Positions 1 to 64,000 of a DNA stretch of 64,000 nt are shown here, piece after piece. How positions within the stretch are numbered: the stretch's first letter is position 1; each line of letters starts with the position of its first letter. The stretch comes from Bacteroidales bacterium (GTDB lineage Bacteria > Bacteroidota > Bacteroidia > Bacteroidales > F082). The stretch lies in contig JACFNF010000001.1 of assembly GCA_019454985.1 (NCBI GenBank), positions 1 through 64,000 of the forward strand. The letters run 5' to 3'. The notes under the pieces are model-generated. The model was given only the letters and a program-made list of their open reading frames with translations, did not search any database and was not told the origin of the DNA. The position numbers were made by a program, and so were the translations under genes.

Positions 1-43
1 CGGCAAAAGCGCAAGAATAAATACTTTGACTATAACGATATTG

Positions 44-111
44 GGCGGTTGAGCCAGTCGAAACCGCCACTCCAATTACGGTAAAGGGCGGTTGAGCCTG
101 TCGAAACCGCC
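44..111. repeat. Two copies of a 25-bp palindromic repeat
   Basis: Two near-identical 25-bp units lie at 44-68 and 87-111, starting 43 bp apart. Each has 7-bp complementary ends, GGCGGTT and AACCGCC, around an 11-nt centre that reads GAGCC, then AG or TG, then TCGA. The units differ only at that dinucleotide. Such TTTCGACA-GGCTCAACC-like intergenic palindromes are common as dispersed repeats in Bacteroidota genomes. They lie upstream of nuoA and may form hairpins in RNA. No gene is seen in 1-253. Confidence 0.7.
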
Positions 112-224
112 TCACCCTGTTTCACTAATCATTAACCATTACCATTAACCGCTCCCCCGAGGCTGACTCTAAATTGGAATGTTTCTAAATATTTCCTGTC
201 TTATCCAAATATCTATATATGTAG

Positions 225-232
225 TAATTTCG
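225..232 (+). promoter_or_regulatory. Possible -7 box for the nuo operon
   Basis: TAATTTCG resembles the Bacteroidota -7 consensus TAnnTTTG with one change. It sits 21 bp before the chosen nuoA start. The same TTTCG variant occurs upstream of glmS. No clear -33 TTG is visible, so this is tentative. Confidence 0.3.
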
Positions 233-253
233 CCGCCACAAACTTCAACAGCT

Positions 254-676
254 ATGTTGTCAGAATTTGGAATTGTATTTCTCTATTTTGCGTTGGGAGT
301 TGGCTTTGTAGGCATTGCCCTTGTAGCCGCCTGGCTCGTCCGCCCAAGCAAGCCCAACCCCATTAAAAACTCAACCTACGAATGTGGCGAAATCCCTATC
401 GGCGACTCCTGGGTACGCTTCAACGTGCGTTTTTATGTGATTGCATTAGTGTTTCTGCTCTTCGATGTGGAGATCGTGTTCCTTCTGCCCTGGGCATTAG
501 TTTTTAAGCAGTTGGGTTGGTTTGCCTTTGTGGAGATGATCCTTTTTGTGCTCATCTTAGCTGCCGGCTTCATCTATGTGTGGGGCAAAGGCGATTTAGA
601 CTGGGACAAGCCACGCCCGTATATTGCCAAACTCGAAGACCTCGTTGTAGGCCGCAAAAAACCATCAAAACTTTAG
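254..676 (+). CDS. nuoA: NADH-quinone oxidoreductase subunit A
   Basis: Small membrane subunit of complex I, next to the quinone site and the proton-pumping arm. The 140-aa product has three hydrophobic segments. It carries the family hallmark loop NSTYECGEIPIG between the first two helices and the acidic stretch FDVEIVFLLPWA in the second. The reading frame is open from 179, but the first 25 codons do not resemble NuoA and would place the promoter-like box inside the gene, so the ATG at 254 is preferred. It is the first gene of an 11-gene operon; nuoB follows 12 bp after its stop. Confidence 0.95.
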   Translation: MLSEFGIVFLYFALGVGFVGIALVAAWLVRPSKPNPIKNSTYECGEIPIGDSWVRFNVRFYVIALVFLLFDVEIVFLLPWALVFKQLGWFAFVEMILFVLILAAGFIYVWGKGDLDWDKPRPYIAKLEDLVVGRKKPSKL

Positions 677-688
677 TCACACCTCATT

Positions 689-1204
689 ATGGGATTACTC
701 AATAAACTCGACGACCCTTACGAAGGCGGGGGTATTGTCCTCGGCAAGGTGGAGGAGCTGCTCAACTGGGGTCGAAGCAAGTCCGACTGGTATCTGCATT
801 TCGGCTTAGCCTGCTGCGCCATCGAATTCATGGCCATGAACGCTTCCCACTTCGACTTTATGCGTTTCGGCACCATCCCCCGCACAAGTCCGCGCCAGGC
901 CGACTTTATCATGATCACCGGAACCGTTACTTTCAAGATGGCCGACCGTATCAAGATTCTCTACGAACAGATGGCCGAGCCCAAATATGTCATCTCCGTT
1001 GGTTCCTGCTCCAACAGCGGCGGCCCTTATTGGGAACATGGCTACCATGTGCTCAAAGGCATTGACCAGATTATCCCCGTTGACGTCTATATCCCCGGCT
1101 GTCCGCCCCGCCCCGAAGCTTTTGAAGAAGGCATGATTCTGCTTCAGAAGAAAATCAGCCGGCAAGCCATCTTCAACAAACGCAAACGTCTCGGAACCGA
1201 ATAA
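689..1204 (+). CDS. nuoB: NADH-quinone oxidoreductase subunit B
   Basis: Peripheral subunit that holds the terminal 4Fe-4S cluster N2, which passes electrons to quinone. The 171-aa product has the expected cluster ligands: the adjacent Cys42-Cys43 in [10 protein letters not shown], Cys107 in [10 protein letters not shown] and Cys138 in [11 protein letters not shown]. The length is normal for bacterial NuoB. It lies between nuoA and nuoC with gaps of only 12-13 bp, so it is co-transcribed. Nothing unusual is seen. Confidence 0.97.
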
Positions 1205-1217
1205 CCTTTTCCCGACC

Positions 1218-1688
1218 ATGACAGCACAGGAAATTTTCGAGAAACTCCGCACCGAAGCCGGCGATGCCGTCATTGAGTGCGTTGTTCAGCCATCTTACGA
1301 CCCATTCATCCGCATTGCCCCTCAGGCTGTTTTCGACATCTGCCACAGCCTGCGCGATGACGAGCTGCTGGCTTTCGACTACCTGATGAGCCTCAGCGCC
1401 ACCGACTTGGGCGACGATTTGGGTGTGGTGTATCACCTCTATTCGACAAAGTGGAAACATAAGCTTGTCGTCAAGACACAAGTACCCAAGGACAATCCTG
1501 TTGTTCCTTCGGTAGAGCGTATCTGGCGCTCGGCCGACTGGCACGAACGCGAAGCTTTCGACCTGCTGGGCGTGCGCTTCGACGGCCATCATAACCTCAT
1601 CCGCATATTATTGCCTTACGACTGGGAAGGCCACCCTCTGCGGAAAGACTATCGGACTCCCGAAACCTATCATGGAATGAAAGTGTAG
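1218..1688 (+). CDS. nuoC: NADH-quinone oxidoreductase subunit C
   Basis: Peripheral (30-kDa type) complex I subunit that packs against NuoD. The 156-aa product has the family signature around residues 100-120, where WHEREAFDLLGVRFDGH is readable, followed by RILLPYDWEGHPLRKDY near the C terminus. It is a stand-alone gene, not fused to nuoD as in Bacteroides and Escherichia. The nuoD start is 14 bp downstream. Confidence 0.95.
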   Translation: MTAQEIFEKLRTEAGDAVIECVVQPSYDPFIRIAPQAVFDICHSLRDDELLAFDYLMSLSATDLGDDLGVVYHLYSTKWKHKLVVKTQVPKDNPVVPSVERIWRSADWHEREAFDLLGVRFDGHHNLIRILLPYDWEGHPLRKDYRTPETYHGMKV

Positions 1689-1702
1689 CAATACCCGTCC
1701 TT

Positions 1703-2854
1703 ATGAGCGAAAAAAAGAAAATAGATATCGAATACAGTCAGCTCGACTCGGAGCGAATGCGTATCAACGTTGGTCCGCAGCATCCCTCCACCCACGGCGT
1801 ATTGCGCTTGGAGGTGGAAGTGGATGGCGAAATCGTGACCGATGTCGTTCCTCATCTCGGCTATCTGCACCGCAGCTTCGAGAAGCACTGCGAATACATG
1901 ACCTATCCGCAGATCATCCCCTATATTGACCGCATGGACTACATCTCGGCCATGAACAACGAGTGGCCTTATGTGATGGCCTTAGAGAAGATGCTCGATG
2001 TAAAAGTGCCGGAAAAGGTGGAATACCTCCGGGTGATCGTTGCTGAACTCAACCGCATTGCCAATCACCAGATTGCCGTGGCTACCTTTGGCCTCGATGC
2101 CGGTGCCTTCACCCCTTTCCTTTTCTATTTCCGCGACCGCGAATACATCATCTGGATTTTGGAAAAACTCTCCGGTGCCCGCTTGCTTTACAACTATTTC
2201 AGAGTTGGCGGCGTGGCCGGCGATGTATATCCTACCTTCAAGGAAGAATGCCACGACGTGATTGCCAAGGTACGCAAAACCAATGCCGAGGTGATGAACC
2301 TGCTCATCCACAACAACATCTTCATCAAACGTACGGCTGGTGTGGGTATCCTTACGCCTGATGTGGCCATCAACTATGGTTGCAGCGGTCCGGTGCTGCG
2401 CGGCAGCGGCATGGCCCACGACCTGAGGCGCGACGAGCCTTATTCGATTTACGACCGGTTCGACTTCGACATCCCCGTTGGGAAAGGCGAAGTGGGTGTG
2501 GTGGGCGACTGCTGGAACCGCAACATGGTGCGTATGCACGAGATGGAACAGTCGTGCCGCATCATCGAACAGGCATTGGAGCAAATGCCGATGGAAGGCG
2601 ATGTGACTGCCGCCATCCCCAAACGCATCAAACTGCCCAAGGGCGAGATTTATTCCCGCGCCGAAAATCCCAAAGGTGAGCTCGGATTCTATATCGTCAG
2701 CAACGGAACCGACAAGCCCGAACGCCTCAAAGCACGCGGACCAAGCTTTGTCAACCTCTCGGTGATCCCCGAGATCTCCAAAGGGTATATGTTTGCCGAC
2801 CTCATCCTCATCCTCGGAAGCATTGACATCGTGCTTGGTGAGGTGGATCGCTAA
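1703..2854 (+). CDS. nuoD: NADH-quinone oxidoreductase subunit D
   Basis: 49-kDa-type subunit that forms the quinone pocket together with NuoB; evolutionarily related to [NiFe] hydrogenase large subunits. The 383-aa product carries the diagnostic GPQHPSTHG near residue 25 and HLGYLHRSFEKH around residue 50. The C terminus ends in DIVLGEVDR, the usual end of NuoD. It is separate from nuoC. Spacing to nuoH is 29 bp. The missing nuoE, nuoF and nuoG would normally lie between nuoD and nuoH. Confidence 0.97.
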   Translation: MSEKKKIDIEYSQLDSERMRINVGPQHPSTHGVLRLEVEVDGEIVTDVVPHLGYLHRSFEKHCEYMTYPQIIPYIDRMDYISAMNNEWPYVMALEKMLDVKVPEKVEYLRVIVAELNRIANHQIAVATFGLDAGAFTPFLFYFRDREYIIWILEKLSGARLLYNYFRVGGVAGDVYPTFKEECHDVIAKVRKTNAEVMNLLIHNNIFIKRTAGVGILTPDVAINYGCSGPVLRGSGMAHDLRRDEPYSIYDRFDFDIPVGKGEVGVVGDCWNRNMVRMHEMEQSCRIIEQALEQMPMEGDVTAAIPKRIKLPKGEIYSRAENPKGELGFYIVSNGTDKPERLKARGPSFVNLSVIPEISKGYMFADLILILGSIDIVLGEVDR

Positions 2855-2883
2855 GTTTTTGTGAACAAAAGAACGACACATCC

Positions 2884-3936
2884 ATGCAAAGTACAAACTT
2901 TATCTGGGATCTTTTTGGGGTGAACCTCTTGACGGTGGTGGCCGTAGTAGCCTTGCCGCTCGGTTTTGTGCTCATCTATGCCCTTGTGGCCATCTTGGCC
3001 GAGCTGAAAATATCGGCCTGGATTCAGGAGCGTTTAGGCCCCATGCGCACCGGCCCTTACGGCATTTTGCAGCCCGTGGCCGAAGTGATCAAGCTGCTTC
3101 AGAAAGAAGACATCACTCCCGACGCAAGCAGCAAGCTGCTCTACAACCTCGCACCCTTCATCATCTTCAGCGGAGCTTATGCCGCTTTTGCCGTCATCCC
3201 TTTCAGCTCCGCCTTCATGCCGGCCAACATCAACGTCGGCCTGTTTTATGTTTTCGCCATCGGCTCCATCAGCGCCATGGGCATTGTGATGGGCGGCTGG
3301 GCTTCGAGCAACAAATATTCGCTGATGGGTGCCATGCGTTCGGTGAGCCAGCTCATCAGCTACGAGATACCGGCAGCCATGGCCGTCCTCTCTATCGTGG
3401 TGCTCTCATCGAGCATGAATATGCAGGAAATCAGCCATGCACAGACAGGCTATTTCTGGGATTGGTATCTCTTTGGCGGACCGGGAAGCTGGACAAAGGT
3501 GTTTATCATCCCCTTCACCATCACTTTAGCCATTGCCTACTTCATCGCCTCTCTGGCCGAAACCAACCGCGTGCCGTTCGACATCCCTGAAGGCGAGTCG
3601 GAGTTGGTTGCCGGTTTCCATACCGAATATGGCGGGATCAAGTTTGCCATGTTCTATTTTGCCGAATACGCCAATATGTTTGTGGTATCGGCCATCTTCA
3701 CCACCATCTTCCTTGGCGGATGGAACTCGCCCTTCGGCGAATTTCTGCAAGGTCCCGGATGGGGAGTGATGTGGTTCATCCTCAAATCGTTCAGCATCGT
3801 GTTCGTACAAATTTGGGTGAGGTGGACCTTGCCGCGTTTCCGCGTTGACCAGCTCATGTATCTGGGCTGGAAGGTGCTGTTGCCCGTCTCATTCATCTGC
3901 TTCTTTGCCATCAGTTTATTTGTCATGTTCAAATAA
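2884..3936 (+). CDS. nuoH: NADH-quinone oxidoreductase subunit H
   Basis: Integral membrane subunit that joins the peripheral arm to the antiporter-like subunits and lines the quinone channel. The 350-aa product has about eight hydrophobic segments. It contains the conserved QERLGPMRTGPYGILQP in the first cytoplasmic loop and the acidic loop AETNRVPFDIPEGESELVAG in the middle of the protein. Length and motifs are standard. It follows nuoD directly, which is how the loss of the NADH module shows in the gene order. Confidence 0.96.
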   Translation: MQSTNFIWDLFGVNLLTVVAVVALPLGFVLIYALVAILAELKISAWIQERLGPMRTGPYGILQPVAEVIKLLQKEDITPDASSKLLYNLAPFIIFSGAYAAFAVIPFSSAFMPANINVGLFYVFAIGSISAMGIVMGGWASSNKYSLMGAMRSVSQLISYEIPAAMAVLSIVVLSSSMNMQEISHAQTGYFWDWYLFGGPGSWTKVFIIPFTITLAIAYFIASLAETNRVPFDIPEGESELVAGFHTEYGGIKFAMFYFAEYANMFVVSAIFTTIFLGGWNSPFGEFLQGPGWGVMWFILKSFSIVFVQIWVRWTLPRFRVDQLMYLGWKVLLPVSFICFFAISLFVMFK

Positions 3937-3945
3937 AACATTGCC

Positions 3946-4512
3946 ATGCTTACATATTTCAAAAATATATGGATTGGTTTCTACTCGGCGCTTGTCGGGA
4001 TGAAGATCACCTGGAAGCACATCTTTGCCAAAAAGGTTACCATTCAGTACCCTGACGAGCGTTTTCCGCTGCCGTCCAATGCCCGCAACCGCCTTCAGCT
4101 TATGCCTGCACGATGTACGGGCTGTACCCTGTGTGTGGCAGCCTGTCCGGTGAACTGCATCACCTTAGAGACTGTGCGTGTTGTTCCCGATGATCCTCAT
4201 CAGGAGCTGTACGAAAACGGTACTCCGCGCAAGATGTGGGTCACGCGCTACGAGATGGACTTTGCCAAATGCTGTTTTTGCGGCCTCTGTGTGGCAGCCT
4301 GCCCAAGTGATGCCATCCATCACACCACCGACTTTGAGTATTCCTCGCTTGATCGTTCGCACCTTTATTATAAGTTCCAGACCCTGACGCCCGAACAGGC
4401 CGAAGAGAAAAAACGCCTCTTTGCCGAGTTCAAGGCCAGGGAAGCCCGTGAGAAAGAAGCCAAGGCACAGGCTGCCAAGCCCGATGCCCCACGTCCTGAA
4501 GCCGAAGTCTGA
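3946..4512 (+). CDS. nuoI: NADH-quinone oxidoreductase subunit I (2x[4Fe-4S])
   Basis: Ferredoxin-like subunit carrying clusters N6a and N6b, which hand electrons to NuoB. The 188-aa product has two full CxxCxxCxxxCP motifs, Cys57/60/63/67 and Cys109/112/115/119. The last ~35 residues are a charged tail rich in Lys, Glu, Ala and Pro, absent from short NuoI proteins. In a complex lacking NuoEFG this subunit, or something docking on it, may be the electron entry point; that is inference. nuoJ starts 18 bp downstream. Confidence 0.96.
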   Translation: MLTYFKNIWIGFYSALVGMKITWKHIFAKKVTIQYPDERFPLPSNARNRLQLMPARCTGCTLCVAACPVNCITLETVRVVPDDPHQELYENGTPRKMWVTRYEMDFAKCCFCGLCVAACPSDAIHHTTDFEYSSLDRSHLYYKFQTLTPEQAEEKKRLFAEFKAREAREKEAKAQAAKPDAPRPEAEV

Positions 4513-4530
4513 CCGCAAAACGCACACACT

Positions 4531-5037
4531 ATGAACCTTGTAACCCTTGCATTTTATTTCTTCGCGGTGCTCACGCTGGCTTTTGCCGCGGTGGTGGTAT
4601 TTTCGCGCAACATCCTCCATGCCGCCTTTGCGCTCCTGTTCACCTTTTTCGGTGTTGCCAGTATGTATGTGCTGCTGCAGGCCGACTTTCTGGCCATCTC
4701 GCAAATCATGATCTATATCGGCGGCATCCTTATCCTGATCATCTTCGGGGTGATCCTCACCACCAACATCACGGGCGTAGAGGTGAAGTCGGACAAGACC
4801 GGCCGTTTGCAGCTCGTTTCTGCCGGCATTGCCACTTTGCTGCTGGCCGCCACTCTGATCGGAGTGATGACTACCACCCAATGGAACACGGCAGAGGTAC
4901 CGGCTGTTGATGCCACCGCCGAGGCCATTGGCACAGGCATGCTCACCCGTTATCTGCTGGCCTTTGAAACTGCTTCGATGCTCCTGCTCATCGCCATTGT
5001 GGGAGCCGCATTTATCGCACGCAAAAAACCAGTCTAA
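4531..5037 (+). CDS. nuoJ: NADH-quinone oxidoreductase subunit J
   Basis: Membrane subunit of the complex I proton-pumping module. The 168-aa product has five predicted hydrophobic segments. It shows the family pattern NILHAAFALLFTFFGVASMY in the second helix and QIMIYIGGILILIIFGVI in the third, which contains the pi-bulge region of NuoJ. The C-terminal helix is followed by a short basic end. Only 3 bp separate its stop from the nuoK start. Confidence 0.94.
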   Translation: MNLVTLAFYFFAVLTLAFAAVVVFSRNILHAAFALLFTFFGVASMYVLLQADFLAISQIMIYIGGILILIIFGVILTTNITGVEVKSDKTGRLQLVSAGIATLLLAATLIGVMTTTQWNTAEVPAVDATAEAIGTGMLTRYLLAFETASMLLLIAIVGAAFIARKKPV

Positions 5038-5040
5038 GCC

Positions 5041-5349
5041 ATGGAAATAGGACTCAACCATTATCTTGTCGTCAGCGCCCTGCTTTTCACGCTGGGGCTC
5101 TTCGGGGTCATCTCGCGCAAACATGCCATCATGGTGCTCATGGGCCTCGAGCTGATTCTCAATGCCGCCAACATCAACTTCGTGGCCTTTGCCAAATATG
5201 GCGGAATGAACATGGACGGACAGCTTGCCGCCGTGTTTGTTATCATCTTAGCTGCTGCCGAAGCCGCCGTTGCCTTAGCCATTTTGCTTAAAATATTCCA
5301 CCACTTCCGCCATGTGAACATTGACGAAGTGAATCAAATGAAAGAATAA
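5041..5349 (+). CDS. nuoK: NADH-quinone oxidoreductase subunit K
   Basis: Small three-helix membrane subunit (102 aa), related to MrpC of Na+/H+ antiporters. It has the typical MGLELILNAANINFVAF with the conserved helix-2 glutamate and AAAEAAVALAILL in helix 3 with the second glutamate; both are part of the proton path. Length is standard. It lies between nuoJ and nuoL in the usual order. Confidence 0.96.
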   Translation: MEIGLNHYLVVSALLFTLGLFGVISRKHAIMVLMGLELILNAANINFVAFAKYGGMNMDGQLAAVFVIILAAAEAAVALAILLKIFHHFRHVNIDEVNQMKE

Positions 5350-5370
5350 CCCAAACCTGCAGATGAGCTT

Positions 5371-7449
5371 ATGAACCACGATCTCATACTTCAACTCGGA
5401 CTGATCATCCTGCTGGCGCCGCTCCTGAGTTTTGTCGTCAATGTGTTTTTTGGCCACCGGCTTCAAAGGCGAAGCGGATGGGTTGGAACGGCCATCCTCG
5501 GCATCGAGGTGGTGCTGGCCGCCATCGTCGCCTTTGGTAAGTTGGCCTTGAACGGCGACCTGCCCACCGTGCAAACCACTTATGAATGGTTTGTTGTGGG
5601 CCACTATCAGGTAAAAATCGGTTATGGCATTGACAATATCGCCGCTATTATGCTCCTTGTGGTAACGGTGATCAGCTTTTTGGTACACCTCTTTTCCACC
5701 ATCTATATGGAAGGCGACCGCCGCTATCCGAAGTTTTATGCTTTTTTAGGGTTGTTCACCTTTTCGATGCTCGGCATTGTGCTGGCCAACAATTTCCTGA
5801 TGATGTATGTGTTTTGGGAGTTGGTTGGCATAAGCTCCTATTCGCTCATTGGCTTCTGGTACGAGAAAGACTCGGCTTCCAATGCGGGGAAAAAAGCTTT
5901 CATTACCAACCGTATCGGCGATCTTGGATTCCTTACCGGCATCCTGATTCTCTTTGCCACCTACGGTTCTTTCATGTTCGATGATATATACGCAGGCATC
6001 GCCTCGGGTGCTTTACCCTTTGCCAGTCCGGCCATGCTCACCCTTGCCGGCGTCGGTGTTTTCATGGGTGCTATGGGCAAGTCGGCCCAGTGGCCGCTTC
6101 ATGTATGGTTGCCCGACGCCATGGAAGGCCCCACGCCGGTATCGGCTCTGATCCATGCCGCCACGATGGTAGCCGCCGGGGTTTACCTCATCACAAAGGT
6201 ATTTTTCATGTTCACGGCCGATGCCCTGACGGTGATTGCCTCCATCGGCACTATTACTGCTTTTGTGTCGGCCACCATTGCCATCACCCAGGTTGACTTC
6301 AAGAAGGTGCTGGCCTATTCCACTGTAAGTCAGTTGGGCTTTATGGTGATGGCCTTGGGCACGGGCGGCTACACCAACGGTTTCTTCCATTTAGTAACCC
6401 ACGCCTGGTTCAAGGCCGCGCTGTTTCTCGCCGCCGGCTCGGTGATTCATGCCCTGCACCACGCCATGCACCAGCTTCACGACCACCACAGCGATCCACA
6501 AGACATCAACAATATGGGCGGTCTGCGCAAGACTATGCCCTGGACGTACCGCACTTTTCTTTTTGTTACTTTAGCTTTGGCCGGCATCCCGCTCACCTCG
6601 GGCTTTCTGAGTAAAGACGGCATCTTGGCCGGAACCCTCGCCTGGGCACATTTAGCCGGAGGGTGGCACTGGATTGTGCCGGTGATGGCATTCTCGGCTG
6701 CCGGCATGACGGCCTTTTATATGTTCCGTCTTACCATCATTGCTTTTCATGGCGAACCCAAAACCCCTATTGCCGCCCGCACCCACGAAAACAAGCTACC
6801 CATTGTGTTGCCGCTGGTAGTGCTCTCATTGCTCACTTTCTGGTTTGTTTACTCGCCCAATCCCATTGATGCCTCGTCAGGATGGTTTCATCAAAGGGTG
6901 GTGCAGCCCCAGACGGCTGTGCCGGCTGCCTATCAGTGGGATTTCCTGATTGCCGCCGATGGTCATGGCAGCAATGCCCTGCAGCACGCGACGCACCATT
7001 TCCACACCCTGGCCATGATCCTCTCGTTGCTCATCGCCGGGTCGGGCATTGCGCTGGCTTTTATCATCTACCAATACAAACTCGTGAGTGCCGACAAACT
7101 CGCACAACGTTTCCGCCGCCTGCACACCTTCTCCTATAACAAATGGTATTTCGACGAACTGTATCAGGCCACTGTCATCGCCTTTGTAATGGGGACGAGC
7201 AAGGCTATGGCCTGGTTCGACAATGTGGTGGTGGACGGCATCGTCAACCTGAGTGCTGCCTTCACCCGTTTGGCAGGAAAAATCACCGGCATCTTCGACC
7301 ATGTGGTGATTGACGGCTTGGTCAACCTCATCGCAAGGCTCACAGGAATTTTTGGTGCTGGTCTTCGTAAGGTGCAAACGGGTCGTATTCAAAGTTATAT
7401 CGTCTTTGTACTGCTCGGCCTGCTGGTGCTTTTCTATTTCTTTGTCTGA
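5371..7449 (+). CDS. nuoL: NADH-quinone oxidoreductase subunit L
   Basis: Distal antiporter-like proton-pumping subunit. The 692-aa product has about 15-16 hydrophobic segments. Recognisable parts are FWELVGISSYSLIGFWYEK (with the conserved Glu) and WPLHVWLPDAMEGPTPVSAL, the family signature with the conserved Lys upstream. The C-terminal part carries the long lateral helix region. There the element FDNVVVDGIVNL is followed about 33 residues later by a near-copy, FDHVVIDGLVNL. A 44-bp gap precedes nuoM. Confidence 0.96.
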   Translation: MNHDLILQLGLIILLAPLLSFVVNVFFGHRLQRRSGWVGTAILGIEVVLAAIVAFGKLALNGDLPTVQTTYEWFVVGHYQVKIGYGIDNIAAIMLLVVTVISFLVHLFSTIYMEGDRRYPKFYAFLGLFTFSMLGIVLANNFLMMYVFWELVGISSYSLIGFWYEKDSASNAGKKAFITNRIGDLGFLTGILILFATYGSFMFDDIYAGIASGALPFASPAMLTLAGVGVFMGAMGKSAQWPLHVWLPDAMEGPTPVSALIHAATMVAAGVYLITKVFFMFTADALTVIASIGTITAFVSATIAITQVDFKKVLAYSTVSQLGFMVMALGTGGYTNGFFHLVTHAWFKAALFLAAGSVIHALHHAMHQLHDHHSDPQDINNMGGLRKTMPWTYRTFLFVTLALAGIPLTSGFLSKDGILAGTLAWAHLAGGWHWIVPVMAFSAAGMTAFYMFRLTIIAFHGEPKTPIAARTHENKLPIVLPLVVLSLLTFWFVYSPNPIDASSGWFHQRVVQPQTAVPAAYQWDFLIAADGHGSNALQHATHHFHTLAMILSLLIAGSGIALAFIIYQYKLVSADKLAQRFRRLHTFSYNKWYFDELYQATVIAFVMGTSKAMAWFDNVVVDGIVNLSAAFTRLAGKITGIFDHVVIDGLVNLIARLTGIFGAGLRKVQTGRIQSYIVFVLLGLLVLFYFFV

Positions 7450-7493
7450 CATTTTAATTAAGAAAATCAATAAACTTACACATACCCGGAACC

Positions 7494-9098
7494 ATGAACT
7501 TCCCAATTTTAACCTGGATCACATTTCTCCCGCTCTTAGGGATGCTGATTATTTTGTTGATCCCTTCGGGGAAAGACGAAAAAGGGCAGGAGTTGTCGAA
7601 AACCATCATTCGCTGGATTGCAGCCGGCGTCACCTTTATCCAGCTCATCCTGGCTTTGGTGATTTTTTTCAATTACAACAAAGGGCTGACCGGCGTGAAC
7701 GACCCCGCCAGCTTCCAGTTTGTTGAAAAGATAAGCTGGATCAATGCCGAGCTTCCGATGATCGGCAACATCAGGATAGAGTATTTCCTTGGTTTAGACG
7801 GCCTGAGTGTGCCGATGGTGTTGCTCACGGCCATCATCAGTTTTCTGGCCATCTTCCCGTCGTTTGGCATCAACAAAGCGGTGAAAGGATATTTTGCCAT
7901 GTATCTGTTGCTCGACCTTGGGATGATGGGTGTGTTTCTGGCTCTCGACTTTTTCCTGTTCTACATCTTCTGGGAGCTGATGCTCTTGCCCATGTATTTC
8001 CTCATCGGAATCTGGGGCGGGCCGCGCAAAGAATATGCCGCCATCAAATTTTTCATCTATACGCTGGTTGGCAGCGTGGTCATGCTGTTGGTAATGATCG
8101 GGCTGTATCACAGCACGGGAACCTTCAACATCATTGAGATGATGGATCAGGGACGTTTCCTTCCGGATTCGATTTTCGGCGGCAGTGGCACCACCCTGCG
8201 CTATGTGGCGTTCATGGGACTGTTTATTGGTTTTGCCATCAAAGTGCCGGTATTTCCGTTCCACACCTGGTTGCCCGATGCCCACGTGGAGGCGCCTACG
8301 CCCATTTCGGTGATTCTGGCCGGTGTGTTGCTCAAGATGGGGGCATACGGTATGTTGCGCATTGCCTTCCCCATCTTTCCCGATGCTTTTGCCTATTTCC
8401 AGACCCTCATCGCATGGATAGGCATGGTGAGCATTGTTTATGGCGCTCTCTGTGCCCTTGGTCAGCATAAGGTGGGAAAACGCGACTTCAAGAAACTCAT
8501 CGCCTATTCCTCGGTAAGCCACATGGGCTTAGTGATTCTGGGTCTGGCTTCGATGCGGCCCGAAGGCGTTACAGGAGCCATCTTTCAGATGTTTAACCAC
8601 GGCATCATCACGGCCATGCTCTTTATGATTGTGGGTGTGATATACGACCGTGCCCACACCCGCGGCCTCGACGACTTTGGTGGTTTGGCTCGGAAGATGC
8701 CCGTTTATACCGGCATTATGACCATCGCTTTCTTTGCCGCCATCGGTTTGCCCGGCATGAGCGGCTTCATCTCGGAGGTACTCGTCTTCCTTGGCGCCTT
8801 CAAAGCCTATCCGGTGCTCACCGTCGTTTCCGGCCTGAGCATCATCTTAGGTGCAGGCTATATGCTCTGGGCACTGCAAAAGATTTTCTTCGGTCAGCTT
8901 CCCGAAAAATGGCAAGGCCCCTGGGATCCCACCGGCAAGCTCTATAAGACTGACGATGTGAACCTTCGCGAAATGGTGGCCCTCATCCCCCTTGGAATCT
9001 TGGTCATCTTCCTCGGCGTATATCCCAACCCTGTCCTTCACCTGATGACAGGCTCGGTGAACAGTTTTATCGAACTGATGAAACCAGTCCTCAATTAA
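7494..9098 (+). CDS. nuoM: NADH-quinone oxidoreductase subunit M
   Basis: Second antiporter-like proton-pumping subunit of complex I. The 534-aa product has about 14 hydrophobic segments. FWELMLLPMYFLIGIWGG holds the conserved acidic residue of helix 5, and FPFHTWLPDAHVEAPTPISV is the family signature. KLIAYSSVSHMGLVILG marks the discontinuous helix region. Size and order are normal. It is read in the same operon as nuoL and nuoN. Confidence 0.96.
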   Translation: MNFPILTWITFLPLLGMLIILLIPSGKDEKGQELSKTIIRWIAAGVTFIQLILALVIFFNYNKGLTGVNDPASFQFVEKISWINAELPMIGNIRIEYFLGLDGLSVPMVLLTAIISFLAIFPSFGINKAVKGYFAMYLLLDLGMMGVFLALDFFLFYIFWELMLLPMYFLIGIWGGPRKEYAAIKFFIYTLVGSVVMLLVMIGLYHSTGTFNIIEMMDQGRFLPDSIFGGSGTTLRYVAFMGLFIGFAIKVPVFPFHTWLPDAHVEAPTPISVILAGVLLKMGAYGMLRIAFPIFPDAFAYFQTLIAWIGMVSIVYGALCALGQHKVGKRDFKKLIAYSSVSHMGLVILGLASMRPEGVTGAIFQMFNHGIITAMLFMIVGVIYDRAHTRGLDDFGGLARKMPVYTGIMTIAFFAAIGLPGMSGFISEVLVFLGAFKAYPVLTVVSGLSIILGAGYMLWALQKIFFGQLPEKWQGPWDPTGKLYKTDDVNLREMVALIPLGILVIFLGVYPNPVLHLMTGSVNSFIELMKPVLN

Positions 9099-9142
9099 TC
9101 CCGTCCTCTGCGAAGGCAAACCCATAATAAACCAGAAAAAAC

Positions 9143-10642
9143 ATGATGAACGAGCTATCTAACTTTTCCGGCGAGCTGCTGCAAAGTCTGAGCCTCTTCT
9201 GGCCCGAGACCACGCTGGTGATCACATTCCTGATTACCCTGTTTGCCGACCTGCTCAGCCGCCACAAAAACCGTTTGGCAGGCTATATTACCTTAGCCGG
9301 ACTCATCGTTACCGGACTGTTGCTTCTGAGTCAGCAAGGCGTTGCGCAGACCACCTTTTCGGGGCTGCTCACCGTTGACCCGTTCAGCTTCTTCATGCGG
9401 GTAACCATCCTGCTGAGCGCCATCCTCGTTGTACTGTTTTCATTTTCATCCAAAGAACTCGTTGAGGGACCTTTTCGTCTGGGCGAATATTATATGCTCA
9501 TCACAGGCTTGGTGTTCGGCATGTTTCTGCTCTCCGGTGCTTCCAACCTGATCTTCATCTACCTCTCGATCGAGGTGATGAGCATCAGCTCCTACATCCT
9601 GAGCGGCTATACGAAACACTCCAAGCGTGCCTCCGAAGCCTCGATGAAATATGTGATTTACGGTGCCGTATCCTCGGGTATCATGGTGTATGGGATGACC
9701 ATGATGTTTGGCCTTACCGGAACACTCAACCTGAACGAAATCGGCATGGCTCTTCAGACGAAGCCCGTTCAAACCATGCCGCTGCTGTTAGCCAACCTGA
9801 TGATTTTGGTAGGTTTCAGCTATAAAATTTCGGCCGTACCTTTCCATTATTGGACACCCGATGTATATGAAGGTGCTCCTATCACTGTTACAGCTCTGCT
9901 TTCGGTGGCCAGCAAAGCGGCAGGTTTTGCCGTGATCTTGCGTTATTTCCACAGTGCCCTCACCAATGGTGGCGAGTTGTGGCAGGTCATCGGCCAGATT
10001 GACTGGCATTTTGTGATTTCGGTGCTGGCCGTACTCACCATGACCGTGGGCAACCTTGTGGCACTGTGGCAGAACAATATGAAACGCATGTTGGCCTATT
10101 CGAGCATTGCCCATGCAGGCTATCTGCTGATGGCCGTGGCCGTGCTGAACAACACAGGAATGGCCGCCGTGCTCATCTATTTCTTTATCTATATGCTGAT
10201 GAACCTCGGCGCGTTTTATATCGTGCAGTTGGTAGCCGACAAAACCGGCTCGGAAGATATGGAAGATTATGTTGGTCTGGGTTATCGCAGCCCGCTCATT
10301 GGTGTGGCCCTCACCCTTTTCTTAGTCTCGCTCACCGGCTTGCCCCCAACGGCAGGATTCATCGGCAAGCTGTATGTGTTTACCGCTGTCGTCAAAGCTG
10401 GCTATGTGTGGTTAGCCATCATCGGTGTGCTCAATAGTGTGGTGTCACTTTATTACTATGTGCGGGTGGTGCGCAATATGTATCTGCGCGATGTGGAAAG
10501 CCAAGGCGAAAAAATCGTCTTCAGCCGTCCGGTGCTGACGCTTGTTCTGCTATTGGCCATCCCAACGCTTATCCTCGGCCTCTATTTCGGCCCACTGGCC
10601 GACTGGGCTTCGGCTTCGATGGCATTTGTGACCGGACATTGA
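9143..10642 (+). CDS. nuoN: NADH-quinone oxidoreductase subunit N
   Basis: Third antiporter-like subunit and last gene of the operon. The 499-aa product has about 14 hydrophobic segments. It contains LSIEVMSISSYILSGY, with the conserved acidic residue, and VPFHYWTPDVYEGAPITVTA, the NuoN version of the family signature, plus KRMLAYSSIAHAGYLLM. Two ATG codons stand in tandem at 9143 and 9146; either could be used. No convincing terminator follows directly; the first clear one is at 10888. Confidence 0.96.
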   Translation: MMNELSNFSGELLQSLSLFWPETTLVITFLITLFADLLSRHKNRLAGYITLAGLIVTGLLLLSQQGVAQTTFSGLLTVDPFSFFMRVTILLSAILVVLFSFSSKELVEGPFRLGEYYMLITGLVFGMFLLSGASNLIFIYLSIEVMSISSYILSGYTKHSKRASEASMKYVIYGAVSSGIMVYGMTMMFGLTGTLNLNEIGMALQTKPVQTMPLLLANLMILVGFSYKISAVPFHYWTPDVYEGAPITVTALLSVASKAAGFAVILRYFHSALTNGGELWQVIGQIDWHFVISVLAVLTMTVGNLVALWQNNMKRMLAYSSIAHAGYLLMAVAVLNNTGMAAVLIYFFIYMLMNLGAFYIVQLVADKTGSEDMEDYVGLGYRSPLIGVALTLFLVSLTGLPPTAGFIGKLYVFTAVVKAGYVWLAIIGVLNSVVSLYYYVRVVRNMYLRDVESQGEKIVFSRPVLTLVLLLAIPTLILGLYFGPLADWASASMAFVTGH

Positions 10643-10887
10643 CCCTGAGCAGGAAAGCTGAAATAACGAATGGTGGTGGATATTCCGTTGATTGGAATGA
10701 TGGCTTTGTTACTGTTATCGTGTGATGTGATCACGCGGCTTCGCCGATGACTTCAACTTCCATCAGCCATTGGCAGGATTACTGTAACACGATAGGTTTG
10801 AATTATTACTGTCATATTCAAAAAAAAACCCGAAAAAATAACCTTGGGATGTACCTTTAAGTTAGGCGAAATTAAAACCTTGATAAT
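10643..10887. other. Intergenic stretch after the nuo operon
   Basis: No coding region is seen. An 8-bp inverted repeat, TATCGTGT at 10716-10723 and ACACGATA at 10787-10794, and several copies of TTACTGT are present, but nothing diagnostic. It may be the nuo 3' untranslated region. Confidence 0.4.
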
Positions 10888-10916
10888 AAAAGCGAACAGA
10901 TTGTTCGCTTTTTTTT
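10888..10916 (+). terminator. Rho-independent terminator
   Basis: A 10-bp perfect stem, AAAAGCGAAC at 10888-10897 and GTTCGCTTTT at 10903-10912, with a 5-nt loop is followed by further T residues to 10916. It lies 246 bp after nuoN and is the first strong terminator for the nuo transcript. Because the stem ends in A and T runs it could act in both directions. Confidence 0.75.
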
Positions 10917-10928
10917 ATTCAATAATTC

Positions 10929-10952
10929 TCCTGACTTCGACACGCGTCACCC
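10929..10952 (+). repeat. Left terminal inverted repeat of the IS remnant
   Basis: 24-bp end that starts TCCTGACTTCGACA and finishes GCGTCACCC; matches the reverse complement of 11435-11459 except for CG/ATG-type differences in the centre. Confidence 0.8.
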
Positions 10953-11042
10953 GTCAAAACCTTATTTAATTGACATACAGTATAATATAAATTCAGATTT
11001 CTCGATTTGGGTGACGCAAGCTGAACTAAACTGTCTTTGTGT

Positions 11043-11435
11043 ATGTTTGTGCGCAAAAAGAAAAATCGTTCCGGAACTACGAATATCGTAGTTGTTGACA
11101 AAAGCTGAGGAAAATTCAGAGAACTTGTCAGAATAGATTTTGCAAGGGATGAACAAGAGATTAACCAGCTTATAAAAAAGACGAGGAATGGATTTTTTCT
11201 TATACTGGTACACGAGATATTTTCAAAGAGTTTGAGCGAAACGAAGAAGAGAATAAGCTAATAGAATACTTTCTCTCAAATGTCGAGAATGTGCTGTTAA
11301 ATGGCACACAAATCATACAAAATTAAAGTAAGATTACCCTCAAACGGATCAGTCTTGACCAAAACATTACTACTTACACCAAAACATAAATCAATAGAGA
11401 GGTTATTTGATAAAAATTTTTGGAAAGCATTTTAG
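11043..11435 (+). pseudogene. Transposase relic (N and C termini only), IS1634-like
   Basis: Reading from the ATG at 11043 gives MFVRKKKNRSGTTNIVVVDK, then an in-frame TGA, then GKFRELVRIDF and EQEINQLIKK; after frame changes EYFLSNVENVLLNGTQ can be read near 11259-11306. From about 11303 another frame gives SYKIKVRLPSNGSVLTKTLL, then PKHKSIERLFDKNFWKAF and a stop. The first pieces resemble the N terminus, and the last piece resembles the C terminus, of the DDE transposases usually filed under IS1634/IS4-like families in Bacteroidota. Several hundred central residues, with the catalytic DDE, are missing. The family name is from memory of the motif and is tentative; the decayed state is seen directly. 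Confidence 0.65.
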
Positions 11436-11459
11436 GGTGACGCATTGTCGAAGTCAGGA
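11435..11459 (-). repeat. Right terminal inverted repeat of the IS remnant
   Basis: 25-bp end, inverted relative to 10929-10952. Its first base is also the last base of the transposase stop codon TAG (11433-11435), so the relic gene ran right up to the element's end. Confidence 0.8.
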
Positions 11460-11666
11460 ATAAGTTCTGGGATATATCGGGTGGAAAGTTTTTAAGGTAA
11501 TTGAATAATCCGGACTAAAGCAGGCCACCCAATCCGGAATATTCACCCGAAATAGGGGGTCAATATCGTCCGGAATTTGCACTTTAATCAAAGCAGCCTT
11601 AATAGCTACTTGGTTTATACTCAATACATTTGCAATAAATATAAATATGTAAGCTGCTTGTTTTAC
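11460..11666. other. Intergenic stretch with repeated TCCGGA motifs
   Basis: No gene is seen. TCCGGA occurs at 11509-11514, 11533-11538 and 11569-11574, twice as AATCCGGA, next to CACCC and GGGGGTCAAT segments. Repeated half-sites of this kind resemble the ends of IS21-type elements, so a second, older IS scar is possible, but no transposase trace is visible. Confidence 0.3.
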
Positions 11667-12851
11667 TTAGACTATTGCGGATTTTTCGTCAGGTTTGTAA
11701 GTCAGTTGAGAATAAAGGATGAAGCCCCAGACCAGGATGCATGGAAAGGCTTTCATGACGTATGGTTTCACAAAAGCTTCGCGCAACTGGCGAGGGAAGA
11801 TGTCGGTTGGCGACAAGGAAACGAAGACGAATGCAACTGCAAAGAGCAGAATATTGAAAGTGTTTTTTGGGCTTTGGACAAACCAGATAGCAAGACCCGT
11901 CATGGCGATGACAAAAGTGGGCGATTCGGCTTTGTGGTTAAAGATGACCATCCAGATGAGGGCAGAGGACAAAATGAGCATCCTGAAATCCAGGTGCTTG
12001 TAACTTTTTATTTTCGCGAAAGGCAACATAAAGGCGAGCGCACCACTTGCTACCACCATATTTTTGTCAATGTCAATTGAAAACCATGCCTTTAACCAAC
12101 CCATAACCGAATAACCCATCGAAGCATCGTAATCTTCCGAAAGCATACGAAAATAACTAGCAATCAGTTTCAAATACTGCTCATTATCCACGAATATCAG
12201 AGGTAAAAGTGCGAAAACGACTGTCCAGAACAGCACATAAAGAGCAGATTTTGTCTTTTTTGGATAAAGCAGAAGAAGGGCAAGGGCCACGATGCCAAAT
12301 AGTTTAATGAAAGCTGAGGCTATGATGCACAAGGTGGCCAAAAAAGGCTTGTCGCGCTCGAGCAAGCCAAAGGAGAGCAAAATCAAGCCGGCAATAAGGG
12401 CATTGGATTGGCCGTTTTGCATAGACGTCATCGTTTCGATAAGGACAATGAGCAAGATAAGCCCTTTCCGCAGATTATCAAGACCGGGCAGCAAATACAC
12501 AGCGGCAACAAGCAAAAGTGCATTAAGCAGATTCCAAAGATTTACACCAAACCAATCCGGGAAAAAGCCAAAAAACCCAAAAAACACAGCAAAAGAAGGG
12601 GTGTATTTAAACAAATCCCAATGCTCTTGCGGATACAGTATATAAAGATCCTGATTGTTGACAAGGTGGTGGAACGAGTTGACGAAAATCGTGTAATTAT
12701 TGTAGCCGTTATAGGTTATCCCTCCATCCTCGTATGTTTTGGTGCCAAGGAGCGACTGTATTCCGGCGGCCAGAGCCAGCAGCGCAAACAATGCAACAAT
12801 AGCCTTTGGGTTAGAAACAAATTGTACGAGTTTTTCTTTCACCTCCTTCAT
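11667..12851 (-). CDS. GT87/DUF2029-like integral membrane glycosyltransferase
   Basis: The 394-aa product has about ten hydrophobic segments. In the first periplasmic loop the pattern NNQDLYILYPQEHWDLFKYT is readable; an Asp-x-Tyr followed by an aromatic FKYTP stretch is typical of the DUF2029/GT87 family. Known GT87 members are polyprenol-phosphate-mannose-dependent mannosyltransferases; donor and acceptor here are unknown. The gene is alone on its strand, between the IS remnant and the divergent susC. A TAATTTTG -7 box lies so close to the ATG that the transcript would be almost leaderless. Base use does not stand out from its neighbours. Confidence 0.75.
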   Translation of the reverse strand: MKEVKEKLVQFVSNPKAIVALFALLALAAGIQSLLGTKTYEDGGITYNGYNNYTIFVNSFHHLVNNQDLYILYPQEHWDLFKYTPSFAVFFGFFGFFPDWFGVNLWNLLNALLLVAAVYLLPGLDNLRKGLILLIVLIETMTSMQNGQSNALIAGLILLSFGLLERDKPFLATLCIIASAFIKLFGIVALALLLLYPKKTKSALYVLFWTVVFALLPLIFVDNEQYLKLIASYFRMLSEDYDASMGYSVMGWLKAWFSIDIDKNMVVASGALAFMLPFAKIKSYKHLDFRMLILSSALIWMVIFNHKAESPTFVIAMTGLAIWFVQSPKNTFNILLFAVAFVFVSLSPTDIFPRQLREAFVKPYVMKAFPCILVWGFILYSQLTYKPDEKSAIV

Positions 12852-12858
12852 TTTCGGA

Positions 12859-12866
12859 CAAAATTA
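12859..12866 (-). promoter_or_regulatory. -7 box of the GT87 gene
   Basis: On the minus strand the sequence reads TAATTTTG, matching TAnnTTTG. The expected start of transcription, about 7 nt further on, falls next to the ATG at 12851, which suggests a leaderless or nearly leaderless mRNA. No convincing -33 box. Confidence 0.45.
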
Positions 12867-13125
12867 CGGTAGATTATCCAAGCCACGAATCACACCACAA
12901 GATTTATTGGGCAAGATAGCTTTTTAGAATAGGTGCAGCCGGCTTCCCGCTGTTTAAAAGCTATTTAATTTTTTTCATAAATGAGGAGTAAAACCATCAA
13001 TTTTTAGTCGTTGGCAACCCAACAGGTTCTGCAAAAAACACCTTCTTTTAAATTATTGTGAGGCAATAAATTCATTGATGGTAAAATGTTTTCGTGCGAA
13101 ACAGAAAAATTTAACATAAGTTGTA

Positions 13126-13153
13126 TTGGCTCAAATGTTTCGTTTTAACTTTG
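13126..13153 (+). promoter_or_regulatory. susC promoter (TTG, 17 bp, TAACTTTG)
   Basis: TTG at 13126-13128 is followed after 17 bp by TAACTTTG at 13146-13153, a full match to the Bacteroidota TTG/TAnnTTTG pattern. An alternative TTG lies 5 bp upstream with 22-bp spacing. The leader to the ATG at 13203 is about 43 nt and contains the inverted repeat ATGTTTC/GAAACAT. Confidence 0.6.
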
Positions 13154-13202
13154 TGATGTTTCGAAAAACAAAGATGTGTGAAACATTAAACCAGAGCATG
13201 AT

Positions 13203-16200
13203 ATGAGTCGGTTTACGGGGTTTTTGTTTTTTTTCCTGCTGATACAGGCCACTGTCTTCGGGCAGCAATATGGCATCAGCGGCCGTGTCACCTCATCGGA
13301 AGATCAGTCGGCTATTCCCGGTGTTACGGTGAAAATCAAAGGCAAGCCGGTAGGCACAACCACCGACATTGACGGCCATTATTCATTGACGGCCAATCGG
13401 GGCGATGTTTTGGTTTTCAGTTATATCGGCTATGCTTCGCGGGAAGCTGTTGTCAGTAGTCCGGCGAAGATTGACATGATCCTTTCGCCTGCCGACCGTC
13501 AGTTGGACGAGGTCGTGGTGACAGCTTTAGGTCTCAGGCGACAGAAACGCGAGGTCGGCTACACCGTTGAGTCGGTACAAGCCAAAGAGATACAGCTTTC
13601 CAATGCCGACAATTTAGCCAGTGCCTTGAGCGGGCGTTCGGCAGGGGTTCAGGTCATCAATGCCAACGGCGTGGACGGTGGCACCACCCGTTTTGTCATT
13701 CGGGGCGTGCGCAACCTCAACGACCGCAACCACAACCAACCCCTGATTGTGGTTGACGGCATCCCCATGGAAAACGAGCCCGGCCTTACGGATATTGGCC
13801 GCGGTGTTGACTGGGGCTCGGCGCTCAACAACATCAACAGTTTCGATATCGAGAGTGTTGACATCCTGAAAGGACCTGCGGCCTCGGCACTCTACGGCTC
13901 GCGGGGCGCCAACGGTGTAGTGATGATTACCACCCGCCGCGGCAGCCGTCAGGGCGGCATTGGCATCACCTACAACCTGACACACAAGTTCACCCAGCCA
14001 TACCGTTACCGCGAAGTGCAAAACATTTACGGCGCCGGCGGTCCCCTTAGCTTTCTTGAACCCGCCTTTCAGCTCAATGCTGAGGGCGAGCCGATGTATC
14101 CTGCCGACATCTATTCCGATTTCGGGCCGCTGGGAGAACATACCGCCACCACTTTTGGCTATTATGGCTCAGCGGTTTCGTGGGGACCCGAGATGAAAGG
14201 CCAGATGATACGCTGGTGGGACGGACAGATGCGACCTTACTCGCCTCAACCCGACAACCTCCGGCTCTTTTTTCGCGATGCCGTATCCACCACCCACAAT
14301 ATCGCCTTCAGCGGCGGCGGCGAGATGGGTTCCTTGCGCGTCTCGCTCACCAACACAAGCCACGATGCCAGCATCCCCAACAGCAACTTCAAACAAACAA
14401 CCATCAACCTTGGTAGCAACCTCCGCATCTCGGAAAAAGTAACTTCCGACATCTCCATTTCGTATATGGACTATTACCGCCACAACAGCCCCACCATCGG
14501 CGAGTCGGAAAACTCCTTTGGCAAGGCCATGCTTTACAGCTGGCCTCGTAGCTACAAAGGCATTGAAAAAGAACATTATGCAAATGCCAACGGAAGCATG
14601 GTGGACTATCGCAGCAATTCACCTTTCTATTATATTGACAAAAATTTCTGGTGGGGTGTCTATAACAACAACACCAACCTGAGCCGTAAAAAACTCATAG
14701 GTACGGTAGCCCTCACCTACCAACTGACTCCCTGGCTGAGCGCCATGGGACGCTTTGGATTGGACAACACTTACAACGAATTTGAAACCCGCAACCGTCC
14801 GATTGACTCGCTGGGATTAGTCGGCGGTTATTATGGGCACAGCATGGGCCGCGATCAGGTGACCAATGGCGAATTTTTGTTTGTAGCCCAAAAAGAAAAC
14901 TTCTTCAACAGTGGTATTGATTTCAAGTTTTCTGCAGGAGGCAATGCCTGGTCGCGAACGCAATACGGCCTTTCGGCCCATTCGGGCACCTGGACACAGG
15001 CCTGGGTTTATGCTTTGAACAACGCCGAACGTCCTGAGCAACGCGGCATCTCCGAAGGCCGTTACGAAAAGAAAATCAACTCCCTCTATGCGCTGATGAA
15101 CCTTGGCTGGCGCAACTACCTTTTTATGGAGCTGACCGGCCGTCAGGATTGGTCATCAACCCTGCCGCCATACAGCAACAGTTATTTTTATCCTTCGGTC
15201 TCATTTAGTTTCCTGCCATCGGAAGCCTTCCGGTTCAATCAACCGTGGCTCAGCCAGTGGCGTCTGCGCGGGGCTTATGCCCTGACAGCCATTGACACCG
15301 ACCCCTATAAGCTCGATTTTGTCTATGGCGCCGGCAGCTTTGGCGGCGACAAAACCTCCTCACTCCCCTACACCATCCCACCCTATTCGCTCGAACCACA
15401 GTTTTCGGCCTCGTGGGAGGCCGGAACCATTATCGGCCTTCTCGACGACCGCATTGACCTGAACTTCACCTATTATTTTATCCGCAGCTACAACCAGATC
15501 ATGAACTCGCCTCTGCCCGTCTCGTCAGGAGCCGGCCAAATCACCATCAATACCGGCGAGCTTCAAAACAAAGGGATGGAGTTGATTATCAATACTATTC
15601 CGATCCACAACAAAAAGCTGACGGTGGAGGCAGGCCTCAATTTCACACGCAACCGCAACAAGGTGGTGAGCCTTGGCGAAGCCGCCGAGATTTACGAAAT
15701 TGCCAATATCTGGGGAGGCAACGGCCCGGCCATTGCCGTGAAACCCGGTCAGGATTTTGGTACTATCGTGGGTTGGGATTATGTGTACCATCCCGACAAC
15801 GGCCAGCCTATCCTGAACGATGCCGGTACACATTACCTGATGACCGAAGGCCGTGTACCCATCGGCAATGCCTCGCCCGATTTTTTGGCCGGGTTCACTA
15901 CTCGTTGGCGCTGGAAAGGATTCATGCTCAGTACGCTCATTGATTGCAAATGGGGTGGCGACATCTACAGCGGTTCGTACGTCACCGCCATGCACACCGG
16001 CCAAAGCCCTTCGACCCTCGTTGAACGCCAGGGCGGCGGTCTGCCCTATACCGACCCTGAAGGCAATGTGCGCAATGTGGGCGTGATTCTGCCCGGCGTT
16101 TATGCCGATGGCACTCCCAACGACAAGGTGGTGCACTATTATTTTAAATACATGCCCAATTTCGGTGGCTGGGGTAAGTTTCTCTCCAAGCCCGGCATCC

Positions 16201-16454
16201 TCGAAAACTCGTGGATAAAGATGCGCGAAGTGGCTCTGACCTATACCCTTCCGCCATCGCTGCTGAAAAAAGTAACTTTCGTGCGACAGCTCTCGCTCAA
16301 CCTCGTGGGTCGCGACCTGTTTTATCTCTACACCACTCTTCCTGACAAAGTGAACCCCGAAGGAGCCAACGGAGCCGGTAATGCTCAAGGCCTCGAATGG
16401 GGCGCTTTCCCAAGTTTCAGATCGTTCACCTTTGGCGCCAATATCCAACTCTGA
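13203..16454 (+). CDS. SusC/RagA-family TonB-dependent outer-membrane receptor
   Basis: Outer-membrane beta-barrel that imports a ligand captured by its SusD partner, driven by TonB. The 1083-aa product starts with a signal peptide (hydrophobic to about residue 20). A carboxypeptidase-regulatory-like domain follows (about 22-100, with ISGRVTSSEDQSAIPGVTV), then a TonB-box-like DEVVVTALG, the plug domain (about 115-235, with the SusC signatures PLIVVDGIPMEN and DILKGPAASALYGSRGANGV) and the barrel, ending in an aromatic-rich FRSFTFGANIQL. The susD gene starts 11 bp after its stop. The downstream PNGase F-like gene hints at glycans or glycopeptides as ligand; this is inference. Confidence 0.95.
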   Translation: MSRFTGFLFFFLLIQATVFGQQYGISGRVTSSEDQSAIPGVTVKIKGKPVGTTTDIDGHYSLTANRGDVLVFSYIGYASREAVVSSPAKIDMILSPADRQLDEVVVTALGLRRQKREVGYTVESVQAKEIQLSNADNLASALSGRSAGVQVINANGVDGGTTRFVIRGVRNLNDRNHNQPLIVVDGIPMENEPGLTDIGRGVDWGSALNNINSFDIESVDILKGPAASALYGSRGANGVVMITTRRGSRQGGIGITYNLTHKFTQPYRYREVQNIYGAGGPLSFLEPAFQLNAEGEPMYPADIYSDFGPLGEHTATTFGYYGSAVSWGPEMKGQMIRWWDGQMRPYSPQPDNLRLFFRDAVSTTHNIAFSGGGEMGSLRVSLTNTSHDASIPNSNFKQTTINLGSNLRISEKVTSDISISYMDYYRHNSPTIGESENSFGKAMLYSWPRSYKGIEKEHYANANGSMVDYRSNSPFYYIDKNFWWGVYNNNTNLSRKKLIGTVALTYQLTPWLSAMGRFGLDNTYNEFETRNRPIDSLGLVGGYYGHSMGRDQVTNGEFLFVAQKENFFNSGIDFKFSAGGNAWSRTQYGLSAHSGTWTQAWVYALNNAERPEQRGISEGRYEKKINSLYALMNLGWRNYLFMELTGRQDWSSTLPPYSNSYFYPSVSFSFLPSEAFRFNQPWLSQWRLRGAYALTAIDTDPYKLDFVYGAGSFGGDKTSSLPYTIPPYSLEPQFSASWEAGTIIGLLDDRIDLNFTYYFIRSYNQIMNSPLPVSSGAGQITINTGELQNKGMELIINTIPIHNKKLTVEAGLNFTRNRNKVVSLGEAAEIYEIANIWGGNGPAIAVKPGQDFGTIVGWDYVYHPDNGQPILNDAGTHYLMTEGRVPIGNASPDFLAGFTTRWRWKGFMLSTLIDCKWGGDIYSGSYVTAMHTGQSPSTLVERQGGGLPYTDPEGNVRNVGVILPGVYADGTPNDKVVHYYFKYMPNFGGWGKFLSKPGILENSWIKMREVALTYTLPPSLLKKVTFVRQLSLNLVGRDLFYLYTTLPDKVNPEGANGAGNAQGLEWGAFPSFRSFTFGANIQL

Positions 16455-16465
16455 TTCTCTGAGCC

Positions 16466-18070
16466 ATGAAAAAGATCCTCTTTCCCCTGCTGCTGACCAT
16501 CATCGCGCTGCTCCCCATAGCCTGCGACAAAGGTTTTGGCGAGCTCAACAAAAACCCTTTCGACTCCATTGAAACCGATATCGGACCTTTGTTCAACAAG
16601 GTAACCGCCTCCTTGGTGCAAGGCTGGAACGAACAGTTTTATATCAACAACGAAGTCCTTTACCGGCAAACCGAACTGGGAGCGCTTACCCAATATGCCT
16701 GGCCCAACGTCAATATCGGCGCCGAAGAAATCTGGTCGAACTATTATACCACTCTGGCGGTCATCCGCGACCTTGAAAAACGTTTTGAAACCTATCAGGG
16801 AAGTCAGGATGAGTTGGTAAATGCCAAGGCCATGCTCTATATCCTGTTGGCCGTGAAGACTTTCAAGGTGACCGACCTGTTTGGCGACATTCCCTTTTTC
16901 AATGCCGGCCGTGGCTTCGAGTCACTGGAATACGCCCGTCCGGCCTTCGATTCACAGAAAGACATCTATCTTTATCTGCTCGACAAGCTTCAATGGGCCG
17001 ATGAAAACATCAATGCCGTCTCAAGCCCGCAAACCCCGGCCGGTGTTCCGTTATACAGCCTGGCAGCCTACGACAACCTATTTAATGGCGACATGATGAA
17101 ATGGCGGCGCTTTGCCAACTCGCTCCGGCTGCGCTATGCCTTGCGTATGTCGAACCGTTTGCCCGAAGAGGCCGGCCAGATCATCTCCGAAATTGTCAAT
17201 GGCAACAAGCCCATCCTTACCGGAACGGGTAACGATGTGGTGATGTCGCCGTTGGCGCAAGGCTGGGAAAACAACGCCGTCAACTGGTCGTTTCGCGAGC
17301 ACGGTAAGCTCCGCATGGGCGAGACCATCTGGCAATGGCTCAGCAACAATGATGCAACTGATGGTAGCGGTATCTTCGATCCAAGGGCATACATATTTTT
17401 CGAAACCAATAATGCCGACGAATGGAAGGCCTTCCCGCAAACACTGACGCCCGAAACCCCTACCGAAGGCGGTGTGCCATACAACCTCCATCGCGACAAC
17501 AGTTACAACGTCAAAGGCTCGGCCTGCATCTATTCGCCGTTTAACTACTACCTGATCAGGGAAGAGAAGACCATCCCCGAAATCCTGATGACAGTGTCCG
17601 AGGTGAAATTCATCCTTTCCGAAGCCTATTTCAGGGGCATCGGCGTTGCGCCTGACCAGAGCATGGCACAGGGTCTTTATGCCGAAGGCATGGTAGCCTC
17701 GATGACGTATTGGCAAAATATCGTCAAAAATACCGCACGTTGGGTGAACCACCAGCCCTTTCTGGGTGAATGGGATTTTTATGCCGTGCTGGCCAATCCG
17801 AAAACTGACATTTTCAGTGCTTCGTCCGAACAGCAGTTGCGTATGATCTATGCCCAACGCTGGCTCGATGCGTTCAGGCAGCCTGCCGAAGCCTTTGCCC
17901 TTGCCCGCCGAACCTTAGCAACACCCCGCACTGGCACCCCGCTGAGCTATTTCAGATTGCCCTATCCCGATTCGGAATCGCTCAACAACCACGAAAACTG
18001 GGCCAGTCAGGTTGAGAAAATGGGCGGCGCCGATGAGTCGGGAGTAAAAATCTGGTGGATGGAACCTTAA
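16466..18070 (+). CDS. SusD/RagB-family outer-membrane lipoprotein (SusD-like_2 type)
   Basis: Surface lipoprotein that forms the lid of the SusC transporter and binds the nutrient. The 534-aa product has a signal peptide with lipobox LPIAC (Cys about residue 20). An early NKNPF(D) motif, a helical TPR-like body (for example ILLAVKTFKVTDLFGDIPF) and a C-terminal RRTLATPRTGTPLSYFRLPY segment fit the SusD-like_2 branch (PF12771) rather than classical SusD. It sits between susC and the T9SS-secreted PNGase-like gene. The pair is the uptake half of a probable utilisation locus. Confidence 0.93.
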   Translation: MKKILFPLLLTIIALLPIACDKGFGELNKNPFDSIETDIGPLFNKVTASLVQGWNEQFYINNEVLYRQTELGALTQYAWPNVNIGAEEIWSNYYTTLAVIRDLEKRFETYQGSQDELVNAKAMLYILLAVKTFKVTDLFGDIPFFNAGRGFESLEYARPAFDSQKDIYLYLLDKLQWADENINAVSSPQTPAGVPLYSLAAYDNLFNGDMMKWRRFANSLRLRYALRMSNRLPEEAGQIISEIVNGNKPILTGTGNDVVMSPLAQGWENNAVNWSFREHGKLRMGETIWQWLSNNDATDGSGIFDPRAYIFFETNNADEWKAFPQTLTPETPTEGGVPYNLHRDNSYNVKGSACIYSPFNYYLIREEKTIPEILMTVSEVKFILSEAYFRGIGVAPDQSMAQGLYAEGMVASMTYWQNIVKNTARWVNHQPFLGEWDFYAVLANPKTDIFSASSEQQLRMIYAQRWLDAFRQPAEAFALARRTLATPRTGTPLSYFRLPYPDSESLNNHENWASQVEKMGGADESGVKIWWMEP

Positions 18071-18129
18071 ACCATTTGTAAAATGCGATTGAACAACAAA
18101 AACATCAATAATTCTAAAAATAAAACATC

Positions 18130-20628
18130 ATGAAAAAGATCACTTTACATCTTTTATTTTTACTGGCGGCCTTTGTTGTGCAGGCTCAAACCGTTTCGGT
18201 TTACGACTTCAACACCTTACCCGACGGTAATTTAAACAACCAGGACGGCTGGAAGACCATCCAGCAGACCGCCTCCGGCTCGCCCGACTTCGTGATTGGC
18301 TATACGGCCGACGGAGTGGTGTCGCCCGATGGCAGCAAAGCAGTTTTCTATCCGTTTGGCGGGCCCGGTGTCGGACGTACAGCCACACGCAAATCATCGC
18401 CCAACTTCGAGTTTAGTTTTGCCGACGGCCTTGTGGAAGTAGAGGTAGATATGCACAAAAATTGGTGGGGTGTGTTCTTTGGTGTAGGTTATGATGCTGA
18501 TGGCGACGGCCATATTGCCCCCGGTCTTCCTACCGAGCCCAACGACGGCGGCATCCGGCTATTTTGCCGCGATGTGCCTCCGGCCTTGAACCAGGTTGTA
18601 TTGCCCAACGGCACCGAAATCCCTTTCACGGCCAACAATGACGGATGGACACGCTATAAGCTTGTCATGGACTTCACAGCCAATGGCGGTGCCGGAACTC
18701 TCGCCCTGTTCTATAAGCCCGGCGCCGTTGGCGAATGGATGCCGGCCAGCGAGGTACAAGGCGTCAGCATGCAGCTCACCCCGGGTTCAGGCGATAAGAA
18801 CGACAACACCAAATGGGATGGAATATTTTTCCATTCACAAGGCGGAACAGGCGCTTTCGACAATATCTTGGTGCGCCAGCCCGATCTTTCAGGTTTATAC
18901 CAGTTTATCAATTTCCCGGCCATCTCCAACAAGTTGACCACCGCAAACCCATTTGAGCTGGAAGCTACGGCAAGTTCGGGTCTTCCTGTACAATACAGCA
19001 TCGTGGAAGGTCCGGCCACAATCAGCGGCAACGTCCTGAGTCTTACCGGGCAAGCCGGCATAGTGAAGGTGAAGGCATCACAGCCCGGTAACGATGTGTA
19101 TGCTCCGGCAAACGATATCATCAACGAGTTTGAAGTGGTGGATGCCTCGGCCTATTTTGCCAGCCTGAAAGTACGGCGACCCTCCAACCTCACCAAAGTC
19201 TATATGCAAAGCCTTGCCCCTGTGATGTTTTTAGCCGAAACCCATGTGGAACATCCCGAGGTGCTGAGTGTGAACACTGTGGAGTTTATCATCAACGGAG
19301 TCCATCTGCCATTGATTGACAACGGAAACGGCTTCTATTCCACAAAATGGACACCGCCAGCCTTTGGCAATTATTCCATGACCGTGAAAAGCACCATCAC
19401 CGAAGGCAATGTCACAACCCAAACGGTTGATTTTGAGGTGACAAACATAGTGAGCAACCTTCAGGTACAGACTTTTGCCGGTGAAACCGTAACGCCCAAC
19501 AATCAGATTGTTACAGGAACATTTATCTTCCCAACATATGTTGGCAGTTTCAACAACATTAATTCGGTGTTAACGGTGAGTTGTCCTCCGGGAGGCTGCG
19601 ACCCCTATGACCGTGTTTCGCACGTTGAAGTGAAAGACCCCAATGGAAACTGGATCGAGATCTATCGCTATATCACTCCTTTCGGCGTGGGTTGCTCCGA
19701 TCAGGTGGACGTCACCGACTACGCTTCATTACTTCAGGGCGAGGTGGATATGCGCTATCATTGTATTCTATGGGATAAAGGGTTGAATATCAATATTCTT
19801 TACGAATTCACCGCCGGGACGCCCGCCTATTCCTATTCGTCAGTGACACCTATCTGGCGCGATGAATACCCGTTTGGCAACATGAGCAATCTTCAGCCTG
19901 TACCGCCGGCCTTTTTTACTTTCCCTGAAAATGTGCAGGCCGCCCGCCTGAAAGTGATTACCACAGGACACAACTGGGGCGAAAACAACACAGGCAATGC
20001 CGCTGAGTTTTACCATGCTACCCACTACATCAGGGTGAACAATGTGCGCGTTCACACCCAGGATTTATGGTCGATATGCAATCCAAATCCGGCCGGATGT
20101 CAGCCACAAAACGGCACCTGGGTCTATCCGCGTGCCGGATGGTGCCCGGGTTCCATCAGTAAAATTTTCGATTTCGACATGAGCCAGTACGTCAATGTAC
20201 CCAATTTCAAAATGGAGTATGAATTTGACCCCAACTACAAAGACCTATGCAGCTCCGCCAATCCCGATTGCGTTTCGGGTGTAACCTGTCCGAACTGCGA
20301 AGATACCTTCAACCCCCTGCTCTTTGTAAGTGCCCATATCATCTCTTATAGCAACAACATCCTGGTTAACTCGCCCGAACGCCAGGCCTCCAACGTGCGC
20401 ATTATCCCAAATCCGGCCAGTGGCTCGTTCCGTCTTCTGGCCGTCAATGTTCAGGGGACTGAAGGCTCGGGAGTGGAGATTCTGAATCAGGCAGGGAAAG
20501 TGGTTGAAGCATGCCTATGGGACGGTCAGGAAAAAACTTTCGACATCCGCCATTTGAAAGCCGGACTGTATTTCGTGAAAATCGTAAGTCCTGCAGGTAC
20601 TGAGCTGAAAAAACTATTGGTATATTAA
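18130..20628 (+). CDS. Secreted PNGase F-like protein with T9SS sorting domain
   Basis: Predicted amidase that would cut N-linked glycans from asparagine. The 832-aa product has a signal peptide ending AQA/Q at about residue 20. A jelly-roll/LamG-like domain spans about 23-255, with a calcium-loop-like DADGDGH at 122-128. Two Ig-like segments follow (about 258-338 and 340-440), then two domains matching PNGase F (about 445-745) and a T9SS type A tail (about 755-832, IPNPASGSFR through to KKLLVY). Compared from memory with the Elizabethkingia enzyme, Asp494 in CDPYDR matches catalytic Asp60, Glu626 in AAEFYHATHYI matches Glu206, and RAGWCPG at 668-674 is conserved. The position of Glu118 appears to be Ile546, so activity may differ. 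It follows susD by 59 bp. Confidence 0.85.
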   Translation: MKKITLHLLFLLAAFVVQAQTVSVYDFNTLPDGNLNNQDGWKTIQQTASGSPDFVIGYTADGVVSPDGSKAVFYPFGGPGVGRTATRKSSPNFEFSFADGLVEVEVDMHKNWWGVFFGVGYDADGDGHIAPGLPTEPNDGGIRLFCRDVPPALNQVVLPNGTEIPFTANNDGWTRYKLVMDFTANGGAGTLALFYKPGAVGEWMPASEVQGVSMQLTPGSGDKNDNTKWDGIFFHSQGGTGAFDNILVRQPDLSGLYQFINFPAISNKLTTANPFELEATASSGLPVQYSIVEGPATISGNVLSLTGQAGIVKVKASQPGNDVYAPANDIINEFEVVDASAYFASLKVRRPSNLTKVYMQSLAPVMFLAETHVEHPEVLSVNTVEFIINGVHLPLIDNGNGFYSTKWTPPAFGNYSMTVKSTITEGNVTTQTVDFEVTNIVSNLQVQTFAGETVTPNNQIVTGTFIFPTYVGSFNNINSVLTVSCPPGGCDPYDRVSHVEVKDPNGNWIEIYRYITPFGVGCSDQVDVTDYASLLQGEVDMRYHCILWDKGLNINILYEFTAGTPAYSYSSVTPIWRDEYPFGNMSNLQPVPPAFFTFPENVQAARLKVITTGHNWGENNTGNAAEFYHATHYIRVNNVRVHTQDLWSICNPNPAGCQPQNGTWVYPRAGWCPGSISKIFDFDMSQYVNVPNFKMEYEFDPNYKDLCSSANPDCVSGVTCPNCEDTFNPLLFVSAHIISYSNNILVNSPERQASNVRIIPNPASGSFRLLAVNVQGTEGSGVEILNQAGKVVEACLWDGQEKTFDIRHLKAGLYFVKIVSPAGTELKKLLVY

Positions 20629-20693
20629 GCCTAACGTTCAATTAACATCCGTTTTTCTTTTGCTAAACCATTGAAAAACTAAAAACCACAAGA

Positions 20694-20736
20694 AAATCCT
20701 CCGCAGAAAAATTTCACCCTGCGGGGGATTTTTTTG
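20694..20736 (+). terminator. Rho-independent terminator after the PNGase-like gene
   Basis: A 13-bp stem pairs 20694-20706 with 20719-20731 (AAATCCTCCGCAG with CTGCGGGGGATTT, one T-G wobble) around a 12-nt loop. A T run to 20736 follows. It closes the susC-susD-PNGase transcription unit. Confidence 0.8.
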
Positions 20737-20869
20737 GTTTTATTGGCCGGGCCATCCTGATTAAAAATCAATGTCATTACTATTTACTGCCAGCATTTTG
20801 ATCAGGCCGCCAAGGCCGGTTTTTTGATTTTACATCAGCTTTTGGGCTGTCGTTTTGTTTAAAAACCCC

Positions 20870-20877
20870 TATTTTTG
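20870..20877 (+). promoter_or_regulatory. -7 box of the serine-hydrolase gene
   Basis: TATTTTTG matches TAnnTTTG. It overlaps an alternative TTG start at 20875 and so argues for translation from the ATG at 20896. No clear -33 TTG at the usual spacing. Confidence 0.5.
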
Positions 20878-20895
20878 CCGGCTTTAAGACAAAAG

Positions 20896-22125
20896 ATGCG
20901 AAGGTTTTCCAGATATTTCCTTGTTTTGTTTATTCTTTTTTGGGCCTACAACTGTGGCGGCGATCGCGACCGGCCCGATGTTTTCGATGAGATTGCACGC
21001 CTCAAGGTGATGCCCGCCTCGAAGATATATAAGTTAGTTCCCGAAAAAAATCTTATCCGCAAGGTGAATGCGATTGACAGCGTGTTTAACCGCTTGCAAC
21101 AAGCCACCGGCTTCAATGGAACTGTGCTTTACGCCGAAAACGACCGGGTGGTTTATCAAAAAGCCTTCGGCTATGCCAACCCCGTCAAGCGTCAGGGTCC
21201 TCTAAGCCCCGACGGACAGTTTGAACTGGCATCGGTATCCAAGATGTTTACCGCCACCGCCATCCTCATCCTCAAGGAGAGGGGACAGCTTGCCATTGAC
21301 GACGATTTACGCAGGTTTATCCCCGAATGGCCATATCAGGGTATCACTCTGCGACATCTGTTGACGCATCGCTCGGGCTTGCCACGCTACGAATATTTGG
21401 CCGATACCTATTGGCCCGACCAAAGCCGGCCAATGACCAATGAAGGCATGATACGGATGTTCGTGCAAAACAAGCCGGAAGTGTATTTTCAGCCCGACAA
21501 AGGATTCCACTACTGCAACACCAATTATGCCTTACTGGCTTCGGTGGTCGAAAAAGTGAGTAAAGTGCCGTTTTACCGATTCATGGACGAAAATATTTTC
21601 AAACCGGCCGGCATGAACAGGTCGTTTATCTATCATCTGCCTGCAGACAGTGTGGTGAGTGGTTACCGTCAGGTGGGTGTTCCGGGCTACGACCAGCATG
21701 GACGACGGTTGGTGAGGGTTCCCAACGACCGGCTTAACGGTGTGATGGGCGACAAAGGCATGTTTTCCACCGTACTCGATCTTTATCATTTCGACCTCGC
21801 CCTGAACCACGAAATCCTGCTCAAAAAAGAAACCCTGCGCGAGGCCTACTCGCCCGGAAGCCCGGTCAGAAAAATCCGAAAAGACAACTATGGCTTCGGC
21901 TGGCGCACCCATGCCGAAAGCGACAGCGCCGTTTACCATTACGGCTGGTGGAAAGGCTATCGCTCCTTCTTTCTGCGCGACCTTGGACAACATAAAACCC
22001 TGATTGTACTCACCAACAAATCGTCGGCACCCGGCTCGGAGCATTTCTGGGATATCATCAACGACAAACGCTATCCCATCGGAAAGGCATCAGCCTTTAT
22101 GCCGGTTGAATTACGGCTGAAATAG
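20896..22125 (+). CDS. Beta-lactamase-fold serine hydrolase, lipoprotein
   Basis: Member of the class C beta-lactamase/DD-peptidase/esterase superfamily. The product is 409 aa from the ATG at 20896; an in-frame TTG at 20875 is rejected because it lies in the -7 box. A signal peptide ends at lipobox-like AYNC, so the protein is probably a lipoprotein. The catalytic Ser-x-x-Lys is in ELASVSKMFTATA, the Tyr-x-Asn motif is YCN in GFHYCNTNYALL, and the third motif is HYGWWKG near the C terminus. Substrate cannot be told from sequence. It has its own promoter after the terminator, so it is near, but not clearly part of, the SusCD locus. Confidence 0.85.
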   Translation: MRRFSRYFLVLFILFWAYNCGGDRDRPDVFDEIARLKVMPASKIYKLVPEKNLIRKVNAIDSVFNRLQQATGFNGTVLYAENDRVVYQKAFGYANPVKRQGPLSPDGQFELASVSKMFTATAILILKERGQLAIDDDLRRFIPEWPYQGITLRHLLTHRSGLPRYEYLADTYWPDQSRPMTNEGMIRMFVQNKPEVYFQPDKGFHYCNTNYALLASVVEKVSKVPFYRFMDENIFKPAGMNRSFIYHLPADSVVSGYRQVGVPGYDQHGRRLVRVPNDRLNGVMGDKGMFSTVLDLYHFDLALNHEILLKKETLREAYSPGSPVRKIRKDNYGFGWRTHAESDSAVYHYGWWKGYRSFFLRDLGQHKTLIVLTNKSSAPGSEHFWDIINDKRYPIGKASAFMPVELRLK

Positions 22126-22288
22126 ACTGAATCCGGCCGTTCGGGGGAAAAGCATCTCCAATTCGTACATCTAAGAAGTTTGAGACTTCAGGTGTGCGAC
22201 ACATATATATGGCTCCCCTATTCGCCCATCGGCCCTATGAGGCATTTCAAAAAAAGCTATCCATCTTTATCATATCCAGCTTCTTTCA

Positions 22289-22296
22289 TATATTTG
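22289..22296 (+). promoter_or_regulatory. -7 box of icmF
   Basis: TATATTTG matches TAnnTTTG, 20 bp before the icmF ATG at 22316. No clear -33 box. Confidence 0.45.
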
Positions 22297-22315
22297 TTTT
22301 TTTATCCTGACTCTT

Positions 22316-25300
22316 ATGACACAGCAAGCCTCAACCATCTACAAACCCCTGCATCATTTGCGAATCGTAACAGCGGCATCGCTTTTCGACGGACACGATG
22401 CCTCCATCAATATTATGCGGCGCATCATCCAGTCGGGTGGAGCCGAAGTGATTCATCTCGGTCACAACCGCTCGGTTCACGAAATTGTGAACACGGCCAT
22501 TCAGGAGGATGTACAGGCCATTGCCATCACCTCGTATCAGGGCGGCCATCTTGAATATTTCAAATACATGTACGATCTTTTGCAGGAGGCGGGTTGCGGA
22601 CATATCCGCATTTTTGGCGGAGGCGGCGGCGTCATCCTTCCTGCCGAAGCTGAGGAGTTGCACGCCTACGGCATTGCCCGCATCTTTTCGCCCGATGATG
22701 GCCGCTCGATGGGGTTGCAAGGCATGATCAACGAATTACTGAAAAAATCTGATTTCCCCACCGGTGCATCCGTCACCGACGACCTTGACAAGCTCAGCCC
22801 GCGCAACCATCGCTTGATCGGCCAACTAATCTCGGCTGCCGAAAACTATCCCGAGACATCGGCTCCTTTGATGGAGAAGTTGCGCCAAAAAATCGTAAAA
22901 AAAGCTCCGGTGCTCGGCATCACCGGCACCGGCGGAGCCGGCAAGTCGAGTCTGGTGGATGAGATTGTGCGGCGTTTCCTACACGACCAGCCCGATAAGA
23001 TGCTGGGCATCATCTCGGTTGACCCCTCCAAACGTCGTAGCGGAGGTGCGTTGCTGGGCGACCGCATCCGCATGAACGCCATTGATCATCCCCATGTGTA
23101 TATGCGCTCACTGGCCACACGGCAGTCCAACTTAGCTATGTCGAAATATGTCCGCGATGCCGAAGCCATCCTGCAGGCCGCCGGCTTCGACCTTATCCTG
23201 CTCGAAACTTCCGGCATTGGCCAAAGCGACACCGAGATTATTGACCACAGCGATATCGCACTATATGTGATGACACCCGAATATGGAGCAGCCACCCAGC
23301 TCGAAAAAATTGACATGCTCGACTTTGCCGACCTCATTGCGCTGAACAAGTTCGACAAACGAGGTGCCGCCGATGCGTTGAGGGATGTGAAGAAGCAATA
23401 TCAGCGCAACCACGGACGCTTTGCCGACGACCCTGCCACCATGCCTGTGTTTGGCACAGTAGCTTCGCAGTTCAACGACCCCGGCGTCAATGCCCTCTAT
23501 CTGGCCATTCTGCAAATACTCAACGAAAAAGCCGGCGCAGCTTTCACCCCTCATACAAAATTATTGGGTGAGGCACCGGAAAAGATCTCTATCATCCCTT
23601 CAAAACGGGTGCGTTATCTGAGCGAGATAGCCGAAACTGTTCGTGCCTACAACGGCTGGGCACAGAAACAGAGTCGGGCAGCCCAGCGTCTGCAAAGCCT
23701 GAGGCAGAGTCGTCAGCTCCTCTTAGAAGAATCTGATCAGGCCGACACTCAAACGCTCGACGAGCTCATCCGGCGCGAAGAACGACGGCTCGATCCACAG
23801 GTGGCCGACCTCATCGAAGGCTGGGAAGAGAAGAAAAAACGCTATAGCGACCCATGGTATATTTACCAGGTGAGAGACAAAGAAATCAGGGTGGCCACCC
23901 ATACCGAGAGTCTCTCGCGTCTTCAGATTCCAAAAGTAGCATTGCCGCCTTTCCGTGCCTGGGGCGAGATTGTCAGGTGGTCGTTGCTCGAGAATGTGCC
24001 GGGCGAGTTTCCTTTCGCGGCGGGCGTGTTCGACTTCAAACGTGAAGAAGAAGACCCGACCCGCATGTTTGCCGGTGAAGGAGGCCCCGAGCGTACCAAT
24101 CGCCGCTTCCATTATGTCTCGCGCGGCTTGGCCGCCAAACGGCTTTCAACCGCCTTCGACTCGGTGACCCTTTATGGCGAAGACCCACACCGACGACCCG
24201 ACATCTACGGCAAGATAGGCAATGCCGGCGTGTCAGTCGCCTGCCTCGACGATGCCAAAAAACTCTATTCCGGATTCAACCTCGCCGACAACAAAACCAG
24301 TGTCAGCATGACCATTAACGGGCCTGCACCAACCATGGTGGGCTATTTTATGAATGCCGCCATTGACCAGCAATGCGAGCTTTTTATCCGCAAAAACGGT
24401 CTCGAAAAGGAAACCCACGCCATCATTGACGAGATCTATCGCCAGAAAAGACTTCCCCGACCACGCTATCAAGGTCCATTACCTGAAGGGAACAACGGGC
24501 TGGGACTGATGCTCCTAGGTGTTACGGGCGACATGGTACTTCCAGCAGAGGTGTATGGCCGCATCAAAGCCGAAACCCTGCAAAAAGTGCGCGGTACCGT
24601 GCAGGCCGACATCCTGAAAGAAGATCAGGCGCAAAATACCTGTATCTTCTCGACCGACTTTGCCCTCAAACTCATGGGTGATGTCCAGGAATATTTTATC
24701 CGCCATCAGGTACGCAATTTTTATTCGGTTTCTATCTCGGGCTATCATATTGCAGAAGCCGGCGCCAACCCCATCAGTCAGCTTGCCTTTACGCTGGCCA
24801 ATGGCTTCACCTATGTGGAGTATTATCTCTCGCGAGGGATGCACATTGACGACTTTGCCCCCAACCTGAGTTTCTTTTTCTCCAACGGCATTGACCCCGA
24901 ATTTTCGGTCATTGGCCGTGTAGCCCGTCTGATATGGGCTAAAGCCATGAAGCTCAAATACAACGCCAACGAACGCTCACAGAAGCTCAAATACCATATC
25001 CAGACTTCCGGCCGCTCGTTGCACGCACAAGAGATTGATTTTAACGATATCCGCACCACTCTGCAAGCGCTTTATGCTATCTACGACAACTGCAACTCGC
25101 TGCACACCAATGCCTACGACGAAGCTATCACCACCCCGACGGAAGAAAGCGTTCGCAGGGCAATCGCCATCCAGATGATCATCAATCACGAACTGGGCTT
25201 GGCCAAAAACCAGAATCCGATGCAAGGCTCATTCATCATCGAAGAGCTTACCGCATTGGTTGAAGAAGCCGTGATGGCCGAGTTTGACCGCCTCACCGAG

Positions 25301-25690
25301 CGCGGGGGCGTGCTTGGTGCCATGGAAACCATGTATCAGCGCGGCAAAATACAGGAGGAGTCGCTCTATTACGAAACTTTGAAACACAGCGGAAAGCTTC
25401 CCATCATGGGCGTGAACACCTTTTTGAGCAGCAAAGGCTCGCCAACGGTAATTCCAGGCGAAGTTATCCGGGCTACCCCCGAAGAAAAAGAATACCAAAT
25501 TCAGATGCTGGAAAATCTGCATCAATGCTGGAAAGATGAAGCCGCCGACAAGCTCGCATCGCTGCGAAAAGCTGCTCTGAACAACGAAAATGTGTTCGAA
25601 GCCCTGATGGAAACATCAAAATACGCTTCCATAGGCCAAATCACACGATTGCTTTTTGAAGTTGGTGGGCAATACCGCCGCAATATGTAA
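22316..25690 (+). CDS. icmF: Fused isobutyryl-CoA mutase IcmF
   Basis: Adenosylcobalamin-dependent enzyme that interconverts isobutyryl-CoA and n-butyryl-CoA (some also isovaleryl/pivalyl-CoA), fused to its own G-protein chaperone. The 1124-aa product has the cobalamin-binding domain at about 14-140, with the DxHxxS/G-type base-off motif DGHDAS (His27). A MeaB-like GTPase domain follows at about 195-420, with P-loop [12 protein letters not shown] at 201-212, and the mutase barrel at about 540-1110 ([36 protein letters not shown]). This three-part order is diagnostic of IcmF; stand-alone methylmalonyl-CoA mutase has no central GTPase. It is a single-gene unit with its own -7 box. Confidence 0.95.
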
Positions 25691-25779
25691 GTTGTTCATT
25701 TATTGAGTTTTACCTTCTTTATCATTTTGCCTTTTTCAAGAAAAATAAGTAATTTAGATTCGTTCTAATTAAAAAAGGT

Positions 25780-25787
25780 TAATATTG
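25780..25787 (+). promoter_or_regulatory. Possible -7 box before the GEVED/T9SS gene
   Basis: TAATATTG is one base from TAnnTTTG and lies 81 bp before the ATG at 25869. Tentative. Confidence 0.3.
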
Positions 25788-25868
25788 CAGTTTAAACTAC
25801 GGTATGAGGCAGGTTCTATTCCTTGTTTGTAAAGCCTCATCAAAAACAAACACATACTTCGATTGACT

Positions 25869-28799
25869 ATGAGACAATTTCTATTCACCATCGTTTTGCT
25901 TTTATCAGTAATGCTGATACACGGGCAGACGGGTGAACCGGTAAAAGCCAGTTCCACCGGAAATCTTCCTGCCCCATTGAGTGTTCCATCCATCGCGCAG
26001 CAGTTGCGCGACGGCACTTTCAAAGGTGTTGATCCGAACGAGCCGGTTCGGATGGGGCATCCCAAGCGCAAAGGCGCCAACATGACCATTCCGGGCAAAG
26101 GCCTTCCGATTGACAAAGACCCTTTGGTCGAACATCAAAAATCGGCCCGGCGAACACCCGGCCGTGAACCAAAATTAGTTTTCGACGCCAATACTTCTAA
26201 TTATACCCCCTCAGACCCAACAGGGGCAATTGGGCCAAATCATTATGTCGGCGGGTGGAACACTGGTTTCCGGATATTCGATAAGCAAGGAAATCCGTTG
26301 ACCCCGACAGCCTCGCTCTCCACCCTTTTTCCGGGAAACAATTTAGGCGACCCCATTGTATTCTATGATGTGGCTGCTGACCGTTTTATTATCACCGAGT
26401 TTGACCAGAGCCCCAATGGCTTCAACGTAGCCATCTGCAAAGGCCCCGACCCGGTAAACGACGGTTGGTGGATTTACACCACAGGCTTCACCACCGGCCA
26501 GTTTCCTGATTATCCTAAATTCAGTGTTTGGTCTGATGGTTATTATGTCACGGCCAACATCAACACTAACAACAAGTTGTTTGTGATCGAAAGAGATTCT
26601 GCTTTGTTGGGTAGAACTGCACGTTTTGTGTCGTTTCCGCTCACCGGTATCAAAACCTCAGGGTTCTACAGTCCGCAGGCTTTCAACGTCACCAACGGCG
26701 ACCTTCCGCCACGCGGTAATGCCTCTGTCGTTTATATGCAGGATGATGCCTGGAGCGGCATCACTTTTGACCATCTGAAAGTGTGGACGGCCAATGTCAA
26801 CTGGGACAATCCATCGCAAAGCACCATCTCACAGCCACAGATTATCGAAACAGCACCATTTATTGCCGTTTTCGACGGGGGTTCATTTTCCAATCGTCCG
26901 CAGCCTTCGGGCCCTCAGCAGGATGTGCTTCAGGCTACTATCATGAATCAGGCACAATATCGCCGCTTCCCGGATCACAACAGTGCAATCTTCAACTTTG
27001 TGGTGGACACTGACCCAACTGCCGGTGAGCTGGCCGGCGTGCGCTGGTACGAATTGCGGCAATCGGCCGATGGAGAGCCCTGGGAAATCTATCAGGAAGG
27101 CACTTACATCTCGCCCTATGGCAACAAAGACGCCTTTTCGGCCAGCATGGCCATGGACGGACAGGGAAATATCGGCATGGGCTACACCACCGTCAGCATC
27201 AACGAAAAGATTGCCATTTATTATACCGGACGTTTTGCATCCGATCCGCCAGGGCAGATGACAGTGGACGAAACCCTGATTGCCCAAAGCCAGGCCAATA
27301 ATCCATCGAACCGTTTGGCCGACTATGTTCACCTGACCGTTGACCCAACAGATGATAAGACTTTCTGGCATATTGCCGAATATTTCAATAACAGCCGCAA
27401 AGACGTTGTTGGTGTTTTCCAGATTGCCGGTGAAAACCACAATGATGTTGGCGCCACTTCTATCCTGACTCCTAACGACGGCGTATTGAACCAGGAGGAA
27501 CCCGTAACCATCCGACTGTTCAATTACGGAATCGCGGGGCAACGCGATATCCCTGTTTTTTACCGCGTTGACGATGGCCCAGCAGTTGTTGAAGTCTTTG
27601 CCGATAGTTTAGCTCCAGGAGCAACGGCAGATTATGTTTTCGACACCAAAGCCGACCTGAGCATTGCCGGAAAAACTTATGTCATTGTGGCCGGATCGGC
27701 GCTCGAAGGAGACGAAGGAGCTGCTAACGACAGCATCACCAAGACGGTGACGCATCTCAACGCGAATGACATAGGAGTATCGGCCATCACCTCACCACAG
27801 TCGGGAACCGGAGTCAACATGCCCGAACCCGTGACGGTAACCATCAAAAATTTCGGTGTCGCTCCCATTGCCGATTTTAGTGCAGGCTATCTGTTTGGAT
27901 CACAAACAGTGATTGAACCTGTAACCCAGTCTGTAGAGCCGGGCCAGCAAATCAGTTTTACTTTCCAGGAGCCCGTTGTTTTTCCGGCCTTGGGCAATTA
28001 CACCCTGAAGGCATTTACCAACGCACCTCAGGATGCCAATGCTGCCAACGACACCACCACAGTAGTCATTACAAAGCACAACTGTATGCCCACCTCCGAT
28101 TGCTCGTATGGCGACGGGTTATCGCTCTTCAGGCTCAACAACCTGAGCAACGCCACTTCATGCAGCGAGGGAGGCTATGCCGATTATACCAATATGGTAG
28201 CCTTCATCGAACAGTCGGAAACCTATGAATTAGAAGTAGAAACCCATTATGGCGATCAATATGTAAAAGTTTGGATTGATTACAACGATAACTTTCTTTT
28301 TGAGGATAACGAAGTGATTATCAACAATATCGTCCTTGGAAGCGGGCAAGCCTCCGGCACTTTCAATGCCGTTGTTCCGATAACGATTCCCGACACAGTG
28401 GCTCTTGGTGAACATCTGTTGCGGGCTCGTACTTCGTGGGATGTGCCTGTGGAAGATGCGTGCGGTGATGTGGAATATGGCGAAACGGAAGACTATAAAG
28501 TGAATATCGGTATGTACACAAGCCTTACCACGCGCGCACTCAACGATGCAAAACTTCAGATCAAAACCTTAGGTCAAAACCGTTTTGAAGTGGTACTTGA
28601 TACGCCTGATGTGAATGAGATTCTGGTTCTCAATCTTCATAACGCTCTTGGGCAAAAACTCATTGAAAACCGGGTGGCCAAGGTAAATGGAAAATACACC
28701 TATCCGTTAGACCTCTCTTATGCCGAAGCCGGAGTTTATATCCTGCGCATCGGCACTTACACATACGGAAAAGTGGAAAAGATACGGGTAGAAAAATAA
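25869..28799 (+). CDS. Large secreted protein with GEVED and T9SS sorting domains
   Basis: Predicted exported or surface protein of 976 aa from the ATG at 25869; the upstream in-frame TTG at 25863 is less likely. A signal peptide ends near HGQ. The N-terminal ~450 residues, from DPTGAIGPNHYVGG to IAEYFNNSRKDVVG, look like a repeat-built beta-rich (propeller-like) domain that I cannot name. Two CARDB-like beta-sandwiches follow, each starting (H)NDVGA/NDIGVSAI. Then comes a GEVED-type domain (about 740-880, with VKVWIDYNDNFLFEDNE and ETEDYKV) and a C-terminal T9SS-type segment ending YGKVEKIRVEK. No catalytic motif is seen. It could be an adhesin or a hydrolase scaffold; the function is unknown. 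Confidence 0.8.
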   Translation: MRQFLFTIVLLLSVMLIHGQTGEPVKASSTGNLPAPLSVPSIAQQLRDGTFKGVDPNEPVRMGHPKRKGANMTIPGKGLPIDKDPLVEHQKSARRTPGREPKLVFDANTSNYTPSDPTGAIGPNHYVGGWNTGFRIFDKQGNPLTPTASLSTLFPGNNLGDPIVFYDVAADRFIITEFDQSPNGFNVAICKGPDPVNDGWWIYTTGFTTGQFPDYPKFSVWSDGYYVTANINTNNKLFVIERDSALLGRTARFVSFPLTGIKTSGFYSPQAFNVTNGDLPPRGNASVVYMQDDAWSGITFDHLKVWTANVNWDNPSQSTISQPQIIETAPFIAVFDGGSFSNRPQPSGPQQDVLQATIMNQAQYRRFPDHNSAIFNFVVDTDPTAGELAGVRWYELRQSADGEPWEIYQEGTYISPYGNKDAFSASMAMDGQGNIGMGYTTVSINEKIAIYYTGRFASDPPGQMTVDETLIAQSQANNPSNRLADYVHLTVDPTDDKTFWHIAEYFNNSRKDVVGVFQIAGENHNDVGATSILTPNDGVLNQEEPVTIRLFNYGIAGQRDIPVFYRVDDGPAVVEVFADSLAPGATADYVFDTKADLSIAGKTYVIVAGSALEGDEGAANDSITKTVTHLNANDIGVSAITSPQSGTGVNMPEPVTVTIKNFGVAPIADFSAGYLFGSQTVIEPVTQSVEPGQQISFTFQEPVVFPALGNYTLKAFTNAPQDANAANDTTTVVITKHNCMPTSDCSYGDGLSLFRLNNLSNATSCSEGGYADYTNMVAFIEQSETYELEVETHYGDQYVKVWIDYNDNFLFEDNEVIINNIVLGSGQASGTFNAVVPITIPDTVALGEHLLRARTSWDVPVEDACGDVEYGETEDYKVNIGMYTSLTTRALNDAKLQIKTLGQNRFEVVLDTPDVNEILVLNLHNALGQKLIENRVAKVNGKYTYPLDLSYAEAGVYILRIGTYTYGKVEKIRVEK

Positions 28800-28809
28800 A
28801 ACCTCCCCG

Positions 28810-28841
28810 AAACCTGCCGTTTTGGGCGGCAGGTTTTTTTC
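28810..28841 (+). terminator. Rho-independent terminator
   Basis: A 10-bp perfect stem, AAACCTGCCG at 28810-28819 and CGGCAGGTTT at 28827-28836, with a 7-nt loop is followed by a run of T. It lies 11 bp after the GEVED/T9SS gene. Confidence 0.85.
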
Positions 28842-28953
28842 TTAAAAAAAGCCATATTTACACTAACTTTCAAACGTCCATAGCCACCAATACCTCATCA
28901 TTTTTTAGCTTTTCATGGCTCACGATCACTGAGCTACACTGAACAATAAACGC

Positions 28954-28961
28954 TACCTTTG
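28954..28961 (+). promoter_or_regulatory. -7 box of the S41 peptidase gene
   Basis: TACCTTTG matches TAnnTTTG exactly and lies 50 bp before the chosen ATG at 29012. The longer reading frame would start inside this box, which supports the shorter start. Confidence 0.55.
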
Positions 28962-29011
28962 TGTTGTTTTTCCGAACTTTAAAAAACAGGTTCGGTTGCC
29001 AGATACAACAC

Positions 29012-30619
29012 ATGAAAAAACTTCAGATTTATCTACCTTTACTTCTTTCGATCGTCCTTTCGGCTGGTCTTTATTTTGGTTATCGCATCGGGGTGAAAGC
29101 CGGCAGCGGTGGCTCTGTTTTTTATCTCCCCATCGGTTCCGGCGGCAAACTCGATACCATTCTAAAATTCATTGAACAGGATTATGTGGATACGGTGAAC
29201 AGCCAAAAACTCGAAAATAACGCCATCAACAGTATGCTCGAGAAACTCGATCCGCACAGTCAGTACATCACTGCCGAAGAATTTCACGAGATGAACGACC
29301 CGCTCCTTGGCAGCTTTGAAGGTATCGGGGTTTCGTTCCGCATCGAGAAAGATACCATCATGGTAATCAATCCGGTAAAAGGCGGGCCTTCGGAAAAAGT
29401 AGGCATCATGGCCGGCGACCGCATTGTGCGCATTGACGATTCATTGGTGGCCGGGGTTAAGATCAACAACCGCGATGCCATGCGCAAGCTCAAAGGCAAG
29501 AAAGGTACAAAAGTGATGGTAGAGGTGTATCGTCGCGGCGTTGCCGGGCTGCTCCCTTTCACCATCACGCGCGACGTGATTCCCACCTACAGCCTCGATG
29601 TGGCCTATATGGTCAACAAAACTACCGGATATATCCGCCTGAATAAGTTTGCCGCCACCACCTATGACGAGTTTCTCGATGCAGCTTATTCATTGAGAGA
29701 CCAGGGGATGCGTTGCCTGATCCTCGACCTTCGGGGCAATTCGGGTGGATACCTCAAAGCCGCCACTGACCTGGCCGATGAGTTTTTGCCTAACGGCAAG
29801 CTCATCGTTTATACCCAGGGTAAGAACAGACCTAAATCCTTCACCTTTGCCAACCGTTCCAGCGTATTTGAAAACGATGAGCTGATTGTACTCATTGACG
29901 AAGGTTCAGCCTCGGCCAGCGAGATTGTCGCCGGCGCCATTCAGGACAACGACCGCGGTACCATTGTCGGCCGTCGCTCGTTTGGCAAAGGTTTAGTACA
30001 GGAACAGATGCCCCTGCGCGATGGCTCAGCGCTAAGGCTCACCGTGGCCCGATATTATACGCCCACCGGACGTTCGATACAGAAGCCCTACGATGGCGAT
30101 TTTGAAAAGTATCATCACGAGTCGTGGAATCGTTTTGAAAATGGTGAGATGACAAATGCCGATTCAATCCCTCATCCAGACAGTCTGAAATATGTGACGC
30201 CAAAAGGCAAGATCGTCTATGGCGGAGGCGGTATCACCCCTGATGTGTTTGTACCGCTTGAAACCGACAGCAGTCTTTATTTCTATAACCGGCTGGCCAA
30301 TAGCGGCCTGATTTTCCAGTTTGCCTTCGATTATGCCGACAGTCATCGCACCCAACTTGCAAAATTCAAAGATGTTGCAGCTTTCAAACAACACTTTGTC
30401 ATGGACGAGGGGCTCTTCAACGAGCTGCTTGCCTTGGCAGCCGAAAAAGGGATTACAAAGCCGACACGCATCAGTCAGCAAAGTCGCCGCCACATCAAAA
30501 CGCTGTTCAAAGCCTATGTGGGTCGAAACATTTTGGATGATGCCGGTTTTTACCCTATTTATCAGGAGATTGATCCTGTTCTGCTCAAAGCCATCGAGTT
30601 GGCCAGTGGCAAACCATAG
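29012..30619 (+). CDS. C-terminal processing peptidase, family S41
   Basis: Periplasmic/membrane-anchored serine protease of the CtpA/Prc type that trims or degrades exported proteins. The product is 535 aa from the ATG at 29012. An N-terminal hydrophobic anchor (LPLLLSIVLSAGLYFGY) comes first. Then come a helical segment with EKLDPHSQYI, a PDZ domain (about 80-165, with GSFEGIGVSFRIEK and KVGIMAGDRIVRID) and the S41 core. The core has the catalytic Ser in DEGSASASEIVAGA and the catalytic Lys in GRRSFGKGLVQEQ. The product is longer than minimal CtpA because of a C-terminal ~130-residue helical extension that is usual in Bacteroidota. The histidine kinase starts 6 bp later, so the two are probably co-transcribed. 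Confidence 0.92.
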   Translation: MKKLQIYLPLLLSIVLSAGLYFGYRIGVKAGSGGSVFYLPIGSGGKLDTILKFIEQDYVDTVNSQKLENNAINSMLEKLDPHSQYITAEEFHEMNDPLLGSFEGIGVSFRIEKDTIMVINPVKGGPSEKVGIMAGDRIVRIDDSLVAGVKINNRDAMRKLKGKKGTKVMVEVYRRGVAGLLPFTITRDVIPTYSLDVAYMVNKTTGYIRLNKFAATTYDEFLDAAYSLRDQGMRCLILDLRGNSGGYLKAATDLADEFLPNGKLIVYTQGKNRPKSFTFANRSSVFENDELIVLIDEGSASASEIVAGAIQDNDRGTIVGRRSFGKGLVQEQMPLRDGSALRLTVARYYTPTGRSIQKPYDGDFEKYHHESWNRFENGEMTNADSIPHPDSLKYVTPKGKIVYGGGGITPDVFVPLETDSSLYFYNRLANSGLIFQFAFDYADSHRTQLAKFKDVAAFKQHFVMDEGLFNELLALAAEKGITKPTRISQQSRRHIKTLFKAYVGRNILDDAGFYPIYQEIDPVLLKAIELASGKP

Positions 30620-30625
30620 ACTTAT

Positions 30626-31942
30626 ATGATAGCTATTCCGGTAATCATCGGCTCAATGTTACTGCGCATCGCCACTTTTGTGGTGGTGATGAACTACTAC
30701 AAAGTATCGCGTCACCGCACAGCCTGGCTATTGATTGCGGCGGCCATGATTCTGCTGGCCCTCGAAAGTCTATTTCAATTGTTTGCATTGACGGGCTTTT
30801 CGTCCTTAGTCAACACCCATTTTGTGCCTCCTGTCGCCGGCTTCGCCGTATCGGTACTCATGCTGATCGGTACGGTGAAAGTGCGCACCATTTTACGTCG
30901 TTTGGCTGCCACCGAACAGAAAAGCCGAATGATGGAACACCGCTTTCAACTGCTTTTCAACAGCAGCTCCGACCAGATATTTGTGCTGACTCTCGAGGGG
31001 CGTATCGTGGAGGTGAACCAAGCCGCCTGCGATTGGCTGGCCATGAGCCGCGAGGAGCTGTTGACCTATTATTTCAGAGAGATCAAAATAGGAAACGCTG
31101 TCGAAGGCGTGATGGATCATATCCATACCATCCTTAAAAACAAGAAACATATCTTTGAGACCGAACTCCGAAGCAAAACCGGGAAAAGCTTGCCTGTTGA
31201 AATCAATTGCCGCATAGTAGATATTGACACTCAACAACATATTATCTGTGTGGCTCGCAACATTACCGAACGACGCGAGTTAGAGAAAAAAATCCGTATC
31301 GCCATCATCGAAACAGAAGAAACCGAGCGGCGACGTTTTGCCAAGGAGATTCATGATGGGCTTGGCCCATTGCTTTCGACCATCAAGCTATATGTGAACG
31401 AGTTGGAGTGTATGGCCGAGCCATCAGACGAGAAGAACGAGTTTGCCGGACATATCAACCGGCTTATCAACGAAGCCGTGGACTCAGCACGCAATATTGC
31501 CAACAACATCACTCCAAAGGTGCTGACCGACTTTGGTCTGTCGCAAGCGCTGATCACTTTTTGCGATACCATCAACGCCACCAATCTTCTGCATATCCAC
31601 ACTCATTTTAAGGGCATTGACCAGAGCATCGGCCCTACCTTCGAACTCATTTTTTATCGCATCGTCACCGAATTGATTAACAACACCATCAAACACGCCA
31701 ACGCATCGGAAGTAGAAGTACAGTTAGAAGCCTCCAATCAGAAACTACGGCTCACTTATCGTGACAACGGCCGTGGCTTCGACCTCCAGCAGGCCATTGA
31801 CAAAGATGACGGTCACATGGGCGTGAAGAACATCATCAGCAGGGTACGCACCATGGGCGGCATCTTCAACTTCCGGAACACCTCGCCCGGTATTCTGATC
31901 ACCATCAGCGTTGACCTGAGCGCACAACCTCCGACAGGTTAA
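30626..31942 (+). CDS. PAS-domain sensor histidine kinase (HisKA_3 type)
   Basis: Sensor kinase of the NarX/DegS class. The 438-aa product has three N-terminal transmembrane segments (residues 1-90). A PAS domain lies at about 105-220 (FNSSSDQIFVLTLEGRIVEV to CVARNITERRE). The dimerisation/phosphoacceptor region is ETERRRFAKEIHDGLGPLLS, with His243 as the likely phosphorylated residue. A HATPase domain with ELINNTIKHANASEV and YRDNGRGFD follows. No response regulator gene is adjacent, so it is an orphan here; partners of this class are usually LuxR/NarL-type regulators. It follows the S41 peptidase by 6 bp. Confidence 0.9.
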   Translation: MIAIPVIIGSMLLRIATFVVVMNYYKVSRHRTAWLLIAAAMILLALESLFQLFALTGFSSLVNTHFVPPVAGFAVSVLMLIGTVKVRTILRRLAATEQKSRMMEHRFQLLFNSSSDQIFVLTLEGRIVEVNQAACDWLAMSREELLTYYFREIKIGNAVEGVMDHIHTILKNKKHIFETELRSKTGKSLPVEINCRIVDIDTQQHIICVARNITERRELEKKIRIAIIETEETERRRFAKEIHDGLGPLLSTIKLYVNELECMAEPSDEKNEFAGHINRLINEAVDSARNIANNITPKVLTDFGLSQALITFCDTINATNLLHIHTHFKGIDQSIGPTFELIFYRIVTELINNTIKHANASEVEVQLEASNQKLRLTYRDNGRGFDLQQAIDKDDGHMGVKNIISRVRTMGGIFNFRNTSPGILITISVDLSAQPPTG

Positions 31943-32013
31943 GGCTATCCCTTCTTTTTCTATGCTAAGGCTACCTTTAACTTTTTTGTCAGAAAATAAA
32001 AAAACAGAAAAAC

Positions 32014-32021
32014 TATTTTTG
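32014..32021 (+). promoter_or_regulatory. -7 box of the RND efflux operon
   Basis: TATTTTTG matches TAnnTTTG, 55 bp before the adaptor ATG. The nearest upstream TTG is 25 bp away, a little far for a -33 box. Confidence 0.45.
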
Positions 32022-32076
32022 AACTGTGGGAACAAAACCCCCTACAACTTTGTATTATCTATATTAAACTAAAGAG

Positions 32077-33156
32077 ATGAAAAAGAAACTCATACGCATT
32101 ACGGGTATTTTGGCCACTATAGCATTGCTTGCGTTGATTATTTTCAGCAAGAAAGGCTTGCTCAGTAGCGAAAATGACCGTTCGGGTTTTGTAAGTGGCC
32201 GCAATGCCACCGTCCTTCCGGTGAAAGCCATGCGTGTTGTTCCGGCTCCGCTCAACGATGTTTTGGTAGCAGCCGGAACAGTGCTTGCCGACGAAGAAGT
32301 AGAGATAGCTGCCGAAGCTTCGGGACGTATCACCAAGATTTATTTTACGGAAGGTCGTCCGGTAAAGGCCGGCGAACTTCTGGCCACCATTAACAATGCT
32401 GAGTTGTTGGCACAAGCCGAACGCAACAGCTTTCAGCTACAGCTTGCTCAAACGCGTGAAGAGCGCCAGCGGCAACTACTTGAAAAACAAGGCATCAGCC
32501 AGCAAACCTACGATCAGGTGCTTACAGAGCTCAACGCGCTTCGTGCCGAAGCTGCCCTGCTGCAGGCGCAGCTTGACAAAACGATGATCAGAGCGCCTTT
32601 CGACGGTTTACTTGGATTGCGCTACCTGAGCGAAGGAAGTTATGTGAGCCCAGGCGGAAAAATCGTCCGATTGGCACGAATCAACCCGGTAAAACTCGAG
32701 TTTGCCATTCCCGAACGTTATGCCCAATATGTGAAACCGGGTGTTCAGGTTGATTTTAAGGTTGACAACAGCGCTGAGACTTATACAGCCCGGATTTATG
32801 CCATTGAGCCGGTTATTGATAAGGAGTCGCGCAGTATCACCGCCCGTGCACAATATCAAAATACCGATGGCGCCGTGCTGCCGGGTTCGTTTGCCAAGGT
32901 TGAGCTGCCATTACTCAACCTTGCCGAAGTATTGCAGGTGAAAGCTGAATCTTTGATTCCTGAGATGGGAAAAAACAAAGTATTTCTCTATAAAAACGGC
33001 AAGGCTGAGGCCCGTACGGTGGCCACCGGAATACGCACCGAGCGCATGGTGCAGATCACCGAGGGACTGAGCGAAGGCGACACGGTGATCACCAGCGGGC
33101 TGCTGCAGCTTCGTTCGGGGATGGAGGTTGAACTTCAGAATGTTGACCAGCCATGA
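32077..33156 (+). CDS. RND efflux periplasmic adaptor (membrane fusion protein)
   Basis: Periplasmic link between the inner-membrane pump and the outer-membrane channel. The 359-aa product has one N-terminal membrane anchor (ILATIALLALIIFS). The barrel-sandwich halves are around VEIAAEASGRITKIYFTEG and MIRAPFDGLLGLRYLSEGSY, flanking a coiled-coil hairpin of about 70 residues. A beta-barrel and membrane-proximal domain with EGLSEGDTVITSGLLQLRSG near the end complete it. Its stop overlaps the pump gene's ATG by 4 bp (ATGA), so translation is coupled. Confidence 0.93.
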   Translation: MKKKLIRITGILATIALLALIIFSKKGLLSSENDRSGFVSGRNATVLPVKAMRVVPAPLNDVLVAAGTVLADEEVEIAAEASGRITKIYFTEGRPVKAGELLATINNAELLAQAERNSFQLQLAQTREERQRQLLEKQGISQQTYDQVLTELNALRAEAALLQAQLDKTMIRAPFDGLLGLRYLSEGSYVSPGGKIVRLARINPVKLEFAIPERYAQYVKPGVQVDFKVDNSAETYTARIYAIEPVIDKESRSITARAQYQNTDGAVLPGSFAKVELPLLNLAEVLQVKAESLIPEMGKNKVFLYKNGKAEARTVATGIRTERMVQITEGLSEGDTVITSGLLQLRSGMEVELQNVDQP

Positions 33157-36100
33157 GTTTAGCATCAACCAGTATTCACCGGCCCGTTTTGGCCACGGTG
33201 ATGTCCATCCTTATACTGTTGTTCGGTCTCATTGGTTTATATTCCTTAGGTGTGCGCGAATACCCCAGTGTTGACACACCCATTGTCACCGTTACGACCA
33301 ATTATGTGGGGGCCAATGCCGATGTCATTGAGTCGCAAATTACCGAGCCTCTTGAGGAATCTATCAATGGTATTGCCGGTATTCGTACCCTTACATCAGT
33401 AAGTCGCGACGGTAAAAGCACCATCATCGTGGAGTTTGATTTATCTATTGACCTTGAGGCTGCTGCCAACGATGTGCGCGACCGGGTTTCGCGGGCGCTC
33501 TGGCTACTCCCTCCCGACACCGACCCGCCCATTGTGGCCAAGGCCGATGCCGACTCCAACCCCATCCTTTTCCTGAACATCCGAAGCGAGCAGCGTTCGC
33601 TCCTTGAGCTCACCGATATTGCCCAGCGCACCTTTAAAGAAAGTCTGCAAACCATTCCCGGCGTGAGTTCCATTGCCATCTGGGGTGCCAAGGAATACTC
33701 CATGCGTTTATGGATTGATCCTTCGCGCCTGTCGGCCTATAACCTCAGCCCGCTCGATGTGCGCAACGCCTTGTTAAAAGAAAATCTTGAGCTGCCTTCC
33801 GGCCGAATCGAGGGCAATACAGTGGAGCTTCCTGTGCGCACACTCAGCCGACTTGAGACTCCGCAAGACTTCAACAACCTCATCCTGAAAGAGACTCCTG
33901 CAGGCATCATTCGTTTCAGCGATGTAGGTTACGCCGAACTGGCCCCTCTTAACGACCAGAGTATCCTGCGCCGCGACGGTATCCCGATGGTAGGCAACGC
34001 CATCATCCCGCAGCCCGGATCGAACCATGTAGAGATTGCCGATGAGTTCTACCGCCGTATCGAAAAGATCAAAAAAGACCTGCCCGCCGATATAGAGCTG
34101 GGCATTGGTTTCGACAACACCGACTATATCCGCCATGCCATCACCGAGGTGGAACAAACCATCTATCTGGCTTTTGCCTTGGTGGTGTTGGTCATCTTTT
34201 TCTTCCTTCGCGACTGGCGTACTTCGCTTATTCCGGTTGTGGTGATTCCCATCTCGCTGGTGGGATCATTTTTCATCATGTATTTAGCCGGCTTCTCGGT
34301 GAATGTGCTCACGCTGCTCGGACTCGTATTGGCCATTGGTCTGGTGGTGGACGACGCCATTGTGGTGATCGAAAACATCTACACCAAGATTGAAAAAGGC
34401 ATGGATCCCATGCAGGCAGGACTTCAGGGATCGGCCGAGATTTTCTTTGCAGTGGTAGCAACCACGGTAGCCCTTGCAACAGTCTTTCTGCCGGTGATTT
34501 TTCTGGAAGGCCTCACCGGTAGGCTGTTTCGCGAGTTTGGCATCGTGCTTTCGGGCTCGGTCATCATCAGTGCGTTTGTGGCACTCACACTGACGCCCAT
34601 GCTCTCGACGCGTCTGCTCAAAAAACGCGAAAAACACAATGCCTTTTATGAATGGAGCGAACCGTTTTTCGTCTGGCTTACCGAGGCATATTCCAAAAGT
34701 CTGGCAATATTCCTTAAACGCAAATGGTGGTCGTTTGTCATCATTGTCATTTCGGCAGCCATCATATTTGGCATTGGCCGCACTTTGTCGTCGGAGTTGG
34801 CGCCGATGGAAGACCGTTCGGGAATTTCCATCATCTCCACCGCTCCCGAAGGAACCACCTTTGAATATATGGACCTCTATGTTCACGAGCTTATTGACAT
34901 GATTCAGAAAGAGGTTCCTGAAACCTATTCGCTGCTCACCATTACCTCGCCCGGTTTTGGGGCTTCGGGCGGGATGAACACAGCCACAGCAAGGTTAAGA
35001 CTTGTTGATCCAGACAAGCGTAAACGCTCACAGCAAGATATTGCCGATGCATTGGCCATCAGCATGTCAAAACTTACACAGGTGCGAAGCTACATTACCC
35101 AGGAAATGTCCATCAGCACCCAACGCGGCGGCATGCCCGTGCAATATGTGGTACAGGCACGCAACCTCAACAAACTGAAAGAAGTGATGCCGCGTTTTAT
35201 GGAAGAGGTGAACAAAAGCCCTGTTTTTCAGTTTGCCGACCTCAACTTAAAGTTCAACAAACCTGAGCTGCAGATTAAAATCAACCGCGAGAAAGCCCGT
35301 TCAATGGGCGTTTCGGCACAGGACATCGCACAAACCCTACAACTCTCCCTCAGCGGACAACGTTTCGGTTATTTCATCATGAACGGCAAACAATATCAGG
35401 TTGTCGGGCAGCTTGAGCGGGCTTATCGCTCGGCGCCTTTGGATCTGAGTACAATCTTTGTGAAAAACAATGCCGGACAGATGATTCAACTCTCGAATCT
35501 GATCGAGATGCACGAACAAACCAATCCGCCCTCGCTATTCCGCTATAACCGCTATGTGTCGGCTACCGTTTCGGCCAGTCCGGTGAAAGGAAAAACCATT
35601 GGCGATGGTATTGCAGAGATGGACCGTATTGCCAAACTCGTGCTCGACGATACCTTCAGCACTTCGCTGGCAGGCGCCTCGAAAGACTTTCAGGAAAGCT
35701 CCTCGAGCCTTGTGTTTGCGTTTGTGCTCGCGTTAGTGCTGATTTATCTGGTGCTTTCAGCCCAGTTTGAGAGCTTCCGCGACCCTTTCATCATCATGTT
35801 CACGGTACCTTTGGCTTTAGCTGGCGCTGTACTCACTTTGTGGTATTTCGGTAAGACCCTGAATATCTTCAGCGAAATCGGCATCATCATGCTCATCGGA
35901 TTGGTATCGAAAAACGGTATTCTTATCGTTGAATTTGCCAATCAGCGCAAAGCTGCCGGTTTGAGCAAGGCCGAAGCCATCCATGACGCCTCCGTGTCGC
36001 GTTTCAGGCCCATCCTGATGACCAGCCTCTCCACCATCCTTGGCGCAGTGCCCATTGCTTTGGCTCTGGGCGCAGGCTCGGAAAGCCGTGTTTCGATGGG

Positions 36101-36248
36101 AACAGCCATCATCGGAGGGCTGACTTTTGCCACCATACTTACTTTATATGTTATTCCCGGAATCTACAGTTATATCTCTGAAAGCCAGAAGGCAGTCTCC
36201 AATGTAACCTCCGAAACAAATCCGGAACCTTCATTAACAGAAAAATAA
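33153..36248 (+). CDS. RND multidrug efflux pump, AcrB/MexF-like
   Basis: Inner-membrane proton-driven exporter, 1031 aa, the normal size for the HAE1 branch. Twelve hydrophobic segments are arranged as 1 + 5, repeated. The proton relay Asp-Asp is at residues 400-401 in LVLAIGLVVDDAIVVIENI, and VREYPSVDTPIVTVTTNY near the N terminus is the pump signature. The porter domain contains TVELPVRTLSR. The pump is flanked by its adaptor and TolC partner in one operon. No adjacent TetR or AcrR regulator is present. Substrate range cannot be read from the sequence. Confidence 0.95.
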   Translation: MSLASTSIHRPVLATVMSILILLFGLIGLYSLGVREYPSVDTPIVTVTTNYVGANADVIESQITEPLEESINGIAGIRTLTSVSRDGKSTIIVEFDLSIDLEAAANDVRDRVSRALWLLPPDTDPPIVAKADADSNPILFLNIRSEQRSLLELTDIAQRTFKESLQTIPGVSSIAIWGAKEYSMRLWIDPSRLSAYNLSPLDVRNALLKENLELPSGRIEGNTVELPVRTLSRLETPQDFNNLILKETPAGIIRFSDVGYAELAPLNDQSILRRDGIPMVGNAIIPQPGSNHVEIADEFYRRIEKIKKDLPADIELGIGFDNTDYIRHAITEVEQTIYLAFALVVLVIFFFLRDWRTSLIPVVVIPISLVGSFFIMYLAGFSVNVLTLLGLVLAIGLVVDDAIVVIENIYTKIEKGMDPMQAGLQGSAEIFFAVVATTVALATVFLPVIFLEGLTGRLFREFGIVLSGSVIISAFVALTLTPMLSTRLLKKREKHNAFYEWSEPFFVWLTEAYSKSLAIFLKRKWWSFVIIVISAAIIFGIGRTLSSELAPMEDRSGISIISTAPEGTTFEYMDLYVHELIDMIQKEVPETYSLLTITSPGFGASGGMNTATARLRLVDPDKRKRSQQDIADALAISMSKLTQVRSYITQEMSISTQRGGMPVQYVVQARNLNKLKEVMPRFMEEVNKSPVFQFADLNLKFNKPELQIKINREKARSMGVSAQDIAQTLQLSLSGQRFGYFIMNGKQYQVVGQLERAYRSAPLDLSTIFVKNNAGQMIQLSNLIEMHEQTNPPSLFRYNRYVSATVSASPVKGKTIGDGIAEMDRIAKLVLDDTFSTSLAGASKDFQESSSSLVFAFVLALVLIYLVLSAQFESFRDPFIIMFTVPLALAGAVLTLWYFGKTLNIFSEIGIIMLIGLVSKNGILIVEFANQRKAAGLSKAEAIHDASVSRFRPILMTSLSTILGAVPIALALGAGSESRVSMGTAIIGGLTFATILTLYVIPGIYSYISESQKAVSNVTSETNPEPSLTEK

Positions 36249-36250
36249 CC

Positions 36251-37555
36251 ATGAAAATAAAACTCATCGGCCTGCTGATGCTGTTGTCGGCGGGTTTGCT
36301 CCACTCACAGAACCATCTAAGCATTGACGAAGCCATCCGTACAGGGCTCGAAAGCAATTTTGGCATCCGTTTGGAGAAAAAACAGGTGGACATAGCCAAA
36401 AACAACAACAGCATTGGCAATGCGGGTATGCTTCCAAAGCTCGGACTCACTGCGTCTCAAAGTAACAGTGTCAACGATTCGCGTCAGGTGTTTCTCACCG
36501 GTCAGGTGAACGATAAGAGTGGTGCCACCAGCAATCTCCTGAGTGGCGGAGTTCAGCTCAACTGGACGATTTTCGACGGAATGAAGATGTTTGTTCGCCG
36601 AAACCAGCTTCAGAACATAGAAGATGTTGCCAATATGGAGTTGTTGCTTACGGTTGAAAATACCATCAGTCAGATTCACCAGCAATACTACACCCTTGTT
36701 CAGCGGCTGAATCAGCAAAAAGTGATCGAAAAAACCCTTGCTCTGGGCAATGAACGCCTTCAGCTTGCCAATGATAAGCTCACTTTTGGCTCAGGATCGC
36801 GGCTCGAAGTACTCCAGGCTTTGGTTGATCTTCATAGCGACAGTGCAGCCTATCTAAACCTGTTGGATCAAATCAACCAGGGAATCATTGGCCTGAACAC
36901 CCTGCTCGGGCGACCCGTTTCGACTGTATTCACCGTGGATGACCAAATAAGCCTGACTAACGGATTACGGTTAGATAGTCTTGAAAGCCTGATGCTCCAA
37001 CGCAATACCCAGCTTCGCTTAGGCCAGAAAAATGAAGATCTGGCTCGTCTTGCCCTACGGGAGATCCGATCGACGATGTTTCCAGAAGTTGGGCTCAACT
37101 TAGGCTTCAACGCATTAAACCAGCAAAGCCAGTCAGGATTTTTAGCCGAAAACCGTACAAAGGGTATTAGTTATGGCGTCACGGCCACGATGAATCTGTT
37201 TAACGGCTTCAACACTAGGCGCGAACAACGCAATATGCAGTTGCAAATTGAAAGCAGCCATCTTCGTACCGATGAGTTGAAAAACGAGTTGACAGCTGCG
37301 CTCCACGCTGCTTTCAGAAGCTACGAATTCAAAAGTCAGCTCCGGGTAATGGAAAACCAAAATCTGTTGTCGGCCAGCGAAAACCTGCGTATCGCCACTG
37401 AACGTTATACCATTGGCGATCTTTCAGGCATTGAATTCCGTGAAGCCCAACGCAATTATTTGGAAGCTGAAACACGCCTGCTTACCGTTGTGCTCGAACT
37501 CAAAATCCTTGAAACCCAATTGTTGCAATTGGCCGGAAGCCTTACTAATTCATAA
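36251..37555 (+). CDS. TolC-family outer-membrane efflux channel
   Basis: Outer-membrane exit duct of the RND pump. The 434-aa product has a signal peptide ending LLHSQ and two repeats of long amphipathic helices typical of TolC. LSIDEAIRTGLESNFGIRLE opens the mature part, and GDLSGIEFREAQRNYLEAET lies near the end. The gene begins 2 bp after the pump gene's stop, so the three genes form one unit. Confidence 0.92.
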   Translation: MKIKLIGLLMLLSAGLLHSQNHLSIDEAIRTGLESNFGIRLEKKQVDIAKNNNSIGNAGMLPKLGLTASQSNSVNDSRQVFLTGQVNDKSGATSNLLSGGVQLNWTIFDGMKMFVRRNQLQNIEDVANMELLLTVENTISQIHQQYYTLVQRLNQQKVIEKTLALGNERLQLANDKLTFGSGSRLEVLQALVDLHSDSAAYLNLLDQINQGIIGLNTLLGRPVSTVFTVDDQISLTNGLRLDSLESLMLQRNTQLRLGQKNEDLARLALREIRSTMFPEVGLNLGFNALNQQSQSGFLAENRTKGISYGVTATMNLFNGFNTRREQRNMQLQIESSHLRTDELKNELTAALHAAFRSYEFKSQLRVMENQNLLSASENLRIATERYTIGDLSGIEFREAQRNYLEAETRLLTVVLELKILETQLLQLAGSLTNS

Positions 37556-37724
37556 GTCGGCCGTCATCTTAAAGACAGATGAATGCCCTTTTTTGAAAGA
37601 CAAATATCGGAATTGCAAAAATTTATGTGAGTTTGTGTGTATAACCAATTGATTTTGCTTAATTTTACATTCGGCAAAACTGCTGTTTTGGAATAGTTAA
37701 ATCAATTTCATATTCGCCCGGGTG

Positions 37725-40700
37725 ATGTCGGAACAAAATCAACACCTCAATTTACCCACATTGCTGCAAGTGATGGATTCATTGAACCACAAAGTGTTCG
37801 TGGTAGATCCGGAAGCTCGCATCGTTTATGCCAATGCTGCTTTTCGTACCATGCTGGGCAACGGATTTACTTTGTCGGAAGGTGATGTGATTCCACTCAG
37901 CGATGATCTGCCTGACTTCATAAAACGACTCGCTAAAAATGATTTCGGAGATGAATTGCCTCTTTCGTTTCAAACATCTTCAGGAACCATCACACTGATG
38001 ATGCACTTGAGCCCGCTTTCTGGCGAGAAACCTCTCTGGCTTTTTCAGGAACAAACACTGTTAAATAATTCATTGATACAGGAAGCCCTCACCCAGCGTG
38101 AAGTGCTTTTCAGGAGTTTCATCGAACAGAGCAACGACGGGATGGCCATCATTGATCCCGAAGGGAGACTGATTCTCTGGAATCACCGTCTGACCGAGTT
38201 TACCGGAATCAGTGCAGATGAAGCTCAGGGTCGGTTTGTTTGGGATGTTTATTTTCAGATGCTGCCTAAAAACCACCAGGCTATGTATCGTTCATCCGAT
38301 GAGGTGAAACCCCGGTTTGTCAATCTGTTGAAAAATCAAAACTCGCATCAGCTGGGGAATGTCACTGAATTTGAAATCATACGCAAAGATGGCGCCGTAA
38401 GGCTAATTTCGGCTATGATGTTTTCCATCGAGCTCAACGGACAACATATGCTGGGCATCATTCAGCGCGACATTACCGACATCAAGAAGTCAGAACTCGA
38501 ATTAATTGAAAATCAGGAATATATCCGCACCCTTTACAATGATTCCCCCATTCCGGTGCTTGTGATTGAGGAAAAAAGCCTTCAAATTTACACCCTGAAT
38601 AAAGCCGCTCTGAGGGCTTTCCGCTATACCGAACCAGATGAGATCATCGGTATTAACATCAAAGAACTGTTGCCATTACCCGATGAAGACAATTTGTATT
38701 TCAACCGTCAGCAAATTATCGAAAAGCTTGAACTTATCTCTAAGCCCGAATATCAAACCTTCGATTGTCATTTCCGCACCAGAGAAGGCAATATCTGGGA
38801 TGCGAAAATTTATCCTTTCAGGCTGCCCATCCACGACAACGACCTTATTCAGCTTACCCTGATTGACACTACGGCTCAAAACCAAGCCATAAAAGCTCTT
38901 TTCGAGAGTGAATCGCGTTATAGGGCGGTGGCCGAAAATGCCAATGCCGGAATCGTTATCGTTGACCTGGACGAACGCATCCTTTTCTCGAACGAAACTT
39001 TTGCCGGTATGTTGGATTATTCCAAAGACGAAATAATCGGGCAGCTGATCAGTCGTTATGTACCGGAAGACACCTATCATCTGATGGTCGAAAAAACACT
39101 CCGTCGTTTCAGTGGTGTGGTGGATCAATATGAAGCCGAGTTTTTTCATCGCAACGGGGATATCCTTACGTTATCCATATCAGCATCCCCGCTCTATTCC
39201 TCCGAAAAACAAATGGTGGGCACCGTTGGCGTGCTGATTGATATTACCGAGAAAAAATTAGCCACTCAAAAACTCCTCGAAACCACTGAGAAACTGCAAG
39301 CCATTCTTGCTTCGATGCCCGATATGATTTTTATCCACGATCGGGAAGGCAGATATCTCGACCTTTATATCAACCAAAAAATCTATACCGATATTGACCA
39401 TCAACCCAAGCCCGGACAAACGCTTAGCGATGTTTTTGGAGCTGAGCAGGCGAGCCGGATGAAAAAACATATCGAGAAATCCCTTGAAAAGTCGGAAACA
39501 GTCGTCGTACCATTTGATTTGTTAGTAAATGACAAAGTACGGTATTTCGAAGCCCGTATCAGCCCGATGGGCGAAGACAAGGTGATTTCGGTGGTGCGCG
39601 ACATCACCACCCTCATCCAGCTCGAAAACGAAGTGATGAGCAGCAACGACCTTCTGCGTGTGCTCAACGCCTTAGCCACACGTTTTATCAATCTTCCGCT
39701 CGACCAGATTGAACCCGAAATCAATCGGGCTATCGCCGAAATTGGCAATTTTACCGGTGTGGATCGGGTGTATATCTTTGATTATGACTGGGAAGAAGAC
39801 AGCATGTCAAACACTTATGATTGGTGTAGCGAGTATGCAGAGCCCGCCATAAACGAGCTTCAGCACCTACCCAACAGCCTTGTTCTGGAATGGGTTAAAT
39901 CACACCAATCAGGCGAGATGACCCGTGTGCCGAGCGTTGACGACCTACCCAAAGATGAGAACCTCTATCACATCCTCAAACCGCAGGGAATTCGCTCGCT
40001 CATCACCATCCCCCTTATGGAAGGAGACAAGTGTTTAGCCTACATCGGGTTCGACACCGTAAGAAAACACCATCAGTTTTCGGACAATGAGATTTCGCTA
40101 TTGCGCATTTTTGCCGAGCTGCTCACCAATCTGAAAATCAAGCAACGCACCGAAGGAATGTTAGTGCAAACAAAAGAAATCCTGCAAAAGCAAAACGACC
40201 AGTTGCTGAGCCTGAACAACCTGCTTCGTCGTCAAAACGAAGAAATTATCCAAAAGAACAGCGAATTGGACCTTCAGCGCGAAAGAGCCTTAGCGAGTGA
40301 TAAGCTGAAAACAGCCTTCCTGAATAATGTGAGCCACGAGCTCCGTACACCCCTCAACGGCATTGTAGGTTTTGCCCAGTTTCTGGCCGACGACAATCTC
40401 TCAGCCGAAGACAAAATGGAATTTGTGTCGGCCATGAACATCAGTGTTTCGCGCCTCACCGATACAGTAAATGATATCATGGATATGTCACTCCTCATGT
40501 CGGGCAATATGATCGTTCGTGATGAGGTGGTTGATATGCAAAAAATGGTTGCCGAGTTATATCGGAAATTTGATCCCGAAGCAAAATCCAAAAATCTCAG
40601 CCTTGAACTATCAGAAAAACCATTACCTGATACTGCTCAGTTTCATTCAGATTCCGGATTACTGAAAAAAGTATTCAATGAATTGATTGACAATGCAATA

Positions 40701-41402
40701 AAATATACACAAAAAGGATTTGTACGCTTTGGTTATGAGTTTTTGGGCAACGAACTGCGACTCTTTGTTGAAGACAGCGGAATCGGCATCTCGAGTGAGG
40801 CCAAACTCAAAGTGTTTGAGCCTTTCATGCAGGAAGACAACTCGAGTACCCGCAAATACGAAGGCAGTGGCTTAGGCTTAGCTATCGTGAGCGGCATCAC
40901 ACAATTGCTTAACGGACAAATCAATCTCGAAAGCACATATCCACACGGAACCCTTTTTTCGATCAATATACCATCTATGCTCCAATCACAACCAGAAACA
41001 AATCCAGCTACGCTTACTGAAGAAGCTACCGGCCCTTCGATTCTTATTGCCGAAGACGAAGTGCTTAATGTTCTGTATCTCAAGCGAATACTAAAAAATT
41101 CCGGCTTTAACTTAGTTTACGCTCAAAATGGCGAAGAAGCCGTTCGGATTGTTGATGAAGACCCCAATATCAAAATGGTTCTCATGGACATCAAGATGCC
41201 AGTAATGGATGGACTCGAAGCCACACGCATTATCCGTGCCAGCCACAGCAAACTGCCGATCATTGCAGTTACAGCCTATGCGGCCAACGACGACCGTTAT
41301 ACCTGCATTGCTGCCGGATGTAACGATTATATATCAAAACCATTCACCGCCGACGATCTGAAACATTTAGTCAAAAAATATTCGAATCTTTCCGAAAGCT
41401 AA
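37725..41402 (+). CDS. Hybrid sensor histidine kinase/response regulator with multiple PAS domains
   Basis: Cytosolic hybrid kinase, 1225 aa, with no transmembrane segment. In order: five PAS-like domains in about residues 10-635 (for example VFVVDPEARIVYANAAF, FIEQSNDGMAIIDPEGRLIL, VAENANAGIVIVDLDERILF, ILASMPDMIFIHDREGRY), a GAF domain (about 645-815), a coiled coil, HisKA with SHELRTPLNGIVGF (phospho-His about 870), HATPase (ELIDNAIKYT, GSGLGLAIVSGI) and a C-terminal receiver with the phospho-acceptor Asp1155 in VLMDIKMPVMDG. There is no DNA-binding output, so signalling probably ends at the receiver or passes to another protein. It is 170 bp after the efflux operon. A GTG at 37722 is one codon upstream of the chosen ATG. 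Confidence 0.93.
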   Translation: MSEQNQHLNLPTLLQVMDSLNHKVFVVDPEARIVYANAAFRTMLGNGFTLSEGDVIPLSDDLPDFIKRLAKNDFGDELPLSFQTSSGTITLMMHLSPLSGEKPLWLFQEQTLLNNSLIQEALTQREVLFRSFIEQSNDGMAIIDPEGRLILWNHRLTEFTGISADEAQGRFVWDVYFQMLPKNHQAMYRSSDEVKPRFVNLLKNQNSHQLGNVTEFEIIRKDGAVRLISAMMFSIELNGQHMLGIIQRDITDIKKSELELIENQEYIRTLYNDSPIPVLVIEEKSLQIYTLNKAALRAFRYTEPDEIIGINIKELLPLPDEDNLYFNRQQIIEKLELISKPEYQTFDCHFRTREGNIWDAKIYPFRLPIHDNDLIQLTLIDTTAQNQAIKALFESESRYRAVAENANAGIVIVDLDERILFSNETFAGMLDYSKDEIIGQLISRYVPEDTYHLMVEKTLRRFSGVVDQYEAEFFHRNGDILTLSISASPLYSSEKQMVGTVGVLIDITEKKLATQKLLETTEKLQAILASMPDMIFIHDREGRYLDLYINQKIYTDIDHQPKPGQTLSDVFGAEQASRMKKHIEKSLEKSETVVVPFDLLVNDKVRYFEARISPMGEDKVISVVRDITTLIQLENEVMSSNDLLRVLNALATRFINLPLDQIEPEINRAIAEIGNFTGVDRVYIFDYDWEEDSMSNTYDWCSEYAEPAINELQHLPNSLVLEWVKSHQSGEMTRVPSVDDLPKDENLYHILKPQGIRSLITIPLMEGDKCLAYIGFDTVRKHHQFSDNEISLLRIFAELLTNLKIKQRTEGMLVQTKEILQKQNDQLLSLNNLLRRQNEEIIQKNSELDLQRERALASDKLKTAFLNNVSHELRTPLNGIVGFAQFLADDNLSAEDKMEFVSAMNISVSRLTDTVNDIMDMSLLMSGNMIVRDEVVDMQKMVAELYRKFDPEAKSKNLSLELSEKPLPDTAQFHSDSGLLKKVFNELIDNAIKYTQKGFVRFGYEFLGNELRLFVEDSGIGISSEAKLKVFEPFMQEDNSSTRKYEGSGLGLAIVSGITQLLNGQINLESTYPHGTLFSINIPSMLQSQPETNPATLTEEATGPSILIAEDEVLNVLYLKRILKNSGFNLVYAQNGEEAVRIVDEDPNIKMVLMDIKMPVMDGLEATRIIRASHSKLPIIAVTAYAANDDRYTCIAAGCNDYISKPFTADDLKHLVKKYSNLSES

Positions 41403-41554
41403 TTTCTTCTGCATAAAATGATGCCATAAGCTGGCCCTCATACCAAGGCTGGTTGTATGAAAAGAGCTTTTTCGAACAAAATGCGGGTTACCGGAAACAG
41501 GACATTGGATTTTTTTGTAGCCTTGCAACTTTTATCCACCAAAAGCCTGACAAG

Positions 41555-42511
41555 ATGAGTCGTCCCGGTATTCTGTACCGTTTCCTTAAACTTTATGTTC
41601 CTTTCGGTTATCGGATGTATTATCATCGGTTTCGCTTACACCATGCAGAGCTTGTTCCGCAACATGGACCACTTATCTTGGCCATCAACCACCAAAATGC
41701 GTTCATGGATGCGCTTGCGGTAGCCATTGCCACAAAACGTAACCCCTGGTTTATTACACGTGCCGGAGTTTTCACGCATCCGGTGGCACGATATTGGCTT
41801 GGCCTGCTCCAGATGCTCCCCATCTATCGTTTCCGCGATGGGCATGCCCAAATGAAAAAAAATGATGAAGCCATGACTGCCTTCAGGCAACTTTTGGATC
41901 GGAACGAAGCCATTCTGATTTTCCCCGAAGGCAACCACAATCGCAACTGGAGTCTTCGTCCCCTTCAAAAAGGCATTGCCCGCTTAGCCTTTGGCTTCGA
42001 AACAGAAAATGACTGGAACTCTGGGCTGAAAATCGTTCCCATTGGCTTGCAGTACGAAGAGCATCTGCACAGTTATAGTGATTTATTGGTAAGCTTTGGC
42101 CAACCCATCGCCACGGCTGACTATCGCAGTATCTACGAACAAAATCCTGCAATTGCCATCAACCGCCTGCTCAACGAGCTTTCCGGACGGATGAAAAAGC
42201 TCATCATTCACCTTGAACCCGGGCCCGATTACCAGATCATGGCCACGAAGCTCAAACAGCGCCCTGGCCGTGAAACAGACCTCGTACAACGTCTGATTTC
42301 TGACCAGAAGATCATTTCCGAAATGGAGGCCGGGGTTTTTTCTGAGATGGCAGCCAAAACTGAAAGCAAAACCTCGCATTGTCTGCTTCTTTGGCCGTTG
42401 TTTGCTTCCCTCGTACTGCCACATCTGCCGCTTTTAGCGCTGTCAAAATTCATCGTAAAAAAGACGTACGTGACGACCATTGGACTTCTTCCATCACTTT
42501 TGGCACTATGA
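41555..42511 (+). CDS. 1-acyl-glycerol-3-phosphate acyltransferase-like protein (zero frame)
   Basis: PlsC-family acyltransferase of phospholipid or lipid A-like synthesis at the inner membrane. From the ATG at 41555 the zero-frame product is 318 aa. It has the acyltransferase motif H-x4-D in INHQNAFMDAL, the FPEGNHN block (motif III-like) and IVPIGLQYEE. The frame is open back to 41453 but that part is not protein-like, and a TAGCCTTG box at 41518 argues for the later start. At 42457-42463 the sequence A AAA AAG sits in phase. A shift of -1 there gives a 374-aa protein with a membrane-hairpin C terminus that ends exactly at the next gene's start. Either a homopolymer deletion/sequencing error or programmed frameshifting is possible. 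Confidence 0.8.
   Translation: MSRPGILYRFLKLYVPFGYRMYYHRFRLHHAELVPQHGPLILAINHQNAFMDALAVAIATKRNPWFITRAGVFTHPVARYWLGLLQMLPIYRFRDGHAQMKKNDEAMTAFRQLLDRNEAILIFPEGNHNRNWSLRPLQKGIARLAFGFETENDWNSGLKIVPIGLQYEEHLHSYSDLLVSFGQPIATADYRSIYEQNPAIAINRLLNELSGRMKKLIIHLEPGPDYQIMATKLKQRPGRETDLVQRLISDQKIISEMEAGVFSEMAAKTESKTSHCLLLWPLFASLVLPHLPLLALSKFIVKKTYVTTIGLLPSLLAL
42457..42463 (+). other. Slippery heptamer A AAA AAG (candidate -1 frameshift site)
   Basis: The zero frame reads GTA AAA AAG ACG, placing the heptamer in the canonical X XXY YYZ phase. Slipping back by one base leads into GAC GTA CGT, the frame of the conserved-looking extension. The same heptamer drives -1 frameshifting in E. coli dnaX. No strong downstream hairpin is obvious. 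Confidence 0.4.
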
Positions 42512-42678
42512 TTTTAGTAGGGCCATTGATTTATTTAGCAGAAATCTTGTTGGTGGGCTGTTTGACGTCGGGATGGCTTTGGGCGTTGTTATTTGCAGCA
42601 TGGCTCTGGCCTAGCGGCAGACTAAGTCTGATTTTTCGAAAATATTGCCTTTCAGAAAATGAAACTTTAGTTCAATGA
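42463..42678 (+). other. -1 frame C-terminal extension of the acyltransferase
   Basis: This segment codes for 71 residues in the -1 frame, from DVRDDHWTSSITFGTMILVG through two hydrophobic stretches to NETLVQ. Related Bacteroidota acyltransferases, as I remember them, end in a similar two-helix membrane hairpin. The stop codon TGA overlaps the ATG of the SMR gene (ATGA, 42675-42678), the typical arrangement for coupled genes. It is therefore probably the genuine end of the acyltransferase. Confidence 0.6.
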
Positions 42679-43001
42679 GTTGGATTATCCTTATCATCGC
42701 CGGTTTTTTTGAAGTTGGTTTTGCCGCCTGCCTGAGCAAAGCCCGCACAACTGCCTATCCCGTTGCTTTTTGGTGGTTTCTTGGTTTCTTAGTAAGCCTT
42801 ACGGTAAGCATGTATTTGCTTTACAAAGCCACCCAGCATCTGCCAATGGGCACAGCCTATGCCGTGTGGACGGGCATTGGTGCTGTAGGTACGGCAATTG
42901 TCGGAATCCTTTTGTTTGATGAACCAACCCATTTCTGGAGGTTGTTTTTTATTTTCACCCTTATTGCCTCCATCATTGGGCTTAAAGTAGTATCAGGCTG
43001 A
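42675..43001 (+). CDS. Small multidrug resistance (SMR) family transporter, SugE/Gdx-like
   Basis: Four-helix inner-membrane proton-coupled exporter, 108 aa. The catalytic Glu of helix 1 is in AGFFEVGFAACL (Glu13), and helix 3 carries MGTAYAVWTGIGAVGTAIVG, the SMR signature. The WTGIGAVG form is closer to SugE/Gdx (guanidinium exporters) than to EmrE, but the substrate is not certain, and I see no guanidine riboswitch upstream. Its ATG overlaps the end of the -1 frame extension of the acyltransferase gene. Confidence 0.88.
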   Translation: MSWIILIIAGFFEVGFAACLSKARTTAYPVAFWWFLGFLVSLTVSMYLLYKATQHLPMGTAYAVWTGIGAVGTAIVGILLFDEPTHFWRLFFIFTLIASIIGLKVVSG

Positions 43002-43070
43002 TTTCCAACCATACATCATACACAGTATGGCACGGGAATTGCAATTTTTATCCAATAAAACACATGAGGC

Positions 43071-43469
43071 ATGAAAACGATTCTTCTTTTTTTCGTCTTG
43101 CTTGCTTTGACTGTTTCGTGTCAGAGCACGAAAAAGACTACTACGATTCCAACACCGGCCTCAACCGAAATCAGTGTAGAAGCCGATAGCCTTCACCACG
43201 AAATTCTCATCCTCGATCCGGAATTCGACCGCTGGTATCTCAGCCGTTTTTCGCCTGCTGCTGATCGTTCCAACGAGTTCTATCTTTCGATGAACCGATT
43301 GGGAATTTCCAACTGGAATCATTATTACAATACCGGCCGGTATCAAAGGGTAATCAGCAATTATATTGATTATCAGCCGTTTACTGATTATGGAATTGAG
43401 GTCAACCGCAAATTGTATTGGTATTTCAGTTATATTGAAGAAAAATTCCGGATTCCTTTGTTAAGGTGA
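43071..43469 (+). CDS. Small lipoprotein, DUF6146-like
   Basis: The 132-aa product has a signal peptide with lipobox TVSC (Cys17) and a Lys/Thr-rich linker. The compact C-terminal domain contains ILDPEFDRWYLSRFSPAADR, SNWNHYYNTGRY and DYGIEVNRKLYWYFSYIEEK. These blocks fit DUF6146 (Bacteroidota lipoproteins of unknown function), assigned here from memory. It follows the SMR gene by 69 bp and converges on rodA with only 22 bp between the stops. Confidence 0.7.
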   Translation: MKTILLFFVLLALTVSCQSTKKTTTIPTPASTEISVEADSLHHEILILDPEFDRWYLSRFSPAADRSNEFYLSMNRLGISNWNHYYNTGRYQRVISNYIDYQPFTDYGIEVNRKLYWYFSYIEEKFRIPLLR

Positions 43470-43491
43470 ACCAAAAAAGATTATCGCTGGC

Positions 43492-44757
43492 TTACAACGT
43501 ATTCAGCCGGTTGGCATCGAGTTTCAAAAAAGTAAACAGCATGATGGTAAAAGCCCAAAGGCTCGATCCACCATAACTGATAAACGGCAGCGGAATACCG
43601 ATCACCGGAGCGAGGCCGATGGTCATAGCTATATTGATAGCAAAATGGAAAAACAATACGGAAACGACTGAATAGCCATACACCCTTGCAAAGGTCGTTC
43701 GTTGGCGCTCCGCCATGCGTATCAGACGCATAAAAAGCAGCACATAAAGTCCGATGACAACGGTGGTTCCTACGAATCCCCACTCCTCGCCAATTGTACA
43801 AAAAATGAAGTCGGTACTCTGTTCGGGTACAAAATTGAATTTGGTTTGTGTGCCTTGCAGGAATCCTTTTCCAAAAAACCCACCCGAGCCGATGGCTATC
43901 TTCGATTGATGGACATTGTATCCGGCGCCCCGAAGATCGTCGTCAAGCCCCAACAAAACATTGATACGCGACTGCTGGTGTGCTTCGAGGATGTTGTCGA
44001 ATACAAAATCAACACTCAACACAAAAACTGAAGCAATCGCCAAAACGCCAATCAACCGAGTGATATTTTTGAGATTGCGTTTTCTGAAAAACATAAATAC
44101 TGTGAGAAGAATCGCCACACCAAGGATGACATAAGTCGGGCCAAAATAGAGGGTCAACACAAACAACAACACAGCCACAAATGCAAGAACTAATGGCAGG
44201 CCCGACATACCTTCGCGGTAAAGTACCAGGATAAAAGAACTGAAAACTAAGGCAGAACCGGTATCGTGTTGAAGCAGGATGAGAAATGCCGGCAACAGGA
44301 TAATACCAAAGCTGATCACTTTGGTACGCAGTTGACCGATATTGGTGTCGAGGCGACTCAGAAAGAAAGCCAAGGCTAAGCCGGCACTATACTTGGCAAA
44401 TTCGGCAGGCTGACCGCCAATCCCTCCCACCTGAAACCATGATTTACTCCCTGAAACCGTGGCACCGATAAGCAAAACCGCTACCAACATCGCTATGGTG
44501 AGCACATAGATGGCCATCGCAAAGCTTTCGAAAAAACGGCTATCGGTGAGTAACACAAACAGCCCCAGTACCAGCGACATGCCGATCCACAGCAGTTGCT
44601 TCCCATAACGTTGTGAGAGGTCGAAAACGCTTTGATGTTCTTCGTCAAACACTGCCGAATAAATGTTCATCCACCCGATGAGCATCAGTGCAAAATAAAG
44701 AAGCACCACCGAAACCTCCAGATGCCTCCAGATACTGTTTCTTTCACTTTTGATCAT
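43492..44757 (-). CDS. rodA: Rod-shape peptidoglycan polymerase RodA
   Basis: SEDS-family glycosyltransferase that polymerises lipid II in the elongasome with PBP2. From the ATG at 44757 the product is 421 aa with ten hydrophobic segments. QPAEFAKYSAGLALAFFLSR, LILLQHDTGSALVFSSF and GIPLPFISYGGSSLWAFTIM are SEDS signatures. The frame is open further upstream but that part lies inside the PBP2 gene. The ATG overlaps the PBP2 stop codon (ATGA, 44754-44757), so translation is coupled. Confidence 0.95.
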   Translation of the reverse strand: MIKSERNSIWRHLEVSVVLLYFALMLIGWMNIYSAVFDEEHQSVFDLSQRYGKQLLWIGMSLVLGLFVLLTDSRFFESFAMAIYVLTIAMLVAVLLIGATVSGSKSWFQVGGIGGQPAEFAKYSAGLALAFFLSRLDTNIGQLRTKVISFGIILLPAFLILLQHDTGSALVFSSFILVLYREGMSGLPLVLAFVAVLLFVLTLYFGPTYVILGVAILLTVFMFFRKRNLKNITRLIGVLAIASVFVLSVDFVFDNILEAHQQSRINVLLGLDDDLRGAGYNVHQSKIAIGSGGFFGKGFLQGTQTKFNFVPEQSTDFIFCTIGEEWGFVGTTVVIGLYVLLFMRLIRMAERQRTTFARVYGYSVVSVLFFHFAINIAMTIGLAPVIGIPLPFISYGGSSLWAFTIMLFTFLKLDANRLNTL

Positions 44758-46574
44758 GGCGATGGGCTTGTTTCGAGTAAAAACTTCTCCAGTTCGGGAC
44801 GTTTGATTTCTCCGGTGATATAAAGCTCCATCATCAGGCTGGCGATAGGTGCAGCCCATGTTGCGCCGAAACCGGCATTCTCAACCACAACGGCAATGGC
44901 AATGGTAGGTTTGTCGTATGGGGCAAAAGCCATAAACAATGAGTGATCCTTGCCGTGGGGGTTTTCGGCTGTTCCGGTTTTTCCGGCAGCCTGAAAATCT
45001 TTCACCTTATATCGCCTGGCTGTACCACTTCCTCCTTCAAACACATCGAGCATGGCGCTTTTTACTAAGCGAAAATAACGGGCTTCGATACCCGTTTCAC
45101 GTCTTTGGGTGAAATGAGCCGGCAGCGTATCGCCTTCATCACCCAATCTTCGGGCCAAATGTGGCGGATAATAATACCCCTCATTTCCGACAAGAGCAGC
45201 AAGATTGGCCAATTGCAGAGGCGTCACCAAAATCTCACCTTGCCCAATGCTCAGCGATCGAATAGTCATGGCATTCCAGCGGCCGTTATATACTTTGTCA
45301 AAATAATTGCCCGAAGGTATATTACCTGACACTTCGAAAGGAATATCGGTTTTAAAACGCTGACCAAGTCCAAAATCGAGCATCTTGTGATACCAAAGAT
45401 CGAAAGCTTTTTTCTGACCGTGCAACGACGGGTTGCTCAGAATACTGCGGAAAGTATTCCAGAAAAAGGGGTTACATGAGTTTTCGATGGCAGCATGAAC
45501 CGCAAGCGGGGTGACATGGCTGTGCGTACAACGAATGGGTGAGCTATTTTTACCCTGACAGGTGAAGCGTGTTTCTTCGGTAATGGAGCCGGTTTGCAAT
45601 GCTATCAAGGCATTAAACATTTTAAATGTTGAACCGGGCGGGTAGGTACCTCCAATGGCCCTGTTGATGAGCGGTTTTTTCTCGTTTTGAAGCAGCTCGT
45701 TGAAATTTTTGCCGCGAGCGCGGCCTACTAATAGATTGGGATCGTAATTAGGGCTGCTTACCAAAGCCAGAATCTCGCCCGTGGCAGGATCAATGGCCAC
45801 GATGCTGCCCGTTTTGTTAACCATTAGTTTTTCGCCATACTCCTGAAGGCGGGCATCCATGCCCAGATAAATATTTTTTCCGGTAACAGGCAAGGTGTCG
45901 AAAACGCCATTTTGAAAACTGCCTTTTTCGCGGTTATGCACATCTACCATCATGATTTTCATCCCCTTGCGCCCGCGTAATGCTTTCTCGTAGAACTTCT
46001 CAAGTCCCGATTTCCCGATATAATCGCCCATCTTATAGACAGGGTCGCGTTCCATTTCGGCAGCGTTTACCTCCCCCACATCGCCCAGCACATGCGCAGC
46101 GATAGGGCGGGGATATTTACGCAATGTACGTGCCTGAAAAAAGAAACCGGGATAATGATACAGTTTTTCGATGATATAGCCGTAATCCTCTTTCGAGATC
46201 TGTTCCAAAAACACTGTCGGCCGATACATCGAATATTTTCGGGCAGCTCGCAGACGATGGCGAAAATCCTCTAAATCAATCTTCAACAAACGACAAAAGG
46301 CTAAGGTGTCTTCAATTTTTGCCTGCCGAGGAATCACTAAGAGGTCATAAGCAGCCTCGTTATAAACCAAAAGCTCGCCGTTGCGATCGAAAATGGTGCC
46401 ACGAGCCGGATATTGTGTCACAAATCGCAGCACATTGTTCTGCGATGATAACTTATAGGACTGATTGATGACCTGGAGATAGAAAAGTCTTACCACAAAC
46501 ACCCCCGCAATAACAAGGATGATGAGGGTAATAACCTGCCGCTGCGTGTTATATTTGTAGCTTTCCATGGCCAT
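44754..46574 (-). CDS. mrdA: Penicillin-binding protein 2
   Basis: Transpeptidase of the rod-elongation complex, partner of RodA. The product is 606 aa from the ATG at 46574; a second ATG two codons on (46568) is equally possible. There is one N-terminal membrane anchor (VITLIILVIAGVFVVRLFYL), then the pedestal domain with YPARGTIFDRNGELL. The transpeptidase has Ser-x-x-Lys in PPGSTFKMFNAL, Ser-x-Asn in ENSCNPFF and Lys-Thr-Gly in AAGKTGTAENPHG. Longer in-frame starts lie upstream of the -7 box at 46593-46586 and are rejected. No mreBCD genes are next to it in this window. Confidence 0.94.
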   Translation of the reverse strand: MAMESYKYNTQRQVITLIILVIAGVFVVRLFYLQVINQSYKLSSQNNVLRFVTQYPARGTIFDRNGELLVYNEAAYDLLVIPRQAKIEDTLAFCRLLKIDLEDFRHRLRAARKYSMYRPTVFLEQISKEDYGYIIEKLYHYPGFFFQARTLRKYPRPIAAHVLGDVGEVNAAEMERDPVYKMGDYIGKSGLEKFYEKALRGRKGMKIMMVDVHNREKGSFQNGVFDTLPVTGKNIYLGMDARLQEYGEKLMVNKTGSIVAIDPATGEILALVSSPNYDPNLLVGRARGKNFNELLQNEKKPLINRAIGGTYPPGSTFKMFNALIALQTGSITEETRFTCQGKNSSPIRCTHSHVTPLAVHAAIENSCNPFFWNTFRSILSNPSLHGQKKAFDLWYHKMLDFGLGQRFKTDIPFEVSGNIPSGNYFDKVYNGRWNAMTIRSLSIGQGEILVTPLQLANLAALVGNEGYYYPPHLARRLGDEGDTLPAHFTQRRETGIEARYFRLVKSAMLDVFEGGSGTARRYKVKDFQAAGKTGTAENPHGKDHSLFMAFAPYDKPTIAIAVVVENAGFGATWAAPIASLMMELYITGEIKRPELEKFLLETSPSP

Positions 46575-46585
46575 TTTTAGCGTTG

Positions 46586-46593
46586 CAAAGTTA
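46586..46593 (-). promoter_or_regulatory. -7 box of the PBP2-rodA operon
   Basis: On the minus strand the sequence is TAACTTTG, an exact TAnnTTTG match. The start of transcription would fall only a few bases before the ATG at 46574, so the leader is very short. Confidence 0.55.
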
Positions 46594-46736
46594 CGGCTAT
46601 CCTTGAAAGCGAGAAGACAAAAGCTGCTTTTTGCCAAAATTGACTGACAGATCAAATCCCGGCCTGAACCCCAGCTCTGCAAACGGCTTTTAATCCATTC
46701 TTTTCAATGATATTCTGAAAGCGGAACATTTCTTTT

Positions 46737-46744
46737 TATTTTTG
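46737..46744 (+). promoter_or_regulatory. -7 box of the M48 peptidase gene
   Basis: TATTTTTG matches TAnnTTTG, 44 bp before the ATG at 46789. Confidence 0.5.
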
Positions 46745-46788
46745 TCTCAACAATAAATCTTTTGTTTTCAAATCAAAATTCAACCGCT

Positions 46789-47610
46789 ATGAATATGAAA
46801 TGGAGTTCCACATTACGATACTTCACCTTGTTGCTGATGGTATCATTTTTCCTCATTCTCTCGTGCAGCCGGGTTCCTATCACCGGTCGGCGGCAAATCA
46901 ACCTTCTGCCATCATCGCAGATGCTCAGCATGAGCTTTCAGCAATATAGCGAGTTTTTAAAAACCAATAAAGTTTCTACAAATGCAGAGCAGACAGCTTT
47001 GGTAAAAAAAGTCGGGCAGAACATTCAGCATGCTGTTGAAAAATATTTTGCTTCCAAAGGGATGTCGGGTGAGCTGAAAGGCTACAACTGGGAATTCAAT
47101 TTGGTTGACAACAACGAGGCTAACGCCTGGTGTATGCCCGGCGGGAAAGTGGTTTTCTACACCGGTATTCTTCCCATCACTAAAGACGAAGTGGGCATGG
47201 CCGTAGTGATGGGGCACGAAGTGGCTCATGCCGTAGCCGAACATGGCAACGAACGGATGAGCCAGGGGCTGCTCACCGAGCTCGGCGGAGTGGCGTTGTC
47301 GGTGGCTCTTAAAGATAAACCACAACAAACTCAGGCTTTATGGTTGACAGCTTATGGGCTCGGTAGTCAGGTGGGAGTTTTGCTTCCTTACAGCCGCCTT
47401 CACGAAAGCGAAGCCGACAAACTTGGTTTGATTTTTATGGCTATGGCCGGATATAACCCACAGGAAGCCGTGGCTTTCTGGCAACGGATGGCTTCGATGA
47501 AAGGAGGACAGGCTGTCCCGGAATTCCTTAGCACACACCCTTCGGATGCCACCCGCATCGCTCAAATTAAGAAATGGCTTCCCGAAGCAATGACCTATTA
47601 CAAAAGGTAA
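46789..47610 (+). CDS. M48-family metallopeptidase, lipoprotein
   Basis: Periplasmic zinc protease of the LoiP/BepA (Oma1-like) group. The product is 273 aa from the ATG at 46789; the frame is open from 46762 but the promoter and signal-peptide shape favour the later start. The lipobox is LILSC. The zinc site HExxH is in VVMGHEVAHAVAEHGNERMS, and the third ligand Glu is in LHESEADKLG. NEANAWCMPGGKVVFYTGIL precedes it, as in the family. A terminal HPSDATRIAQIKKWLPEA is usual for these enzymes. It is a single-gene unit divergent from PBP2. Confidence 0.93.
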   Translation: MNMKWSSTLRYFTLLLMVSFFLILSCSRVPITGRRQINLLPSSQMLSMSFQQYSEFLKTNKVSTNAEQTALVKKVGQNIQHAVEKYFASKGMSGELKGYNWEFNLVDNNEANAWCMPGGKVVFYTGILPITKDEVGMAVVMGHEVAHAVAEHGNERMSQGLLTELGGVALSVALKDKPQQTQALWLTAYGLGSQVGVLLPYSRLHESEADKLGLIFMAMAGYNPQEAVAFWQRMASMKGGQAVPEFLSTHPSDATRIAQIKKWLPEAMTYYKR

Positions 47611-47633
47611 GCGAAAAACAACGCAAAAATCCT

Positions 47634-47641
47634 TATCTTTG
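47634..47641 (+). promoter_or_regulatory. -7 box of elbB
   Basis: TATCTTTG matches TAnnTTTG, 29 bp before the elbB ATG at 47671. Confidence 0.5.
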
Positions 47642-47670
47642 TAAAAATCAATAATTAAGAAGGAAAATTC

Positions 47671-48330
47671 ATGAAAAAATTTGCAGTAGTACTGGCAGGA
47701 TGTGGTGTTTACGATGGGGCAGAAATCCATGAAGCCACCCTTGCCATGTTAGCCATTAAAGAAGCCGGTGCAGACTATCAATGTTTTGCTCCCGACATGG
47801 AACAATACCATGTGATCAATCATCTGACAGGCGAAGTGATGAACGAAAAGCGTAATGTGCTGGTTGAGGCTGCACGTATTGCCAGAGGAAAAATCCTGCC
47901 TTTGTCGCAATTCAAGGCCGGCGATTTCGATGTCCTTCTTTTCCCGGGAGGTTTTGGTGCCGCCAAAAATCTGTCAACTATAGCTTTCGATGGCCCTAAG
48001 GCCAAGGTTCAGCCCGATGTAGAAGCGGCCATCAAAGCCATTTCGAAGGCAGGTAAGCCCATCGGCGCCATGTGCATCTCGCCTACCTTTGTTGCCAAAG
48101 TACTTGGCGATGTGAATGTGACCATAGGCAATGATGATGGAACCATCAAAGTTGTCGAGTCTTTTGGCTCCAAACATGTGAAAACACAACATGGCGAGGT
48201 TGTTTCCGATCCGCAACGACGGGTGTTTACTACTCCCTGCTATATGCTGGATGCCACCATCAGCGACATCTGGCATGGAGCAGTGAACCTCGTTAAGGCC
48301 ATTATGGATTCATTCGGCGAAAAGAAATAA
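47671..48330 (+). CDS. elbB: Isoprenoid biosynthesis glyoxalase ElbB
   Basis: DJ-1/PfpI-superfamily protein with weak glyoxalase activity in E. coli, where it was named for enhancing lycopene production. The 219-aa product matches the family over its whole length. VLAGCGVYDGAEIHEATLAM is at the N terminus, VLLFPGGFGAAKNLS follows, and the nucleophile Cys is in GAMCISPTFVAKVLG. The TPCYMLDATISDIWHGA block is at the C terminus. It is a single gene with its own -7 box, convergent with the pseudouridine synthase 21 bp away. Confidence 0.93.
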   Translation: MKKFAVVLAGCGVYDGAEIHEATLAMLAIKEAGADYQCFAPDMEQYHVINHLTGEVMNEKRNVLVEAARIARGKILPLSQFKAGDFDVLLFPGGFGAAKNLSTIAFDGPKAKVQPDVEAAIKAISKAGKPIGAMCISPTFVAKVLGDVNVTIGNDDGTIKVVESFGSKHVKTQHGEVVSDPQRRVFTTPCYMLDATISDIWHGAVNLVKAIMDSFGEKK

Positions 48331-48351
48331 CCAGCGGAGACTTTCTTCCGG

Positions 48352-49044
48352 TCATTCAGTCCATCCCATAATCTGCATGATTCGCAAAAATTCCGGCTGA
48401 TACGGCGCCTCGATGGTGCATAGTTGGTTGGTGACGGGATGTACAAAACAGAGCGACACCGCATGCAACAAAAGCGTGCTGTGCTGAAAGTGTTGCAGAA
48501 ACAAACGATTCTGTTTGTTGCATCCATGCGGGCGATCGCCAATAACCGGATGAAAAATATGTGCCAGATGCCGTCGTATTTGGTGCATACGACCCGTTTC
48601 CGGCATCACTTCTAGCAACGAGAAGCGGGATGTGGCAAAACCTGCAGAAGGGATATCAAGCTCGGCCGTTTTGAGCCGACGATAATGGGTGACGGCTTGC
48701 TGATATTGTCCGGTTTCGTTGCGCAATGGTGCGTCCACTCTACCCTGTTCTTCGGTGTATCCCCTGACAATTGCATGATAGGTTTTTTGAGGCTGACGCA
48801 GCATAAACTGTTGCTGCATCATCCTGTTGGTTGTGTGATCAAGCGCAAAAAGCAATACTCCCGCCGTCTTCCGATCAAGGCGATGCACGGGATAAACATG
48901 CCGGCCTATCCTATCTCGAACCCATTGCACAGCAAAATCAGATGCATCGGCAGCAATCGGACTTTTGTGAACCAACAATCCATGCGGCTTGTTGATGGCT
49001 ACGAGATATTCATCTTGAAGAAGAATCTGAGGCAACAATTCCAT
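48352..49044 (-). CDS. RluA-family pseudouridine synthase, TruC-like
   Basis: Pseudouridine synthase acting on tRNA or rRNA. From the ATG at 49044 the product is 230 aa. The catalytic Asp is in the RluA motif YPVHRLDRKTAGVLLFA. INKPHGLLVHKS is the N-terminal block, and HQIRRHLAHIFHPVIGDRPH with GCNKQNR fits the TruC branch (tRNA U65), although the exact target is uncertain. A longer frame starting with GTG at 49071 overlaps the -7 box and is rejected. The closing VHP-type and FLRIMQIMGW ends are complete. Confidence 0.88.
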   Translation of the reverse strand: MELLPQILLQDEYLVAINKPHGLLVHKSPIAADASDFAVQWVRDRIGRHVYPVHRLDRKTAGVLLFALDHTTNRMMQQQFMLRQPQKTYHAIVRGYTEEQGRVDAPLRNETGQYQQAVTHYRRLKTAELDIPSAGFATSRFSLLEVMPETGRMHQIRRHLAHIFHPVIGDRPHGCNKQNRLFLQHFQHSTLLLHAVSLCFVHPVTNQLCTIEAPYQPEFLRIMQIMGWTE

Positions 49045-49070
49045 TTTGAGGGATGGGGAAAAAATGACCA

Positions 49071-49078
49071 CAAAAGTA
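49071..49078 (-). promoter_or_regulatory. -7 box of the pseudouridine synthase gene
   Basis: On the minus strand the sequence reads TACTTTTG, an exact TAnnTTTG match. It lies 26 bp before the ATG at 49044. Confidence 0.55.
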
Positions 49079-49159
49079 AAGCTCTTTTTATGGTGAGAAG
49101 TTAAAACCGCATCAAAAGTGGCTGTTAAACCTTAACAACAAGACCAATGAAATAACATG

Positions 49160-51577
49160 CTACCAGTCAATCGTCACACACTCCTGAGGCCGAAGGTCGA
49201 ACCAAAAAATGATTTCGTCACCAGAAACTTTTCGGTTTTTCGTTTCCCGACCATTGATCTGCACGCTGTTTCCTTTCATCGCCATACTCATCCCCTTGAT
49301 TGTGATCCTGGAAGGGTTGAACAATTCCAAAGAATGATCAGAAATTTTTTCCACGCGAATCTGCCGCAAACCCTCGTAGTGGCTCACTATCTGTTGCACG
49401 GTTGACGGCAAAACAAGACGTTTTTCCCGAAGTTGTTGGAGTGTTTTCAGTGCCCTGTTGAAACCGTCCATTGCCACCAGATTGCCATCAACATCACTTT
49501 TCCAATAACCTTTGCCTTCTTTCACCCAGGCCGGATAGATATGGGCAAAATAAACCGACCGGTTTTGGATAAGCTTCTCCATTCGTTTTGGTTGGAAAAG
49601 ATAATCCCACACCTCATCGGTGGGAGCTTCGAGGGTTCCGGTGGTGCCCCAGAGCATTGCTTCGGGAAATGACGGATGGCGGCAAACCATCGGAACGGGG
49701 AAAGCGTCGCCGAAACCAGGGTAGGGAATCATAAAATGTCCATCAAAAGCAAAGTCGTTCCATGGGCTGACCTCTTCGTACCAAGCATTCCACAGGTAAC
49801 GGATTCCGTGTTTTTTCCACAACCGACGAACTGCTACCGGCGATTGGGGATCAAGACCATCACAGCAAAGATTTTCGCGATTATTTTCGGCCTTATTGTT
49901 ATAGCCATGATCAATCCAGCTTACCGATCCAAATCGCAACTGCATATCCTTTAGTGCTCTGCGAAGCATGGCAGATGTCGAAGTAAACTGTTCAGGGGTA
50001 TGCAGGCAAAGTTCGTGACCTTTGTCATGAAGTTGCTGCATCAGGTTAGCAAATGCAGTATCGGTGGTAAGTGTAGCATGAAAACCCATAAAATGCCCGT
50101 TGCTGGCCTGGCTGTTGCGAATACCATCAGGATTGGCATAAAAGATACTCCGCGTCACCGGAATGTCATATCCGACAAAACCTCCTACCGCATCCGCAGG
50201 TCGAACAAGATTGCTTCTGCCGAAATTCACCGCCCGCTGAGTAGCAATATCAGTCCAGTCAGCATGTTCTGTCCACACAAAAGCAGCATCATAGCCATCG
50301 GGAATCCAAAGGATACGTGGAATATCATAGGATTCGAGACCAAAAAAGAACGAAAATGAGCCGCGGAAACATTGCTTTTTCTGAATGGTGGCTGCCGAAA
50401 GATCAACAAAATAGTCCGATGTGTCGGGAATCAGCGGATAATGCAACAAAGGATGGTCAGTGGCCAAATCGAGGTTCAGGAAAAGCTGACCTTTTTGGGT
50501 GTTGAGCTGGCTCGACGAAAGTTGTAAGCTGTTGTGCATCATCACACTGCGCTTATTTTCCCCGAAAACCACGCCTCCATTACGCAAATAATATTCAGGC
50601 TGGAAAGAATTGGTGTCCAACAATCCGCTTTGACGGATGACGGCATGAACCGAATCCAAAAAGCTTGTCACAAGACTGTTTCGCCAAAGGATAACAGGCC
50701 TTTTCGCAGTAGTTCTCACCTCACAACGAAGCTGATGATTGTTTGGTGAAATGACGATTTCCATCATGGCTGTCATTTCATCTATCCGGGCCTCAAAATG
50801 AAGTCGGGTTTGATGTCGGTGGCCAGACTTTTTTTTCAGCCTCCAGGCCTGAGTTTGCCGCCAAAGTGTACTATCCTCCTTCCTGCCCAATTCAACAATC
50901 CATGCTATTGGCCGACTGATGGGTGCGCCTGAACTGTCGGCTAACCTGAGCCATTGGTTTTCGGCTTGCCATTGCAGCTGAAAATTTTTTCCATAGGCTA
51001 ATGTGTGATATCTGCTGCTGTCATCGTCAATGGCGTCAAAGTCGGGCAAAAAGGATAGAGGCGAACTATGATGAACCGATATTTCAACGGAATCCACAAG
51101 GAATTCTGCAGCTTCCCTGTTCCAGATATATGCTTTGATCCGGATATCATGACTGAGATCGGCTGGCAGCTTAAAAGTATAGTGAAGCTTGTTCCATTGA
51201 GTCCGATGCCGTAGAAAATCATCGCATCGTACCCCTTGATACAAAACAAGTGTATCGGCACGCATTACGGTGATGACAAACAACGCACCTGTGGAAAGTT
51301 TCTCGCTTTTTATGAAAGCTGTGAGCTGCCAGTTTTGATTTATCCCCGCAAGTTCTTCTGGCACAGGGGCATTGATGTTCAGTGCAAATGTTTGATCGGC
51401 ACGGATAAGTCCGGCATATTTTCCTTGTGGCGAACTGCTATCGGCCACAGGGGTAAAATCCGTCCAAAACGTCTGAGCTTCATCCGGTTCAAATCCGATA
51501 AAATATCGCTGGGCATTTCCGGCTGACGAAAAAACCAAAAAGAAGAAAGCCAGCCAGAATAGCCTTTTTTTACTCAT
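49160..51577 (-). CDS. Secreted protein with a NodB-like (polysaccharide deacetylase-type) region
   Basis: I do not recognise a named family for the whole 805-aa product. From the ATG at 51577 it has a clear signal peptide (LFWLAFFFLVFSSAGNAQ). The first ~400 residues are beta-rich and look like carbohydrate-binding or sandwich domains. In the second half AAFVWTEHADWTDIATQRAV supplies an acidic/His pair and HDKGHELCLHTPEQFTS supplies a His-x-x-x-x-His-like block; these resemble NodB motifs 1 and 2. WIDHGYNN may be a later motif. No T9SS tail is seen; it ends RPQECVTIDW. The start overlaps the butyrate kinase stop by 8 bp, so the two are coupled. Deacetylase activity is inference. Confidence 0.65.
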   Translation of the reverse strand: MSKKRLFWLAFFFLVFSSAGNAQRYFIGFEPDEAQTFWTDFTPVADSSSPQGKYAGLIRADQTFALNINAPVPEELAGINQNWQLTAFIKSEKLSTGALFVITVMRADTLVLYQGVRCDDFLRHRTQWNKLHYTFKLPADLSHDIRIKAYIWNREAAEFLVDSVEISVHHSSPLSFLPDFDAIDDDSSRYHTLAYGKNFQLQWQAENQWLRLADSSGAPISRPIAWIVELGRKEDSTLWRQTQAWRLKKKSGHRHQTRLHFEARIDEMTAMMEIVISPNNHQLRCEVRTTAKRPVILWRNSLVTSFLDSVHAVIRQSGLLDTNSFQPEYYLRNGGVVFGENKRSVMMHNSLQLSSSQLNTQKGQLFLNLDLATDHPLLHYPLIPDTSDYFVDLSAATIQKKQCFRGSFSFFFGLESYDIPRILWIPDGYDAAFVWTEHADWTDIATQRAVNFGRSNLVRPADAVGGFVGYDIPVTRSIFYANPDGIRNSQASNGHFMGFHATLTTDTAFANLMQQLHDKGHELCLHTPEQFTSTSAMLRRALKDMQLRFGSVSWIDHGYNNKAENNRENLCCDGLDPQSPVAVRRLWKKHGIRYLWNAWYEEVSPWNDFAFDGHFMIPYPGFGDAFPVPMVCRHPSFPEAMLWGTTGTLEAPTDEVWDYLFQPKRMEKLIQNRSVYFAHIYPAWVKEGKGYWKSDVDGNLVAMDGFNRALKTLQQLREKRLVLPSTVQQIVSHYEGLRQIRVEKISDHSLELFNPSRITIKGMSMAMKGNSVQINGRETKNRKVSGDEIIFWFDLRPQECVTIDW

Positions 51578-52649
51578 ATTCAAGTACTTCCACCCCGCCA
51601 CGCAGCACAGCCAATCCGTGAGCAGCATGAGCGTCAAGGTCATTCACCGAAGGAAACAGAGCCATGGGAGCCAGCTTACCAACGCGTTTTTTCACATTTT
51701 CCAGAAACAACTCGCTATTAAAAATCTGTCCCGAAAGGATGATGGCATCCAACTCGCCTTCAAGGGTAGCATAATGGCTGGCAATCTCTTTGCTCACCTG
51801 ATAGGCACAAGCTTCGGAGATGAACAGCGCCTTGGGGTCTTTGTTGGCAATCATCTGATTGATCTGTTGGATGTTATCGGTTCCCAGATAAGCAGCATAT
51901 CCGCCTTTGATACTCACCATTTCGCGAATTTCCTGTTCGGAATATTTACCACTGAAGCACAGGTCAATAAGTTGACCTACAGGTAATGTTCCAGTTCGTG
52001 CAATTGAGAAAGGTCCGCCCCCGTCGTAAGCCTGATTCACATCAATCACACGGCCTTTGCAATGAGCGCCTACACTGATTCCCCCTAAACCCACGTGACA
52101 CACAATCAGATTGAGTTCATTGTAGTTGCGGTTAATACTTTTGGCATATTTCTGCGCAAAAAACTTATGGCTCAGGGCATGGAAGATCGAACGTCTGACA
52201 AAAAGCGGATGGCCCGTGATGCGTGCCAGATCAGACAGCTCGTCCACAACCACCGGATCGGCCATATAAGCATTCACCCCAATCATGGCTGCTAAGTCGA
52301 ACGAAATCAGCCCACCGAGATTGGTTTCACGCATCCCTTGTATCCCTTTCATCAGGTCTTCCACCATTCGGGTATTGACTTTATAGATTCCCGACTTCAA
52401 CGGTTTCACCAATCCACTGCGCGACATGATGATGTTCACCTTTTGGATATCGAAATCGTTGCGTTTGAGCTCTGCCAGAATGGCATCGCGGCGATATTCG
52501 CGCTGATCGGTAACTAAGCTGAAACGTTTTAGGTCCTCTTCGGGATGTTTGATGGCTTTCAGGAACATGGGTTCGGTATTGCGATATATGGCAATCCGTG
52601 TTGACCATTTCTCGGGATAAACGACTAAGATCTTTTTTTGGAGCGACAT
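51570..52649 (-). CDS. buk: Butyrate kinase
   Basis: Acetokinase-family enzyme that makes butyrate (or a branched homologue) and ATP from the acyl phosphate. The 359-aa product has the N-terminal phosphate-binding region (ILVVYPEKWSTRIAIY). ARITGHPLFVRRSIFHALSH is the family signature block, followed by IVCHVGLGGISVGAHCKGRV and SGQIFNSELFLENVKKRVG in the second lobe. The length is typical. The partner gene phosphate butyryltransferase (ptb) is not in the window, which is unusual because ptb-buk are often adjacent. Its end overlaps the NodB-like gene, and mannose-1-phosphate guanylyltransferase lies 45 bp upstream. Confidence 0.93.
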   Translation of the reverse strand: MSLQKKILVVYPEKWSTRIAIYRNTEPMFLKAIKHPEEDLKRFSLVTDQREYRRDAILAELKRNDFDIQKVNIIMSRSGLVKPLKSGIYKVNTRMVEDLMKGIQGMRETNLGGLISFDLAAMIGVNAYMADPVVVDELSDLARITGHPLFVRRSIFHALSHKFFAQKYAKSINRNYNELNLIVCHVGLGGISVGAHCKGRVIDVNQAYDGGGPFSIARTGTLPVGQLIDLCFSGKYSEQEIREMVSIKGGYAAYLGTDNIQQINQMIANKDPKALFISEACAYQVSKEIASHYATLEGELDAIILSGQIFNSELFLENVKKRVGKLAPMALFPSVNDLDAHAAHGLAVLRGGVEVLEYE

Positions 52650-52694
52650 GCTGTAAATTTCTTGAGGTTTCTGGCTAGAATATTTGTTGCGGGA

Positions 52695-53795
52695 TCAGAT
52701 AAACTGTTCCCCTTTTTCCACTTTAATATCATTCACAAATTGCCGGATCTGCTGCTCGTCCTGTTTGCGGCAAATCAGCAGAGAATTATCTTCTTCTACC
52801 ACAATATAATCATCAAGGCCCTGAATGACAACAAGTTTGTCCTTTGGCATATGAATCACACAGTTTGAGGTATTGTAGGTTAACACATTGTTTCCGATGA
52901 TGGAATTGGCATTTTTATCTTTGGGTCTGATTTCATAGAGCGATCCCCAAGCGCCTAAATCGCTCCAGCCAAAGTCAACCGACATCACATACACATTGTC
53001 AGCTTTTTCCATGACGCCATAATCAATGGAGATGTTACGGCACACGGCATAGGTTTGCCGGATGAATTCGGTTTCGAGCGGGGTTCCATATTTTCCGGCG
53101 CCTTCGCGGAAAAGGTCTTCCACTTCAGGCAGGAAATATTCAAAGGCAGTGGTGATGGTGTTGAGAGACCAGATGAAGATACCGGCATTCCAGAGAAAAT
53201 CACCGCTTTCTAAGAAGGAAATGGCAATGTCTAAGCTTGGTTTTTCGGTAAAAGTTTTCACTTTTTTTAATTCGGGAACTGACCCCAATACCTGTCCATC
53301 CAGATACTGGATATAGCCATATCCGGTGTCGGGGCGGCTGGGCACAATGCCTAAGGTGAGGAGCCAGGGGTTTTCGCCGGCTACTTTCAAGGCATCGAGT
53401 ACATTCCGGGTAAAGACTTCTTCTTTCAGGATGATATGGTCGCTTGGTGCCACCACAATCACGGCATTGGGGTCTCGCTGACGGATCACATGGTTGGCAT
53501 AAGCAATACATGGGGCAGTGTTGCGTCGGGCAGGCTCGGTGAGTATTTGCGAGGGGCTGATAGCAGGAAGTTGTTCGAGGACTTGTTTACGGTAAAGTTC
53601 GTTTGTGACGATATAGATATTTTCAGGCGGACAAATACGGGTCATCCGGTCGAAAGTCATCTGAATCAGTGTTTTGCCAACGCCCATAATATCAATGAAC
53701 TGTTTTGGACGGTTTGTGGTGCTCATGGGCCAAAAACGCGCTCCAACGCCGCCTGCCATAATCACGCAAAAGTAGTTTTTATTGATTGGCATCAT
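52695..53795 (-). CDS. manC: Mannose-1-phosphate guanylyltransferase
   Basis: Makes GDP-mannose from mannose 1-phosphate and GTP, for polysaccharide and O-glycan synthesis. The 366-aa product has the nucleotidyltransferase signature CVIMAGGVGARFWPMS followed by RPKQF, then EPARRNTAPCIAYA and VAPSDHIILKEE. TLGIVPSRPDTGYGYIQYL and FTEKPSLDIA complete the core. It has no C-terminal phosphomannose-isomerase domain, as usual for the short form. Tandem ATG codons stand at 53795 and 53792. The SprT-like gene ends 10 bp upstream. Confidence 0.93.
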   Translation of the reverse strand: MMPINKNYFCVIMAGGVGARFWPMSTTNRPKQFIDIMGVGKTLIQMTFDRMTRICPPENIYIVTNELYRKQVLEQLPAISPSQILTEPARRNTAPCIAYANHVIRQRDPNAVIVVAPSDHIILKEEVFTRNVLDALKVAGENPWLLTLGIVPSRPDTGYGYIQYLDGQVLGSVPELKKVKTFTEKPSLDIAISFLESGDFLWNAGIFIWSLNTITTAFEYFLPEVEDLFREGAGKYGTPLETEFIRQTYAVCRNISIDYGVMEKADNVYVMSVDFGWSDLGAWGSLYEIRPKDKNANSIIGNNVLTYNTSNCVIHMPKDKLVVIQGLDDYIVVEEDNSLLICRKQDEQQIRQFVNDIKVEKGEQFI

Positions 53796-53805
53796 CTGAA
53801 TATTT

Positions 53806-54477
53806 TTAACTGGATTTTTTTGTCAAATATAAGGAGAGAATTGGATTTTCGTTTCCAATAGGTTCAACAACTGCAAGCTGGCTAAAGAGATAAAACCGTT
53901 TATCGTTCATACACAGGCATTTAAACCTTTTGCGAAGAAGTTGACCTTTTTGAAAGATACGTCCGTCATGCACTTTGAAATAGCTGCCTTCTGTCAGAGT
54001 TTCTATCGTTGTTTTGTGTTCATCAAGCGGTTTATCGTAAGCTTTGAGCAGCCGCTTCAGATGCAGGTCGCTCCCATTAGCCGCTTTTGATATCAACACA
54101 TGATATTTGATGGCTTCTTCGATCTCATCGGGGAAGATGCCACGGTGCAAAAAGGACACCATCAATCGGGCGAAGTTTTGTTTCCACTCTATGCCATGGG
54201 GCTGGTGTTGACGGCCATGCTTTTCGAAAGTGATCAGATGGGCCAGTTCGTGAACCCAGGTAATAAGCATCTCATAGGGATTCAGGTTGTGATTGAGCGA
54301 GATGCGGTGTGGTTTGCCGGCATGTGCCGGCCTGAAATCGCCCAGCTTGCTATTTCGTGCCCGGGTGAAATGCAGTGAAACCTTGTGATCCAGCACACTC
54401 TTGTAAACCTCATCTACAACGGATTCAGGCAGATAGGATTTCAATATTTGTCGGGGATCGCTTTTCATTTCAAACAT
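53806..54477 (-). CDS. SprT-like zinc-metalloprotease-fold protein
   Basis: The 223-aa product has the zinc-binding HExxH of SprT-like domains in MLITWVHELAHLITFEKHG, followed by HGIEWKQNFARLM, the usual third-ligand region. The early ISLNHNLN fits the SprT fold. The C-terminal ~100 residues form a small beta domain (FKVHDGRIFQKGQLLRKRFK) without the zinc-ribbon cysteines of E. coli SprT. The role is unknown; eukaryotic SPRTN repairs DNA-protein crosslinks, but transfer of that role is inference. The ATG overlaps the end of a small lipoprotein ORF by 8 bp. Confidence 0.85.
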   Translation of the reverse strand: MFEMKSDPRQILKSYLPESVVDEVYKSVLDHKVSLHFTRARNSKLGDFRPAHAGKPHRISLNHNLNPYEMLITWVHELAHLITFEKHGRQHQPHGIEWKQNFARLMVSFLHRGIFPDEIEEAIKYHVLISKAANGSDLHLKRLLKAYDKPLDEHKTTIETLTEGSYFKVHDGRIFQKGQLLRKRFKCLCMNDKRFYLFSQLAVVEPIGNENPILSLYLTKKSS

Positions 54478-54667
54478 TGAAAAGACAGGTTGATGGCTTG
54501 GGGCGATTCACCCAACGCGGGCAGTCGCAATCGCGTTGCCGTTTTCGTGCCCGGCCGGGATGGCTCACTCGCGGGCTGCATGAAGCACAGTGCACCACAA
54601 GCAATAAAAAGATCACAACTTGGCTAACTCTTTTTCCAAAAACGTAAGATAGCGGCTGTTTTATCAC
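54470..54667 (-). CDS. Small putative lipoprotein
   Basis: From the GTG at 54667 the product is 65 aa. It has a basic n-region, a hydrophobic stretch VVIFLLLVV and a lipobox-like CASC, then a basic tail with two close cysteines in RDCDCPRWVNR. Small lipoproteins ending in a CxCP-type motif are frequent in Bacteroidota. A TACCTTTG -7 box lies 19 bp upstream. The stop overlaps the SprT-like ATG by 8 bp. No function is known. No ATG start is available, which lowers confidence. Confidence 0.5.
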   Translation of the reverse strand: MIKQPLSYVFGKRVSQVVIFLLLVVHCASCSPRVSHPGRARKRQRDCDCPRWVNRPKPSTCLFNV

Positions 54668-54685
54668 GAGTGCCCGAATTTTTGA

Positions 54686-54693
54686 CAAAGGTA
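54686..54693 (-). promoter_or_regulatory. -7 box before the small lipoprotein/SprT-like genes
   Basis: The minus strand reads TACCTTTG, an exact TAnnTTTG match. It would serve the group lipoprotein, SprT-like, manC, buk and NodB-like. Confidence 0.5.
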
Positions 54694-54888
54694 ACAAGAA
54701 TTTCGCGCCTGCCGGCTGATTATTCAGTGAACATTTTCATCTGCCAAATGGAGTTTTGAACAGATTTTATAAACAAAAAAGTGTCTTTTTCAGTCTGTTT
54801 TGTTGAATCCGACAGATTATTCGCAATCGATATCAGTGGAATACACGGGATTATTGTAATTTTATCGGCTCAACTCATTGCGCAGTCT

Positions 54889-55623
54889 ATGATCAAATTG
54901 CTTGGAGAATATCTCATATTGCTTTATGAGATTTTCAAAAGACCAGATAAAGGGCCGGTTTTCAGGCGGCAGCTTTTGGTTGAATTCATTGGTCTCGGAG
55001 TGGATTCCATTGGTATAGTAGCTATTATTTCAGTTTTTACGGGCGCTATTGTCGCCATCCAAACGGCCACCAATATTGATTCGCCGCTCATCCCGCTGAT
55101 GATGGTGGGTTTCACCACACGGCAGATGATGGTGCTTGAGTTTTCACCCACGATGATCAGTCTTATATTAGCCGGAAAGGTTGGCTCGCGGATAGCTTCT
55201 GAAATTGGAACAATGCGCGTCACCGAACAGATTGATGCCCTTCGGGTGATGGGCGTAAATCCGGCCAACTATCTCATTCTTCCAAAAATCACCGTGAGTA
55301 TGCTGTTCAACCCCGTTCTGATCGTCTTCAGCATTGTGCTCGGTCTTTGGGGTGGCTTGATCGCATGCGTCGTCACCGGATTGGTGGCCACACCCGACTA
55401 TATTGCCGGGCTTCGCGGGTGGTTCGACCCGTTCACCATCACCTATGCCATGATTAAAACAGTGGTTTTTGCCTTTATCATTGCCTCCGTTTCAGGCTTT
55501 CTGGGCTTCACTGTCGAAGGTGGTTCGGTCGAAGTGGGTCGCGCCAGCACCAAAGCCGTGGTGGCAAGCAGTATTTTGATTATCTTTTTCGACCTTATTC
55601 TGACTCAACTGTTGCTCGTATGA
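54889..55623 (+). CDS. mlaE: MlaE-family ABC transporter permease
   Basis: Inner-membrane permease of a lipid-transport (Mla/MCE-type) ABC system. From the ATG at 54889 the product is 244 aa, the normal length; an open frame from 54781 adds residues that do not fit the family. It has five to six hydrophobic segments. GKVGSRIASEIGTMRVTEQI, then IDALRVMGVNPANYLILPK, is the conserved MlaE coupling region. GRASTKAVVASSILIIFFD closes it. Its stop overlaps the ATPase gene's ATG by 4 bp (ATGA). Confidence 0.93.
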   Translation: MIKLLGEYLILLYEIFKRPDKGPVFRRQLLVEFIGLGVDSIGIVAIISVFTGAIVAIQTATNIDSPLIPLMMVGFTTRQMMVLEFSPTMISLILAGKVGSRIASEIGTMRVTEQIDALRVMGVNPANYLILPKITVSMLFNPVLIVFSIVLGLWGGLIACVVTGLVATPDYIAGLRGWFDPFTITYAMIKTVVFAFIIASVSGFLGFTVEGGSVEVGRASTKAVVASSILIIFFDLILTQLLLV

Positions 55624-56366
55624 TACTCGTCGAGAATATCTGTAAAACGTTTGGCGAAAATCAGGTGCTCGAAAATGTGAGTACGCGTTTCGAAAAAGGT
55701 AAAACCAATCTCATCATCGGACAGAGTGGATCGGGTAAAACAGTGTTGATGAAATGCTGTATCGGCCTCATCGAACCCAACCAGGGGGTCATCAGCTTCG
55801 ACAACCGTCCGTTTTCATCAGTATCCGAACGTTCAAAACGGAGTATCCGCAAGGAAATGGGTGTGCTTTTTCAGGGTGGCGCACTCTTCGACTCGATGAA
55901 TGTGGAACAAAACGTGATGTTTCCGCTCAATATGTTTACCGAGATGTCACTCGACGAAAAACTCGACCGGGTGAACTTTTGCCTTAAAAGGGTAAATCTC
56001 ATCAATGTAAACCATCTTTATCCTTCCGAAATCAGCGGCGGGATGATGAAACGTGTTGCCATTGCACGTGCCATTTCCAACAGCCCGAAATATCTGTTTT
56101 GCGATGAGCCAAACTCGGGCCTCGACCCCAAAACAGCCGAGGTGATTGACCAACTCATCAGCGAAATCACCGAAGAATACAATATAACAACCGTGGTAAA
56201 TACACACGACATGAACTCGGTGCTACAAATCGGGCAAAGCATCAACTTTTTATATAAAGGTAAGTTATGGTGGACAGGCGACAAGCACTCTATCCTAAAC
56301 ACCGACAATCAGGAGCTGAAAGATTTTGTGTTTTCAACTGAACTCACCCGACGTTTACGAAAATAG
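55620..56366 (+). CDS. mlaF: MlaF-like ABC transporter ATP-binding protein
   Basis: ATPase of the lipid ABC transporter, 248 aa. It has Walker A in IIGQSGSGKTVLMKCCIG and the ABC signature in SEISGGMMKRVAIARAISN. Walker B and D loop are in YLFCDEPNSGLDPKTAEVID, and the switch His is in VVNTHDMNSVL. The MlaF-type GGMMKR form of the signature is visible. The substrate-binding MCE protein (MlaD) is not encoded next to it, so it must lie elsewhere if the system is complete. Confidence 0.93.
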   Translation: MILVENICKTFGENQVLENVSTRFEKGKTNLIIGQSGSGKTVLMKCCIGLIEPNQGVISFDNRPFSSVSERSKRSIRKEMGVLFQGGALFDSMNVEQNVMFPLNMFTEMSLDEKLDRVNFCLKRVNLINVNHLYPSEISGGMMKRVAIARAISNSPKYLFCDEPNSGLDPKTAEVIDQLISEITEEYNITTVVNTHDMNSVLQIGQSINFLYKGKLWWTGDKHSILNTDNQELKDFVFSTELTRRLRK

Positions 56367-56373
56367 ATGCAAC

Positions 56374-56919
56374 ATGAACACCGTTGATATCATTCTGGTT
56401 ATCCTGCTCGCTTTAAGTGTGATCTCAGGTTTTCGAAATGGACTGATCAAAGAGCTGGCTTCATTGGCCGGTTTAATTCTTGGCATTTATGCCGCCATTC
56501 ATTTTTCGGATGTGACAGCCGATTTTATCGGTGAATTTTTCAAAATCACTGGAAAATATCAATACATCATTGCCTTCATAATCACCCTGATCGTGGTGGT
56601 AGTGATTATTGCCGCAATTGCCAAAATCGTTGATCGTTTCCTCAAAGCCCTCATGCTCTCCTTCCTGAATCGTCTGGCCGGAGCCGTTTTCGGATTTTTC
56701 AAAGGAATGTTGGCTATCAGTCTGTTCATTATGCTGCTCAGTTTCCTGAAAATTGAAGACCGCCTCATCAGCCCAAATCGGCAGGAGGGATCGCGTTTTT
56801 ATGGAGATGTCAAAGGCGTTGCCCCCTGGGTTTTTCGCTTTTTCGACCTCGACCAGAAAATCGAAAACCTCAAAAAATGGGGAGAAGACGAAACAAAAGA
56901 CAACAACTCAAAGATCTGA
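56374..56919 (+). CDS. CvpA-family membrane protein
   Basis: The product is 181 aa from the ATG at 56374, 7 bp after the ATPase gene. It has four hydrophobic segments. The N-terminal VDIILVILLALSVISGFRNG, followed by LIKELASLAGLILGIYAA, is the CvpA pattern, as is FLNRLAGAVFGFFKGMLAIS. CvpA is needed for colicin V production in E. coli, but its general role is unclear. Position after mlaEF suggests co-transcription, not a proven shared function. Confidence 0.88.
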   Translation: MNTVDIILVILLALSVISGFRNGLIKELASLAGLILGIYAAIHFSDVTADFIGEFFKITGKYQYIIAFIITLIVVVVIIAAIAKIVDRFLKALMLSFLNRLAGAVFGFFKGMLAISLFIMLLSFLKIEDRLISPNRQEGSRFYGDVKGVAPWVFRFFDLDQKIENLKKWGEDETKDNNSKI

Positions 56920-56943
56920 TCTACTCGGGTAAAACGATATTGC

Positions 56944-57741
56944 TTATAATCCCAGCGCCATGCTGACCAATTCTGCAATGTCGTAGTTTTTCACACGTTC
57001 TTCGCTGTTTTTGTATTTGATGCCATCGGTCATCATCACCATACAAAACGGGCAGGCAGTGGCAATGATATCGGCGCCGGTGGCCAATGCCTCCTCGGTA
57101 CGCTCGATAAAGATTTCCTTATTCCCTTTTTCAGCTTCTTTGAACATTTGTCCGCCACCAGCGCCGCAACAGAGCGCAAAACTTTTATTGCGCGGCATCT
57201 CCACCTTTGACGATTTGATGGAGTTGAGCACTGTGCGTGGAGCTTCGTAAATATTGTTGGCGCGGCCCAAATAGCAAGGATCGTGGAAAACGATGGTGTT
57301 GTTGCTAAAAATATCTGAGTCTATTTTGATACCTCTCTGTGCCAATATCATCTGCAGAAACGAGCTATGATGCCACACTTCATATTTCCCGCCTAAATCG
57401 GGATATTCGTTTTTCAAGGTATTGAAGTCGTGCGGGCAGCAGGTCACAATCTTTTTTACTCCGTACATTTCAAAGATTTGAATATTTGTCAGAGCTTGCA
57501 TCTGAAACAGCATTTCGTTTCCGGCCCGGCGAGCCACATCGCCACTATCCGATTCTTCGGATCCCAACACAGCATAATCCACGCCGAGAAATGTCAGGAT
57601 TTTCGCAAACTCGCGGGTTACTTTTTTGTAGCGATCATCGAAAGCGCCTGCCGAGCCCACCCAGAAGAGCCACTCGGGTTGTTTTCCCTGGGCCGCCAGA
57701 TCGGCCATGACGGGTACCTGAATTTTTATCTTGTTTTCCAT
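56944..57741 (-). CDS. (Fe-S)-binding protein with two CCG domains
   Basis: Heterodisulfide-reductase subunit B/D-like protein, 265 aa from the ATG at 57741. It has two cysteine-rich CCG domains: VTCCPHDFNTLKNEYPDLGG in the first, and HDPCYLGRANNIYEAPR with ALCCGAGGGQMF and ATACPFC in the second. Such domains bind a non-cubane [4Fe-4S] cluster at a catalytic site. It lies 11 bp downstream of the membrane iron-sulfur gene, and together they contain all parts of the single-chain ETF:menaquinone oxidoreductase. A longer start at 57789 overlaps the upstream gene and is rejected. Confidence 0.88.
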   Translation of the reverse strand: MENKIKIQVPVMADLAAQGKQPEWLFWVGSAGAFDDRYKKVTREFAKILTFLGVDYAVLGSEESDSGDVARRAGNEMLFQMQALTNIQIFEMYGVKKIVTCCPHDFNTLKNEYPDLGGKYEVWHHSSFLQMILAQRGIKIDSDIFSNNTIVFHDPCYLGRANNIYEAPRTVLNSIKSSKVEMPRNKSFALCCGAGGGQMFKEAEKGNKEIFIERTEEALATGADIIATACPFCMVMMTDGIKYKNSEERVKNYDIAELVSMALGL

Positions 57742-57752
57742 GTTTTCGAAAG

Positions 57753-59066
57753 TTAATGTGTTTCGTTCATATAAAGTTCTTCGGCCCATTTCATACGGTC
57801 GTGAGGCGAGAACTGCCAGGGTGCTCCATTGTTTTCGATATTGGCAAACACGGTATTGAGGCCGGCTGGGGCTGCCGATTTCTCAAGCACCAGATAGCGA
57901 CGCATATCCAAAATCAACGAAGGCTGATGGATGTTTACCGGGCACTCCTGTGCACAAGCATTACACATGGTACATGCCCACAACTCTTCTTCGGTGATAT
58001 AGCTGCCATTGAGCGATTTACCATCCGAAAAATCCACTCCTTTTTTTATCATACCCGGGCCTTTTTCTTTCATTCGTGCGCGGGTATCCATCATAATCTT
58101 ACGCGGCGAGAGCAGCTTTCCGGTGATGTTAGCCGGACAAACAGAGGTGCAACGACCACATTCTGTGCAAGATAACGCATTCATGTAGTTCACCCAGTGA
58201 ATATCCTCAACATCTGCAACACCAAATCGCGACGGAGGTGCGGCATCACCATCAAAAACAGCCTGGGGATCAAGCATCAGCTTCACCTCACGGGTAATAG
58301 AATCCATATTTTCAACATAGCCCAACGGACTCACCCGGCTCACAAACACATTGGGAACCGACATGAACACATGGAAATGTTTGGAATAGGGCAACACGTT
58401 GGCAAAAGCAAATATGAGCAGAATATGGAACCACCAGTTGAACTCGTGCCAAAAATGAATGCTGGCGGGGCTCATGCCTTCAAACAGTCCGTAAAGCAAT
58501 CGGCTGACAGGGAAAACGCCTTCTGGCTTATTTCCGCTAAAGGCACATTCGAGCAAATAAAAAGTGTTCATCCCCAAAAGGCTGACCATTAACAAGAGAA
58601 TGAATGTCAAGGCTAAGTTGGCATCGGCTTTTGAAACCGGCTTCATCTCGGTTCCATAAAACCGGTTGATATGCATAAAAAGCCTACGGAATAAAAATAT
58701 CACGATGGCAACCAAAATGATGGCAGCAAAAATATCGCCCGTTGCCATTAGGAAATCATAAACCGGGCCCAACACTGATAGCGCGCGTTCGCTACCTGCC
58801 AGACCATCAATCACCATCTCGATACTGCCAAACAAAATGACAAGGAAACCCCAGAAAACCAAGGCATGAAGCAGACCCATAAGCGGAAACCGGAAAATTT
58901 TCGACTGCCCTATGGCCACTTTTAGGGTCATGCGAATGCGCTCGGGAATCTGTTTTAAAGGCAGCTTTTTGGTAAAAGAAAAATACTTGAAGATGTTGCG
59001 CATTGTCCAGGCAAACACCGCCAAAGTGATCACCAATGCAAAGGCAAAAAGAATTTGCTTTAACAT
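57753..59066 (-). CDS. Membrane-bound 4Fe-4S protein with NarI-like heme b domain
   Basis: The 437-aa product has five to six hydrophobic segments in its first ~250 residues, with histidines in GLLHALVFWGF and FWHEFNWWFHILLIF that could ligate heme b as in NarI/HdrE. It then has two CxxCxxCxxxCP ferredoxin motifs, SCTECGRCTSVCPANI and ACTMCNACAQECPVNI. It would pass electrons between quinone and its CCG-domain partner encoded next. In acyl-CoA-oxidising bacteria the fused version (EMO) takes electrons from ETF to menaquinone; that role here is inference. A TAATATTG box lies about 30 bp upstream. Confidence 0.85.
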   Translation of the reverse strand: MLKQILFAFALVITLAVFAWTMRNIFKYFSFTKKLPLKQIPERIRMTLKVAIGQSKIFRFPLMGLLHALVFWGFLVILFGSIEMVIDGLAGSERALSVLGPVYDFLMATGDIFAAIILVAIVIFLFRRLFMHINRFYGTEMKPVSKADANLALTFILLLMVSLLGMNTFYLLECAFSGNKPEGVFPVSRLLYGLFEGMSPASIHFWHEFNWWFHILLIFAFANVLPYSKHFHVFMSVPNVFVSRVSPLGYVENMDSITREVKLMLDPQAVFDGDAAPPSRFGVADVEDIHWVNYMNALSCTECGRCTSVCPANITGKLLSPRKIMMDTRARMKEKGPGMIKKGVDFSDGKSLNGSYITEEELWACTMCNACAQECPVNIHQPSLILDMRRYLVLEKSAAPAGLNTVFANIENNGAPWQFSPHDRMKWAEELYMNETH

Positions 59067-59290
59067 AAGCTATGAGTTTGTGGTTCGATGACTGCAATAT
59101 TACAACTTTTTTACCCTGTAGGCTCAATGGGTCTGTCTTCCCAATGCCTTTGAAGCAGGTTTTAAGAGTGATGCTGCGGTTTAATCAACCTTCCAACAGG
59201 TTGATAATGTAGCGTTTATCAAGTTAAATAGGCATAATTTAGTCCTTTTCCAAATTAGCGGCCTTGTTATATAACGGAACCGGTTAGCAC
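59067..59290. other. Intergenic stretch
   Basis: About 220 bp between the membrane iron-sulfur gene and the terminator of the IPFDT gene. Apart from a weak TAATATTG box (minus strand, 59095-59102) nothing is recognised. Confidence 0.4.
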
Positions 59291-59319
59291 AAAAAAAGGC
59301 CGGGAAAACCCGGCCCTTT
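59291..59319 (-). terminator. Rho-independent terminator of the IPFDT-repeat gene
   Basis: GGCCGGG at 59298-59304 pairs with CCCGGCC at 59309-59315 around a 4-nt loop. On the minus strand the hairpin is followed by seven T. It lies 43 bp past the stop of the minus-strand gene at 59362. Confidence 0.85.
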
Positions 59320-59361
59320 CTAACCAACACAAAACATATTAACTATGAGAAATTTCTTTGG

Positions 59362-59715
59362 TCATGGTTTCACAATTGAATCAAAAATTGCTTTCGTATC
59401 GAAGGGTATATCTATGATTTCAGACTCTTCTGTCATTTTAGGCAGATTTTCGTCCATTTTTATCACATTCAGCTTTTCAACGACTTTCTCCGTATCGAAC
59501 GGAATATCATTGATATAGGCTTCATCGGCCACTTTGAAAGAATATTCAGCCGCCCGTTCTGGATCGGTAAAGGGATTCTGGAAAGTGTTTCGTTGTGTGT
59601 GGTGTTTTTCGGTTTGGTGGTCTTCGTGGCGGATAAATGTCATTGCTCCGGCCTGCAACCCAAAAGAAGCAACCAGAAAAAAGAACATAACCATCAGTGT
59701 TTTTAAGGTATTCAT
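59362..59715 (-). CDS. Small exported protein with IPFDT repeats
   Basis: The 117-aa product has a signal peptide (MVMFFFLVASFGLQAGA). Its mature part holds two copies of a short motif 32 residues apart: AYINDIPFDTEKV, with IPFDT at 71-75, and EIIDIPFDTKAIF, with IPFDT at 103-107. An NPF is at 47-49. Small secreted proteins with repeated (D/N)DIPF(N/D)T motifs recur in Bacteroidota, but I know of no established function. It has its own strong terminator and no co-transcribed neighbour. Confidence 0.75.
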   Translation of the reverse strand: MNTLKTLMVMFFFLVASFGLQAGAMTFIRHEDHQTEKHHTQRNTFQNPFTDPERAAEYSFKVADEAYINDIPFDTEKVVEKLNVIKMDENLPKMTEESEIIDIPFDTKAIFDSIVKP

Positions 59716-60016
59716 AAGACTAAATATTTACAAAATTGTTTGTACACTTAACGAAAACAAACATCATGCCAGTTTAAAAAACGACGTCTTAAAAAACCTA
59801 AATTTCTTTAGGAGTCTCCAAAAATTAGTCTTGAATTGAAAGTTTATGGAAGTGTCTAACACTCTGTGTAAGCACAAACTCTGAGGGTTAAATCCCTGAG
59901 CTTTAATCCTCAGAGCCTAATAATTTTTTAATTCAATAACCACTAACAGTCCATTAAAACAAACTGAGCCCGCCGTTGTTTCGGGTGAATGACCAAAAAG
60001 TAAAGCTATTTGTCTG
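59716..60016. other. Intergenic stretch between the IPFDT gene and glmS
   Basis: AT-rich, about 300 bp, with no gene. It holds the long hairpin at 59879-59915, and the region upstream of the IPFDT gene has a weak TTTG...CAATTTTG promoter-like pair on the minus strand. Confidence 0.4.
59879..59915 (-). terminator. Long hairpin downstream of glmS
   Basis: A 14-bp stem pairs 59879-59892 with 59902-59915 (one G-T wobble), with a 9-nt loop. It lies about 100 bp past the glmS stop. On the minus strand it is followed only by TTTGTG, while on the plus strand ATAATTTTTTAA follows, so its job as a glmS terminator is likely but not certain. Confidence 0.45.
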
Positions 60017-61855
60017 TTATTCCACAGTTACCGATTTGGCTAAGTTTCGCGGCTGATCCACGTTACACCCGCGCATCACTGCAATATGATAGGCAAGTTT
60101 TTGAAGGGGAATAGTGGCTAAAAGGGGTGCAAAAATTTCTTCCGTTTCCGGAATTTCAATCACATAATCGGCCAGGCGTTTCACTTCCACATCGCCCTCG
60201 GTAACAATTGCAATGATTTGTCCTTTTCTGGCTTTCACTTCCTGGATATTGCTGATCACCTTATCGTATATTCCTTTGTTGGTAGCCACAAATACCACGG
60301 GCATATTGGCATCAATCAGGGCAATAGGGCCGTGTTTCATCTCGGCTGCCGGATAACCTTCGGCATGGATGTATGAAATTTCTTTCAGTTTGAGTGCGCC
60401 TTCTAAGGCAACCGGAAACAAATAGCCTCTTCCCAGATAGAGGAAATTGCGGACGTCTTTGAATTTTTCGGCAATTTCAATCACTTTTCGGCTCACTTTC
60501 AGAGTTTGTTCCACTTTTTCAGGAATCATGTTCATTTCGATAAGCAGTTCCATGAAACGGGATCGGCCTATGGTGCCGCGCATCTGGGCCAGGCGCAAAG
60601 CCATCAGGGTGAGCACGGTAACTTGTGCAGTAAAGGCCTTTGTAGAAGCTACGCCAATTTCGGGTCCGGCATGGGTATAGGAACCGGCATGTGTAGCCCG
60701 GGCAATAGATGAGCCAACCACATTGCAGATACCAAGTATAGTTGCCCCTTTTGATTTGGCCAATTCGATGGCTGCCAGCGTATCGGCTGTTTCGCCTGAC
60801 TGTGAAATGGCGATCACCACATCGCGCTCGTAGATGACAGGATTGCGGTAACGAAATTCGGAGGCGTATTCCACCTCAACAGGTAAACGCGCAAGGTCTT
60901 CAAAAAGATATTCGCCAACTAATCCGGCATGCCACGAGGTGCCGCAAGCCACAATGAGAATACGGTTAGCATTCAACAGTTTCTGCTCGAAATCAACAAT
61001 ACCTCCCAGGGTAACCAGGCCCTGTTCAACCTGAATGCGGCCACGCATACTGTCACGAATAGAGTTGGGTTGCTCATAGATTTCTTTCAGCATGAAATGC
61101 TCAAAACCGCCCTTCTCCAAAGCATTCAGGTTCATTTCTAGTTTCTGAATGTAAGGCGTTTTTTCCTGATTTCGAATCGTCTTAATTTTCAAGTCTTTGT
61201 TTCGACGAATGAGGGCTATTTCCTCGTCGTCGAGATACACCACGTTTTTGGTATAGCCGATAATGGGTGTGGCATCGGATGCCACAAAATAATCATCCTT
61301 ACCAATTCCAATTACCAAAGGGCTCCCCTTGCGGGCGGCTATAAGGGCATCGGGATCATTTTTCGACAATACGACAATGGCATAAGCTCCGGTAACCTGG
61401 TTCAGCGCAATACGCACCGCTTCAAACAACGTACATTCTTCATTCTTTCGGATATCTTCAATCAGATTGGTCAGTACTTCGGTATCGGTACTCGATTGAA
61501 ATTCGTATCCACGGTTTTGTAACTCTTTTTTTAGCGAAGCATAATTTTCGATAATACCGTTGTGGATGAGGGCAATCTCTTTCGACTGTGAATAATGTGG
61601 ATGGGCGTTCACCTGATTGGGCTCGCCATGTGTAGCCCACCGGGTATGGGCTATACCAATGGTTCCGCTTAGCCGGGCTTCTTTCACGTGCTCCTCGAGG
61701 TCGGCAACCTTTCCTTTGGTTTTGTAAACAGCAAGTTCGGAATTGAGCAAGGCGATTCCTGCGCTGTCGTAGCCACGGTATTCTAGGCGCTTCAAACCAT
61801 CAATGAGAATAGGATAAGCTTCTTTCTGACCAATATAGGCAACAATTCCACACAT
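60017..61855 (-). CDS. glmS: Glutamine--fructose-6-phosphate aminotransferase
   Basis: Makes glucosamine 6-phosphate from fructose 6-phosphate and glutamine, the first step toward UDP-GlcNAc for peptidoglycan and lipid A. The 612-aa product has the glutaminase domain with nucleophile Cys2 in MCGIVAYIGQ, then RLEYRGYDSAGIAL and THGEPNQVNAHPH. Two SIS sugar-isomerase domains follow (CGTSWHAGLVGEYLFEDLAR, AISQSGETADTLAAIELAK, AEMKHGPIALID). It ends with QPRNLAKSVTVE, the family C terminus. No glmS ribozyme is seen in the short leader. Confidence 0.97.
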   Translation of the reverse strand: MCGIVAYIGQKEAYPILIDGLKRLEYRGYDSAGIALLNSELAVYKTKGKVADLEEHVKEARLSGTIGIAHTRWATHGEPNQVNAHPHYSQSKEIALIHNGIIENYASLKKELQNRGYEFQSSTDTEVLTNLIEDIRKNEECTLFEAVRIALNQVTGAYAIVVLSKNDPDALIAARKGSPLVIGIGKDDYFVASDATPIIGYTKNVVYLDDEEIALIRRNKDLKIKTIRNQEKTPYIQKLEMNLNALEKGGFEHFMLKEIYEQPNSIRDSMRGRIQVEQGLVTLGGIVDFEQKLLNANRILIVACGTSWHAGLVGEYLFEDLARLPVEVEYASEFRYRNPVIYERDVVIAISQSGETADTLAAIELAKSKGATILGICNVVGSSIARATHAGSYTHAGPEIGVASTKAFTAQVTVLTLMALRLAQMRGTIGRSRFMELLIEMNMIPEKVEQTLKVSRKVIEIAEKFKDVRNFLYLGRGYLFPVALEGALKLKEISYIHAEGYPAAEMKHGPIALIDANMPVVFVATNKGIYDKVISNIQEVKARKGQIIAIVTEGDVEVKRLADYVIEIPETEEIFAPLLATIPLQKLAYHIAVMRGCNVDQPRNLAKSVTVE

Positions 61856-61898
61856 GGTTTTTGTTTTGTTTGGTTAAATCTTCTATCGGTTGTAATTA

Positions 61899-61923
61899 TT
61901 CGCTTTTTAAAAAGGCGAAAGTA
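61899..61923 (-). promoter_or_regulatory. glmS -7 box overlapping an inverted repeat
   Basis: On the minus strand TACTTTCG (61923-61916) resembles TAnnTTTG. It runs into TTCGCC-TTTTT-AAAAA-GCGAA (61919-61899), an inverted repeat with one extra C, which would cover the transcription start. This could be an operator or an mRNA 5' hairpin. Confidence 0.4.
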
Positions 61924-62067
61924 GTGTTTTTTTGAATTAATCCTCATGTGCCTTTTTTCCGATTCGTCAGAAATCAAAAAAAACAGGGAATAATACTCAG
62001 GCATTCAAATATTGATCATGTAGTAGTTCAGAAAAGGATGTTGAGATAGAAAGCCTTCAGTAAGTTA

Positions 62068-63426
62068 TCAGAAGTCGTTGACTACCGAATAATTCAATTG
62101 AAGTTGGAGTCGGATGAGAGAATCGGTTTGGGGTTGCGTTCCGTTGAGAATCAACCGGTGTGCTTTTGCCGAACCTCCTTGTATAAATAGATACAAACCC
62201 GGATCGTGCTCAAGGCTGTCGTTCAGCAGAAGTTCCTGCACATATTGATTGATTCGGAAACGATAGTTTTTCGACCCTTTTTGATAAGCTCCGCCAAAAT
62301 CAAATCCGCTCAGGGTCTGATCGTCGAGCACTTTATAGCTTCCGTCTTTGTTTTTACGTAACAAGGCCAATTGTGGAGGCAACAGATAGGTGTTTGTGTC
62401 AACTACTGCTGGTGTCAGGATGAGTTTTGCTTCGTTGACGACAATTTTTCCATTGGTATTTTGCCTGATTCTAAACAAATCCGAGAAACTCAGTTTGGCC
62501 TTCACTCCACCCATAGCCTGAAGAAAAAATCGGTTGCGGCTTACTAACGAGTCGGCCTGAAACAATTGGCTTTGCAGGTCGGATGCAGCATCGGCATAAT
62601 CTAAATGTGTATAGGTATTGTAAGCGGCTTCGTTGCTGGTAATAAAAAACTCGTAACGGAGTGAGTCGGCCGTATTGTTTCGATAATAAATCGTCATTTT
62701 GGAGTTTGTTACCGGCAGGTTGAACGACAAGATGGCGCCGCCCTGATTCACCGCTTCGGCAGTCACATAAATTCCTTTGAAATACTCCTGAAAGGCTTTA
62801 TTCGAGCTGAGATTTTCAGGGGTAGCAGCCAGCAGTTTATTTCCAAGTTCGGGTGAGTGATCATTCAGTCGAATCCTGATCATAGCCGGTAGGGTGTCTT
62901 TTTTAACGACCACCCGCGATTTAGGTCGTGGATTGAAAGTATAGGCGGCGTAATCGGTAGCGCCGATATTTTTCGACTGGTTCGAATAATAAGTTTGTGT
63001 AGGGCTCAGGCTGTCGAGCAATTCATACACTTTCAGGGTTTGTGGGCTGAGGGTGTCGCCATAATAACCAGAATAGACGAGTTGAAGAACAAGGGAATCG
63101 AGTTGCGGGTTTTCGCCAAAATTGTGGGTGCTTGTCGAGAGTCTCACCTGGGTGTAAAAACCGGCAATGGTGGTTCCAAAAACAGGGTCTTTCATGCTTC
63201 CGGCAAGATTCGACTCGGTGTGGTCAGTACGTGCCGAGTCGTCGCGCTGGCTATAGGCCACAATACCCACACTATCCGTATAGACAAGGCTGATCAAACC
63301 CTGATTGGGTAAAATATCGGCTCCGATTTGGTTGGGGTGCTTACTGCATGCTGAGGCTATCAGGGACAAAAAAAACAGACTGATGAAAGCATTCCATCGG
63401 TTGCGGCGAAGGGCAATAGTTTTCAA
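62068..63426 (-). CDS. DUF4270-family lipoprotein
   Basis: Bacteroidota lipoprotein of unknown function, 452 aa. The signal peptide ends at lipobox IASAC. The mature part begins KHPNQIGADILPNQGLI and continues with TDSVGIVAYSQRDDSARTD and NLAGSMKDPVFGTTIAGFYT, the usual start of DUF4270 proteins. The rest is beta-rich and ends in RLQLQLNYSVVNDF. It follows the glycogen synthase gene by 24 bp. DUF4270 next to glycogen synthase and glmS is, as I remember it, a recurrent order in this phylum. Confidence 0.88.
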   Translation of the reverse strand: MKTIALRRNRWNAFISLFFLSLIASACSKHPNQIGADILPNQGLISLVYTDSVGIVAYSQRDDSARTDHTESNLAGSMKDPVFGTTIAGFYTQVRLSTSTHNFGENPQLDSLVLQLVYSGYYGDTLSPQTLKVYELLDSLSPTQTYYSNQSKNIGATDYAAYTFNPRPKSRVVVKKDTLPAMIRIRLNDHSPELGNKLLAATPENLSSNKAFQEYFKGIYVTAEAVNQGGAILSFNLPVTNSKMTIYYRNNTADSLRYEFFITSNEAAYNTYTHLDYADAASDLQSQLFQADSLVSRNRFFLQAMGGVKAKLSFSDLFRIRQNTNGKIVVNEAKLILTPAVVDTNTYLLPPQLALLRKNKDGSYKVLDDQTLSGFDFGGAYQKGSKNYRFRINQYVQELLLNDSLEHDPGLYLFIQGGSAKAHRLILNGTQPQTDSLIRLQLQLNYSVVNDF

Positions 63427-63450
63427 ATGGACAAAGTTTGCAGTTAATAC

Positions 63451-64000
63451 TTACTTTTTTCCAAGCAGGCTGTCGAAGAAAGCGTTGTACGGCTCGACAA
63501 TATCTTCGGCACTGGTGTGCACCAAGACAGGTTTCTTTTTTTCCTCGAGATAGGCCAACAGCTCGGGGTTTACTTTTTCGCTGGCCACAATTATAGCATC
63601 GGAATAATCAATGGCAGCTTTGGTGATATTAACGTAGGTTGGCTCTTTATAGTATTTAAGATCTTTGGGGGTAATGCCCGGAAGGCGTAATTTTTTCTCG
63701 AAAGTGCTGCGGAAGGTTTCTTTAAAATCGTCGCCATAAAGCGAATAAACCACTTTTGAATCGGTGAACAAAGGGTTGTCTTTGTAAGCACGTTTGACAT
63801 AAAGAGGCACCAAGGCCGACATCCAGCCTTGGCAATGAACAATATCGGGCCCCCATCCGAGCTTTTTCACCGTTTCCAATACACCCCGTGAGAAGAAGAT
63901 AGAACGGTCATCGTTGTCTTCAAAAAACCTGCCAGATTTGTCCTTTATCGTGAATTTGCGATGGAAAAAGTCTTCATTGTCAATAAAATAAATCTGCATC
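63451..64000 (-). CDS. Glycogen/starch synthase, short form (partial, 5' end outside the window)
   Basis: Only the C-terminal 182-183 residues are present; the gene continues past 64000. IYFIDNEDFFHRKF and WGPDIVHCQGWMSALVPLYV belong to the N-terminal (GT5) Rossmann domain of ADP-glucose-type synthases. In Bacteroidota a ~270-aa version without the second GT domain is common. This one stops after PVLVHTSAEDIVEPYNAFFD, consistent with that short form. An ATG-like codon at the window edge is not the true start. Confidence 0.85.
   Translation of the reverse strand, partial: MQIYFIDNEDFFHRKFTIKDKSGRFFEDNDDRSIFFSRGVLETVKKLGWGPDIVHCQGWMSALVPLYVKRAYKDNPLFTDSKVVYSLYGDDFKETFRSTFEKKLRLPGITPKDLKYYKEPTYVNITKAAIDYSDAIIVASEKVNPELLAYLEEKKKPVLVHTSAEDIVEPYNAFFDSLLGKK

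What the first reader, a model, noticed from the sequence alone, without database searches (positions are those of the whole stretch)
18130..20628. PNGase F-like enzyme delivered by the type IX system, next to SusC/SusD
Seen: residues ~445-745 keep the PNGase F pattern (SCPPGGCDPYDR, IYRYITPFGVG, GTPAYSYSSV, AAEFYHATHYI, RAGWCPG), behind a jelly-roll and two Ig-like segments and ahead of a T9SS tail. Asp494 and Glu626 align with catalytic Asp60 and Glu206 of Elizabethkingia PNGase F (alignment from memory). Glu118 seems replaced by Ile546, so specificity or activity may differ. The known enzyme is a compact two-domain protein; this modular form looks distinct.
Basis: partly seen in the sequence, partly recalled or inferred. 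Interest (0 to 1): 0.68.

Follow-up and report, generated by a model that had tools for sequence, protein, structure and literature searches.

The report
Secreted glycan-cutting enzyme with paired transporter
This gene most likely encodes a surface-delivered enzyme of the known PNGase F family that strips N-linked sugar chains off proteins; it sits in one operon with a two-part outer-membrane importer, and in sampled relatives the enzyme and this importer type always occur together, which suggests a dedicated N-glycan (or glycoprotein) feeding cassette.

Summary
18130-20628 encodes 832 aa: signal peptide, beta-sandwich module, two Ig-like domains, PNGase F catalytic domain (residues ~442-742) and T9SS type A tail. 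PF09113 hits at 3e-13, PNGase F (1pnf) at 3e-29; PF09112 stays below cut-off. A catalytic-domain model (pLDDT 94.8) matches PNGase F (TM 0.85). D494=D60 and E626=E206, invariant in 85 of 85 relatives, as is R668=R248. I546 does replace E118, but that position has 13 residue types and at least 30 changes on the family tree; Gly, Asp and (aligned here) Ala occur there in characterised active enzymes. It is not evidence of lost activity.

The more interesting feature is the operon. SusC, SusD and the PNGase form one unit with a strong terminator. In 100 genomes of the family, the same 35 hold both this SusD type and this PNGase type, and 65 hold neither; 34 of 36 SusD genes lie directly upstream of a PNGase. 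This points to a dedicated, glycosidase-free surface N-glycan cassette with enzyme paralogues in many genomes. Enzyme activity, specificity and imported product remain untested. Verdict: new variant of a known kind.

The parts
13146..13153 (+). TAnnTTTG, a Bacteroidota -7 promoter-like element upstream of the operon
   Evidence: Only match in the 352-bp intergenic region; consensus match only, not evidence of function
13203..16454 (+). SusC/RagA-type TonB-dependent outer-membrane receptor, 1083 aa
   Evidence: TIGR04056 561.9 bits against cut-off 368; Plug PF07715 E 2e-21; 80% identical orthologue in the same order in L003
16466..18070 (+). SusD-like surface lipoprotein, 534 aa (lipobox-like LPIAC in the signal peptide); 11 bp after SusC
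   Evidence: PF12771 E 8.7e-48, PF12741 E 1.1e-41; perfect co-occurrence with the PNGase in 100 genomes
18130..20628 (+). PNGase F-like enzyme, 832 aa, whole ORF; 59 bp after SusD
18130..18189 (+). signal peptide (aa 1-20, ...FVVQAQ)
   Evidence: hydrophobic N-terminus read directly from the sequence; helix 2-16 in the model
18190..18879 (+). N-terminal beta-sandwich module, aa ~21-250, no Pfam hit; the same place holds Laminin_G_3 or F5/8-type C modules in relatives
   Evidence: beta strands in model; Pfam survey of 25 relatives
18892..19449 (+). two Ig-like beta domains, aa ~255-340 and ~341-440
   Evidence: secondary structure of the model; sequence well conserved in the family
19453..20355 (+). 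PNGase F catalytic domain, aa ~442-742
   Evidence: model pLDDT 94.8, pTM 0.91; Foldseek 1pnf E 7.5e-24, TM 0.85/0.83, 27% identity over 326 columns
19609..19611 (+). codon of D494, equivalent to catalytic Asp60
   Evidence: invariant 85/85
19765..19767 (+). codon of I546, at the position of Glu118 of PNGase F
   Evidence: position variable (13 states, at least 30 changes)
20005..20007 (+). codon of E626, equivalent to catalytic Glu206
   Evidence: invariant 85/85
20401..20622 (+). type IX secretion C-terminal sorting domain, type A (aa 758-831)
   Evidence: PF18962 E 1.1e-9, TIGR04183 above cut-off
20690..20735 (+). strong terminator-like hairpin that closes the operon
   Evidence: -24.2 kcal/mol, z -4.74 against shuffles, none of 200 as stable; scan

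Best explanation
A three-gene operon, SusC - SusD - PNGase. The enzyme is exported through the inner membrane by its signal peptide, then by the type IX system to the cell surface or medium (inferred from the tail; SprA is present in the genome). Its PNGase F-fold domain hydrolyses the amide bond between Asn and the first GlcNAc of N-glycoproteins, with D494 as main catalytic residue and E626 as partner, leaving Asp in the protein and a free glycan (inferred from homology and conserved residues). The N-terminal beta module and Ig-like domains probably hold substrate or space the catalytic domain from the cell (inferred). The dedicated SusC/SusD pair then imports the product, most likely the released glycan, through the outer membrane (inferred from strict genetic pairing). 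No glycosidase is in the operon, so trimming must be encoded elsewhere; one GH92 is present in the genome. E118 is not needed as such in this family; its loss may widen or shift tolerance around C3 of the core GlcNAc (for example core alpha-1,3-fucose).
For: Family and fold. Catalytic residues invariant in 85/85 relatives with 0 changes on the tree, R668 likewise. All three active-site features that PMC12381499 gives as conserved among PNGases are present: aromatic-Asp-positive (Y493-D494-R495), His+Glu (H614, E626), Trp/Tyr (W576 is a candidate, 77/77 Trp in family). Secretion: TIGR04183 and PF18962 above cut-off, SprA_N E 1.5e-164 in the genome and about 96 T9SS tails genome-wide. Pairing: in the own genome the only two strong SusD relatives lie directly upstream of the only two PNGase-like genes that pass PF09113; in 100 genomes of the family, PNGase-positive and SusD-positive genomes are the same 35 and 65 have neither; 34 of 36 SusD genes have the PNGase immediately downstream on the same strand; in a wider set 52 of 94 PNGase genes with enough upstream sequence follow SusD and 13 more follow another PNGase; PNGase and SusD distances correlate r 0.905 over 55 operons, 0 of 2000 permutations.
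Against: No enzyme assay. PF09112 below cut-off. I546 in place of E118. Co-occurrence counts and distance correlation share species phylogeny, so they overstate the number of independent events. 29 of 94 PNGase genes stand without SusD directly upstream, mostly extra paralogues. The imported product could be the peptide instead. Coordinates of the model are not returned, so the D494-E626 distance was not measured.
Confidence: 0.78

Rival explanations
1. Same enzyme, but SusC/SusD imports the peptide part: the PNGase unmasks glycoproteins for surface proteolysis and the RagAB-like transporter takes up peptides, with the glycan left outside or taken by other systems.
For: No glycoside hydrolase, fucosidase or sugar kinase lies in the operon or beside it; SusD matches PF12741 'SusD and RagB', and RagAB-type systems import peptides (general knowledge). 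A serine hydrolase of the beta-lactamase fold and an S41 peptidase lie further downstream, but behind a terminator.
Against: The PF12741/PF12771 match does not decide the ligand; PNGase-linked SusC/SusD pairs in Bacteroides lie in N-glycan loci with GH92, GH29, GH3 (PMC9522356).
Confidence: 0.25
2. Catalytically dead or weak PNGase-like lectin: loss of E118 makes it a surface glycan-binding protein, with SusD as partner.
For: E118 is an active-site residue of PNGase F that also blocks the alpha-1,3-fucose site (PMC9522356); here it is Ile.
Against: D494, E626 and R668 are under perfect conservation, the other active-site features are kept, and characterised enzymes lack Glu at this position (Asp in group 1, Gly in type II, PMC9522356; Ala in Ngly2 by profile alignment).
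Confidence: 0.08
3. The enzyme keeps the fold and dyad but mainly cuts another N-glycosyl linkage (for example bacterial, archaeal or algal N-glycans with unusual cores) rather than GlcNAc2-Asn eukaryotic glycans.
For: Active-site rim positions (546, 548, 578, 579) are among the fastest changing of those checked, and genomes carry up to four paralogues, which suggests diversified specificities. The organisms are uncultivated Bacteroidales of unknown diet.
Against: All characterised relatives, including remote ones, act on eukaryotic N-glycans (PMC12381499, PMC12753239).
Confidence: 0.15

Closest known systems
PNGase F (Elizabethkingia meningoseptica, 1pnf)
   Same: Two-jelly-roll catalytic fold (TM 0.85), D60/E206/R61/R248 equivalents, CP..CD and RAGWCPG motifs
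   Different: 27% identity in the structural alignment; E118 is Ile, W59 is Tyr, His614 is added as in most other PNGases; extra N-terminal modules and T9SS tail; SusC/SusD operon
PNGaseDo (Draconibacterium orientale) and PNGaseL (Flavobacterium akiainvivens), PMC12381499
   Same: PNGase F-superfamily enzymes with accessory beta modules and C-terminal T9SS signals; [quoted passage not shown] both active on glycoproteins
   Different: Sequences were not at hand, so identity could not be measured; most of the six enzymes studied there were orphan genes, and no SusC/SusD pairing is mentioned
Group 1 and 2 PNGases of Bacteroides (BF0811, B035DRAFT_03341), PMC9522356
   Same: Same superfamily; some group 2 genes lie beside SusC/SusD (B. 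sartorii only with a SusC/SusD pair)
   Different: Predicted periplasmic (type I signal), so cleavage after import; no T9SS tail reported; group 2 has a bowl-like N-terminal domain; Asp or Gly at the E118 position
Zebrafish Ngly2 (9lwg), PMC12753239
   Same: Remote homologue (profile E 2.5e-23); Asp and Glu essential by mutation
   Different: Lysosomal acid enzyme with protease-associated domain; Ala at the E118 position by the profile alignment
Sus-type polysaccharide utilisation loci
   Same: SusC/SusD pair and a surface enzyme in one operon
   Different: No glycoside hydrolase and no sensor-regulator in the operon

Membership tests
PNGase F superfamily | PF09113 N-glycanase_C above curated cut-off | tested here: met
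   50.1 bits against 25; 25 of 25 family members
PNGase F superfamily | PF09112 N-glycanase_N above curated cut-off | tested here: not met
   12.5 bits against 22.4; only 4 of 25 members match at E 0.01. The N-terminal half is nevertheless present by phmmer and by fold, so this reads as model divergence, not absence
PNGase F superfamily | Two adjacent beta-sandwich (jelly-roll) subdomains of PNGase F fold | tested here: met
   predicted model pLDDT 94.8, Foldseek 1pnf E 7.5e-24, TM 0.85; prediction, not experiment
PNGase F superfamily | Catalytic Asp60 and Glu206 | tested here: met
   D494, E626; 85/85 conserved
PNGase F superfamily | D494 and E626 face each other in one cleft | tested here: inconclusive
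   High-confidence model superposes on PNGase F with both residues aligned, but coordinates were not returned, so no distance was measured
PNGase F superfamily | Aromatic-Asp-positive motif, His+Glu loop, Trp/Tyr loop (PMC12381499) | tested here: met
   Y493-D494-R495, H614/E626, W576 (assignment of W576 to that loop is inferred)
PNGase F superfamily | Release of N-glycan from glycoprotein | not testable with these tools
   needs an assay
PNGase F type I (E118 present) | Glu at position 118 | tested here: not met
   I546
PNGase type II (group 2) | Gly at position 118 and N-terminal bowl-like domain | tested here: not met
   I546; the N-terminal part is followed by two Ig-like domains and 4r4z/7zgn match only the catalytic part well
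T9SS type A cargo | C-terminal sorting domain above cut-off and T9SS in the genome | tested here: met
   TIGR04183 36.2 bits against 23, PF18962 38.9 against 27; SprA_N E 1.5e-164
Sus-like polysaccharide utilisation locus | Adjacent SusC and SusD | tested here: met
Sus-like polysaccharide utilisation locus | Carbohydrate-active glycoside hydrolases and regulator in the locus | tested here: not met
   The operon ends at a strong terminator after the PNGase; neighbours are GT87 (divergent) and a beta-lactamase-fold hydrolase

The most novel reading that the evidence does not exclude
A glycosidase-free surface N-glycan cassette, SusC-SusD plus T9SS-delivered PNGase with interchangeable N-terminal binding modules, spread and multiplied through uncultivated Bacteroidales, in which deglycosylation happens outside the cell before import (the opposite order to that proposed for Bacteroides PNGases), and whose paralogues differ at the E118/core-fucose position to cover different N-glycan cores.
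Probability: 0.45. Interest if true: 0.55.

Novelty: new variant of a known kind. Interest (0 to 1): 0.42.

Why it matters
PNGases are standard tools in glycobiology, and few natural variants have been assayed. [quoted passage not shown] The strict pairing with one SusC/SusD type gives a testable claim about what happens after cleavage, and contrasts with the periplasmic, import-first model for gut Bacteroides PNGases.

Tried and rejected
(1) Compensation of the lost E118 by an acid nearby (E579 or D578, next to PNGase F D157), as the type II enzyme does with another Glu. At first sight E579 goes with I546 (6 of 7 Ile rows), but those six are one clade; phylogenetically independent pairs show no association (median p 1). 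Not supported. (2) E118 loss as a special feature of this gene: rejected, the position is E in only 26 of 85. (3) Novelty of the modular T9SS form: rejected by PMC12381499. (4) Horizontal gain of the operon: within the genus (9 genomes) only this genome has this clade; the nearest relatives are MAGs UBA6248, Bact_23, 4-aug_S1_065 and a genome of another family, which hints at gain or patchy loss; but GC and GC3 are ordinary and the flanking genes are not syntenic in the genus, so no empty site could be shown. Left open. (5) Full-length model alone: its active-site loops were below pLDDT 50, so the domain was remodelled with 98 sequences. (6) No known RNA element in 12000-23000. (7) Plasmid collection: only two remote hits.

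Full report
CHECK. The ORF 18130-20628 (+) codes for 832 residues and contains all quoted motifs. Pfam finds N-glycanase_C (PF09113, E 3.2e-13, 50.1 bits, cut-off 25) and the T9SS tail (PF18962, E 1.1e-9); N-glycanase_N (PF09112) stays below its cut-off (12.5 against 22.4 bits). TIGR04183 (T9SS type A) is above cut-off. By sequence the best solved relatives are PNGase F entries (1pnf E 3.3e-29, residues 458-700). A profile of 39 relatives also reaches zebrafish Ngly2, the B. fragilis and B. vulgatus PNGases, 7zgn and PNGF-II.

ACTIVE SITE. D494 aligns with D60, R495 with R61, E626 with E206, R668 with R248 and I546 with E118. In 85 catalytic domains of the close family (window included) D494, E626 and R668 are invariant; position 546 is Glu in only 26. 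On a tree built without these columns, D494, E626 and R668 show no change, position 546 shows 13 states and at least 30 changes, and Glu versus other changes at least 8 times. Known active enzymes vary here too: Asp in Bacteroides group 1 and Gly in type II/group 2 (PMC9522356), and Ala in Ngly2 by the profile alignment; Ngly2 is active and loses all activity when its Asp or Glu is mutated (PMC12753239). The three active-site features that PMC12381499 calls broadly conserved are present as Y493-D494-R495, H614/E626 and W576 (W576 assignment inferred). So the Ile is real, but it argues for a specificity question and not for inactivity.

STRUCTURE. A full-length model with 25 sequences was confident in the beta domains and poor in the active-site loops (mean pLDDT 80.2) but still matched 1pnf (E 2.1e-20, TM 0.80 on the target). 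A catalytic-domain model with 98 sequences reached pLDDT 94.8 and pTM 0.91 and matched 1pnf at E 7.5e-24, TM 0.85/0.83, rmsd 2.4, followed by all other solved PNGases of this superfamily.

MODULES. The catalytic domain follows a beta-sandwich (aa ~21-250) and two Ig-like segments (~255-340, ~341-440). Among 25 full-length relatives all have PF09113 and the T9SS tail, while the N-terminal module differs: Laminin_G_3 in nine, F5/8 type C in one, no Pfam match in others including this one. The family thus swaps its front module on a constant enzyme and tail. T9SS is present: SprA_N E 1.5e-164 and about 96 sorting tails in the genome.

OPERON. SusC (13203-16454), SusD (16466-18070, 11 bp later) and the enzyme (59 bp later) lie on one strand; a TAnnTTTG element precedes SusC and a very stable hairpin (-24.2 kcal/mol, z -4.74) follows the enzyme, before the next gene at 20875. 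Orthologues in L003 keep SusC-SusD-PNGase at 80, 78 and 72% identity, L005 keeps SusD-PNGase. In the own genome the only two strong SusD relatives (the window one and C7:142792-144393) each lie directly upstream of the only two genes that hit PF09113. In a sample of 100 genomes of the same family, those with a strong PNGase match and those with a SusD match (E 1e-30 or better) are the same 35; the other 65 have neither; 34 of 36 SusD genes have the PNGase immediately downstream on the same strand, one exception (G482) having them on different contigs. In the broader neighbourhood survey 52 of 94 PNGase genes directly follow SusD, 13 follow another PNGase in a tandem array and 29 stand alone; many genomes have up to four copies. 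Pairwise distances of PNGase and SusD correlate at r 0.905 over 55 operons (0 of 2000 permutations). These statistics share species phylogeny and are not independent events, but adjacency and the two independent pairs inside one genome argue for a working partnership.

MECHANISM. Shown: fold family (by prediction and sequence), conserved catalytic residues, sorting tail, operon and pairing. Inferred: export to the surface, hydrolysis of the GlcNAc-Asn amide, and import of the product by SusC/SusD. No glycosidase is in the operon; one GH92 mannosidase-family gene is elsewhere in the genome, other N-glycan glycosidases were not searched for. Bacteroides PNGases carry type I signals and were proposed to act after import (PMC9522356); the T9SS tail here implies the reverse order.

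COMPARISON AND NOVELTY. Modular, T9SS-tailed PNGases are known (PNGaseDo, PNGaseL; PMC12381499), and PNGase genes beside SusC/SusD pairs are known in Bacteroides, once with nothing else (B. sartorii; PMC9522356). What I did not find described is a glycosidase-free SusC-SusD-T9SS PNGase unit as the rule in a group of Bacteroidales, with module swaps and paralogue expansion. Literature searches for PNGase F with T9SS, and for PNGase with SusD and PUL terms, returned no paper in this library, which holds open-licence papers only. I file it as a new variant of a known kind.

Noticed in passing
G000:C7:140485-141366 (L002, L146): The genome has a second PNGase F-like gene (50% identical catalytic domain, N-terminal LamG-like region, Met at the E118 position) with its own SusC/SusD pair directly upstream.
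   Followed up: yes
L097/L167 (G492:C4:92756-101670), L103/L197 (G688:C63): Tandem arrays of three to four PNGase F-like genes behind one SusC/SusD pair in other Bacteroidales.
   Followed up: partly
window 25863-28799: Another secreted protein (978 aa) with CARDB-like and GEVED domains and a sub-threshold T9SS tail (PF18962 16.9 bits); note the TTG start call of the ORF list.
   Followed up: no
window 22316-25690: Fused B12-binding, MeaB GTPase and acyl-CoA mutase protein of 1124 aa (IcmF-like architecture), 79-83% identical across the genus.
   Followed up: no
window 49160-51643 (-): 827-aa ORF without any Pfam match at E 1e-5.
   Followed up: no
L008, L009, L012-L035: A second large class of PNGase F-like proteins of about 1,130-1,370 aa, and shorter ones of about 440 aa, is widespread in the phylum; in several of the aligned members the Asp60 region could not be aligned because of a long insertion.
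   Followed up: no

Follow-up and report, generated by a model that had tools for sequence, protein, structure and literature searches.

An in-phase A AAA AAG heptamer in a Bacteroidota acyltransferase gene is most likely the by-product of an ordinary one-base frameshift

Does a slippery heptamer near the 3' end of an acyltransferase gene direct programmed -1 ribosomal frameshifting, or is the gene one base short? The question is raised by a 64-kb stretch of DNA (the window) from a Bacteroidota bacterium with a 3.0-Mb genome. On the + strand, AAAAAAG occupies 42457-42463, and the zero-frame codons AAA (42458-42460) and AAG (42461-42463) set it as A AAA AAG, the X_XXY_YYZ phase of a slippery heptamer for -1 programmed ribosomal frameshifting. 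The zero frame runs from ATG 41555 to TGA 42509-42511 (318 aa), 15 codons past the heptamer, where the stop overlaps a -1-frame ATG as ATGA (42508-42511). Read from 42463, the -1 frame stays open for 71 codons, with two hydrophobic helices in the hydropathy profile, up to TGA 42676-42678, for a product of 374 aa. This TGA overlaps ATG 42675 of the next gene on the + strand, a 108-aa member of the small multidrug resistance (SMR) family (42675-43001; PF00893, E 7.8e-23). The initial annotation had reported the heptamer in phase at this place, together with the coordinates, both product lengths, the 71 codons and the TGA/ATG overlap, and the sequence bears out all of them. If translation ends at 42511, the SMR start loses its overlap with an upstream stop.

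The zero-frame product (41555-42511) matches PF01553 with a Pfam E-value of 6.5e-19 and 68.5 bits against a curated cut-off of 23, a match above cut-off that it has in common with the PlsC-like acyltransferases. It contains NHQNAFMD, within which lies what we take to be the H-x4-D acyltransferase motif. The profile of the acyltransferase subfamily had no PDB match at E 0.01. The genome holds four PF01553 matches in total, so other acyltransferases remain. When 61 genomes were searched with the 318-aa protein, strong matches came from seven genomes of the same genus and stopped at residues 302-305, although the ORFs there measure 365-395 aa; the eighth same-genus genome (G001, 84% complete) returned only a weak match, to another protein.

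The last 15 zero-frame codons (42464-42508) are foreign to the acyltransferase family. In the protein alignment, the -1 extension (42463-42678) is collinear with the C-termini of ten relatives, and the break falls without a gap. Six C-terminal residues that are invariant in these ten relatives are all kept (D307, H309, W310, S313, P324 and Y327 in the numbering of the 374-aa product). With tblastn restricted to the ortholog loci, ten orthologs matched the 71-residue extension, with E-values from 1.4e-20 to 9.0e-7; the remaining two of the 12, L088 and L089, stayed without a match at 1e-3. Additionally, a structure was predicted for the ortholog L032 (mean pLDDT 75; blocks from residue 301 onward 69-92), in which a helix at 271-303 just ahead of the break position is followed by helices at 307-337 and 340-362. 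By homology, the -1 extension is the genuine C-terminus of this acyltransferase subfamily, and the two-helix hairpin, as modelled, is real and belongs to the acyltransferase family. The initial annotation had described a conserved-looking extension with such a hairpin, and the homologous C-termini of the orthologs and the helices of the model agree with that description. Two other readings of the -1 frame were rejected. A chance open frame is ruled out by the homology of the extension to single-frame orthologs, and a separate downstream gene (42379-42675) had no Pfam or NCBIfam match at 0.001, its sequence being part of the acyltransferase in relatives.

A profile built from 11 orthologs served to search the 173 family genomes, among them that of the window; every match above about 170 bits is listed, and the window copy scores 443. 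Among the matches listed, the short-type protein occurs in 13 genomes, the window copy included. In all 12 other short-type orthologs listed, a single open frame carries the match to position 364-368 of the 369-position profile; the window copy alone stops at position 303. For G002, G005 and G008, the one stop listed inside the match is the gene's own terminal stop, and the length fits their ORFs. Eleven of the 12 recur in genome_contigs (L032-L042), each as a single ORF of 363-375 aa, in a scan that may omit records of the window's own genome. The extension is therefore present in 12/12 relatives; its absence from them had been named in the initial annotation as an observation that would refute its reading. 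A recurrent split in the family was also considered and rejected, as no other split short-type member appears among the matches listed and a split member should score far above 170 bits. The long-type member of G072, with an open frame of 246 aa, was not counted as a frameshift, since its short ORF goes with a contig end at 10005.

At the codons aligned with the heptamer, three of the 12 orthologs carry seven A's (L091, L095 and L096) and one carries eight (L094), all in frame; the other eight have interrupted A runs and are also read in a single frame. None of the 12 shows A AAA AAG in phase or a change of frame at the aligned site, so the conservation of the transition in relatives that would mark a programmed frameshift is missing here. 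The pattern of a frameshifted gene, with intact single-frame orthologs and collinear parts, is seen instead in 12/12, with no gap at the break. The initial annotation had proposed the A count in relatives as a check, with seven A's pointing to a simple error or mutation. This holds for the four orthologs with seven or eight A's in frame; it does not extend to the eight with interrupted runs, which keep one frame as well. An exact 26-base pattern taken just 3' of the A run had 0 matches in viral_contigs.

From these comparisons, the locus is very probably a PlsC-like acyltransferase gene of the ordinary kind, with an A run over two lysine codons that has one base too few for the reading frame. 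An ancestral form with seven A's would have lost one of them; we infer this run length, since eight of the 12 orthologs are without seven A's. After the loss, the reading frame would shift and run through 15 foreign residues to the stop at 42511, stranding the final pair of membrane helices in the -1 frame. The in-phase heptamer would then be a by-product of the loss, because xxA AAA AAA Gxx, once shortened by an A, invariably contains A AAA AAG in phase, and the heptamer's phase is thus not independent evidence. Since the same loss yields both the heptamer phase and the -1 extension, the two arise from one event. The warning in the initial annotation that a lost A gives the same picture is confirmed by this rule. 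Nor is the heptamer rare: the 19,502 codons of 42 other genes in the window contain seven in-phase copies of A AAA AAG, counted over intervals that mostly start at the preceding stop, so that a few copies may precede the true start; a second tally, stopping short of the gene ends, gave six.

The programmed reading assigns the heptamer a function: -1 frameshifting on A AAA AAG, programmed or corrective, or slippage on the transcript, would supply the 374-aa protein in useful amounts alongside the 318-aa product. The heptamer has the correct phase for this, and A AAA AAG is truly shift-prone in E. coli according to PMC4066793 and PMC5009743, the latter giving it as the dnaX shift site. PMC4066793 places A_AA.A_AA.G in a set whose shifting in E. 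coli exceeds 0.10% when no stimulator is present, and counts it among the three motifs that shift most efficiently once stimulators are added. A scan of the 31 nt up to and including the first base of the window heptamer found none of the SD-like motifs given in that paper. The 97 nt 3' of the heptamer fold at -17.1 kcal/mol against a shuffle mean of -19 (z +0.61, with this stability equalled or exceeded in 142 of 200 shuffles), in a pseudoknot-free folding model. For the 45-nt stretch starting 7 nt past the heptamer, 69% of 400 random window 45-mers were at least as stable, and the best local downstream fold reaches -13.1 kcal/mol over 60 nt. The upstream SD-like motif and downstream structure that would stimulate a programmed frameshift were therefore not found in the 31 nt scanned or among the pseudoknot-free folds. 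In this the site is unlike that of dnaX, which possesses both stimulators, and the relatives of the window gene are single-frame.

The likeness to the E. coli dnaX site (A_AAA_AAG; PMC5009743) lies in the identical heptamer and its phase. For transcript slippage, PMC3711429 gives A_n with n > 7, and the window run has n = 6. A literature search for programmed frameshifting in acyltransferases of Bacteroidetes turned up, among the records listed, nothing beyond the survey PMC3711429. With 0/12 orthologs sharing the heptamer or the transition, no SD-like stimulator or unusual downstream fold found, and a phase that follows automatically from the loss of one A, we consider frameshifting that yields useful amounts of the long product improbable. 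The proposal of programmed -1 frameshifting in the initial annotation is not supported, and nothing found favours it beyond what a base loss explains. Since the bare heptamer shifts slightly in E. coli (PMC4066793), some 374-aa protein could arise without programming.

An intact and conserved extension is also what a still-translated tail would show, and we compared its coding character and conservation with those of intact genes. Over 42463-42675, the codon-usage score is -0.08 per codon in the -1 frame and -1.09 (9 stops) and -0.49 (3 stops) in the others. Among 255 in-frame segments of 71 codons, whose minimum is -0.153 and 10th percentile 0.063, a value of -0.08 lies in the lowest tenth; among 510 wrong-frame segments it would stand in the top tenth (90th percentile -0.397, maximum 0.03). 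The score is coding-like in the -1 frame only, and weak for coding sequence. The G+C content is 0.43 in the extension and 0.49 in the first part. The relatives are distant, with 42-56% identity over residues 1-303. The C/N identity ratio between the window and relatives has a median of 0.80 (range 0.55-1.02, 10 pairs), and among the relatives 0.72 (range 0.54-1.15, 45 pairs), these pairs not being independent. By this measure, conservation of the extension is not relaxed and is as high as in intact relatives, so the loss is recent, an error, or compensated. A conserved, stop-free tail is compatible with a sequence error, with a mutation of recent date and with continued translation of the extension.

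Compensation could also come from translational coupling, in which ribosomes stop at TGA 42509-42511 and restart at ATG 42508, so that a 56-aa peptide with the helix pair joins the 318-aa part. The ATGA overlap (42508-42511) does place an ATG in the -1 frame. However, this ATG encodes a Met inherited from the interior of the intact protein, and the same codon with AT after it stands in seven of the 12 orthologs, which makes the overlap an inherited by-product and not a selected feature, and no other short-type member is split among the matches listed. We regard coupling as very unlikely. Phase variation, in which cells of one population would differ in A-run length and so have the C-terminus either on or off, is less credible still. 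The run is an intragenic homopolymer, with six A's in the window copy and seven or eight in four of the 12 orthologs, but it is interrupted in the other eight, and the + strand of the window holds 60 A6 and 37 T6 runs. Six A's are short for a hypermutable tract.

Under the preferred reading of a one-base loss, we give about an even chance to a recent true mutation and a chance clearly short of even to an error in the assembled sequence, both weights being judgements. If the mutation is true, the main product would be the 318-aa protein, with the catalytic domain kept and the C-terminal helix pair missing. The window gene resembles the singleton class of the GeneTack survey (PMC3711429): a homology-validated transition, unshared by relatives, in a homopolymer and near the 3' end. 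For frame transitions that homology validates but that fall in no cluster, the survey assumes errors or recent indels; its expectation for homology-validated singletons is error and not indel, but it judges a true indel more likely when the frameshift lies close to the 3' end. The split acyltransferase most likely belongs to this known class, as an ordinary one-base frameshift, true or sequencing-derived.

Beyond the acyltransferase gene, the 42 other genes of the 64-kb window were judged by coding frame. No other split gene was recognised among these 42, at a resolution at which small faults could escape, and Pfam gave a match at 0.001 in 41 of them, the exception being 49163-51643. The coding strands of the other genes hold 15 runs of A and 6 runs of T of at least seven bases, so long runs have not been shortened wholesale.

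Slippage rescue in the insect endosymbionts Buchnera and Blochmannia, as described in PMC5009743, likewise involves an A-run indel in a conserved gene. Compared with those cases, the window run is shorter (six), lies in a 3.0-Mb genome and shows no sign of rescue. It seems improbable that the species tolerates the loss by shifting back on A AAA AAG or restarting at ATGA 42508, and so makes the acyltransferase with and without its C-terminal helix pair. If true, the gene would carry a recently arisen site of corrective recoding in a bacterium with a 3.0-Mb genome, whereas most known cases of such correction come from mitochondria and endosymbionts.

The locus calls for caution in annotation, as an A-rich coding sequence minus one base mimics programmed frameshifting, with an in-phase heptamer and a conserved -1 extension. 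A claim of frameshifting must rest on a transition common to relatives, not on the heptamer. In the window genome, one gene model should carry the frameshifted label.

The neighbouring genes were also compared. Upstream lies a sensor kinase (37722-41402) with PAS, GAF, HisKA, HATPase and receiver domains by Pfam. Relatives of this kinase, at 47-59% identity, stand just upstream of the acyltransferase in five of 11 loci (L035, L037, L039, L041 and L042); matches were weaker in L033, L034, L036 and L038 (29-32%) and in L032 (23-27%), and L040 had no upstream sensor-kinase match. For the SMR gene, tblastn at 1e-3 found nothing beside the orthologs, in flanks of up to about 3 kb at these 11 loci and up to about 1.5 kb at 12 further records, and the acyltransferase/SMR junction may be particular to the species.

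Elsewhere in the window, the ORF at 49160-51643 (-) comprises 827 aa without a Pfam match at 0.001, and its best coding segment covers only 49193-50680. A complex I gene run (NADH:quinone oxidoreductase subunits) extends over 173-10642 (+) in one orientation. The single 1149-aa ORF at 22241-25690 (+) joins B12-binding, MeaB GTPase and methylmalonyl-CoA mutase domains, presumably the layout of an IcmF-type fused mutase. Finally, 13182-20628 (+) looks like a glycoprotein-use locus, where genes for a paired TonB-dependent receptor and SusD-like protein precede one for a secreted protein with a PNGase F C-terminal domain and a sorting tail.
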